Shown piece after piece: positions 1 to 37,711 of a stretch of DNA of 37,711 bases (the stretch's first letter is position 1; each line of letters opens with the position of its first letter). This stretch comes from Oscillospiraceae bacterium (GTDB lineage: Bacteria; Bacillota; Clostridia; Oscillospirales; Acutalibacteraceae): contig SVOA01000015.1 of NCBI GenBank assembly GCA_015066635.1, positions 1-37,711 of the forward strand. The letters run 5' to 3'. The translations under genes were made by a program, and so were the position numbers. The notes under the pieces are model-generated. The model was not told the DNA's origin. It did no database searches and saw only the letters and a list, made by a program, of their open reading frames with translations.

Positions 1-414
1 GCTGCACCGACAACGGCTGCTCCCACCACAAAGCCCAACAATAACAACAGTTCGGGCGGCGGCGGAATTCTTGACACTATTACCGGACTTCTCGGCGGCT
101 TTGATATAGGAAGCATCGGCGATACTCTCGGCGGTCTTGTAGGCGGAGGCGGCGGCGGAGGACTTATCGACAAGAACTCCATCGCAGATAAAGTTGAGGG
201 CGCAGGCGGAAGTGCAAAGGACTTCTTCTACGGTCTTGCAGACAGTGTGGAGGAGAACAGCGGCCTTGACGGAATCAACGGCGACGTAGCCGATAAGATT
301 AACGGCATAGGCTCAGGCGAAGGCGGCGGACTTACTGACGGTCTCGGCGATATCGGTTCAAAAATCGGAGATATCTTCGGCGGCCTCGGCGACATAGGCG
401 GTCTTTTAGGATAA
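1..414 (+). CDS. Gly-rich secreted/surface protein, C-terminal fragment
   Basis: An open frame runs from the window edge to a double stop (TAATAA). Only the last 137 residues are present, so the start and any signal peptide lie outside. It begins with a Thr/Pro/Ala linker (APTTAAPTTKP) and an Asn run, then becomes Gly/Asp/Ile/Leu-rich, with repeated short units such as GGLGDIGG and GLLGGFDIG. Pro/Thr linkers like this are common in extracellular clostridial proteins, so I infer a secreted or wall-associated protein. I do not recognise a family, and the low-complexity composition would make database hits unreliable. A strong bidirectional terminator follows directly. Confidence 0.6.
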   Translation, partial: AAPTTAAPTTKPNNNNSSGGGGILDTITGLLGGFDIGSIGDTLGGLVGGGGGGGLIDKNSIADKVEGAGGSAKDFFYGLADSVEENSGLDGINGDVADKINGIGSGEGGGLTDGLGDIGSKIGDIFGGLGDIGGLLG

Positions 415-427
415 TAAAAATATAATT

Positions 428-460
428 AAACGGCAGGTTAAATAACCTGCCGTTTTTTAT
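428..460. terminator. Bidirectional intrinsic terminator between convergent genes
   Basis: A perfect 13-bp inverted repeat (428-440 with 443-455, core CGGCAGGTTA) is followed by a T-run on the + strand and preceded by A residues, so it can work in both directions. It sits between the Gly-rich protein (+) and the dehydrogenase (-). Confidence 0.85.
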
Positions 461-468
461 TTGTCTTT

Positions 469-1428
469 TCAGTTTACGACGTTTATCGGATGTCCCTCGG
501 AGAAGGCCTTGAAATTCTCTTTCAGCACGCCCATAAGCCGTTGCCTTGTTTCGTATCCTGCCCATGCGATATGCGGAGTGATGATGCAGTTCTTTGCCGT
601 CAGCAGAGGGTTGTCGGCCTTAGGCGGCTCGGTGCTGAGCACGTCAACCGCCGCACCTGCTATTTTATCGGAATTCAGTGCGTCGGCAAGCGCTTTTTCA
701 TTTACAACTGGACCCCTTGAGGTGTTTATCAAAAATGCTGAGGGCTTGCACAGCGACAGAAAACTGCTGTCAACCATGCCCTCGGTTTTGTCTGTAAGAG
801 GACAGTGCAGGGTAATGAAGTCGGAATTCTTTATAAGCTCTTCCTTTGTAGCCCAGCGGAAATTCCGCCTGCTGCTCTGGTCGGTTTCGTGTCCCGAAAC
901 AGCGAGAATATTCATTCCGTACGCTTCGGCTATGTCCGCAACCGCCTGACCGATTTTACCGAAGCCGATTATGCCCAAGGTCTTTCCGTTCATCTCAATA
1001 AGCGGAGCCGCCTGATAGCAGAAATCGGGACAGCGCGTCCAGTCGCCGTTTTTTACGGTCTGCGAGTGGAGCGCAACCGCGTTGCAGAATTCCGAAATAT
1101 ACGCAAAAACGAGCTGTGCCACCGCCTGAGTGGAATAGGTCGGTATGTTTGACACGGGAACGCCGATTTCCTTTGCATAGGCGCAGTCAACAACGTTGTA
1201 TCCTGTTGACAGCAGGGCTATAAACTTAACCTTCTGCGCTTTTCTGAGTACGCTTTCGGGCAGAGGAGTTTTGTTGGTAACGATAATGTCCGCGTCCTTA
1301 ATTCTTTCCTCAACCTTATCCGCAGGCGTGCGGTCATAGACCTCAAGCTCTCCGTATTCGCGAAGCCAGTCCCACGAGAGATCGCCCGGATTTTCGGTAA
1401 AGCCGTCGAGTATAACGGTTTTTGACAT
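469..1428 (-). CDS. D-2-hydroxyacid dehydrogenase (glycerate/hydroxypyruvate reductase type)
   Basis: A 319-residue cytoplasmic NAD(P)H-dependent oxidoreductase that interconverts a 2-ketoacid and a D-2-hydroxyacid. The start chosen is the ATG at 1428, preceded by GGGGTGAG; an in-frame ATG 42 bases further upstream lacks a comparable site. The Rossmann motif GFGKIG is at residues 155-160. The family's catalytic triad is in place: R238 in NTSRGP, E267 in STEPP and H286 in TPHIAW. The substrate cannot be read from sequence; the length and the STGYNVVD segment fit the glycerate dehydrogenase/hydroxypyruvate reductase branch. After the second beta strand comes AVSGHE rather than an obvious Asp, so cofactor preference is uncertain. 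It is transcribed alone, against its neighbours. Confidence 0.9.
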   Translation of the reverse strand: MSKTVILDGFTENPGDLSWDWLREYGELEVYDRTPADKVEERIKDADIIVTNKTPLPESVLRKAQKVKFIALLSTGYNVVDCAYAKEIGVPVSNIPTYSTQAVAQLVFAYISEFCNAVALHSQTVKNGDWTRCPDFCYQAAPLIEMNGKTLGIIGFGKIGQAVADIAEAYGMNILAVSGHETDQSSRRNFRWATKEELIKNSDFITLHCPLTDKTEGMVDSSFLSLCKPSAFLINTSRGPVVNEKALADALNSDKIAGAAVDVLSTEPPKADNPLLTAKNCIITPHIAWAGYETRQRLMGVLKENFKAFSEGHPINVVN

Positions 1429-1460
1429 ATTACTCACCCCGTATATATTATTATATTCAT

Positions 1461-1470
1461 ATTGTAACAT
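1461..1470 (-). promoter_or_regulatory. Extended -10 promoter for the dehydrogenase
   Basis: Read on the minus strand, TGTTACAAT (TGn plus a TACAAT -10) lies about 32 bases before the dehydrogenase start. No good -35 is seen at 17 bases, as expected for an extended -10 promoter. Confidence 0.4.
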
Positions 1471-1521
1471 ATTTTTTTACTTAAATATACAGTAAAAATT
1501 GAATTTTAATCAACAAATGAA

Positions 1522-1550
1522 TTGACCTTGAGGCGAATATGTTATACAAT
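1522..1550 (+). promoter_or_regulatory. Sigma-A-type promoter for the 1.6-9.3 kb operon
   Basis: TTGACC (1522-1527), a 17-base spacer and TACAAT (1545-1550) match the vegetative consensus. It precedes the TVP38-galK operon. A TATAAT at 1551-1556 is wrongly spaced for this -35. Confidence 0.65.
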
Positions 1551-1634
1551 TATAATGATATTTTATGTATTAAAACTAACGCGGAATCGAGGTGAGGGAA
1601 AACGAAAAAAGGTCCGCTTATCAAAAGACGGCAT

Positions 1635-2330
1635 TTGCTGAACTTTCTCGGCGCGCTTCTGATAATAATAGGAGCTGCTCTTATCGGAATAACGCTTCTG
1701 ATGCAGCTGCAGGAATTTACCGTAAGATATCAGGCGTTTTTAAAGATACTTGAAAACTTTGAAGACTCGGTTGCGGCAATACCGAATAAGGGACTTGTAA
1801 TAATCGCCATTTTGCTTTTGTATGTTGCAAAGTCGATTATTCCGATTCCGACCTCGGCAGTCTGCGTTATCGCAGGTATGGTTTTCCCGACACCGTTTGC
1901 GGTTGCAATAAATATTGTGGGCTACATAGGACTTATAACCTCAAAATATTTCTGGGGCAAACACCTCGGACGGGGATATGTCTATAAGATACTGCGCAGG
2001 TATGAAAACATCCAGCGCCTTATGGATTCAAATACAAAGGCAAAGGACGGACTTCTTGTCGGCTTCAGGGCTGTACCGTATATGCCGATAAACACGGTAA
2101 GTCAGGTTTACGGTGCAATGAATTTCGACTACTACAAATTCATACTGTTTTCGGTAGTCGGCTTTCTTCCGAGAATAATCTCGTACAGTCTTGTCGGACG
2201 TCATGTTTACAACCCGTTTTCACTCGGATTTATGCTCCCGATAGTTATTATGTTTGTAATTTCGGGACTTGCAATAATCGCAGTTAACGCTTTTATTGAG
2301 ATTTACAACTCAAGAATTAAAAATACATAA
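1635..2330 (+). CDS. TVP38/TMEM64 (DedA/VTT superfamily) membrane protein
   Basis: A polytopic inner-membrane protein of the SNARE-associated/VTT family, a group of putative lipid scramblases or transporters of unknown specificity. The VTT signature is visible: GFRAVPYMPINTVSQVYGAM followed by a helix and then VGFLPRI. Several hydrophobic segments are evident, at about residues 3-23, 52-72, 80-100, 170-190 and 200-222. The start is uncertain. The listed TTG at 1635 has no good ribosome site, while an excellent GAGGTGAGGG lies at 1589-1598. The frame stays open back to a stop at 1593 and would add a basic stretch (KKGPLIKRRH) typical of the cytoplasmic side of a first helix. Non-standard starts ACG 1602 or ATC 1620 are possible. 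Confidence 0.8.
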   Translation: MLNFLGALLIIIGAALIGITLLMQLQEFTVRYQAFLKILENFEDSVAAIPNKGLVIIAILLLYVAKSIIPIPTSAVCVIAGMVFPTPFAVAINIVGYIGLITSKYFWGKHLGRGYVYKILRRYENIQRLMDSNTKAKDGLLVGFRAVPYMPINTVSQVYGAMNFDYYKFILFSVVGFLPRIISYSLVGRHVYNPFSLGFMLPIVIMFVISGLAIIAVNAFIEIYNSRIKNT

Positions 2331-2342
2331 AGGGGTACTGAA

Positions 2343-3623
2343 ATGAGTAATACACAAACGCTTCGCAACGCCGTAAGGGCGGGAGAATATGATTCAAGAT
2401 TTAAAAAGGTCTATGTTACGGATGAGGAAATCAAGGCACAGTATGACAGATACTGCTCTCTTGCGGATGATTTTGACTCGGTTTTTTCTCCGGACAGAGA
2501 CGTCAGGATGTTTTCCGCACCCGGCAGAACCGAGGTCGGCGGAAATCACACAGACCATAATCACGGCAAGGTGCTTGCCGCAGGCATTAACCTTGACGCG
2601 ATAGCAATAGCTTCAAAAAATGACGAGAACATTGTCAGGGTAAAGTCCAGAGGATATGCTATGGATACGGTTGACATTACCGACCTGAGCGTTCATGAGG
2701 ATGAGGCGGGACATTCTCCCGCACTTGTCAGGGGCGTAATGAAGGGCTTTGAAAGACTCGGCTATAAAATCGGCGGCTTTGACGCGGTTACTGCTTCAAG
2801 AGTGCTTTCGGGCTCGGGACTTTCTTCATCCGCGGCTTATGAGGTGCTTGTCGGCACTATGGTCAACTATCTTTACAACGACGGCTGTGTTGACCCCGTT
2901 ACGATAGCAAAGATAGCGCAGTACGCCGAGAACGAGTATTTCGGCAAGCCCTGCGGACTTATGGACCAGATGGCGTGCTCCGTAGGCAGCTTTATTAAAA
3001 TTGACTTTAAAGACCCTCAGCAGCCGATAATTGAGAAGGTTGACTTTGACTTTGCCTCCTGCGGACATTCGCTGTGCATAGTCGATACAAAGGGCAGCCA
3101 CTCAAACCTTACAGACGAATACGCGGCTATCCGCGTTGAGATGGAGAGCGTTGCGGCTGAATTCGGCAAGTCCGTATTGAGAGAAGTCAGCGAAGAAGAC
3201 TTCAGAAGGAATATTCCTTCCCTCAGGGAGAAGGTCGGCGACCGTGCGGTGCTTCGCGCGATTCACTTCTATAACGACAACAAACGCGTTGACAGAGAAG
3301 CGGAAGCTCTGAAGGCACACGATTTTGAGAGCTTCAAAAAGAATATTCTTGAGAGCGGCGCGTCATCATATATGTATAATCAGAATGTCTTTGCACCCAA
3401 ACAGCCCGACATCCAGCCCGTTTCGGTAGCTCTTGCGGTTTCCGAGGAAATCCTGAAGGGCAGAGGCGCGTGGAGAGTTCACGGCGGCGGTTTTGCGGGC
3501 ACGATTCAGGCTTTTGTTCCCAACGATTTGCTTGCAGACTATAAAAAGGAAATCGAAAGAATATTCGGGGAAGGCTCCTGCTATGTGCTCAGCGTAAGAC
3601 CCGTAGGCGGAGCGGAGATTTGA
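2343..3623 (+). CDS. galK: Galactokinase-family GHMP sugar kinase
   Basis: 426 residues, with an ATG start behind AAGGGG. It belongs to the GHMP kinase superfamily, galactokinase branch, which makes sugar-1-phosphate with ATP for the Leloir pathway. Motif 1 is at residues 60-79 (APGRTEVGGNHTDHNHG), the ATP-binding motif 2 is GSGLSSSAAYE (about 157-167), the catalytic Asp is D208 in GLMDQM, and motif 3 is VHGGGFAG near residue 380. The family signature GEHxDY reads GNHTDH here, so the Glu that normally contacts the sugar is Asn68. The true sugar could therefore differ from galactose. No galT or galE is nearby, but a phosphohexomutase lies five genes downstream in the same operon. Confidence 0.82.
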   Translation: MSNTQTLRNAVRAGEYDSRFKKVYVTDEEIKAQYDRYCSLADDFDSVFSPDRDVRMFSAPGRTEVGGNHTDHNHGKVLAAGINLDAIAIASKNDENIVRVKSRGYAMDTVDITDLSVHEDEAGHSPALVRGVMKGFERLGYKIGGFDAVTASRVLSGSGLSSSAAYEVLVGTMVNYLYNDGCVDPVTIAKIAQYAENEYFGKPCGLMDQMACSVGSFIKIDFKDPQQPIIEKVDFDFASCGHSLCIVDTKGSHSNLTDEYAAIRVEMESVAAEFGKSVLREVSEEDFRRNIPSLREKVGDRAVLRAIHFYNDNKRVDREAEALKAHDFESFKKNILESGASSYMYNQNVFAPKQPDIQPVSVALAVSEEILKGRGAWRVHGGGFAGTIQAFVPNDLLADYKKEIERIFGEGSCYVLSVRPVGGAEI

Positions 3624-3637
3624 CAAGAGGAACCGTT

Positions 3638-4654
3638 ATGGATATTTTAAACATCTTAAAGCGTTTATCGGAATGCGACGGAGTTTCCGGAGCAGAGGGA
3701 GAGATTTCAGACGTCTGCGCCGAGCTTCTCAAGCCATTCGGTAAAACATATAAAGACAAACTCGGTAACGTCATATGCGAAACGGACGGCGAGGGAGACG
3801 CAGTGCTTCTGAGCGCTCATATGGACAGAGTAGGGCTTATAGTTACCGACATTACCAACGAGGGATTTCTCAATGTCGCGTCCTGCGGAGGAATCGACGA
3901 GAGGACTCTCTGCGCACAGCAGGTTACCGTACACGCTTCGCAGAATTTAAAGGGCGTTATTATCAGCACCCCGCCTCACCTTCAGGACGGCCAAAACGAG
4001 AGGAAGGCATTAAAGCCCGACGAGGCGCTTGTTGATATCGGACTGTCAAAGGAAAAGGCGGAGCAGCTTGTTACACGGGGCGACAGAATTACCGTTGACT
4101 CGCAGTTTATACAGCTGCTTTCCGACAGGGTTGCGGGCAGCGCTTTTGACGACAGAGCGGGAATTACCGCAATTCTGTATGCCGCAGAGCTGCTCAAAAA
4201 GAGAAAGTGCGCAAAAAAGATTATAATTGCATTTGCCACAAGAGAGGAAGTCGGCGGAAGCGGAGCCAAGGTTGCCTCGTTTAATTCGGGCGCAAAAACT
4301 CTTATCGCCGTTGACGTCAGCTTTGCCGTGACGCCCGACTCCAAAAGAGAGGAGTGCGGAGAACTCGGCAAGGGACCGATGATAGGCGTTTCCGCATCGC
4401 TTGATTATGAGGCGTCAAAGGAATTAAAGGCAGTTGCCATAGAAAAAAGAATTCCGTATCAGCTCGAGGTTATGGGCGGACTTACGGGTACCGACGCGGA
4501 CGGGATGACCGTTGCCGCAGGCGGAATGAGAAGCTCTCTTGTTTCAATTCCCCTGCGCTATATGCACACGGGCGTTGAGGTTGTTTCCCTGTCCGACATA
4601 GAGAATACGGGCAGACTTATCGCCGAGTATATTATTTCGGGAGGTGCTGAATGA
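3638..4654 (+). CDS. M42 family metallo-aminopeptidase (first copy)
   Basis: A 338-residue cytoplasmic di-metal aminopeptidase of the M42 (TET/glutamyl aminopeptidase/YpdE/FrvX) family, which trims small peptides. Metal and catalytic residues are visible: SAHMDRVGL (His and Asp), AFDDRAG (bridging Asp), REEVGGSG (general-base Glu and ligand Glu), AVDVS (Asp ligand) and YMHTGVE (final His). The ATG at 3638 follows AGAGGA by 6 bases; a TTG at 3620 overlapping the galK stop is a weaker alternative. It ends in an ATGA overlap with a second M42 gene, so the two are probably translated together and could form hetero- or homo-dodecamers. Confidence 0.88.
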   Translation: MDILNILKRLSECDGVSGAEGEISDVCAELLKPFGKTYKDKLGNVICETDGEGDAVLLSAHMDRVGLIVTDITNEGFLNVASCGGIDERTLCAQQVTVHASQNLKGVIISTPPHLQDGQNERKALKPDEALVDIGLSKEKAEQLVTRGDRITVDSQFIQLLSDRVAGSAFDDRAGITAILYAAELLKKRKCAKKIIIAFATREEVGGSGAKVASFNSGAKTLIAVDVSFAVTPDSKREECGELGKGPMIGVSASLDYEASKELKAVAIEKRIPYQLEVMGGLTGTDADGMTVAAGGMRSSLVSIPLRYMHTGVEVVSLSDIENTGRLIAEYIISGGAE

Positions 4655-5658
4655 TGCTTAAAGAACTATGTCTTATAAACGGCACCTCGGGCAGAGAGGA
4701 AAAGGTAAGGGAATACATTATTTCAAAACTCCCTGCCGACTGCGAATACAGAGTTGACAGTCTCGGAAATCTTATCTGCGGCAAAAAAGGCAAAAACCGT
4801 GCCGGCAGTAAGGTTATGCTGTGCGCTCATATGGACGAGGTCGGCTTCATTGTCACATATATTACCGACGACGGTATGCTTAAAATATCTCCCGTCGGCG
4901 GAATTGACGAGAGAGTTGTTTTCGGCAGAAGCGTTGTGCTTGAAAACGGCAAAAAGGGAGTAATCGGCGGCAAGGCAATACATCAGACCGTCGGCGACGA
5001 AGCGGAAAAGCTTCCCAAAATCAGCGATATGTATGTTGACATAGGCGCGTCATCAAAGAAGGAAGCCGAAACGCTGGCAAATATCGGAGAGAGCGTTTAT
5101 TTCGATTCGGATTATATTGAATTCGGAGACGGCTTTATCAAGTCAAAGGCTATTGACGACAGAGCGGGCTGTAAAATTCTTATAGACCTGCTTTCAAGCC
5201 GTGCCGAATATGACTTTACCGCGTGCTTTTTTGTTCAGGAGGAAATCGGAACAAGAGGCTCGGGACCCGCGGCGTTTTCGGTTGCTCCCGACTATGCGGT
5301 TGTGCTTGAAAGCACTACGGCGTCCGACATATCGGGCGTAGAAGGCAATAAAAAGGTTTGCCTGCTCGGAGGCGGCGCAGTTGTTTCGTATATGGACAGA
5401 GGCACGGTCTATGACGCGGAGCTTTACAGACGGACAATGAGTCTTGCAAAAGAGCACGGTATAAAGGTTCAGACCAAGACGGTTGTCGCCGGCGGAAACG
5501 ACGCGGCGGCTATCCACAAATCGGGCGCGGGAGTTAAAACGGTTACGGTTTCCGTACCGACACGCTATATTCACTCCCCGTCATCCGTTGCAAAGGCGGA
5601 GGACATAGAGAGCGTCAAAAAACTCGCGTCCCTTCTTTGCGGAGAATTTGCAAAATGA
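4651..5658 (+). CDS. M42 family metallo-aminopeptidase (second copy)
   Basis: 335 residues, overlapping the previous gene by 4 bases and preceded by GGGAGGTG. It begins ATGATG, and either codon could be used. Same M42 fold as its neighbour: CAHMDEVGF, AIDDRAG, QEEIGTRG and RYIHSP. At the position where the first copy has VDVS it reads VLEST, so a metal-ligand Asp is replaced by Glu, a variation found in part of the family. The two copies are clearly diverged, so this is an old duplication and probably gives different N-terminal residue preferences. It overlaps the GNAT gene at ATGA. Confidence 0.88.
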   Translation: MMLKELCLINGTSGREEKVREYIISKLPADCEYRVDSLGNLICGKKGKNRAGSKVMLCAHMDEVGFIVTYITDDGMLKISPVGGIDERVVFGRSVVLENGKKGVIGGKAIHQTVGDEAEKLPKISDMYVDIGASSKKEAETLANIGESVYFDSDYIEFGDGFIKSKAIDDRAGCKILIDLLSSRAEYDFTACFFVQEEIGTRGSGPAAFSVAPDYAVVLESTTASDISGVEGNKKVCLLGGGAVVSYMDRGTVYDAELYRRTMSLAKEHGIKVQTKTVVAGGNDAAAIHKSGAGVKTVTVSVPTRYIHSPSSVAKAEDIESVKKLASLLCGEFAK

Positions 5659-6464
5659 TTAAACTTATAGAAAATCTTTCGGACGATACCGCAAAAAAAC
5701 TTATTCCGTTTTTTGACGGTACGCTTGCAGGTATGTTTACCCTTTTTTCCCTGCTTGACAGGACAAGCGTGGACGGAGCGTGGGTGCAGACCTGCGCAGA
5801 GGACGTTACCGCGCTTATCGTCAAAAAGGAAATGAGCAAGGTTTACCTTGCAGCGGGAGAGAACGCCGACTTTTACGAAATAGGCGATTTCATCTCACGC
5901 CTCGGCGGTATGGTGGTTTACTGTTCGTCCGAATTTTCGGAAAAGACGGGCGTTACCGCTTACTCAAAGGTAACTCTTATGGAGCTCGTCGGGATAAAGA
6001 AAGACGGCAGGGAAAGCGTTGAAATCAACGACAACCTGCGGCCCGTTTTTGACCTGCTTGTAAGGTCCCGCAAGGACATAATAGCCAAGAGCGAGGCCGT
6101 TGCACGCAGAGATTTAAAGAAGTTTACGGAGAGAGCGTATAAGGAGTGGCTGTCGAGGACAAGCAGGGGAATTTTCGGCGGCTATACCACGGTACGCGCA
6201 GTCAAAGTCGGAGAGAATTCCGTGCTTTCCGCTGCGGTTGCGGACAGACTCGGAAACACCGTTTACATCAGGGACGTTGCCACGGATACCGAATTCCGTA
6301 AAATGGGTTACGCTTCCGACTGCATCAGCAGTATTTGCAGAGATTTGGGCTCGGACGGCACAAGAGTTTTTCTCGCCTGCAACGACCTTCAGACAGAGAA
6401 TTTTTATAAAAAAATCGGCTTCGAGAGGAAAGAATATCTCGATATAGGAATAATTGAGTTATGA
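5655..6464 (+). CDS. GNAT family N-acetyltransferase
   Basis: 269 residues, starting at the ATG that overlaps the previous stop (ATGA), with GGAG upstream. The C-terminal third is a GNAT domain: RDVATDTEFRKMGYAS carries the acetyl-CoA pyrophosphate-binding R/QxxGxG/A-like turn, and NFYKKIGFERKEY is the usual last helix-strand. The N-terminal part (about residues 1-150) resembles no domain I can name; it may be a degenerate second acetyltransferase fold. The substrate is unknown. Its position between peptidases and a PLP enzyme would suit acetylation of an amino acid or small peptide, but that is only inference. Confidence 0.75.
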   Translation: MIKLIENLSDDTAKKLIPFFDGTLAGMFTLFSLLDRTSVDGAWVQTCAEDVTALIVKKEMSKVYLAAGENADFYEIGDFISRLGGMVVYCSSEFSEKTGVTAYSKVTLMELVGIKKDGRESVEINDNLRPVFDLLVRSRKDIIAKSEAVARRDLKKFTERAYKEWLSRTSRGIFGGYTTVRAVKVGENSVLSAAVADRLGNTVYIRDVATDTEFRKMGYASDCISSICRDLGSDGTRVFLACNDLQTENFYKKIGFERKEYLDIGIIEL

Positions 6465-7735
6465 AATCATATTTTGAAATAAGTCAGACTGTTACGGAAA
6501 AGAGCGAAACGGCTCTTGCAAATATCAAGGAGCAGCTTGACATAATCGAAAAAATCGGCGAAATAAATCAGCAGAAGGTGCTGGCGGCTTTTATAAAAAA
6601 CAGAGTTGACACCACCGACTTCAATTCGACAACGGGCTACGGCTACGGAGACAGCGGCAGGGAAAAGGCAGACGCGTTGACCGCCGACATCTTCGGCAGC
6701 GAGGACGCAATAATCAGAGCGGGGCTTCTTGCCTGCGGCACGCATACTCTGGGCGTTGCGCTTTTCGGAATACTTCGTCCGGGCGACACAATGCTCTGCG
6801 TTTCGGGCACGCCGTATGACACCATTCATCCGGTAATCGGCATAGGCGGTAAAAACAGAGGAAACGGTACCCTTGTTGATTTAGGTGTAAATTATGCGCA
6901 GATAAATCTGACCGAAAGCGATGAGCTTGACTATGAGGAAATAGAAAAGCAAGCTTCCGACAAAAAAGTTAAAATGGTATATATTCAGCGCTCAAGAGGA
7001 TACTCTCTGCGGCACAGCATTTCCGTTGCCGAGATAGAGAAGGTCTGCGATATAGTTCACGGTGTCAACGGTAACGCCGTAGTTATGGTCGATAACTGTT
7101 ACGGAGAGTTTACCGAGGAAAAGGAGCCGACCGAGGTCGGAGCGGATATTATTGCGGGCTCGCTTATAAAAAATGCGGGCGGAGGAATCGCACCCTCGGG
7201 AGGATATATAGCGGGACGGAAAGATCTGGTTGAGCTTTGCTCATACCGTTTGACCGTGCCCGGACTCGGCAGAGAGGTCGGCGCTTCTCTCGGGCAGAAT
7301 AAAAGTCTGTACTTCGGACTTTTCAATGCGCCGAACGTTGTAAAGGAAGCGCTGAAAACGGCAGTATTTGCCGCGGCTCTCTTTGAACAGCTCGGATTTA
7401 AGGTTACACCTGCTTCAAAGGAAGCAAGGCATGACATAATTCAGGCGATATGTCTTGAAAATGAGGACAGACTTATTGCCTTCTGTCAGGGTATGCAGAA
7501 GGGTGCGCCGATAGATTCGTATGTTGTGCCCGAGCCGTGGAATATGCCGGGCTATGATAATAAGGTTATTATGTCCGCAGGTGCATTTACTTCGGGATCG
7601 TCAATAGAGCTTTCGGCAGACGCTCCGCTGAGAGAACCATACGCCGTATGGATGCAGGGAGGACTTAATTTCAATTCGGGAAAAATAGGAGTTCAGCTTG
7701 CGGCTGACGAAATCGTAAGGAGGAATCTGCTTTGA
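6461..7735 (+). CDS. Methionine gamma-lyase / aluminium-resistance family PLP enzyme
   Basis: A 424-residue fold-type I PLP enzyme of the family annotated as aluminium resistance protein or cystathionine beta-lyase family involved in aluminium resistance (B. subtilis YnbB-like). Visible features are the N-terminal TTGYGYGDSGREKAD block, the PLP-ring Asp in VMVDNCYGEF (D211) and the Schiff-base Lys in AGSLIKNAGGG (K237), followed by APSGGYIAGR. Family members cleave sulfur amino acids or are uncharacterised; the precise substrate is unknown. The ATG overlaps the GNAT stop and the gene's own stop overlaps the next TTG start, so translation is coupled across the operon. Confidence 0.87.
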   Translation: MKSYFEISQTVTEKSETALANIKEQLDIIEKIGEINQQKVLAAFIKNRVDTTDFNSTTGYGYGDSGREKADALTADIFGSEDAIIRAGLLACGTHTLGVALFGILRPGDTMLCVSGTPYDTIHPVIGIGGKNRGNGTLVDLGVNYAQINLTESDELDYEEIEKQASDKKVKMVYIQRSRGYSLRHSISVAEIEKVCDIVHGVNGNAVVMVDNCYGEFTEEKEPTEVGADIIAGSLIKNAGGGIAPSGGYIAGRKDLVELCSYRLTVPGLGREVGASLGQNKSLYFGLFNAPNVVKEALKTAVFAAALFEQLGFKVTPASKEARHDIIQAICLENEDRLIAFCQGMQKGAPIDSYVVPEPWNMPGYDNKVIMSAGAFTSGSSIELSADAPLREPYAVWMQGGLNFNSGKIGVQLAADEIVRRNLL

Positions 7736-9255
7736 ATTTACTGTATCTTAAAAGCGGAACCGATGTCCGCGGTGTGGCTGTGAACGAGGAGGAACCCGAT
7801 AAAATAGACTTGACGGATGAAGCCGTCAGACGAATCTGCCAGGCGTTTGTTTATTTCCTGAGCGCCAAGCAGCACACGGAGAAGGATGAACTGAGAATTT
7901 CGGTCGGGCACGACTCGAGAATCAGTGCGCCGCGAATCAAAAAGCAGGTTACGGCGCAGCTTCTGTCAATGGGCGTTAATGTAGTTGACTGCGGTCTGGC
8001 ATCAACTCCCGCTATGTTTATGACAACCGTTCTCGACAAGTGCGACGGAGCCGTGCAGATTACGGCAAGCCATCATCCGTTTGACAGAAACGGACTGAAA
8101 TTCTTTACAAAGAGCGGAGGACTTTCCTCTGCCGAGATTACAAAAATACTTGAGGTTGCGGAACAGAATGAAGCTGTTGCTTACGACACCTCAAGAGAGG
8201 CGGCAGAGACGGACTTTATGCAGAAGTACGCCGCGCATTTAAGAGAAATCGTAAAGCGGGGCGTTAATTCTCAGCTTGATTACGGCAGACCTCTTGAGGG
8301 TATGAGAATAGTTGTCGATGCAGGCAACGGCGTAGGAGGTTTCTTTGCAACCGACGTGCTGGAACCTCTCGGAGCGGATATAACGGGTTCGCGCTATCTT
8401 GAGCCCGACGGATATTTTCCGCACCATATTCCCAACCCCGAGGACGAAACCGCTATGCAGTCAATACGCGAGGCTGTGCTTGAGTCGCACGCCGACCTCG
8501 GCGTAATCTTTGACACGGACGTTGACAGGGCGGCTTGCGTCAGCCGCGACGGTAACGAAATAAACCGCAACCGCCTTGTTGCGCTTGCTTCGGCGATAGC
8601 ACTTGAAAACAACGAAGGCGGCACGATAGTTACCGACAGCGTTACAAGCGCGGGACTTACGGAGTTTATAAACGAAACTCTCGGCGGTAAGCATTGCCGT
8701 TTCAAGAGAGGATACAAAAACGTAATTGACGAGAGTATGCGGCTTTGCAGCGAGGGAGAAAATTCCCCGCTTGCCATAGAGACCTCGGGACATGCCGCTT
8801 TCCGTGAGAATTATTTCCTTGACGACGGCGCATACCTTATGGTTAAAATCATAATCAAGGCGGCTCAGCTGCGCAGCGAAGGCAGACAGCTTGAGGACCT
8901 TATCAAAGATTTAAAGGAGCCTCTTGAGGAAAAATCTTTCCGTCTTAAAATACTTGCCGACGATTTCCGCGAATTCGGAAACGGCATTATAGAGAAGATT
9001 GAGAAAACAGCGCTTCTCAAGGAGGACTGGACTGTTGCGGACGACAGCAGAGAGGGAGTCAAGATTATTTTTGACAGTCCGGAGTATGACGGCTTCTTTA
9101 TTCTTCGCATGAGCGTTCACGACCCCGTTATGCCTCTTAACATTGAGAGCGCGGTACAGGGCGGCGTGCGCAGAATTTCAGAGGCGGTTTACCGTGAGCT
9201 CGGCATATATCCCGAGCTGGACATTTCAGCACTTTCGGAATATGTCAAAAATTAA
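7732..9255 (+). CDS. Phosphoglucomutase/phosphomannomutase (alpha-D-phosphohexomutase)
   Basis: A 507-residue cytoplasmic enzyme that moves phosphate between C1 and C6 of a hexose. It starts at a TTG overlapping the previous stop (TTGA), supported by AAGGAGG 8 bases upstream. The phosphoserine loop is TASHHPFDRNG (S113; the usual TASHNP has an extra His here), the Mg loop is DTDVDR (D261, D263, D265), and the sugar-specificity loop is ETSGH followed by the LDDGAYL segment. In this operon it could convert the sugar-1-phosphate from the GalK-like kinase, after epimerisation, to glucose-6-phosphate. Glucose versus mannose or glucosamine preference cannot be settled from sequence. This is the last gene of the operon; I see no clear hairpin terminator after it. 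Confidence 0.88.
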   Translation: MNLLYLKSGTDVRGVAVNEEEPDKIDLTDEAVRRICQAFVYFLSAKQHTEKDELRISVGHDSRISAPRIKKQVTAQLLSMGVNVVDCGLASTPAMFMTTVLDKCDGAVQITASHHPFDRNGLKFFTKSGGLSSAEITKILEVAEQNEAVAYDTSREAAETDFMQKYAAHLREIVKRGVNSQLDYGRPLEGMRIVVDAGNGVGGFFATDVLEPLGADITGSRYLEPDGYFPHHIPNPEDETAMQSIREAVLESHADLGVIFDTDVDRAACVSRDGNEINRNRLVALASAIALENNEGGTIVTDSVTSAGLTEFINETLGGKHCRFKRGYKNVIDESMRLCSEGENSPLAIETSGHAAFRENYFLDDGAYLMVKIIIKAAQLRSEGRQLEDLIKDLKEPLEEKSFRLKILADDFREFGNGIIEKIEKTALLKEDWTVADDSREGVKIIFDSPEYDGFFILRMSVHDPVMPLNIESAVQGGVRRISEAVYRELGIYPELDISALSEYVKN

Positions 9256-9264
9256 ACTTTACTA

Positions 9265-9292
9265 TTGACAAAGCATAAATATTATTTAAAAT
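9265..9292 (+). promoter_or_regulatory. Promoter for acpP-proS
   Basis: A perfect TTGACA (9265-9270), a 16-base spacer and TAAAAT (9287-9292) lie about 30 bases before the acpP start, just after the phosphohexomutase stop. Confidence 0.75.
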
Positions 9293-9322
9293 TAGTATAT
9301 AACACCAAAAGGGAGACCCGAT

Positions 9323-9547
9323 ATGATTTTTGATAGAGTCAGAGAAATCATCAGCAAGGAGTTTGAAATTGACGAGCAGGCAGTTACGCCCGAAACTCTC
9401 CTTACAGACGACCTTGACGCCGACAGTCTGGAGATAATCGACCTGGTAATGTCGCTCGAGGACGAATTCGGTATGGAGGTTCCCGACGAAGCCGTACAGG
9501 GTTTTAAAACCGTAGGCGACATAGCAAAGTATATAGAAGAAAACTAA
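9323..9547 (+). CDS. acpP: Acyl carrier protein
   Basis: A 74-residue acidic four-helix protein that carries growing acyl chains in fatty-acid synthesis. The phosphopantetheine site is S35 in DADSLE, followed by the typical helix II ([13 protein letters not shown]) and the VPDE turn. Length and motif match bacterial AcpP closely. The ATG is preceded by AAGGGAGA. It has its own promoter and is followed 31 bases later by proS, so it is likely cotranscribed with it rather than with a fab cluster; no other fatty-acid gene is in the window. A specialised carrier protein cannot be excluded. Confidence 0.9.
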
Positions 9548-9560
9548 ACGCGGAAGCGTT
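9547..9560 (+). other. Small GNRA-loop hairpin between acpP and proS
   Basis: AACGC-GGAA-GCGTT forms a 5-bp stem with a GGAA (GNRA) loop starting at the last base of acpP. There is no T-run, so it is not a terminator. It may shield or stabilise the acpP mRNA end before the proS ribosome site. Confidence 0.35.
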
Positions 9561-9578
9561 GGACAAGGATGTAAAATA

Positions 9579-11015
9579 ATGGCAGAGCAAAAAAAGATGG
9601 TTAACGACATTACCTCTATGGAGGAAGATTTTGCCAAATGGTACACTGATGTCGTTAAAAAAGCAGAGTTAGCCGAATATACCAGCGTAAAGGGCTGTAT
9701 GGTAATCAGACCTTACGGTTACGCTATATGGGAGAATATACAGCGCATTATGGACGGTATGTTCAAGGCAACGGGGCACGAAAACGTATGTATGCCCATG
9801 TTCATACCCGAGAGTCTGCTTAACAAGGAGAAGGAGCATGTCGAGGGCTTTGCGCCCGAGGTTGCGTGGGTAACTCACGGAGGCAGCGAGAAGCTGGAGG
9901 AAAGACTTTGTGTCAGACCTACCTCGGAAACGCTTTTCTGTGAGCACTACAAGGCGGTAGTTCATTCTTACAGAGATTTGCCGAAGCTCTACAATCAGTG
10001 GGTATCGGTAGTACGCTGGGAAAAGACAACAAGGCCGTTCCTGAGAACGAGAGAATTCCTCTGGCAGGAGGGACATACGATTCACGCCACAGCCGAAGAG
10101 GCTCAGCAGGAAACCGTAAAGATGCTCAACGTTTATGCGGACTTTTGCGAAAATGTTCTTGCTATGCCCGTTATCAAGGGTATCAAGACAGAGAAGGAGC
10201 GTTTTGCAGGCGCTGAGGAAACATATACGATAGAGGCGCTTATGCACGACGGCAAAGCGCTTCAGTCAGGCACCTCGCATTATTTCGGCGACGGCTTTGC
10301 AAAGGCATTCGGAATTCAGTATATGGACAGGAACAATACCCTTCAGTATCCGTTCCAAACCTCATGGGGAACCACGACAAGACTTATCGGCGCGATTATT
10401 ATGACTCACGGCGACAACAACGGACTTGTGCTTCCTCCCAAGGTTGCGCCGATTCAGGTAATAGTTGTCCCGATTGCCCAGCATAAGGAGGGCGTTCTTG
10501 AGAAGGCGGCTGAGCTGAGTGAAAGACTTTCAAAGATTTGCAGAGTAAAGAGCGATATTACCGACAATTCGGCGGGCTGGAAGTTTGCCGAGTACGAGAT
10601 GAAGGGTGTACCGCTCAGACTTGAAATTGGCCCCAAGGACATTGAAAAGAATCAATGCGTTATCGTGCGCAGGGACAGCGGAGAAAAGATTTTTGTATCT
10701 CTTGACGAGCTTGAAACAAAGATTCCTGAGCTGCTGCAGGCTGTTCACGACGGACTTTACGCCAAGGCACTCGCGAGAAGAAGCGAGATGACCTATACCG
10801 CGCACAGCTTTGACGAGCTTTTTGATATTGCCGAGAACAAGCCCGGCTTTATAAAGGCGATGTGGTGCGGCAGCCGTGAGTGTGAGGACGCGCTCAAGGA
10901 AAAGGCGGGCGTAACCTCGCGCTGTATCCCGTTTGAGCAGGAGAAGGTCGGCGACACCTGTGTCTGCTGCGGCAAGCCTGCCGATAAGATGCTCTATTGG
11001 GGCAAGGCATATTAA
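9579..11015 (+). CDS. proS: Prolyl-tRNA synthetase, archaeal/eukaryote-like short type
   Basis: 478 residues; charges tRNA-Pro with proline. This is the short ProRS (about 480 residues) without the bacterial editing insertion. It has an extra C-terminal zinc-type domain and ends in Tyr (LYWGKAY), as in archaeal and many clostridial enzymes. Class II motifs are visible: RPTSETLF, motif 2 [12 protein letters not shown] and motif 3 [16 protein letters not shown]. The C-terminal metal site is formed by Cys in [14 protein letters not shown] and CVCCG. The start ATG follows AAGGATG. Bacterial-type proS is about 570 residues, so the type assignment is firm. Confidence 0.95.
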
Positions 11016-11070
11016 GGTATTTAAGGAAGAAAAAAAGATAGATTACTATCACAAAACGGAGGAATTATAA

Positions 11071-11778
11071 ATGGTAAAAAGAATTATTGCGGTCTGCTGT
11101 GTACTTGTAATGACGGTGCTGATTTTTGCAGCCTGTGAGAAGAAACCCCCGATGGAGGAGATTAACGGCATTGAGAAGGCTGTCGCATACGATGAGGAAG
11201 GACAGACCGTACTTAACAGCTCGGGACAGCTCCGTGTATATTCTCTTGACGAGAAGGGACATATTCAGTATGAGGAGGACGGAACTCCCGTATATAGCTA
11301 TGTAAATCTTCCTTCAATCAGAGCTGACGGTCAGACTGTTGACACTGATGAATATTCTCTTACTATGCCGGGAGGGTGGGAAACCAACTCGGCAGGTGTA
11401 TTCTCAAAGAACGGTACTGACGGCAAGTGTACTGTTTCAATGGGACTTGCAAGCAGTCTTGAGGACAGCAGCTTTGACGCGTATATTCAGGAAAATCGTA
11501 TGACCAACGAGGAAAATGTTCAGAAGGTTAAGGAGCAGTATCCAAACTATACGGTTGACATGAGTACAGAGAATTTCCTGCTTGCAGAGAGAAATGCCTA
11601 TGCTGCAACATATATTATTAAGGATGAAAACGGCAAAGTTGTTCATTACGCTGTAATGATTTACTACAGTTATGAGGGACAGGCTTACTTTATCAACTAT
11701 ATATGCAAGGACGGAATCGGCTATGACGAGAGCTTTGACTTCACTTCATATATCAAGGAAAACTATGTAATCAAATAA
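11071..11778 (+). CDS. Putative lipoprotein of unknown function
   Basis: 235 residues with a lipoprotein signal: basic MVKR, a hydrophobic core and the lipobox IFAAC, so Cys22 should be lipidated and the protein held on the outer face of the membrane. The mature part is acidic, starts with KKPPMEEING and contains a predicted beta-rich region with SLTMPGGWE followed by TDGKCTVSMG. This resembles DUF-type domains for small secreted proteins that use the phrase 'LTLPEGW', but I cannot name a family with confidence. ATG start behind ACGGAGGA. Probably cotranscribed with proS and ended by the terminator that follows. Confidence 0.75.
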   Translation: MVKRIIAVCCVLVMTVLIFAACEKKPPMEEINGIEKAVAYDEEGQTVLNSSGQLRVYSLDEKGHIQYEEDGTPVYSYVNLPSIRADGQTVDTDEYSLTMPGGWETNSAGVFSKNGTDGKCTVSMGLASSLEDSSFDAYIQENRMTNEENVQKVKEQYPNYTVDMSTENFLLAERNAYAATYIIKDENGKVVHYAVMIYYSYEGQAYFINYICKDGIGYDESFDFTSYIKENYVIK

Positions 11779-11793
11779 AGCGGATATAAATAG

Positions 11794-11826
11794 AAGAGGA
11801 ACGGTTTTGACCGTTCCTCTTTTTTC
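11794..11826 (+). terminator. Strong intrinsic terminator
   Basis: A 12-bp perfect stem (11794-11805 with 11810-11821, core GAGGAACGGT), a TTTG loop and a T-rich tail. It ends the acpP-proS-lipoprotein unit. Confidence 0.9.
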
Positions 11827-12115
11827 TCTTTTCGGGAAGCCATGCAAGATAACAATATCAATATTTACATAATTGAAAGATACCCCGGCACAATATCTTG
11901 AGGCAGGGCAAAAAATAGACGACAAACAGCGAAAAAATGTCTAATATCGAGCACTGATGTTCAAAAGTCGGTGCAAAAAACGGGCAAAACCGAATTGTTA
12001 ACAAATTGTTCACAATTTTATGGAAAAATCGCCAAAATTGTTTGAATAAAATGCTAAAAAATCACAAATTTATTTATGCAAAACGGAAAAACGGCAATAA
12101 ACTGTGAATAAATAA
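11827..12115. other. AT-rich non-coding stretch with two adjacent palindromes
   Basis: No convincing gene is present. The notable structure is at 11995-12018: a perfect 10-bp palindrome TTGTTAACAA overlapping AAATTGT-TC-ACAATTT, both built on the half-site AATTGTT, which recurs at 12037-12043. They lie about 100 bases before the -35 of the next promoter and could be binding sites for a dimeric regulator. This is inference from symmetry only. Confidence 0.35.
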
Positions 12116-12144
12116 TTGACTTTTTGCCTTTATAATTGTAAAAT
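12116..12144 (+). promoter_or_regulatory. Promoter for the structured leader and the giant surface gene
   Basis: TTGACT (12116-12121), a 17-base spacer and TAAAAT (12139-12144). The predicted transcript starts near 12151, leaving a leader of about 360 nt before the ATG at 12514. Confidence 0.65.
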
Positions 12145-12151
12145 AAAATCA

Positions 12152-12498
12152 ACCATAGGAATGGTGTAATTGGGCGTAGTGCGCCACAAGGCTGCGCTAT
12201 GTCAAGAATACGGGGAAAGCATACTATGATATGTGCCCGTGTTCAAATGCCCGTTATGATACACATCCTACGGTAATAATCGCACTCGGGTGTGTATCAT
12301 CGTTCCCACCGACTTCGCAATAGTGGGATGGTGGGAACCAAACCGAGTAAACAATGACAGTGTTTGCGGAAACCTCCTTTAATTCTAACAAAAATAAGGG
12401 CGGTCAGAGGCTGGAAACAAACGCAGTCGCAAACGCCGGTAATCGCTCGGCCGGTATTACGAACAGAGCGAAACAGCATTTTTAAATGCAAAAATTAT
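12152..12498 (+). ncRNA. Long structured 5' leader, possible cis-regulatory RNA
   Basis: Several stems can be drawn. ACCAT/ATGGT is at 12152-12165. A 13-bp stem pairs 12256-12268 with 12288-12300 (ATGATACACA at its base) around a 19-nt loop. A second perfect 9-bp stem pairs 12302-12310 with 12330-12338 (GTTCCCACC), also around 19 nt. ACTCGG in the first loop (12284-12289) can pair with CCGAGT at 12343-12348, which would make a pseudoknot. Near the ribosome site are CGCTC/GAGCG (12444-12448, 12466-12470) and GCATTT/AAATGC (12476-12489). I could not match it to a known riboswitch consensus (cobalamin, c-di-GMP I/II, SAM, ydaO, T-box were considered). It is either a new cis-regulator or an independent small RNA. 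Confidence 0.5.
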
Positions 12499-12513
12499 AG
12501 GAGGAAAGATTAT

Positions 12514-15500
12514 ATGAAAAAATCAACCAAACTGTTAAGCATTATTCTTGCAGTTATTATGATTTTGTCATCTCTCACTGTTGGCGCTTTTGCTGCAAAG
12601 ACGGCTTATCAGACAAAAGATAACCTTGAGTCTCTTGGCGCATACAACAACTACGGTACTGTAACCCGTCTTACAACAGAAGAGAGAACATCAATCGCGT
12701 TTGACGCTCTTGATATGCTGCTTGCAAAGGCAAATATCAACATGGGTACAGTTTTTGATATGCTTGGTTTCAAAATCATCATCAACTTTACATCAGTTGA
12801 TAATATCTGCGTTTCACTCGACAGCTTCTACGGAGTTCTTGAGGACGGCGGCTTCCTGGCAGGTATAGCAATGGCAGTCATGAACTTCGGTATCCTTGAG
12901 AGCGTTGACTTAAGCCCCTGGCAGACAGGCATGACACGTGCCAACCAGGCTCAGCTTACAATTGTTACAAAGCTGCTTCAGACTCTTGCTAAGAACTCAG
13001 GCGTTGTTAACACGGTTCTTACATCGGGTATTGATCTCGGTCAGATAGCTTCCATCGCTCACCTGAACCTCAAGCCCATCAGCGACCTTGTTGTAGACCT
13101 TCCCGGACTTATCAAGAATCTTGTTTATCCGCTCTTCTCAAGACCGGATGAAAAGAGTACGGACCGTAACAAGCTCTATAACAAAACCGTAGGCGTTGAG
13201 ACGGCTATCGATGATTTTGTTAAGGGCCTCTTTACAAAGCCGATGAACTGGACTTCCTACAGAGTTGACGCTTCAGGCAACGACCTCGGCTATACAACAG
13301 CTCTTCCGAAGGATACAGATTCCGACAAATCAACACGTTACTTCGAAATAAGCCAAGATAAGAACACAATCACTCAGTACGACTTCAAGTATAAGGCAGA
13401 CAGCATTCTCAAGGCTGACCCCGAGCAGGGCACATGGGTTGAGACTGTTACCTATACAAAGTCGGCTACAGAGGAGTTCGGTAACCCCGGCGTTTATCTC
13501 TATAACGCTCCCGAGGGCTACGAAGGCGACCAGACTCTTAAGTGGTACACAGCAGGTAATGACGGCATCTGGCTTCCTCAGCTTAAGGAAGCTATGGACA
13601 ACAACGCATTTACCTTCTCACTTAACGGCACTGACTCCGTACTTTCACTTCTCTATAAGTTCGCTCCCTACATCTTCAGAGAGATGGCTCCCGTAGTTCT
13701 TAACGGTTCTGTTAAGAAACTCGTTGCAGAGCTCTTTGACGTTAAGTTCACAAAGCTCGGCAATAAGGGCGAGTTTGTTGCTCCCGAGAGCGATGCCTTC
13801 TTTACAGAGGAACAGGGCGAGTATCTTTGGGAATGGTCAAATTACAAGGTAATTAACGGCGTTCCTTACTATCGTTTCCAGGATGAGTTCTTTGTAGGCG
13901 AAATTCCTGCAAACATCAGCACATACTATTATATGTTCGACTGGAACTACACCATCACAGGCGATTTCCTTGACGAATTCATTCCTGCCGGCTCACTCGG
14001 CACAAGCTCATCAACAAGAATTCTTACAAATCTTAACAGCTTTGTTAAGAAGGCTATTGATACCATTATACTTCCTACATGGACAGTAAACGGTACAACC
14101 TATAACAGAAATACAGTATTCGCATGGTCAACAACAAACGGCAACGGCGACCTTCTCGACAACATCCTTAATGTTGCGAGAAATGTTGTTAACATTGCTC
14201 CTGTTGAGATCTTCGGCGACTACTATTCAGAGGCACAGTTCTATACTGCAATGATGACAGGCACCCTTTCACAGGCTGTCAACGGCGCTATCTGCGAGGG
14301 CGTTAAGCTCCTTATGAAGCAGATTGAGTTCCCGGACAACATTGTTAACCAGAACATGCTCGCTATCGGCGCAGTAGTAGTTCGTGAGCTCTGCTCACAG
14401 CTTATGCCTTCCTACAATTTCGATGCTCTTATTTACTCTGACTACGGCGACGCAGCAGGTCATGACAGAGCAGTCCTTGAAGGCAAAGATAAGGAATACT
14501 GGCTGAATGTCTGCCTTACCATGGGTCTTGACCTCGGTCTCTATTACCTTCGTAACCTTGCTGACCTCGGCGAGGATACAAACTATGACTACTACAAGGT
14601 TATGAAGAACCTCGGCGCTATCCCCAGCAACGATGCTGAGGCTATGACTTACACAGCAAACTTTGATGTTTCCAAGTGGACATACAAGGTTGACTGGATT
14701 GCCGACTGGGCTCTTGCCACAGAGGAATGGTGCTGGAGAATGAGCTACGCCATCAACGTAACAGGCGCAACAACTCTTACTTCAGATCAGGATCCTTGGG
14801 CAAAGATCAACTCGGTACTGCTTGCAATCCTTCCGCTTGATAAGCTTCTCAATACAAGCGGCGCAACATCAAGCACTTTCCTTGAGAAGGTTCTCAGAGA
14901 TAAGTTTGTATATGCTATTGCAGACCTTGACCTTCCCAAACTTGTAAGTCTGTTTGATATCCCGACAGGTACAGACTGCTACTTCACAAGCTCGAATATC
15001 CTTAACCAGGCAGTTAAGCTTATCGTTTATATCCTTGACGGTATCCTTAATAAGACCTACGCCGGCGAGCTTCTTTCAAAGAGCACATTTACTTCACTGT
15101 CTGCATTCCTTAACCATAATAATCTTAAGTCAGCTGTTGTAACACTTGTCGGCAAGCTTAATACATTTGTTTATACAAATAAGCTTATTGATGTTGTAAT
15201 GCCTTTCGTTAACATGTTCCTCGGCTGGAAGACAGATCCTCAGGAATATAAAGATCCCACAATCGGCTTTACAAACAGCGGCGGCGACACCTATCTTCAT
15301 AAGGACGCTACCAACTACATTACCTTTACAAACAACTCCGCAGGTATGCTTCTTCGCCACAGAAGTCCCGACAATCTTAAGTATAAGTATGACTCACCTT
15401 ATACTATCGTAATTGATTCAATTACATTTGATACAACTCAGATGAGCCTTAAGACAGCTCTCTCGAGCTCGAACAATAGGGTTTCTCCTTATGAGACAAA

Positions 15501-17709
15501 GAGCTATGAGCTTAATGTAACAGGTACAGACGCAGTTGCCAAGGCAACAGTTACCTATCACTTCCTTGGTAAGACCGATACAACAACTCAGATGGGCGAC
15601 CAGCAGACAGTTGTTGCATACGGTTACATGACCAATGTTTGGGACCAGGAAAATGAGGAGGAAGGCGACGCTGATATCAAATACTGGAACAGAGATAAGT
15701 ATAAGAAGTATGAGTTCACTCAGGATATCTACGGAGCAGTAACCGAGTATAAGGGTTCTGTTTCATATAAGGGATCAACTTTAGGATGGGGCGATCCGTC
15801 AAGCGTATCCTTCGAATCAATGAAAGCCGATACTAAACCTCAGGGAACAGCAGGAAATTACTTCCAGGAAATTACCAGCAGGGCAGAGTCAGGCTTCCCG
15901 GATAAGCTGTATAAGAAACCCTCAGGCTCACAGGTATCCGCAGGCGGCGGTAAACTCTGGAAAGTAAAGAGCGGCGTTACAGCGGATACTAACTTCCCGT
16001 ACGGCGTTTACGACATGGGCCAGATGGCTGTTAAGTACTACGGCAAGTCCGGCACATGGGTAGTTGACTTCATTTACTACAACGACTATGAAATCGGCAA
16101 TGTAAAGAGCGAATATGTAGGCAAGCAGATTAAGTCATCTGATGTTTCATCTGCAGGTCAGACAGCATTCACTCAGTACGAGACAGCTCTTAAAGCAGTA
16201 GTTAAGTGGGCAGATTATCCCAAGACTACAACTTATGTTACTACTGTTCAGGGCAACATCGAGGCAGCTATTGCCAACCTCGAGGCTAAGTACGATGCTC
16301 TTGAACCTTATCTTACCACAGCAACTGTTGACTATGAGGCACAGCTTCAGGCAAAACTCGATCAGTGCGAAGACAGAGACAGAGATTATGATTTCCAGGA
16401 TTACAAGCTCTTCGAGTACTTCAAGTATGAGAATCAGAGAACTGAAATCCGTAACATGATCAAGGCTTATCAGGAGCCCGTTGCTCCGACTCAGTACATT
16501 GAGAACGAGGACGTTTCCTACGAGAACATCCAGAAAGCTATCAACGGTGCTTCCGCTAACGTTGCAACCGGTATCAATGCAACTCTCGTTAATCCTACAA
16601 CCGAAGCTGTAGATGCTTACAATGAGGCTATGGCTAACTTCAAGGATCCTACTTACTCAAGCCTTCAGGTTGCAGACATCATGCAGAAGCTTCCTTACTA
16701 CTATAGCTTCATGAAGCTCAACCCGAGAGCAACATATTACAAGCAGTTCCTTGCAAAGGAAATCGCTTATGCTAACGCTCAGTATCCGACATCAGACGAA
16801 GCTCTCTACTCACCCGATTCATGGGCAGAGTTCCAGACACGTTTGACAGAGGCTACGAATGTTAACAATAAGACTAATGCAATTCACTCAGAGATATTTG
16901 AAGCTAAGTACAACCTGATGGTTGCTATGAGAGACCTTAACAAGGTTGAACATTCAATGAAGGATGACGGCAACAACTATCTTGCAGAGATTCAGGGCTA
17001 CATTGACAATGCTAATGTAATCCTTGACCATCTTGAGTACTACACCGTAGTTCCCGGCATGACAACTGCTGAGGCACTCGGACAGTTGGTAAGAGCACTC
17101 GGTGTTAACTACACTGATGTTGACGGCAACGCAGCAATCCTTTACAACCATTCAGCTCTTACATTCACAACTTATGACCGTGTTAACACTTCAAAGAATA
17201 AGCTTGCAGTTGACGCTGCTGCTGACAAGCTCAAGGCTGCTATCGACAACTTCCTTTGCGATGTTATTGAGCAGAACGGCGACGGTTATGTTAACACAGT
17301 TGTTCCTCAGATTAAGCTTGTTGCAGGTATCCAGCCCGGCACAATCTTAACAGTAGCTGACCTTCTTAACCACATCCGTGTTAAGACCGGCGTATCGGGC
17401 GTAACTCTCGAAACACTTGTTTCGGCAGCTAATGCATTCGGTACAGGCGCAAAGGTCAACGCAAATGCAACAGGTGTCGGCACACTCGCAACATATCTCG
17501 TAGTTATCTACGGTGATGTTAACGGCGACGGCGCTATTGATGCATTCGATGCTTATGATTCTGATAAGGCTCTTGCAGGCACTGCGACATTCACAGGCGC
17601 TTATGCAACAGCAGCTGACGCAGTTGACGATGACGAGTTCAACGCAACTGACTACAGCACAATCCTTCAGGCATCTGTAGGCAACGCAACAATCGAACAG
17701 GTCAGATAA
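12514..17709 (+). CDS. Giant secreted protein with dockerin-like C-terminus
   Basis: 1731 residues, starting at the ATG behind AGGAGG (12499-12504); the upstream open frame overlaps the leader and is not credible. The signal peptide has KKSTK, a hydrophobic core and a cut near AFA-A (27/28). The bulk (about 30-1200) is Tyr/Asn/Thr-rich and matches no domain I know. Around 1230-1330 it is helical and charged. A FIVAR-like helical module with the YSPDSWAEFQ start lies near 1428-1475. The last 69 residues carry a dockerin-type calcium loop, GDVNGDGAIDAFD (Asp/Asn at 1, 3, 5, 12), and a degenerate second one, DAVDDDEFNATD. Dockerins bind cohesins, and two cohesin-like proteins follow. No catalytic motif or sortase signal was seen, so a structural or adhesive surface role is inferred. 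Confidence 0.85.
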   Translation: MKKSTKLLSIILAVIMILSSLTVGAFAAKTAYQTKDNLESLGAYNNYGTVTRLTTEERTSIAFDALDMLLAKANINMGTVFDMLGFKIIINFTSVDNICVSLDSFYGVLEDGGFLAGIAMAVMNFGILESVDLSPWQTGMTRANQAQLTIVTKLLQTLAKNSGVVNTVLTSGIDLGQIASIAHLNLKPISDLVVDLPGLIKNLVYPLFSRPDEKSTDRNKLYNKTVGVETAIDDFVKGLFTKPMNWTSYRVDASGNDLGYTTALPKDTDSDKSTRYFEISQDKNTITQYDFKYKADSILKADPEQGTWVETVTYTKSATEEFGNPGVYLYNAPEGYEGDQTLKWYTAGNDGIWLPQLKEAMDNNAFTFSLNGTDSVLSLLYKFAPYIFREMAPVVLNGSVKKLVAELFDVKFTKLGNKGEFVAPESDAFFTEEQGEYLWEWSNYKVINGVPYYRFQDEFFVGEIPANISTYYYMFDWNYTITGDFLDEFIPAGSLGTSSSTRILTNLNSFVKKAIDTIILPTWTVNGTTYNRNTVFAWSTTNGNGDLLDNILNVARNVVNIAPVEIFGDYYSEAQFYTAMMTGTLSQAVNGAICEGVKLLMKQIEFPDNIVNQNMLAIGAVVVRELCSQLMPSYNFDALIYSDYGDAAGHDRAVLEGKDKEYWLNVCLTMGLDLGLYYLRNLADLGEDTNYDYYKVMKNLGAIPSNDAEAMTYTANFDVSKWTYKVDWIADWALATEEWCWRMSYAINVTGATTLTSDQDPWAKINSVLLAILPLDKLLNTSGATSSTFLEKVLRDKFVYAIADLDLPKLVSLFDIPTGTDCYFTSSNILNQAVKLIVYILDGILNKTYAGELLSKSTFTSLSAFLNHNNLKSAVVTLVGKLNTFVYTNKLIDVVMPFVNMFLGWKTDPQEYKDPTIGFTNSGGDTYLHKDATNYITFTNNSAGMLLRHRSPDNLKYKYDSPYTIVIDSITFDTTQMSLKTALSSSNNRVSPYETKSYELNVTGTDAVAKATVTYHFLGKTDTTTQMGDQQTVVAYGYMTNVWDQENEEEGDADIKYWNRDKYKKYEFTQDIYGAVTEYKGSVSYKGSTLGWGDPSSVSFESMKADTKPQGTAGNYFQEITSRAESGFPDKLYKKPSGSQVSAGGGKLWKVKSGVTADTNFPYGVYDMGQMAVKYYGKSGTWVVDFIYYNDYEIGNVKSEYVGKQIKSSDVSSAGQTAFTQYETALKAVVKWADYPKTTTYVTTVQGNIEAAIANLEAKYDALEPYLTTATVDYEAQLQAKLDQCEDRDRDYDFQDYKLFEYFKYENQRTEIRNMIKAYQEPVAPTQYIENEDVSYENIQKAINGASANVATGINATLVNPTTEAVDAYNEAMANFKDPTYSSLQVADIMQKLPYYYSFMKLNPRATYYKQFLAKEIAYANAQYPTSDEALYSPDSWAEFQTRLTEATNVNNKTNAIHSEIFEAKYNLMVAMRDLNKVEHSMKDDGNNYLAEIQGYIDNANVILDHLEYYTVVPGMTTAEALGQLVRALGVNYTDVDGNAAILYNHSALTFTTYDRVNTSKNKLAVDAAADKLKAAIDNFLCDVIEQNGDGYVNTVVPQIKLVAGIQPGTILTVADLLNHIRVKTGVSGVTLETLVSAANAFGTGAKVNANATGVGTLATYLVVIYGDVNGDGAIDAFDAYDSDKALAGTATFTGAYATAADAVDDDEFNATDYSTILQASVGNATIEQVR

Positions 17710-17942
17710 TTTGAGAGGCAACTCTTAACCTGACTTAAACTAATTAAACAGCAGGCGCCGGGTTTCGGCTCGGTGCCTGCAACGGAAAAAGAAAATCAGT
17801 TACATTTAATCTGACGGTTCTCTTTTTACGCTTTCCGAATCCCACCACGGTTTGGACAGATTTGAAAGCAAATCAGAGTGATAGCTGTTTTGATTTTCCG
17901 TAAAAGAGATAAAGTCTAAGCTAAGATGTCAGAATTTGCCTA
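17710..17942. other. Non-coding spacer downstream of the giant gene
   Basis: There is no gene here. It holds the hairpin at 17751-17780, a weaker imperfect stem around 17786-17827 ending in CTTTTT that might act as the real terminator, and AT-rich sequence leading to the next promoter. Confidence 0.5.
17751..17780 (+). terminator. GC-rich UUCG-loop hairpin, atypical terminator or mRNA-end stabiliser
   Basis: GCAGGCGCCG pairs with CGGTGCCTGC (one G-U) and the stem continues to a TTCG loop (17764-17767). The next bases are AACGGAAAAAG, with no T-run, so it may protect the 3' end or act with the weaker T-ending stem downstream. Confidence 0.45.
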
Positions 17943-17971
17943 TTGACATTTTGGCGGATTAGATGTATATT
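17943..17971 (+). promoter_or_regulatory. Strong promoter for the cohesin-like genes
   Basis: A perfect TTGACA (17943-17948), 17 bases and TATATT (17966-17971). It is the best promoter match in the window, which suggests high expression of the secreted proteins downstream. Confidence 0.75.
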
Positions 17972-18003
17972 TATTGGGAAAATGAATATAAGGAGGCAAA
18001 ATA

Positions 18004-19089
18004 ATGGCAAAAACTAAGAAGGCGTTAAGTCTTGTTTTGGCTGTTGTTATGGTGCTTAGCTTGTTTGCAATCAACGCATTTGCTGCAGGCGAGGAAGCTA
18101 CATTTACAGTAACTTCATCCGCTGCTCAGGTTGCAACAAACGATATTATTACTATAACCGTTAAGGCCAGCTCAAACTCAACATATTATGCCGGTCCTAT
18201 GTCGATTCCGGTAATTTATGATTCTTCGGCATTCGAGTATGTTGCCAATTCGGTTTCTGTTGCGAACATTTTCGGCGCTACAGCTACTGACAGCGTTGTT
18301 AATACTACAACAGCAGGAAAGATCATTGTTGCTCTTTCTCCGCTTACGGCTAACAGCCCGACAGCTCCGAATCTTACAACAGAGTTGACCATCTTCACAT
18401 TCCAGTTGAAGGCTATCGGTTCATCAGGCTCATATACTATTGATATAGACAATGACCAGAAGACTGACAGCCACCCGACCGGTAAATTCTATTGCGGTAA
18501 CTTTGACGGCCCCAATGCTGCTACTGCTAATCTTACGAGAATCGGCCAGACTCTTAACAGAGTAGGCGCTCCCGTATCTTTCGGCCCTGTAGGCACTTGT
18601 GAGCTTATTCTTACAGCTACCGGCGAAACAAAAGGTACAGTAATCGACAGAACTACAACCTGCAACGATTATGACGGATATGTTTACGGTATCGATACAT
18701 TAATCGATGGCGAAGACATTGCTGATTTCGTTACAACAGTTGTCGGTTCAGTTGAAATTGAAGAAAACGCTAATGGCGTATATTCAACAGGCGCTCTCAT
18801 TAAGCTTAAGGATGCAGGCGGCAATGTTATTGAGACTTACGTCTTTGTTTACTTCGGCGATGTTACAATGGACGGCGCGGTTGACTTGGATGACGGCGCA
18901 GCTATAGCCGCTTCGGAAGCATATATTGAAATGCTTGAAGACGGCACAGCTCCGTTCCTTGCCGGTGATGTAACTATGGATATGGCTACAGACTTGGACG
19001 ATACCAATGCGATTGAGGCTCAGGAATCTTATATTTCTGAACTTCCTACACAGTATGAAATTGCTGCATTTTATGCAAGCAACATATAA
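18004..19089 (+). CDS. Secreted protein: cohesin-like module plus dockerin-like pair
   Basis: 361 residues, ATG behind AAGGAGG. The signal peptide is cut near AFA-A (27/28). Residues about 32-175 look like a cohesin-type beta sandwich: a spaced FTVTSS...NDIITITVKAS strand pair, IPVIYDSSAFEYV (the family's YDPxVLE position), GKIIVAL and FTFQLKA. The C-terminus has two clear dockerin-type loops, DVTMDGAVDLDD (286-297) and DVTMDMATDLDD (322-333), each followed by a helix (AIAASEAYI, AIEAQESYI). One chain therefore appears to hold both partners of a cohesin-dockerin pair, which would allow head-to-tail chains or bridging to the giant protein. No enzyme or anchor is visible. Family assignment is by pattern only. 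Confidence 0.75.
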   Translation: MAKTKKALSLVLAVVMVLSLFAINAFAAGEEATFTVTSSAAQVATNDIITITVKASSNSTYYAGPMSIPVIYDSSAFEYVANSVSVANIFGATATDSVVNTTTAGKIIVALSPLTANSPTAPNLTTELTIFTFQLKAIGSSGSYTIDIDNDQKTDSHPTGKFYCGNFDGPNAATANLTRIGQTLNRVGAPVSFGPVGTCELILTATGETKGTVIDRTTTCNDYDGYVYGIDTLIDGEDIADFVTTVVGSVEIEENANGVYSTGALIKLKDAGGNVIETYVFVYFGDVTMDGAVDLDDGAAIAASEAYIEMLEDGTAPFLAGDVTMDMATDLDDTNAIEAQESYISELPTQYEIAAFYASNI

Positions 19090-19123
19090 ATTGCAAGCAA
19101 AATAATTATAGGAGGAAAATATA

Positions 19124-20329
19124 ATGCACAAGACAAGCAAAAAGATTTTGAGCCTTGTAATAGCTGTTGTCCTTATGCTTGGTGTTGTTTCTATCGGAGC
19201 TTATGCATTTGACGCTTCAACGCAGAAGTTAGGTTTCATTATCACTCCCGATAAAGACCTCACAAAGCTTAGCGAAGGCGATGTTGTTAAATTTACGGTT
19301 AAGTTTAATGTTGCTGATTTCACACAGACATTTGCTACTTATAAACTTCCGTTTATGTTTGACTCAAATGTGTATGATACCACCGCAGGCGGTAACTATA
19401 CGCTTTATAATGATTTCGCAAATTATTATAAGTCAACATCGACAACTACGATCGTTACAACAGCAACTGCTGTAAACAATATTCTTAATGCAAGCTCTCT
19501 TTCAGCAACGGAGAAGGCAAAGTACAACGCATTTATTAACCTGCTTGGTGCTCCTGATACTGATAGTGGTAACACAGCTAATGCTGGTTATACCATGACA
19601 CATGACAGCTCTGCTTCATCAACAACCTTATCAGTTGATGAGGTATCCTTCAACCTGACAGTTAAAGCGGGCGCTGACCTTACAACAGGTAATACCAACG
19701 TTTTACTTCCCGACAGCTGGTCAAAGACTGGTCTTATGTACTTTAAACTGGCGAACGGCACATCAACATCTTTCACAAAAACAGCTGACATTGATATGGA
19801 GTATGCTAATGCTATGGCTAACAACCCGGCTGCAACAGGTCCGGTAGTTGCTTATGAAAAGGCACAGCTCAAGATGACTCTTATCAACGGCAACACTGAT
19901 GTTGACGACGAGTTCCAGTTCAGAGTAACTTCAATCATTACCGACGCTGACTGGGATGCATATTTTGCAAACACGGCAGCAGGCGGTTCAACAGATGCTA
20001 TTACCGATCTCGGTATCGTTGCAACCAAGGGTACTTGGAGTGAAACAGATGCTAAGGCAGTAGTTAACGGCACAGCAAACGCAGCTTATGAAGTCGCTAC
20101 AACTGACTATGTTCAGAAGACAAGCGATACGGCTGATGCACACTTCGGTGCAATTCTTATGGTTAAGCATTCTACAACTTCTTCAGATGTTACCTATATG
20201 GGCTTCGTTAAGTACGTTGATGATTCAGGCGACGCTCAGGTAATCTTCTATGATGCTGAAAAGACGGCACCCCTTGCTTCAAGGTACGACACTTATAAGG
20301 CAAACTACATCTCACAGTTCGGTGCATAA
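19124..20329 (+). CDS. Secreted cohesin-like protein without dockerin
   Basis: 401 residues, ATG behind AGGAGGAAA, 34 bases after the previous gene and so probably in the same transcript. The signal peptide KKILSLVIAVVLMLG is cut near AYA-F. The N-terminal region (about 35-230) begins LGFIITPDKDLTKLSEGDVV and has KLPFMFDSNVYD, similar in layout to the cohesin-like part of its neighbour but with long Ser/Thr/Asn insertions. The C-terminal part (about 245-400) is a second beta-rich region of unknown family. No dockerin loops, transmembrane anchor or sortase motif. It may be a scaffold or receptor for the dockerin-bearing neighbours. The short precursor peptide gene follows after 76 bases with no terminator between. 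Confidence 0.65.
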   Translation: MHKTSKKILSLVIAVVLMLGVVSIGAYAFDASTQKLGFIITPDKDLTKLSEGDVVKFTVKFNVADFTQTFATYKLPFMFDSNVYDTTAGGNYTLYNDFANYYKSTSTTTIVTTATAVNNILNASSLSATEKAKYNAFINLLGAPDTDSGNTANAGYTMTHDSSASSTTLSVDEVSFNLTVKAGADLTTGNTNVLLPDSWSKTGLMYFKLANGTSTSFTKTADIDMEYANAMANNPAATGPVVAYEKAQLKMTLINGNTDVDDEFQFRVTSIITDADWDAYFANTAAGGSTDAITDLGIVATKGTWSETDAKAVVNGTANAAYEVATTDYVQKTSDTADAHFGAILMVKHSTTSSDVTYMGFVKYVDDSGDAQVIFYDAEKTAPLASRYDTYKANYISQFGA

Positions 20330-20405
20330 TTAACCGATGTATCAGATTCCAAGCTGAGAAGTTTGGCAAAAGTAATTTGATTTAATTCGAGAGGAGATAA
20401 ATTTG

Positions 20406-20528
20406 ATGAAACAAATTTACAGTGCGCCTGACTTTGAAGTTTCAGTATTTGAAGTTGCAGATGTTATCACAGTCTCAGTTAGTTCCGGACCCGTAGACGG
20501 CGGCGACGGCGGCTGGATCGATGTATAA
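20406..20528 (+). CDS. Small RiPP-precursor-like peptide (40 aa)
   Basis: A short gene starting at an ATG 9 bases after GAGGAG and ending TAATAA. The peptide has an N-terminal leader-like part (MKQIYSAPDFEVSVFEVADV) rich in acidic and aromatic residues, then Ile-Thr-Val-Ser, and a core-like C-terminus SSGPVDGGDGGWIDV with Gly, Asp, Ser and one Trp. There is no signal peptide and no Cys. Next to it are a PqqD-type recognition protein, an HprK-like kinase, a protease and an exporter, the usual partners of ribosomally made modified peptides. An APDFEVSVFEVADVI-type leader before a variable tail is a layout I associate with gut Clostridia, but I cannot cite a named family. It is followed at once by a strong terminator. 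Confidence 0.75.
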   Translation: MKQIYSAPDFEVSVFEVADVITVSVSSGPVDGGDGGWIDV

Positions 20529-20571
20529 TAAACGTTTAATCTGAATCGTTTAGGCGCTTAAATTTAAATTG

Positions 20572-20606
20572 AAAATACAGGGTAATTCGTTACCCTGTAT
20601 TTTTTT
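20572..20606 (+). terminator. UUCG-loop terminator after the precursor gene
   Basis: A 14-bp perfect stem (20572-20585 with 20590-20603, core ATACAGGGTAA) closed by TTCG and a run of seven T. It separates the peptide gene from its presumed processing genes and would give an excess of precursor mRNA. Confidence 0.92.
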
Positions 20607-20629
20607 ATCTTTTGAAGTCTTTTTCGGAC

Positions 20630-20658
20630 TATACAAAACCGTAAAAAAGTGATAAAAT
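20630..20658 (+). promoter_or_regulatory. Possible promoter for the kinase-PqqD-protease-exporter operon
   Basis: TATACA (20630-20635), 17 bases and TAAAAT (20653-20658) preceded by TGA (extended -10). The -35 matches only 4 of 6. Confidence 0.45.
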
Positions 20659-20688
20659 AAATTAAATACGTTAAAAGGAAGTGAAAAA

Positions 20689-21429
20689 ATGGAGCTTTTT
20701 GATATTGCGGGACTTAAAGTTGCTATGAATTGCCGTGATAAAGAGGACGGACTGCTTCGGCAGAGAAGCCGCGCATATCTTGCCGAGAATCAGAGCGAGG
20801 CTCCCGACTTTTCACTCGATATGCCCGATGACGCACTTAAAACATACGCCGAGAAATACAACTCTCTGAATCTCGACGAGTGCCACTATGTTTTTATGGG
20901 CGAGGCCTTCTACACAAAGCTTTTGAAATTTGACGGACTTATGCTTCACGCTTCATGTATTGAAAAGGACGGTATGGCGTATCTTTTCTCTGCAAAAAGC
21001 GGAGTCGGAAAGTCAACACACACCGATCTGTGGATAAAAACCTTTGATAACGTCAGGATGATAAATGACGATAAGCCCGCAATAAGATATATGAACGGCA
21101 GATTTTATGCCTGCGGAACTCCCTTCAGCGGGAAACACGACAAAAGCATAAACTGTTCCGTGCCGATACGGGCAATAATATTTATTGAAAGAGCAAAGGA
21201 AAACAGAATTGAACGCCTTACTCCCGACAAGGCAATACCGCTTTTTCTGTCGCAGACGGTAAGGCCCGTAAACGCCGAGTATATGTCGCTGGTTTTAGAA
21301 CTGCTTGACAGGATACTCAGGGAGATTCCGATATATAAGCTTTACTGCAATATTTCACGGGAGGCGGCGCTGACCGCATATAACGGAATTAACGATAATC
21401 TGAAAGAGGTTGACGGTAATGAAAATTAA
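20689..21429 (+). CDS. HPr-kinase-like P-loop kinase of a peptide-modification cluster
   Basis: 246 residues, ATG behind AAGGAAGTG. It resembles the C-terminal kinase domain of HprK/PEP-carboxykinase-like proteins: a conserved HAS (87-89), a P-loop SGVGKST (104-110), NDDKP (126-130) and GTPFSGKH (143-150). It lacks the N-terminal half and the full HprK signature of catabolite-control HprK, so it is not the housekeeping enzyme. Homologues of this type occur in lasso peptide clusters of the paeninodin kind, where they phosphorylate a Ser of the precursor. Here the substrate would be the 40-residue peptide upstream (Ser6, Ser13, Ser24, Ser26 or Ser27). That link is inferred from position. Confidence 0.78.
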   Translation: MELFDIAGLKVAMNCRDKEDGLLRQRSRAYLAENQSEAPDFSLDMPDDALKTYAEKYNSLNLDECHYVFMGEAFYTKLLKFDGLMLHASCIEKDGMAYLFSAKSGVGKSTHTDLWIKTFDNVRMINDDKPAIRYMNGRFYACGTPFSGKHDKSINCSVPIRAIIFIERAKENRIERLTPDKAIPLFLSQTVRPVNAEYMSLVLELLDRILREIPIYKLYCNISREAALTAYNGINDNLKEVDGNEN

Positions 21430-21685
21430 AGAAGGTTATATTTTAAGAGAAGTTGCGGGAAACAACATAGTTGTACCCGTAGGCACGGAAAGAATAAGCT
21501 TTAACGGACTTATGACGCTCAATGAGGTCGGCTCGTTTATATGGAGAATTCTTGAAAACGGCGCTGACAGAGATGAAATAGTTGCGAAGGTTACGGAAAG
21601 CTATGCCGTTGACGGCGAAACCGCGGGCAGAGATATAGATGTTTATATCGCAAAGCTCAGAGAAAAGAATTTGATAGAGGACTGA
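21419..21685 (+). CDS. PqqD family protein (RiPP recognition element)
   Basis: 88 residues, starting at the ATG that overlaps the kinase gene by 11 bases, with AAAGAGGT upstream; an earlier in-frame TTG at 21410 is less likely. The PqqD fold shows in KIKEGYILREVAGNNIVVPVG, the central FNGLMTLNEVGSFIWRILE helix, ADRDEIVAKVTESYAVD and the C-terminal helix DIDVYIAKLREKNLIE. PqqD-like proteins bind the leader of a precursor peptide and present it to a modifying enzyme. In this cluster the only apparent enzyme partners are the kinase and the protease. The overlap with the kinase suggests a stoichiometric pair. Confidence 0.88.
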   Translation: MKIKEGYILREVAGNNIVVPVGTERISFNGLMTLNEVGSFIWRILENGADRDEIVAKVTESYAVDGETAGRDIDVYIAKLREKNLIED

Positions 21686-21688
21686 GAC

Positions 21689-22135
21689 TTGGAAACTAAA
21701 CTTATCAAGCTTGACGATTTGATTCCCGTAATCAGGGAAACGCTGGCTGAAGGCGGCAGCTTTGAAATCAATATCAACGGTACGAGTATGCTGCCTCTTT
21801 TAAAGGCGGGGCGCGATACGGTAACGCTCAGTCCCGTTACGGGTAATCTTAAAAAATATGATATTCCTCTTTTTCAGAGGGCTGACGGAGCTTATGTGCT
21901 TCACAGAATTATTAAAGCAGGAGACGGCATATATACCGTCTGCGGCGACAACCAATGGAAAAAGGAAACGGGGATAACACAAGGTCAGATTATTGCCGCG
22001 GTAAGCGAAATAAAGCGCGGGGGCAGGACGGTAAGCGTTGACTCCTTCGGCTATAAGCTTTACTGCAGGGTATGGCATCTGCTATTTCCCGTAAGAAAAT
22101 ACATTGTAAAAGCAAAAGGAAAACTTGCAAAATGA
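21689..22135 (+). CDS. S24/S26 family signal-peptidase-like protease
   Basis: 148 residues, TTG start 8 bases after AGAGG and three bases after the pqqD-like stop. Motifs of the ER/SipW-type signal peptidases are present: the nucleophile S33 in NGTSMLPLL, a His in place of Lys in YVLHRI (H72), and GDNQW (86-90, matching the GDN box with Asp). There is no N-terminal membrane helix; a short hydrophobic segment occurs near the C-terminus (about 125-137) within a basic tail. It probably acts at the membrane face as the leader peptidase for the exported peptide, since the ABC transporter has no C39 peptidase domain. The role is inferred from context. Confidence 0.8.
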   Translation: METKLIKLDDLIPVIRETLAEGGSFEININGTSMLPLLKAGRDTVTLSPVTGNLKKYDIPLFQRADGAYVLHRIIKAGDGIYTVCGDNQWKKETGITQGQIIAAVSEIKRGGRTVSVDSFGYKLYCRVWHLLFPVRKYIVKAKGKLAK

Positions 22136-23814
22136 AAAAGAATTCGGCATTAAACTGGATAGTTAAGAATTCCCGTCGGGAATTTCCGGGCATGGCGCTG
22201 CTTGCGGTCTGTGATGCCCTTTATTCGGTGTGCTCGGTTTCAATGGCTGTCTTTTCAAAAATGATTATAGACTCGGCTGTCGGCAAGGACAGAGACGGAC
22301 TGATTCGCAACGCTCTGTTTTTTCTGGGCGTTACGGTCGCTCTGATAGCGCTAAAGCTTTTGAGCAAGGCAATAGAGGTCAGGGTTTCGGGAAAACTTGA
22401 AATGAAGTACAAAACACAGCTTTTTTCCGAAATACTCAAAAAAGATTATCTTAAAATCAGCGAGTATCACAGCGGCGAGCTTATGACGAGACTCACAAGT
22501 GATGTGTCGGTTATCAGTTCGGCTGTTACGACCATAGTGCCGAATATTGTTTCGATTATAACAAGGCTTATCTGCGCATTTGCGGTAATGTTTTATCTTG
22601 ATAAACTTTTTGCCGTGCTTATTTTAGTCGCGGGACTTGTTCTGTTCGTTTTTACAAGAATTTTCAGAGGCTCAATGAAAAAGCTTCACAAGGAGGTTCA
22701 GCAGACAGACGGCAAAGTGCGCTCCTTTATGCAGGAAGCTATTGAAAGTCTGCTCGTTATAAAAATATTCGGCGTAAACGGTAAAATGAAGGAAAAGTCC
22801 GAAGCGCTGCAGACGGATAACTACAATGCCAAAATAAGAAGAAACCGCTGGTCTATCTTTGCAAACCTCGGCTTTTCGGCGGCTTTTTCATTCGGTTATC
22901 TCTTTGCTCTTGTGTGGAGTGCGGCAAAGTTGTATGCAGGCAGTTTTACCTTCGGTACGCTGACAGCAATTATTCAGCTTATCAACCAGGTGCAGATGCC
23001 GTTTACCTCATTGTCCGGAATAGTGCCTCAGTATTATTCGGCTATTGCCTCGGCGGAGAGAATTATAGAAATAGAATCGCTCAGCTCCAGCAAGGCCGTA
23101 AACGACAGCAGCGTCAACACAAAGGAACTTTACAACGAACTCGAAACCATCAGTTTCAGAAACGTCAGCTTCAGCTATGACAGGGATGTCGTTATAGATA
23201 ACGCGAGTTTCGATATAGCCAAAAACGATTTTATTATGATTTCGGGTATTTCGGGTATAGGCAAAAGTACGCTCTTTAAGCTGCTTTTGGGCGTTATTCC
23301 CGTTGACAGCGGAGAAATTCATATCGTTTCGGGCGGCAGGGAATACGGAATTGATAAATATATAAGACCTATGTTCGCCTATGTTCCGCAGGGCAATATG
23401 CTTTTCAGCGGTACGATAAGGGAAAATCTGAAATTTGTAAACGGCAACGCAACCGACGAGGAAATAATGAAGGCGGCGGCAGTATGCTGCGCCGACAGTT
23501 TTATCAGCGAACTGCCCGACGGACTTGATACGGTACTGCTTGAAAACGGGCAGGGACTTTCCGAGGGACAGATTCAGCGTCTTGCCATAGCACGGGCCGT
23601 GCTCACGGGCGCTCCGGTGCTTCTGCTCGATGAGGCAACCTCGGCGCTTGACGAGGCGACGGAAAAGCAGCTTCTTTCAAACATCAGAGACCTGAAGGAA
23701 AAGACCTGCATTATCATCTCCCATAAGGCTGCTGCATATGAAATCTGCAATAAGGAACTAAAAATTTCGGATAAAAAAATAGTTGTCGGAAATTTATCAA
23801 AAATAAAAAATTGA
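22132..23814 (+). CDS. ABC exporter, fused permease and ATPase
   Basis: 560 residues, starting at an ATG that overlaps the protease stop (ATGA). An N-terminal type I exporter membrane domain (about 1-315, including QTDGKVRSFMQEAIESLLVI) is followed by an ATPase domain: Walker A GISGIGKSTL (about 370), Q-loop YVPQGNMLFSGTIREN, signature LSEGQIQRLAIARA, Walker B VLLLDEATSALDEA and H-loop IISHKAA. There is no N-terminal C39 peptidase domain. As a homodimer it would export the modified peptide. A downstream extra open frame upstream of the chosen start lies inside the protease gene and is ignored. Confidence 0.9.
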   Translation: MKKNSALNWIVKNSRREFPGMALLAVCDALYSVCSVSMAVFSKMIIDSAVGKDRDGLIRNALFFLGVTVALIALKLLSKAIEVRVSGKLEMKYKTQLFSEILKKDYLKISEYHSGELMTRLTSDVSVISSAVTTIVPNIVSIITRLICAFAVMFYLDKLFAVLILVAGLVLFVFTRIFRGSMKKLHKEVQQTDGKVRSFMQEAIESLLVIKIFGVNGKMKEKSEALQTDNYNAKIRRNRWSIFANLGFSAAFSFGYLFALVWSAAKLYAGSFTFGTLTAIIQLINQVQMPFTSLSGIVPQYYSAIASAERIIEIESLSSSKAVNDSSVNTKELYNELETISFRNVSFSYDRDVVIDNASFDIAKNDFIMISGISGIGKSTLFKLLLGVIPVDSGEIHIVSGGREYGIDKYIRPMFAYVPQGNMLFSGTIRENLKFVNGNATDEEIMKAAAVCCADSFISELPDGLDTVLLENGQGLSEGQIQRLAIARAVLTGAPVLLLDEATSALDEATEKQLLSNIRDLKEKTCIIISHKAAAYEICNKELKISDKKIVVGNLSKIKN

Positions 23815-23840
23815 TATTGTATATTGAACAGTTTTATGAT
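23811..23840 (+). promoter_or_regulatory. Likely promoter for the tyrosine-kinase gene
   Basis: TTGATA (23811-23816), 18 bases and TATGAT (23835-23840). It overlaps the exporter stop codon and lies 57 bases before the kinase ATG. Confidence 0.5.
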
Positions 23841-23896
23841 AAAATGCTATATGTGATTATCTGCAAAAATGCAAATTAACGGAAGAGGAGAAGAAC

Positions 23897-25396
23897 ATGG
23901 ACTATAACACAGAGCAAAAAAAAGAATATGAAGAGGGCTTAAGCTTTGATACCGTGCTCCTGTATGCAAAAAAGGTCCTTGAGAAGTGGCATATAGTTGT
24001 GCTCACGGGTCTTGTATGCGCAATTATAGGTCTGGCTATAGCCTTTTTGACATATACCGATAAGTATTCTTCACAGATTATGCTTATTGCAAGTAATAAA
24101 TCGTCCGCTCTTGCAGCAGCGGTTCAGTCACAGTCCGACTTTAACGCGTCGGCTTCACTTGCTTCGAGCATAAAGTATGTATTTACTACCACGGAGCTTT
24201 CGACAAAGGTTGCAGACTCCTGCGGCTATAAGCTTTCCGCTGACCAGGTTAAGAGCTATGTGTCGGTAAAATCGGTTGAGGAAACCCCGATTATTTATAT
24301 CACGGTTACAACCACCGACCCCAATGTTTCGTACGCCATAGCAAATGCTTATGTCGATAATTATTCCGAAGCGGCTGAGGCGGCTTTCCCGAATACGGCT
24401 CTCACGGTTATTGACCCTCCGCTTCTCCCGTCAAGACCCAATACCGACAGGAGCAAGATTATTTATCCTATGCTCGGCTTACTTGTCGGCTTGTTCGCAG
24501 CTTGCGTATTCATAGTATTCTCGGTTATCTATAAGGATACTCTCAAGATTTCCGACGATATTACCAACAAGCTCGGCATGAAGGTTCTCGGCGTTATCGG
24601 CAAGGTTACGAGAAAGACTAAGAAGGGCGAGCCCAAGCAGGGCATCATTATTACGGACAAACGAACGGGCTTCGGCTTTATCGAGTCATATAAGATTATC
24701 AGAACCAAAATTGAACACGCTACCGAGAGACAGAATTACAAGGCCTTTGTCGTTACCAGTACAATGGAGAACGAGGGAAAGACCACCAGCGCTACAAATA
24801 TCGCTCTTTCACTCGCTCAGAACGGCAAGTCGGTACTTCTTATAGACGCCGACCTCAGAAAACCGTCGGTTGCAAAAACGCTCGGTTTCTCGGCTGCGGA
24901 TGACGAGGGTATCTGCGGAATAGTTTCCGGTAAGAAAACCCTTAAAGAATCTATCAAATATTCAGAGAAGTATCAGCTCTTTGTCCTTGTTTCGGGCAAA
25001 GCCGTTGAGAATTCCACAGAGGTTCTTTCCTCGCAGAAAATGAGCGAGATTATCGAAAGCGCCAAAAAGGAATTCGATTATGTTATTGTTGATACCGCTC
25101 CCTGCGGCATCATAGCCGACGCTTCTATTCTTGCAACTTACTGCGACACTATTATCCTTGTTATCAAGCAGGACTATGCGTCTGCAAGAAGAATCAAGAG
25201 AGCCGTTGAGAACTTTGAAAACTCGGGCAGCGAGGTGCTCGGCTGTATCTTTAACGATTCCGAGGGCTCCATTACCAAGGGCGGCGCTTACGGTAAGCGT
25301 TACGGCTACGGTTACGGCTACGGCTACGGCAGAGGATACGGTAAGGGTTACGGCTACGGTTACGGCTACGGTAAAAAAAGCAAGAAAAATAAATAG
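23897..25396 (+). CDS. Polysaccharide co-polymerase / bacterial tyrosine autokinase fusion
   Basis: 499 residues, ATG behind GAAGAGGAG. A Wzz-type chain-length domain lies between two membrane helices (about 33-53 and 187-212) and is fused to a cytoplasmic BY-kinase. The kinase motifs are Walker A ENEGKTTS (291-298), Walker A' LLIDADLRKPS (314-324) and Walker B YVIVDTAP (395-402). In most Firmicutes the two parts are separate proteins (CapA/CapB), so the fusion is the Wzc-like arrangement. The tail (465-492) is YG-repeat with 11 tyrosines, the autophosphorylation cluster. The usual role is control of capsule or exopolysaccharide length. No glycosyltransferase or polymerase is nearby, so its target here is open; surface-protein or pilus regulation is possible. 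Confidence 0.9.
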   Translation: MDYNTEQKKEYEEGLSFDTVLLYAKKVLEKWHIVVLTGLVCAIIGLAIAFLTYTDKYSSQIMLIASNKSSALAAAVQSQSDFNASASLASSIKYVFTTTELSTKVADSCGYKLSADQVKSYVSVKSVEETPIIYITVTTTDPNVSYAIANAYVDNYSEAAEAAFPNTALTVIDPPLLPSRPNTDRSKIIYPMLGLLVGLFAACVFIVFSVIYKDTLKISDDITNKLGMKVLGVIGKVTRKTKKGEPKQGIIITDKRTGFGFIESYKIIRTKIEHATERQNYKAFVVTSTMENEGKTTSATNIALSLAQNGKSVLLIDADLRKPSVAKTLGFSAADDEGICGIVSGKKTLKESIKYSEKYQLFVLVSGKAVENSTEVLSSQKMSEIIESAKKEFDYVIVDTAPCGIIADASILATYCDTIILVIKQDYASARRIKRAVENFENSGSEVLGCIFNDSEGSITKGGAYGKRYGYGYGYGYGRGYGKGYGYGYGYGKKSKKNK

Positions 25397-25412
25397 TTTT
25401 TGAATGTTTTGA

Positions 25413-25449
25413 AAGGCGTTGTCGAAATTGACAACGCCTTATTTTTTTT
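25413..25449 (+). terminator. Intrinsic terminator after the tyrosine kinase
   Basis: An 11-bp perfect stem (25413-25423 with 25430-25440, core GGCGTTGTC), a GAAATT loop and a run of eight T. Confidence 0.92.
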
Positions 25450-25502
25450 GCAAAAAAATGTAAAGTTGGTAAAAAATTTTTTTGTAAATTATTAAAATTT
25501 TG

Positions 25503-25531
25503 TTGACTATAAATGAAATATATTATACAAT
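25503..25531 (+). promoter_or_regulatory. Promoter of the type IV pilus operon
   Basis: TTGACT (25503-25508), 17 bases and TACAAT (25526-25531), in very AT-rich sequence, about 110 bases before the first pilus gene. The spacing and -10 are the same as in the promoter at 1522-1550. Confidence 0.65.
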
Positions 25532-25640
25532 AAACTATAAATATATGTAATAGTGTACCCTTTTTTAACAAACAGGGCTTTATTATGAACCCTAAAAATC
25601 AGTAAAAAAGAGAAAAAATCCACAACGGAGGTCTTCATTT

Positions 25641-26150
25641 ATGGATAAAAATATGGACATAAAGGATTTATTCAAAAAGTTTAAATCCGGCAGCGGAAAG
25701 GATGCCCGTAAAGGCGCGGCGCTCAATAATTTCTTTGAGAAAAATCCAAAGATGAAAATTATTCTTCCCGCTATTTTTATCACGATAGCTTTGGCGGTTG
25801 CAGTCGGTATTATTCTGTCGGGCGCAAAAACCGATATCGACTTAGATGAAAATGTAACGGTTGCAGGTCAGGCAGTCGAGGTCCTTCCGCAGGTAGTCAG
25901 AGAGGACACCGAGGCCATTGAGGAGGGTGTTGACCCCTTCGCCGAGGATGTTATTGCAAATGCTGTTCTGACAGGCCTGACATATAATTCGGACGGCTAC
26001 TATACAGCTGTGGTTCAGACCAAGGCTGCGTCCTATGTACTCCAGGTAGGAGACAGCGTCGGTGATTCCGACTGGGTTGTTGATGCGATTGACGACAGTT
26101 CAATAACCTTTTCAATAGGAGAGAAAACAAGAACTATTTCAATGAAATAA
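25641..26150 (+). CDS. GspC/PilP-like inner-membrane protein
   Basis: 169 residues, ATG behind CGGAGGTC. A basic cytoplasmic N-terminus (about 1-38), one membrane helix (about 40-60, IILPAIFITIALAVAVGIIL), an acidic linker and a small C-terminal beta domain beginning NAVLTGLTYNSDGYYTAVV and ending SSITFSIGEKTRTISM. That ending, with YVLQVGDSVGDSDWVV before it, has the layout of the GspC homology region/PilP domain, which in Gram-negatives links the inner-membrane PilN-PilO ring to the secretin N0 domain. As the first gene of a pilus operon and directly before a protein with secretin N-domains, this role is plausible. Sequence similarity is weak, so the family call is tentative. Confidence 0.6.
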   Translation: MDKNMDIKDLFKKFKSGSGKDARKGAALNNFFEKNPKMKIILPAIFITIALAVAVGIILSGAKTDIDLDENVTVAGQAVEVLPQVVREDTEAIEEGVDPFAEDVIANAVLTGLTYNSDGYYTAVVQTKAASYVLQVGDSVGDSDWVVDAIDDSSITFSIGEKTRTISMK

Positions 26151-26195
26151 TAATTATTAAAGTTTAAAACTAAGATTAACTTAGGGGGACATATT

Positions 26196-27980
26196 ATGTA
26201 CGGTTCAAGAAAAAAGGCAAAATCAGTATTGATTGCTGTACTGGCTGTTGCTTTAATTATCAGCCTCACCTTGCCTATGGTAGCTATGGGCAGAAACAGT
26301 GACGTTGAGGAAGCGGATTACCAGTATTACGTAATCAGAACAGGAGACACGCTCACAAGGATTTCCAAGAATTACGGCGTTTCGGTCAGCGACATCGTTG
26401 CTGCAAACAAAATTTCAAACGCTGACAGAATCTATGCGGGCAACGTCATCAAGATTCCTATGACTTCCGGTTACGGAAATACTTCGTCATGGGTTTCTAC
26501 AAGAATTTCGCTTAACCTCTCAAACGCTAATGTCAAGGACGCTCTTTCAGCAATAGCTCTTAATGCAGGTTATACGATTATCTTTGTCAGCGATTCAGCT
26601 GCCACCATCTCGGCAAAGCTCGAGCAGATGTCTGCTCTCAAGGCGGTTGACTATGTTACAAGACTTGCAGGTCTTTCATATCTCAAAGACGGCAATACAA
26701 TTCTTGTAGGCAGCGCTACAGAGCTTAACACGAAATTCGTTGACAGGGTTGTTATGTCGAAGTTCAAGCTCAACTATATCACTGCCGATATTCTTCAGGC
26801 TCAGGCTAATGCTCTCGGGCTTGAGAATGTTCAGTATGTAGTTACCGAACAGGACGCTAATACCGTTTATATCAGCGCATATCCCAAGGAGCTTGCAAAG
26901 ATTAAGGAACTCGTTAAGCTTCTTGACGTTCCGTCGAACATCAAGGCGGGCGGCGAGCTTATACCCGAGAACTTCAAGTATCTTGAACTCACTTACATAG
27001 ATGCAACCGAATTCTCAGGCCTTCTTTCAAACCTCGGACTTAATCCGGGTATCGTTCTTAACTCAAGGCCTTATACCCTTTATACATTTGCGTCAGGAGC
27101 CGAGCTTGAAGACGTAAAGATTATAAAGAAGATAGTTGACAGACCTCTCAGCGGTATGGACGCGGCAGCTGCGGCAGCAGAAGGCGGCAGCGATTCTTCC
27201 GACGAGGTAATCAACAACACCACAAACAATACCACAAATAATACTACTAATAATACAACAACCAATACGACCAACACTACCGACAATACGGGCAACACCG
27301 GCAATACGGGCAGCACATCGACATCTCAGGAGAACAAGCAGGTACTCCGTGAGATAGAGCTTACCTATATTGACAGAGAGACTGCCAAGGATATTGTTGA
27401 CAGCTTCCCCTATTCGGTAAGCGTTTACGGTCCCGACAAGATGACCAAGAAGATCTGGCTCATGGGCGACGAGTCCAACGTCAACAGTGCAGAGGCAAAG
27501 ATCAAGGAACTTGATACGGAAGAGTATGCAGCGAACAACAAGCTTGAAAATACCTTCTTTGTATATGACCTTCAGAACTGCACTGCAGCTGAGATGCTTG
27601 ACAGACTTCAGAATGTTCCGCTCAGAGACGTAAGCTTCAAGACAAACTCCTATGAGGCAGTTTCAAAGACGCTTATTGTTTACTGCGACTATGCAAAGCA
27701 GGATCAGGTTAAGAGCTTGCTTGCCGCTATGGACAGCGCAACGACATCACAGGAAGAGTACAGAGCTATCGAGGTTACTTTGGACAACGCTACGGGTATG
27801 GCAAGAATCGACGCTCTTCGCAGCGTACACCCCGAAATTCCGGATGCAAGCTACTTCCAGTATGTAACTTCTGTTGATAAGTCCGGCTCCATTACTTCGA
27901 GTACAACCTACGTTCAGGCAACGCCCGAAATGGCGGACTACATCAAGAACCTTCTTAACGAATTGGATACAGCCGCTTAA
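26196..27980 (+). CDS. LysM protein with secretin N-domains but no secretin channel
   Basis: 594 residues, ATG behind TTAGGGGGA. A signal or anchor helix (about 8-31) is followed by a LysM peptidoglycan-binding motif (43-89, YYVIRTGDTLTRISKNYGVS). Next comes an STN/N0-like domain (104-173: SLNLSNANVKDALSAIALNA), then N1-like ring-building repeats at about 186-247, 260-317, 384-441, 452-512 and 520-592; the phrases YLELTYIDATE and EIELTYIDRET show the repetition. An Asn/Thr-rich linker occupies 338-378. The beta-barrel secretin domain of PilQ/GspD is absent: the protein ends after the last N-type repeat. In a monoderm cell it may form a wall-bound periplasmic-side ring or conduit for the pilus. 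Confidence 0.75.
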   Translation: MYGSRKKAKSVLIAVLAVALIISLTLPMVAMGRNSDVEEADYQYYVIRTGDTLTRISKNYGVSVSDIVAANKISNADRIYAGNVIKIPMTSGYGNTSSWVSTRISLNLSNANVKDALSAIALNAGYTIIFVSDSAATISAKLEQMSALKAVDYVTRLAGLSYLKDGNTILVGSATELNTKFVDRVVMSKFKLNYITADILQAQANALGLENVQYVVTEQDANTVYISAYPKELAKIKELVKLLDVPSNIKAGGELIPENFKYLELTYIDATEFSGLLSNLGLNPGIVLNSRPYTLYTFASGAELEDVKIIKKIVDRPLSGMDAAAAAAEGGSDSSDEVINNTTNNTTNNTTNNTTTNTTNTTDNTGNTGNTGSTSTSQENKQVLREIELTYIDRETAKDIVDSFPYSVSVYGPDKMTKKIWLMGDESNVNSAEAKIKELDTEEYAANNKLENTFFVYDLQNCTAAEMLDRLQNVPLRDVSFKTNSYEAVSKTLIVYCDYAKQDQVKSLLAAMDSATTSQEEYRAIEVTLDNATGMARIDALRSVHPEIPDASYFQYVTSVDKSGSITSSTTYVQATPEMADYIKNLLNELDTAA

Positions 27981-27993
27981 GTTTAATCAATAT

Positions 27994-28015
27994 GGGTGCA
28001 GGAATACCTGCACCC
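27994..28015 (+). other. Intercistronic hairpin before pilT
   Basis: GGGTGCAGG-AATA-CCTGCACCC, a perfect 9-bp stem, is followed by TAAAGTGGCTTTTTA. The T-run is displaced, so it is at best a partial terminator; it could mark an mRNA processing site or lower expression of downstream genes. Confidence 0.55.
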
Positions 28016-28039
28016 TAAAGTGGCTTTTTAAATTAGATT

Positions 28040-28061
28040 TTTCCTTTCGTGAGAAAGGAAA
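28040..28061 (+). other. Second intercistronic hairpin next to the pilT ribosome site
   Basis: TTTCCTTTC-GTGA-GAAAGGAAA, a perfect 9-bp stem with a GTGA (GNRA) loop, ends three bases before the pilT Shine-Dalgarno AGGAG (28064-28068). It could stabilise the processed mRNA end or tune translation. Confidence 0.5.
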
Positions 28062-28080
28062 CCAGGAGTTGTAATTACAA

Positions 28081-29181
28081 GTGATATTTTCCGGCAAACC
28101 AAGTAACTATCCGTTCACGCTGAACGATTTACTTAAAAAAACATATGAAATGGGCGGTTCCGACCTTCACATTGTTGCAGGTATTGAGCCGTGCATACGT
28201 ATAAACGGTGACCTTAAACGTCAGAATGATATGCCGAAGGCTTCGCCTGAGGATGTCGAAAAGATGCTTTTTGATGCTCTTACCGAACAGCAGAGAGAAA
28301 AACTTGAAGAAGACTGGGAACTCGACCTTGCACTTTCAGTCCCCGACTGTGCAAGATTCAGAGGCAATATTATTCTTCAGAGAGGCACTCTCGCGGCTGT
28401 TTTCAGAGCAATTCCCTTTGAGGTTCCGGATCTTGACAAGCTCGGTCTTCCCGCAGACGTAAAACGTCTTTGCAACCTCCCGAGAGGACTTGTCCTCGTT
28501 ACGGGACCCACGGGTTCGGGTAAATCGACCACGCTTGCAGCCATGATTAAATTCATAAATCAGCGCTATGAAACAAATATAGTTACTGTTGAGGACCCGA
28601 TAGAATTTCTTCACACTCACGATAAATCAACGGTTCGTCAGAGAGAGGTCGGCACCGATACGCACACCTTTGCAAATGCGTTAAGGACGGCGCTCCGTCA
28701 TGACCCCGATACTATTATGATAGGCGAAATGAGAGACCCCGAGAGTATTTCTATAGCGGTTACTGCCGCAGAAACCGGACACCTGGTTTTCTCAACGCTT
28801 CATACTCAGACTGCCCCGATGACAATTTCCAGAATCATCGACTCTTTCCCCGAAGGACAGAAGGGCCAGATAAGACAGCAGTTATCGAACTCGCTCAAGG
28901 CAGTTATTTCACAGCAGCTTATTCCCACAATAAACGGCAAGGGCAGATGCGTCGCTGTTGAGTATATGATAGACACTCCTTCCGTTAAGAACCTTATCAG
29001 AGAAGAAAAAGAGCATCAGCTTTACGCTGCTATGCAGACAGGTCAGATGCAGGGAATGCAGACTATGGACCAGGCTCTGATAAAGCTCTATAAGGAGCAG
29101 AAAATTTCCAAGGAATCTGTTATTGAATTCTGTGTAGACGAAAAAGAAGTAAGGCGTCTCCTTATGACTTCCGGCTACTAA
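28081..29181 (+). CDS. pilT: PilT-type pilus retraction ATPase
   Basis: 366 residues, GTG start 12 bases after AGGAG; no better start precedes the conserved LNDLLKKTYEMGGSDLHI. A secretion-superfamily ATPase hexamer in the cytoplasm that depolymerises pili. Motifs: Walker A GPTGSGKST (142-150), Asp box TVEDPIEF, Walker B TIMIGEMRDPE, His box STLHTQTA. The PilT-specific C-terminal motif VKNLIREEK (normally AIRNLIREGK) and the GMQTMDQAL ending separate it from PilB. It lies in the assembly operon, separated from the preceding gene by two hairpins, so its level may be set independently. Confidence 0.93.
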   Translation: MIFSGKPSNYPFTLNDLLKKTYEMGGSDLHIVAGIEPCIRINGDLKRQNDMPKASPEDVEKMLFDALTEQQREKLEEDWELDLALSVPDCARFRGNIILQRGTLAAVFRAIPFEVPDLDKLGLPADVKRLCNLPRGLVLVTGPTGSGKSTTLAAMIKFINQRYETNIVTVEDPIEFLHTHDKSTVRQREVGTDTHTFANALRTALRHDPDTIMIGEMRDPESISIAVTAAETGHLVFSTLHTQTAPMTISRIIDSFPEGQKGQIRQQLSNSLKAVISQQLIPTINGKGRCVAVEYMIDTPSVKNLIREEKEHQLYAAMQTGQMQGMQTMDQALIKLYKEQKISKESVIEFCVDEKEVRRLLMTSGY

Positions 29182-29210
29182 TCTCATAAATTAAGAAAGG
29201 AGCAGTTGCT

Positions 29211-30416
29211 TTGGCATCCTTTTCATATGACGGCCTTAACAGACAGGGCCAGAATGTTCACGGTGAAGTTGTTGCGGACTCCTCGTCCGAGGCAATGGAT
29301 AAACTCCGAGAAGCCGGAGTTATTGTTACCGATATTAAAGAAAAAGTAATAAACGAGAAAAAGAAAACAGGCAGCAAAAAGGTCAAGATTGAGGATGTTG
29401 CCGTTTTCGCAAGACAGATGGCTGCCATGATTTCCGCAGGCGTTCCGATTACCAGAGTTTTATCGACGCTTGCCAAGCAGACCACCAATCCCACGCTTTC
29501 CGCTGCCATTGAGCAGATAGGAAGCGACGTTGAGGGCGGTATGCCTCTGTCGGAGGCGTTTGCCCAGTATCCCAAGATTTTTAATGACCTGTTTATAGCT
29601 ATGATAGCTACGGGCGAGGTTGGCGGTATTCTTGAGCAGTCGCTTACGAGCCTTGCAAACCAGCTCCAGAAGCAGAAGGCACTTAATGACAACATCAAGT
29701 CCGCTATTTCATATCCTAAGAACATCGGTATTTTCGCACTTGTACTTTTGTTTGCAATGCTTGCGTTCATGGTACCTGTTTTCCAGAATATGATACCCGC
29801 AACAACAGAGCTTAACGGACTTACAGCGTTTATTTTCGCTGCTTCAAACAGTCTGAGAACAAGATGGTACTTATGGATACTCGTTATCGGAGCATCGGTT
29901 ACGGCAGTTATCTTTATCATAAAGAGTAAACCCGTTCACGTTTTCTGGGAGAAGCATAAGCTTCATGCCCCGCTTGTCGGCGAACTTGTATTAAAGCAGG
30001 TTATCGCGCGTTTCTGCCGTACGCTTGCTACTCTTCTTGCCGGCGGTGTTACCGCGGTTGAAGCGCTTCAGAGCGCAGGACCGACATCGGGCAGCGACCT
30101 TATATCAAAGGCAGTTTCCGATGCGATTTCGGACATTGAGGAAGGTAAGTCAATTTCGGACTCGCTTGACAAGAGCGGCCTTTTCCCGCCTATGGTTACC
30201 GGCATGGTCGCCATCGGTGAGGAGGCAGGTACTCTTCCCGAGCTTCTTGACAAGGTTGCCGAATTCTACGAAGAGGACGTTGAAACGCTTTCAAGAAACT
30301 TAAAGGCTATGATTGAGCCTATCGCTCTTATCGGTATCGGCGGTATCGTCGGTGCGATGATTATAGCTCTTTACTTACCGATATTCACAGCTTCTACATC
30401 AGTTGAAGGCTATTAA
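29211..30416 (+). CDS. pilC: PilC/GspF inner-membrane platform protein
   Basis: 401 residues, TTG start supported by AAAGGAG 8 bases upstream. The N-terminus FSYDGLNRQGQNVHGEV is typical of the family. Two tandem GspF domains (about 65-190 and 270-390) each start with the FARQMAAMISAGVPITRVL or FCRTLATLLAGGVTAVEAL motif, and there are three membrane helices near 170-195, 215-237 and 370-395. It is the platform around which PilB and PilT act to add or remove pilins. Confidence 0.93.
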   Translation: MASFSYDGLNRQGQNVHGEVVADSSSEAMDKLREAGVIVTDIKEKVINEKKKTGSKKVKIEDVAVFARQMAAMISAGVPITRVLSTLAKQTTNPTLSAAIEQIGSDVEGGMPLSEAFAQYPKIFNDLFIAMIATGEVGGILEQSLTSLANQLQKQKALNDNIKSAISYPKNIGIFALVLLFAMLAFMVPVFQNMIPATTELNGLTAFIFAASNSLRTRWYLWILVIGASVTAVIFIIKSKPVHVFWEKHKLHAPLVGELVLKQVIARFCRTLATLLAGGVTAVEALQSAGPTSGSDLISKAVSDAISDIEEGKSISDSLDKSGLFPPMVTGMVAIGEEAGTLPELLDKVAEFYEEDVETLSRNLKAMIEPIALIGIGGIVGAMIIALYLPIFTASTSVEGY

Positions 30417-30430
30417 TAGGAGAGAGAATT

Positions 30431-31414
30431 ATGGCTAAACTTAAAAATGCGATTGGCCTGGAGGTCACTTCAAACGAAATCAGGGCAGTTGAAATAAACC
30501 GTTCAAACGGTGTGTTTTCAGTCCTTGCCTGCGGTAAGATTCCTCTTGCCGAGGGTATTATCGAAGAAGGCTTTATCAGAGATGCAGACAGATTTAATAT
30601 TGCACTTACGGAGCTTCTTACAAACGGCGGTTTCAAAACGACCGATATAGTTGTCGGAATAAATAATGAGAATGTTATTATGAGATATGCAACTTTCCCG
30701 AAGGTTTCATCCGACAAGCTTCGCAACATGGTTCTTTTACAGGCTCAGGAGTTTATCCCGATTCCCGTACAGGAAATGGAAATAGACTACGTTGTAGCGG
30801 GCGACGGCGTTAATGACGCAGGTCAGGATGTTACAAACGTTATGCTTGTTGCCGCAAGAAGAAATATGATAGAGCAGTACATAAATATTCTTTCTGCTTC
30901 CAAGCTTCAGGTCATTGATGTTGACTGTTCTCTCCTTTCACTTTGCCGCGGACTTCGCAAGGGTGTTGTCGGCGAGGAGAAATACGGTATTATCAATATT
31001 ACCGAGGACCTGCTTAACTTCCTTGTAATTCAGAAGGACGAGATTTCACTTGTCCGTTCAATCAATATTCCCGAGAGAGTCGAGGAAAATGTCGTAAGAC
31101 TCTTTAAGGACGCAAAGGACGACGCTCAGCTTAAAGAAGATATTGAGCAGACAGGTATAGTTATAGGTCAGGAAACCGCATCGTCAATAAGCTATTATTC
31201 GATGCAGCATGAGAGTCCGGTTGAAAAGATGTTCTTACTGAGCACTCTCCCCTGCAACAAGGAGCTTGCTGCGGAGATTTCAAATTACTCATCGGGTCTT
31301 CCGATTACTGTTCCGGATTTCTATTCCGGCAGCAACTTCGGACTTGATCAGCAGATTATAAATGAATTTGCAGGTTGTATCGGACTTGGAATTCAGGCAT
31401 TGGAGGTAAAGTAA
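30431..31414 (+). CDS. pilM: PilM actin-like pilus assembly protein
   Basis: 327 residues, ATG behind TAGGAGAGAG. A cytoplasmic actin/FtsA-fold ATP-binding protein. IGLEVTSNEIRAVEI is the first phosphate loop, VVGINNENVIMRYATFP is the usual second strand pair, and the QAQEFIPIPVQEMEIDYVV stretch is characteristic of PilM. PilM binds the cytoplasmic tail of PilN and links the membrane ring to PilB. Directly followed by pilN (stop TAA then GTG). Confidence 0.92.
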   Translation: MAKLKNAIGLEVTSNEIRAVEINRSNGVFSVLACGKIPLAEGIIEEGFIRDADRFNIALTELLTNGGFKTTDIVVGINNENVIMRYATFPKVSSDKLRNMVLLQAQEFIPIPVQEMEIDYVVAGDGVNDAGQDVTNVMLVAARRNMIEQYINILSASKLQVIDVDCSLLSLCRGLRKGVVGEEKYGIINITEDLLNFLVIQKDEISLVRSINIPERVEENVVRLFKDAKDDAQLKEDIEQTGIVIGQETASSISYYSMQHESPVEKMFLLSTLPCNKELAAEISNYSSGLPITVPDFYSGSNFGLDQQIINEFAGCIGLGIQALEVK

Positions 31415-32107
31415 GTGTTTAGAGTTAGTTTGTTGCCTGACAGTTACAGGCGCCATCTGCAGAGCAGACAAAAAATTGACATCGTATCAAAAATCGCACT
31501 TGTTATACTCGTATGCTTGTTCATAGTTTACGGCGGAGTTGCAATTAAGAGCGGTATCCTCAAGACAAAGCTTAAAAAGATTAACACAAAGAATGCGGCT
31601 ATTGAGGCGAGATTCCCCGAGCTTGAGGAGTACAGAAACATTTATAATGAGCTTCTTGCTTCAAAGAAGGTTGTTGACAGCATTACTCCCCATGATACAG
31701 AGGCAGTACAGTTCCTGACAATTATTGCGAACGAGACACCCGATTATGTACAGATTAACGAGATTGACCTCACGGATTGGTTTGTCAGCGGTACGCTCAC
31801 TCTTGACTGCACTGTTCAGAATTATGAGGATATGAAGTCATATCAGTCTCTCTTTGAAACAGATGAAATGAAAGAGACAATTAAAATGGTTGAACGCACA
31901 AGCGTTGAAAAGACCATAACTCAGGACGGCTCGAGCGTCAGATTTACGCTTGTGCTCAGTCTGTCAAACGCTATCGAAGTACCTACATCGGCAGCACAGT
32001 ATGTTGTAGTTACCGACGATAAGGGCAACGAGGTTACAAACGCTGAGGGCGAGGTTCAGACCACAGAGGTTACGACCGAAGAAACTACAGCGGCAGCGGA
32101 GGAGTGA
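31415..32107 (+). CDS. pilN: PilN inner-membrane alignment protein
   Basis: 230 residues, GTG start directly after the pilM stop with GGAGG 8 bases upstream. The cytoplasmic N-terminus carries the PilM-binding motif as VSLLPDSYR (family INLLPxxxR). A single membrane helix (about 27-45), then a coiled coil (LKTKLKKINTKNAAIEARF) and a beta-rich extracytoplasmic ferredoxin-like domain with QINEIDLTDWFVSGTLTL. The tail is Thr/Glu-rich (TTEVTTEETTAAAEE), unusual for PilN and perhaps a wall-side linker. Confidence 0.9.
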   Translation: MFRVSLLPDSYRRHLQSRQKIDIVSKIALVILVCLFIVYGGVAIKSGILKTKLKKINTKNAAIEARFPELEEYRNIYNELLASKKVVDSITPHDTEAVQFLTIIANETPDYVQINEIDLTDWFVSGTLTLDCTVQNYEDMKSYQSLFETDEMKETIKMVERTSVEKTITQDGSSVRFTLVLSLSNAIEVPTSAAQYVVVTDDKGNEVTNAEGEVQTTEVTTEETTAAAEE

Positions 32108-32113
32108 TAAACT

Positions 32114-32704
32114 ATGGCATTAAGTGATGTTCTCAAAAAGAAAGAGGCTACCGGCGAAGCATCCGCAAAGGAAGCCAAGGAAAAGAAAAACATAATGGAT
32201 GATGTCAGACTTGTCATTGCCATAATTGTTGTTGCCTGTATTGCGCTTATCGCTCTGATTGTTTATACAACAGGCGTTATCAACCAGACAAATGCGCAGA
32301 TAGATTCCGCAAAGCAGAAGTATCAGCAGAATCAGGCTGAGATAGCAAACCTGCTTGCACTTCAGGCAAGAAGCGGCGACTATATTGCCCAGAAAGAGCA
32401 GTATGACAGTATGATTTCTTCCGATCAGCTTGATTCTACCGAGATAATGATAGATCTCGACAAATTCGCGGCTGACCATAACTGCGTTCTGGAGTCAATT
32501 ACATTCGACGACATAACAAATACGGGTCTTGTAAATCAGATTGCCGCAAACGTTAAAATCAACGGTTCATTTGCGGATGTTATGAAGTTCTGTCAGGACA
32601 CCGTTAATTCAAACCCGATTAAGAGAATTGATACAATTAAGTTGGCTAAGAACAACAACACCGGCATGACTGCCGAGTTGGTAATTGTGGAATTTTCAAA
32701 ATAA
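32114..32704 (+). CDS. pilO: PilO inner-membrane alignment protein
   Basis: 196 residues, ATG 11 bases after GGAGG inside the end of pilN. A short Lys/Glu-rich cytoplasmic part, one membrane helix (about 33-55), a coiled coil (INQTNAQIDSAKQKYQQNQA) and a C-terminal PilO-type domain (FADHNCVLESITFDDI onward, ending TAELVIVEFSK). It forms the heterodimeric ring with PilN that should contact the GspC/PilP-like protein. Sequence similarity in this family is low; position between pilN and pilB carries much of the call. Confidence 0.82.
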   Translation: MALSDVLKKKEATGEASAKEAKEKKNIMDDVRLVIAIIVVACIALIALIVYTTGVINQTNAQIDSAKQKYQQNQAEIANLLALQARSGDYIAQKEQYDSMISSDQLDSTEIMIDLDKFAADHNCVLESITFDDITNTGLVNQIAANVKINGSFADVMKFCQDTVNSNPIKRIDTIKLAKNNNTGMTAELVIVEFSK

Positions 32705-32740
32705 GAGCAATATTATATATCAGGGAGATAGGTTGTTAAT

Positions 32741-34432
32741 ATGACAAACGGCAACGTTATTGTACCCGGCAGCATAGGCGACAAGCTGATAGCTCAGGGT
32801 ATTATAACCGAAGAACAGCTTAACGAAGCGTTAGAAATTCAAAAGACAAGTAAAAATTTAATCGGTAATATTCTTACGCAGCTCGGATATTGTACTGAGG
32901 ACGATATCGCAAAAGCACTTGCGAAAAAAACGGGGTATAAATACGTATCTATTAACGAAACCGGCGTAAATATGGCGGTTGCAAACCTTATTACTCCCGA
33001 AATGGCATTGAGAAACAATGTCCTCCCGCTTTACCAGGAAGGTAAGACGATTTACGTTGCGATGAAAAATCCCAACGACATTATCACTATTGATAACCTT
33101 CGTCTTATGACCGGTGCGGAAATCGTTCCCGCAGTTGTTCCCGATATGGAGCTTGACGCTGCTATCGAGAATTTCGCCAATATGAATTCCACCCTCGACA
33201 GCTATGACGAGGAGGAAGATGCTATCCAGGAGCAGGATCTTTCCGAGGAGCTGTCCATTGACGATAAGCCCGCTGTTATGCTTGTTAATCAGGTTATTAA
33301 CAACGCTATCAAGTCAGGCGCATCGGACGTTCATATTGAGGCTCTTGAAAAGCATATGAGAGTCCGTTTCAGAATAGACGGTGTTTTGCAGGAGGTTCTT
33401 ACAAATACCATCAAGCTTTTCCCGTCAGTCGTATCCAGAGTTAAGGTTCTGGGCGGCATGGACATCGCGGAGAAGCGTATTCCCCAGGACGGCCGTGCCA
33501 CGGTAAGATTTGAAGACAGAACGCTTGACCTTCGTATCGCCACAATGCCTACGGTATTCGGCGAGAAGATAGTTCTCCGTCTTTTGGAAAGAACACAGGG
33601 TGTTGTTAAGCTTAAGGATCTGCACTTCTCAGAGCGTCAGTACGACCGATTTGAAAAGGCAATTCACATGCCCTACGGCTTTATACTTGTTACAGGACCT
33701 ACAGGTTCCGGTAAATCCACAACCCTTTATGCGGTTCTTGACGAGATAAGCCAGATAGAAAAGAATACTATTACACTTGAGGACCCCGTTGAGCGCCGTA
33801 TGGCAGGTATCAACCAGGTTCAGATGAATAACAGAGCAGGTATGACCTTTGCGGCAGCTCTCCGTTCGGTATTGCGTTCCGACCCTGATATCGTCATGGT
33901 CGGTGAAATCCGAGACAGTGAGACGGCAAAAATCGCTATTGAGGCCGCTCTTACGGGACATATGGTTCTCTCGACACTGCATACAAACGATGCCCCCGGC
34001 GCCGTTACGCGTCTTGACGAAATGGGCGTTGAGCCGTTCCTTACTGCATCTTCACTTGTCGGAGTTCTTGCACAGCGACTTGTCAGAAAACTTTGTCCAA
34101 AGTGCAAGGAAGCATATACAATTTCAAAGGAAGAACTGCTTAAAATTCTTCCCGACCTCCCGGTTGATGAATATCCGGGCGAGGAATTTACACTTTACAG
34201 ACCCAAGGGCTGCATAACCTGTAACAATACAGGTTATAAAGGCCGAGAGGCAGTATTCGAGTATCTTACGGTTACAGAGGAAATGAAACGACTTATTCTT
34301 GACAGAGCAAACGTTGCTCAGGTTAAGGAACTCGCCATTAAGCAGGGTATGCATACGCTTAAAGACGAGGGTATTTACAAGGTTATGCGAGGAAGAACAT
34401 CATTAGAGGAATTGTTGAGAGTTATCGTTTAA
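32741..34432 (+). CDS. pilB: PilB/GspE pilus extension ATPase
   Basis: 563 residues, ATG with AGG upstream. An N-terminal MshEN/T2SSE-N domain (about 13-145: IGDKLIAQGIITEEQLNEAL) is known in other members to bind cyclic-di-GMP. The ATPase domain has Walker A GPTGSGKST (319-327), Asp box TLEDPVE, Walker B DIVMVGEIRDSETA and His box STLHTNDA. A zinc-binding tetra-Cys unit follows (CPKC and, after about 45 residues, CITC). It powers pilus polymerisation opposite to PilT. Confidence 0.94.
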   Translation: MTNGNVIVPGSIGDKLIAQGIITEEQLNEALEIQKTSKNLIGNILTQLGYCTEDDIAKALAKKTGYKYVSINETGVNMAVANLITPEMALRNNVLPLYQEGKTIYVAMKNPNDIITIDNLRLMTGAEIVPAVVPDMELDAAIENFANMNSTLDSYDEEEDAIQEQDLSEELSIDDKPAVMLVNQVINNAIKSGASDVHIEALEKHMRVRFRIDGVLQEVLTNTIKLFPSVVSRVKVLGGMDIAEKRIPQDGRATVRFEDRTLDLRIATMPTVFGEKIVLRLLERTQGVVKLKDLHFSERQYDRFEKAIHMPYGFILVTGPTGSGKSTTLYAVLDEISQIEKNTITLEDPVERRMAGINQVQMNNRAGMTFAAALRSVLRSDPDIVMVGEIRDSETAKIAIEAALTGHMVLSTLHTNDAPGAVTRLDEMGVEPFLTASSLVGVLAQRLVRKLCPKCKEAYTISKEELLKILPDLPVDEYPGEEFTLYRPKGCITCNNTGYKGREAVFEYLTVTEEMKRLILDRANVAQVKELAIKQGMHTLKDEGIYKVMRGRTSLEELLRVIV

Positions 34433-34466
34433 TCACATTTTATGTATACAAAAAAGGGTGATGAGT

Positions 34467-36170
34467 ATGAAGAAAAAAGTGAATAACAACAGCGGCTTTG
34501 CGCTGGCAGGTACTCTGGTACTGTTGTTTGTTCTCTCCCTTATGGGAACGGCAATGTTTACCTACAGTATTTCTTCTCTGAGGACGGTTCGCTTTTCTTC
34601 AGAACGCAAAAAGGCTGAATATCTTGCCAAAGCAGGCGTTGAGGCCGCTGCATACGCTTATCAGACAGCGTCAAGCGAGCAGAATTCACTCGGCACAGAC
34701 CGTCAGAAGGCATTTTCCGCCTTCATAAGGGAAATGGCAACCCAGGACTCAGAGGGTAACTACACAAAATCAGCCACAAGTAATAAGGTTTATCTGGGGT
34801 ACAACAAGACTAGCCATAAATACGAATTTATGGAGACGGAACCCTCTGCAGAAACTTATATCTACATAGGCTGGTATGAGGTTACGCTTAAAAAGACGGA
34901 GCTTGAGTATCAGGATATTTACAGTTCAACCGATGTTATAGTCGGTTCTGCGATGCAGTTCAAGGCGGTCGGACATTCGGCAAAGAATTCCGAGGTTGTT
35001 GCCTCCGCAAGCGGATATGTTCCCGATGCGGTCAATGCGAGCGTTGCGGGTTACTACAATGATAACGGCGTTATCGAGTATCCTACCGGAGCTACGCAGA
35101 GCGACGCGGCATCGTTAAAGCCTTACACCAAGCTCGGCGATGACATTAAGATTAAGATTCAGAGAGAGTATCTGACAAAGCTTTTCCAGTGGATTATGGG
35201 CAGCACAACCCTTACTCTCAAGGAAATTACGATTAAGCCCTTTGCGGCAAGCTCGGCAGGTAATATGATTCTTACCGCGCCCGCAAATACGGACACTATC
35301 AGATTCAAGAGATATTCGAGCGACGTTCCTTCTTCGGGAAAGTTTCTTCAGGACAGCAACTCGGCTATCTTTGCATCAACACAGAATATTTTCCTGCAGG
35401 GCAACCTCAATGTTACGCCTATAACCGGCGGCTTTAACGTAGCCTATCTTGTAGGTAAAAACATTGTTATCGGCGGTAATATTGAAATGTATGTATATTG
35501 CCTTCCGCCCTCATCCAACCAGTCCCTTTTCAGAGCGCTGTGGAATACATACGTTCAGAAGGGCTACGGTCTCGGTAAGGTCGTAATCGGCGTTCCCGTT
35601 GTCAGCAAAAAGGTTGTTGACGCTCAGGGACATGAGACCACGATTAACGAAATAGAGCCTCCGATAAACGACCCGACCAGAACGGGCGTACTTAACGGAG
35701 CAGATTTCACAAGGGCAGGTAAGGTTTATTTCGGCGGTAACGTTACGGTTACGGTTGAGATAGCTAATGAAGGTAAACACCGTTACAGAATGTTTAACTC
35801 GGGCGACGTATATTACTTCAATGCGGAGTCGCACGTTATTACCGAGAACGACAACGTTCAGAACCAGACAGAGGATATAACATACGGTATTGACCTTCTT
35901 CAGTACTTCCTTGAGGACGCTATTGAAAACAACAGATACGGTCCTACAACTTCAAACAGATTCAGAACTATCTTAAAGTTCTACTACGGCACGGATAACG
36001 GCAGCACGATAGTTACAACAAATAACTATGTAAATGTCGGCGGTTCGACAAACGACGCAATGTTCAAGATTCCTACCAACGATACGGCGCGTTATTCCGA
36101 GTTGGTTGTTCCCGATCCGTCAAGCGCATCCGCACTTGTCTGGACGACAACAGATAACTACAAAGAATAA
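34467..36170 (+). CDS. PilX/GspK-like large minor pilin
   Basis: 567 residues. The ATG at 34467 is chosen because GGGTG (34456-34460) serves as its ribosome site; GTG 34458 and ATG 34461 fall inside or beside it. The N-terminus is basic, KKKVNNNSG, then FALAGTLVLLFVLSLMGTAMF, a type IV pilin-like helix after a possible prepilin peptidase Gly. Position +5 is Gly, not Glu, as in tip-located GspK/PilX-type proteins, which need no Glu5. The mature part is far longer than a normal PilX and has SAGNMILTAPANTDTIRF and repeated QNIFLQGNLNVTP-type strands suggestive of a beta-helix. Likely a tip or adhesin subunit. Confidence 0.75.
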   Translation: MKKKVNNNSGFALAGTLVLLFVLSLMGTAMFTYSISSLRTVRFSSERKKAEYLAKAGVEAAAYAYQTASSEQNSLGTDRQKAFSAFIREMATQDSEGNYTKSATSNKVYLGYNKTSHKYEFMETEPSAETYIYIGWYEVTLKKTELEYQDIYSSTDVIVGSAMQFKAVGHSAKNSEVVASASGYVPDAVNASVAGYYNDNGVIEYPTGATQSDAASLKPYTKLGDDIKIKIQREYLTKLFQWIMGSTTLTLKEITIKPFAASSAGNMILTAPANTDTIRFKRYSSDVPSSGKFLQDSNSAIFASTQNIFLQGNLNVTPITGGFNVAYLVGKNIVIGGNIEMYVYCLPPSSNQSLFRALWNTYVQKGYGLGKVVIGVPVVSKKVVDAQGHETTINEIEPPINDPTRTGVLNGADFTRAGKVYFGGNVTVTVEIANEGKHRYRMFNSGDVYYFNAESHVITENDNVQNQTEDITYGIDLLQYFLEDAIENNRYGPTTSNRFRTILKFYYGTDNGSTIVTTNNYVNVGGSTNDAMFKIPTNDTARYSELVVPDPSSASALVWTTTDNYKE

Positions 36171-36193
36171 TTTGAGAAATGGAGGTAAATATT

Positions 36194-37705
36194 ATGCGAG
36201 AAAGACTAAGACGCCTTAAAAAGCCATTAGCCTCCCGCAGCGGTATGACGCTGACAGAAGTTCTGGTAGCGATGACAATACTTGTTATTATCTTTACTGT
36301 ATTTACACCTCTGTTTTATCAGTACTATAATAACGTGCATACGGCGGGAGAGATTACGCAGACTTCTTATCAGAAGCAGAGTCTTATGGAGAGACTTATT
36401 GCCAATAAGGGCAGTAACTCCTATGACCTTGTAGGTGAGGGAAACGTGTCTTACGAAACGCCCTGCGCAGGCGTTCCCATCAAAATCAGCATTAAAAACG
36501 ACACGGGCAAAAATATAGATTTTACTGCCGAGGGTACACAGCTGGACGGTACGGTTATTATGTCCAACTATGCTACCACAAGCGAAAATGACTATGTAAC
36601 CTATGTCGGCGTTGATGCAGGATTAAGACTTTCCTGCTTCCCCAATGTTATCTCTGACGACTTCTCAAGAAAAACCATTTTCGTAGTTGCTACGGGTTTT
36701 GAGTTTTCAAGCAAAGATAACTGGATATTCAACGTAAACTATACAGGACACACCAATGAGAATATTAAAGGCAGCTATGTTGACGGTCCCACCCTTTATA
36801 CAGATTTGACCGGTAAAAAGACCATAGCAAAATTCACGCTTTACGGCGCGAACGATTATGTATGCTTTGAGAATTCTCCCATGACGATTCGCTGTAACGG
36901 AATTCCGCTTCAGGTTGACATTACGGCTCCCGAAATCATCATGGTCGGCGAAGGTCTTAATAACGCAAAGAACAACAAAGATGACCGTTACTACTATGCC
37001 ACTGCAGGCGTTGACGAGGACGGACAGCTTGAGATTATCGCAAAAAAAATGAAGGGCGATGCAAAGCTTAACACCGCCATGAACGATGTTGAGTGGGTAC
37101 AGCCCGAAATGGGTAACAACAATACCGATGTCAAGGGCAGACAGTACGGTTACTACATCATGGGCGGCGACGCCGGCGAAATCAGACGCTTTAAGCAGAA
37201 GTCCAACGGTAACTACACCTGGGGCGGCGACAATGTCGTTCTGTACTCAAAGGGCTTTAATGTCAGATGTAACGGAACGGGCAATGCTTCAGACCTTGTA
37301 AGCCCCTCGTGGGAAGGCAGTTATTCGAGCGTTAACAGAACTACCGCATTGGGCTCGGGATATACGGACAAACAAATAAAATTTGTCGAGTCCTATGTCG
37401 GCACCTCGAGTACGTTCTTCCAGATGTATCACTCGAGCAGTAACAAGAGATGCTTTGCATATATTTACAAAAACAACGGAGAGGTAGTTCCCGACTGGAA
37501 TGCATTCTTCTATGTTAATAAGGATACTGCCGGCGGTTTGTGGGGTCTTACTACTTACAGATTCTCTGTAATGACTCCATCCTATGCAACATTTACGGCG
37601 GACACCAAGAGAAATGAGAGAGACGATACCAAGACGGCTCAGGTTTATTATCTGAGCCGTCTTGGTATCGTCTCTCTCATTTCTCTTGGTGTCCGCCGTA
37701 AATGA
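36194..37705 (+). CDS. Prepilin-type protein, truncated by an assembly foldback
   Basis: ATG at 36194 is preceded by GGAGGT (36181-36186); the in-frame ATG at 36179 overlaps that ribosome site and is rejected. After a basic leader (RERLRRLKKPLASRSG) comes the class III prepilin cleavage site G-M and the helix TLTEVLVAMTILVIIF with Glu at +5. The extracellular region is long (over 450 residues) and Asn/Gly/Tyr-rich with no recognised domain. The reading frame is credible only to about 37642-37651: the last ~18 residues are read from the reverse complement of the preceding coding sequence, so the stop at 37703-37705 is false and the gene is incomplete. Confidence 0.75.
   Translation: MRERLRRLKKPLASRSGMTLTEVLVAMTILVIIFTVFTPLFYQYYNNVHTAGEITQTSYQKQSLMERLIANKGSNSYDLVGEGNVSYETPCAGVPIKISIKNDTGKNIDFTAEGTQLDGTVIMSNYATTSENDYVTYVGVDAGLRLSCFPNVISDDFSRKTIFVVATGFEFSSKDNWIFNVNYTGHTNENIKGSYVDGPTLYTDLTGKKTIAKFTLYGANDYVCFENSPMTIRCNGIPLQVDITAPEIIMVGEGLNNAKNNKDDRYYYATAGVDEDGQLEIIAKKMKGDAKLNTAMNDVEWVQPEMGNNNTDVKGRQYGYYIMGGDAGEIRRFKQKSNGNYTWGGDNVVLYSKGFNVRCNGTGNASDLVSPSWEGSYSSVNRTTALGSGYTDKQIKFVESYVGTSSTFFQMYHSSSNKRCFAYIYKNNGEVVPDWNAFFYVNKDTAGGLWGLTTYRFSVMTPSYATFTADTKRNERDDTKTAQVYYLSRLGIVSLISLGVRRK
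37590..37704. repeat. Perfect 53-bp inverted repeat at the contig end
   Basis: Bases 37590-37642 are exactly complementary to 37652-37704 around the 9-base centre GTTTATTAT. The left arm is inside the prepilin coding sequence. The final 12 bases (AAATGAGAGAGA, 37700-37711) also repeat 37612-37623 in direct orientation. Confidence 0.95.
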
Positions 37706-37711
37706 GAGAGA

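Follow-up and report, generated by a model that had tools for sequence, protein, structure and literature searches.

The closest described counterpart of the present locus is the system of Linear Polyphosphorylated Peptides (LPP), described in May 2026 from Paenibacillus alginolyticus and encoded by lppA-K-B-S-D-N (PMC13381572). In LPP, phosphorylation and SpI-type leader cleavage have been demonstrated, the biological role is stated as unknown, and the distribution in Bacilli is patchy, which is thought to be typical of conflict genes (PMC13381572). In a 37,711-nucleotide stretch of DNA from an Oscillospiraceae bacterium (the window), a cassette together with a short precursor gene matches the lppA-K-B-S-D set and order; hence, the peptide class that the sequence-only reading could not name has a described relative. 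Both systems utilize an HprK-like kinase, a discrete RRE, an SpI-type protease with Ser/His/Asp, and an MsbA-like pump. Furthermore, both have a YxxP leader with a Thr at the boundary and a Ser shortly after it, a polysaccharide gene adjoining, and no lasso cyclase alongside.

However, there are several differences between them. The NTP transferase is encoded in trans here, outside the cassette; each genome carries several precursors, mostly in trans behind secreted-protein genes; the cores are conserved; and presence in the genus is near-universal, in contrast to the patchy LPP. The spacing between Tyr and Thr is two residues longer here, the LPP motif Px9Fx[T/A] occurs in 0/75 precursors, and by profile score the RRE does not appear specially close to LppB. 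Because of the missing motif and the RRE, the system is classed, from its sequences, as LPP-like and not as a proven LPP member.

Compared with the paeninodin-type lasso systems, the HprK-like kinase, the PqqD-type RRE, and an NTP transferase in the genome are shared, but neither a cyclase nor a B2 protease lies beside the cassette, the leader carries YxxP rather than WxxP, and an SpI-type protease is present instead. In the case of SynChlorMet (ScmA-F), the kinase shows weak similarity to ScmC (TIGR04249), as does the PqqD-type protein to ScmD; however, the kinase reaches 46.6 bits against a TIGR04249 cut-off of 125, and no radical SAM gene was found in the cassette or elsewhere among the 28 window ORFs scanned. 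Taken as a whole, the locus probably belongs to a dispersed clostridial LPP-like phosphopeptide pathway that works in trans on peptides associated with secreted proteins (probability about 0.78).

Organization and proteins of the cassette

The features of the locus are as follows.

19124..20329, + strand: secreted protein, 401 aa, directly 5' of the precursor; signal peptide
about 19859-20326, + strand: C-terminal domain of the secreted protein
20391-20396, + strand: ribosome-binding site of the precursor, GAGGAG
20406..20528, + strand: precursor peptide, 40 aa; homologs, codon pattern, core conservation
20406-20471, + strand: precursor leader, residues 1-22; boundary inferred from LPP
20472-20525, + strand: predicted precursor core, residues 23-40; boundary inferred from LPP
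20571..20604, + strand: intrinsic terminator in the precursor/cassette interval; 15-pair stem with T-run
20630..20658, + strand: weak promoter-like site 5' of the cassette; 9/12 consensus matches
20689..21429, + strand: HprK-like kinase (LppK-like); conserved P-loop and NDDKP motifs
21419..21685, + strand: PqqD-type RRE (LppB-like); PF05402, E 2.4e-16
21689..22135, + strand: SpI/S26-type protease (LppS-like); Ser33/His72/Asp87
22132..23814, + strand: MsbA-like ABC exporter (LppD-like); PF00664 and PF00005
23897..25396, + strand: polysaccharide tyrosine autokinase (CpsD/Wzc type); TIGR01007 174.6 bits, above cut-off

The five genes named by the sequence-only reading (peptide, kinase, PqqD-type protein, S26/S24-like protease, and ABC exporter) were all located among the window ORFs at the positions it had given. 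The close coupling of the last four was likewise read from the sequence: kinase and PqqD overlap by 11 bases, PqqD and protease are separated by 3 bases, and protease and exporter overlap by 4 bases. The kinase, the RRE, the signal-peptidase-like protease, and the exporter thus form a tight operon. For the RRE gene, an alternative earlier start at 21410 is possible. The autokinase directly 3' of the exporter is part of the context and lies outside the pathway.

Between the precursor and the kinase, the hairpin at 20571-20604 has an energy of −18.3 kcal/mol (z −5.9), and owing to this strong terminator the 40-aa peptide is probably outside the cassette transcript. A TG precedes the second hexamer of the promoter-like site at 20630-20658, which counts as weak evidence since 14 such sites were observed in the region against 9.3 expected, near chance. 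Of the proposed unit of peptide plus cassette, the genes therefore stand as real, but the terminator splits the peptide off and most precursors of the genus lie far from the cassette.

The AlphaFold model of the kinase (pLDDT 94.8) matches the HprK/P and PEPCK folds, and the protease model (pLDDT 92.0) resembles both type I signal peptidases and LexA domains. Sequence searches of the PDB, using the kinase profile and the protease as queries, gave no useful match. The assignment of a signal-peptidase-like protease is upheld by the fold of its model and by the Ser/His/Asp triad, found in 65/65 aligned sequences. The RRE matches the structures of TbiB1, PbaB1, and LppB with profile scores of 44.6, 35.3, and 35.1 bits, respectively, and by these scores it appears no nearer to LppB than to lasso RREs. 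In LppB, the YxxP leader is held by N33 and D70, the counterparts of which are kept in 81/94 and 80/94 sequences, respectively. The best NCBIfam matches of the exporter are MsbA-related, and Pfam finds PF00664 and PF00005 in it with no peptidase domain, as expected of an exporter without its own peptidase. The description as a RiPP-type system holds, since a conserved YxxP precursor is combined with a kinase, an RRE, a serine protease, and an exporter.

The Pfam scan covered 28/30 of the larger window ORFs. Among these 28, no lasso B2, radical SAM, YcaO, or LanM family, no macrolactam cyclase, and no NTP transferase (LppN) was found, in agreement with the reported absence of the first four nearby. 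Meanwhile, an LppN-type NTP transferase gene (PF14907) lies elsewhere in the same genome (G000:C8:11825-12517); the view of the kinase as the only modifying enzyme consequently holds locally, but not for the genome.

Precursor leader and core

The 40-aa ORF is taken to be a real gene because it has a paralog in its own genome (81% identity over residues 4-40), matches in 36/59 related genomes, its own included, at the loose limit of E<=1, and a coding pattern of differences at codon positions 1/2/3 of 139/74/430 among seven genus members. Conservation of the ORF in relatives, the check proposed earlier, was thus found. The precursor set contains 75 distinct sequences (84 before duplicate removal), of which 71 possess a YxxP leader and the other 4 have F instead of Y. 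A Thr is situated at Y+17 in 58/75 and a Ser at Y+19 in 53/75, and S24 is the best candidate for a phosphorylated Ser. The predicted core is acidic and Trp-containing.

In the proposed pathway, the PqqD-type RRE would bind the YxxP leader, and the HprK-like kinase would phosphorylate a Ser just beyond it, presumably S24. With guidance from the RRE, the SpI-like protease would cut after T22, and the MsbA-like pump would export the core. In addition, the LppN-type NTP transferase may attach a further group, and a single cassette would serve several precursor genes in trans.

Two genomes contain paralogous precursors whose 18-aa cores are identical, with synonymous changes only, whereas the leaders have diverged. 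Between paralogs, 21 synonymous and 0 amino-acid changes were counted in the core, and 14 synonymous and 13 amino-acid changes in the leader (counted from the Tyr). The predicted core is under purifying selection, and in these two genomes selection preserves one and the same predicted mature sequence in the paralogs. The pattern is limited to them and is missing in the G019 pair, the comparison comprising three within- or between-genome pairs, none planned in advance. The C-terminal tail, which had been anticipated to vary, is instead the most conserved part of the peptide between paralogs in the two genomes.

Distribution, secreted neighbours, and alternative readings

At the order level, the kinase occurs in 29/31 peptide-positive and 6/116 peptide-negative genomes, and the peptide in 29/35 kinase-positive and 2/112 kinase-negative ones (p 1.6e-22), with no peptide found in 6/35 kinase-positive genomes. 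Within the genus, the kinase is present in 34/36, the protease in 33/36, and the NTP transferase in 34/36 genomes. Outside the genus, the protease is found in 8/8 kinase-positive and 0/15 kinase-negative genomes, and the NTP transferase also in 3/15 kinase-negative ones. Such kinases are common, as the profile scan returned at least 592 confirmed relatives, from which 80 named loci were kept. A PqqD gene lies near the kinase in 56 of these 80, whereas the other 24 have none within 6 kb on the strand of the kinase. At several loci, the genes for peptide, kinase, PqqD, and protease are neighbours, and all six genes occur together in five, L215 having the order pep-kinase-PqqD-S26-ABC-NTP. Cultivable relatives that carry the same genes are Herbivorax and Acetivibrio alkalicellulosi. 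Homologous loci did not consistently carry a flanking cyclase or radical SAM gene, the outcome that had been named as refuting. In the genus, 44/51 precursor places have no kinase within 5 kb, and mining only beside the enzymes would miss most of its precursors.

The peptide gene lies 74 bases behind the secreted-protein gene 19124-20329, whose product has no Pfam match and shows a signal peptide both on visual inspection and under a hydropathy rule. When its C-terminal domain was used as a query, 23 places were found, 21 of them followed by a peptide match. With secretion defined by the home-made hydropathy rule, which scores 21% of 1441 background genes as secreted, a same-strand secreted-protein gene precedes the precursor in 49/62 evaluable cases; the remaining 13 of the 75 precursors lacked an upstream gene, or theirs was truncated at a sequence end. 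The 13/62 upstream genes that failed the rule include two in L121, where a longer antisense ORF hides the true domain gene. In 20 further loci, a secreted gene lies upstream in 12/14 evaluable ones (p 5.5e-7), in a test that takes the longest ORF ending within 450 bases and thus favours long genes; the upstream ORF is cut in L244, L246, L248, L252, and L255, and L256 has too little sequence. The two not scored as secreted are L251, where no ORF lies upstream, and L257, whose genome lacks the kinase. A single C-terminal domain common to all upstream proteins found no support (genus domain A3 against eight distant C-termini, A4, hhalign probability 2.3%), and by sequence the precursors are paired with several kinds of secreted protein.

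Two readings would change the chemistry or the substrate. A dispersed phosphorylated lasso-peptide system of the paeninodin kind, with cyclase and leader protease supplied by distant genes of the genome, is highly improbable. Lasso clusters of rumen bacteria commonly include a kinase, a PqqD protein, and an NTP transferase (PMC7533575), the RRE resembles lasso B1 proteins, and two near full-length Asn_synthase frames (642 and 615 aa) lie on other contigs; however, AsnB-sized frames occur in most bacteria (11/14 control genomes), WxxP, typical of paeninodin leaders, is present in 0/75 precursors, and the kinase is accompanied by an SpI-type protease instead. The own genome has no B2-type protease (PF13471) at E<=0.001, and a lasso peptide was rejected as the main reading on this ground together with the lack of a linked cyclase and the YxxP leader. 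It is also very unlikely that cassette and peptides are separate, the former having another substrate and the latter being small companions of secreted proteins. The terminator, the 44/51 distant places, and some related kinases without nearby PqqD would suit such a separation, but the co-occurrence of peptide and kinase across genomes, the RRE-type leader with its T/S boundary, the conserved YxxP-pocket residues of the RRE, and the loci with adjacent peptide, kinase, PqqD, and protease argue against it.

Within this LPP-like pathway, the precursor usually lies directly behind a secreted-protein gene, and the most likely site of action of the mature peptide is therefore the cell surface, in conjunction with the paired secreted protein or the surface polysaccharide. 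A free bacteriocin or signal peptide with an incidental secreted neighbour is unlikely: the patchy, conflict-type distribution of LPP in Bacilli (PMC13381572), the short acidic core, and tandem second peptides fit it, but the kinase, being present in 34/36 genus genomes, does not show the scattered distribution of a conflict gene, 49/62 precursors follow a secreted gene, and within two genomes the cores show conservation instead of diversification. More specifically, and tentatively, the phosphopeptide may be the dedicated partner of the secreted surface protein with which it is encoded; matured in trans, it would help to assemble, anchor, or decorate that protein. If so, this would be the first biological role for LPP-type peptides. 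The clostridial version offers handles on the role of LPP-type peptides in its ties to secreted proteins, its near-universal presence in the genus, and, in two genomes, its conserved core.

A radical SAM RiPP was also considered and rejected, as a phmmer search (E<=1e-8) with the radical SAM protein of L112 as query matched 0/80 named loci. The plasmid search gave three distant matches. The own genome holds 17 radical SAM matches, as in any genome, and clusters of radical SAM, PqqD, and a distant kinase paralog exist in relatives (L108, L109, L110, L112, and L114).

The cassette and its precursor gene

All five genes named by the sequence-only reading, namely a short peptide, a kinase, a PqqD-type protein, a protease and an exporter, lie at the positions it had given.

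19124-20329, forward strand: secreted 401-aa protein (C-terminal domain at about 19859-20326)
20406-20528, forward strand: 40-aa precursor (leader 1-22, predicted core 23-40)
20689-21429, forward strand: HprK-like kinase
21419-21685, forward strand: PqqD-type recognition element (RRE)
21689-22135, forward strand: S26-type protease
22132-23814, forward strand: ABC exporter

The PqqD-type protein (PF05402, Pfam E 2.4e-16) and the exporter are firmly assigned by Pfam and NCBIfam, which give weak family support for the kinase and the protease. The predicted folds of these two are settled by AlphaFold models: the kinase model (pLDDT 94.8) matches HPr kinase/phosphatase and PEP carboxykinase structures, and the protease model (pLDDT 92.0) matches type I signal peptidases and LexA-type domains. 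Ser33, His72 and Asp87 of the protease are kept in 65/65 aligned sequences. Beyond the cassette, a type IV pilus locus occupies 26196-37702 in this Gram-positive-type genome, including a secretin-N/LysM protein, two T2SSE ATPases, T2SSF, PilM, PilO and prepilin-like proteins.

The 40-aa peptide is encoded by a genuine gene. Its conservation in related genomes, on which the sequence-only reading had made its proposal depend, is borne out by a single-sequence query with matches in 36 of 59 genomes at E<=1, own genome included (31/36 in the genus). A second copy, 81% identical, is located on a different contig of the same genome, and the codon differences among the precursors of seven genus members fall mostly at third positions (139/74/430 at positions 1/2/3). 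A strong terminator (20571-20604, z -5.9) separates the peptide from the cassette, and the peptide probably lies outside the cassette transcript. The promoter-like site 3' of the terminator is weak evidence, since the region has 14 such sites against 9.3 expected.

Among 75 distinct precursors recruited by profile at E<=0.05, Tyr or Phe followed by xxP is present in all, the count being defined that way, with Tyr in 71. Asp or Glu occupies Y+14 in 73/75, Thr occupies Y+17 in 58 and Ser Y+19 in 53, both being found in 51. The tails carry Trp in 62/75, have a mean charge of -4.0 and contain no Cys in any of the 75. In eight loci (L118, L121, L122, L123, L124, L125, L127 and L130), tandem precursors stand behind one secreted-protein gene, the first tail resembling DAVIVW and the second GGDDGWLDI, possibly two peptides acting together.

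Enzymes and precursors across relatives

Among the 59 genomes, the kinase is found in 42, the PqqD-type protein in 42 and the protease in 41; of the 36 genomes in the genus, ours among them, 34 have the kinase, 33 the protease and 34 a PF14907 NTP transferase. Outside the genus, the protease occurs in 8/8 kinase-positive and 0/15 kinase-negative genomes, and the NTP transferase in 7/8 and 3/15, respectively. The NTP transferase gene of our genome (G000:C8:11825-12517) shares its contig with the second precursor. The protease is apart from the kinase in 15 genus genomes; in eight of them (G004, G008, G015, G017, G018, G021, G028 and G035) the distance from the protease gene to the NTP transferase gene is at most about 410 bases, in G011 it is 1.7 kb away on the opposite strand, and in the remaining six it is away from that gene or no NTP transferase match exists. 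The NTP transferase is tied to the system because kinase-distant protease genes often adjoin its gene. Immediately 5' of our NTP transferase gene, L258:7781-8743 encodes a membrane-anchored protein, which we take, by eye, to resemble an endonuclease/exonuclease/phosphatase enzyme; its relatives precede the NTP transferase gene in 7 more of 18 loci compared.

The 80 best matches among at least 592 related kinases are clostridial, apart from a few. Within 6 kb of these 80 on the same strand, the PqqD-type gene is present in 56 loci, the protease in 41, the exporter in 28, the NTP transferase in 18 and a recognised precursor in 15. All four enzymes occur in eight of the 80, five of them with a precursor (L169, Herbivorax sp. 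ANBcel31; L197, Acetivibrio alkalicellulosi; L211; L215; L216), and in L215 the order is precursor, kinase, PqqD, protease, exporter, NTP transferase. Some such kinases lie outside this pathway, since 24 of the 80 have no PqqD gene within 6 kb. In five loci of relatives (L108, L109, L110, L112 and L114), radical SAM, PqqD and HprK-like kinase genes cluster with 'MKKTYEKP'-like short ORFs, a possible separate RiPP type with distant paralogs of the cassette kinase.

Most precursors of the genus are encoded apart from the kinase. Of 51 genus places (E<=0.001, approximately), five are within 5 kb of it (in G000, G023, G027 and G034), 44 are elsewhere and two are in a genome where no kinase was detected. 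Outside this count, G002 (L083) has a divergent precursor candidate beside the kinase, behind a non-secreted gene. Across 147 order-level genomes with completeness >=90%, the kinase occurs in 35, the peptide in 31 and both in 29, spread over eleven families (Fisher p 1.6e-22); minus eight previously used genomes the table reads 22, 5, 2 and 110 (p 9.5e-19), both p-values being too small because the genomes are related.

Comparison with LPP and a proposed pathway

PMC13381572, the one paper on systems of this kind that our searches of an open-licence library turned up, describes the Linear Polyphosphorylated Peptides (LPP; genes LppA-K-B-S-D-N), in which phosphates on core Ser3 depend on the kinase, LppS together with LppB cleaves after T-1, and structures of LppB with the leader have N33 and D70 holding the leader Pro and Tyr. 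The enzymes and the YxxP leader are alike here, whereas the LPP leader motif Px9Fx[T/A] is missing (0/75 precursors) and the NTP transferase gene lies away from the cluster; the system is LPP-like and is not counted as a proven LPP. The RRE profile scores 44.6 bits against TbiB1, 35.3 against PbaB1 and 35.1 against LppB, which sets it no nearer to LppB than to the lasso RREs. HPr kinase, PqqD and nucleotidyltransferase genes are also reported in rumen lasso clusters (PMC7533575). By alignment, the RRE residues equivalent to N33 and D70 are Asn and Asp (conserved in 81/94 and 80/94), but Gly and Gln in the lasso-type PbaB1, and a Y-type pocket is therefore favoured over the W-type of paeninodin.

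In our genome the 18-residue core is the same in both precursors, its 11 codon differences being synonymous throughout, against 8 synonymous and 6 amino-acid changes in the leader from the Tyr to the boundary (p 0.020). The G030 pair shows 10 synonymous and 0 amino-acid changes in the core against 6 and 7 in the leader (p 0.0075), and pooling both pairs gives p 1.5e-4. Neither of two further pairs, one within G019 and one of G019 against G012, shares a core. Where the pattern holds, in two genomes, the constraint shifts just past the conserved Thr, the cut site expected from LPP chemistry. Such identical cores between paralogs differ from the 'highly variable C termini' that PMC13381572 describes for LPP.

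By homology, the RRE would bind the leader, the kinase would phosphorylate S24, the protease would cut after T22, the exporter would export the peptide and the NTP transferase would decorate it.

Pairing with secreted proteins

The secreted 401-aa protein gene lies 74 bases upstream of the peptide. A same-strand gene scoring as secreted is upstream in 49/62 precursors with a complete upstream gene, against a background of 21.4% of 1441 genes (>=150 aa, same loci), and in 12/14 evaluable cases from 20 further order-level loci. The distances are mostly 1-80 bases, and cases of about 180-200 mostly have a first peptide in between. In a genus search, the C-terminal domain of the 401-aa protein was found at 23 places, and in 21 of them a peptide match follows; of the two exceptions, one gene ends in a terminator and the other, 265 bases from a contig end, has no such peptide.

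Among seven upstream secreted proteins scanned with Pfam, two have InlB-type repeats, one has BspA-type LRRs and the others have no match. Comparison did not support a common C-terminal domain between the distant upstream proteins and that of the window; in L100, L103, L215, L216 and other distant loci, the upstream secreted proteins have at least two C-terminal sequence types. A term search of the main text of PMC13381572 found no Clostridi-, surface protein, adhesin, secreted, 'in trans' or Ruminococc-, and our searches of an open-licence library yielded nothing on pairing with secreted proteins. We infer a surface role for the peptide from the gene pairing, the core conservation in two genomes and the near-universal presence in the genus.

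Further upstream lie two genes for secreted-type proteins. The first (12364-17709, 1781 aa) carries a dockerin (PF00404) at its C terminus; the second (18004-19089, 361 aa) matches cohesin weakly, short of the family cut-off. They make a cellulosome-like surface set beside the cassette.
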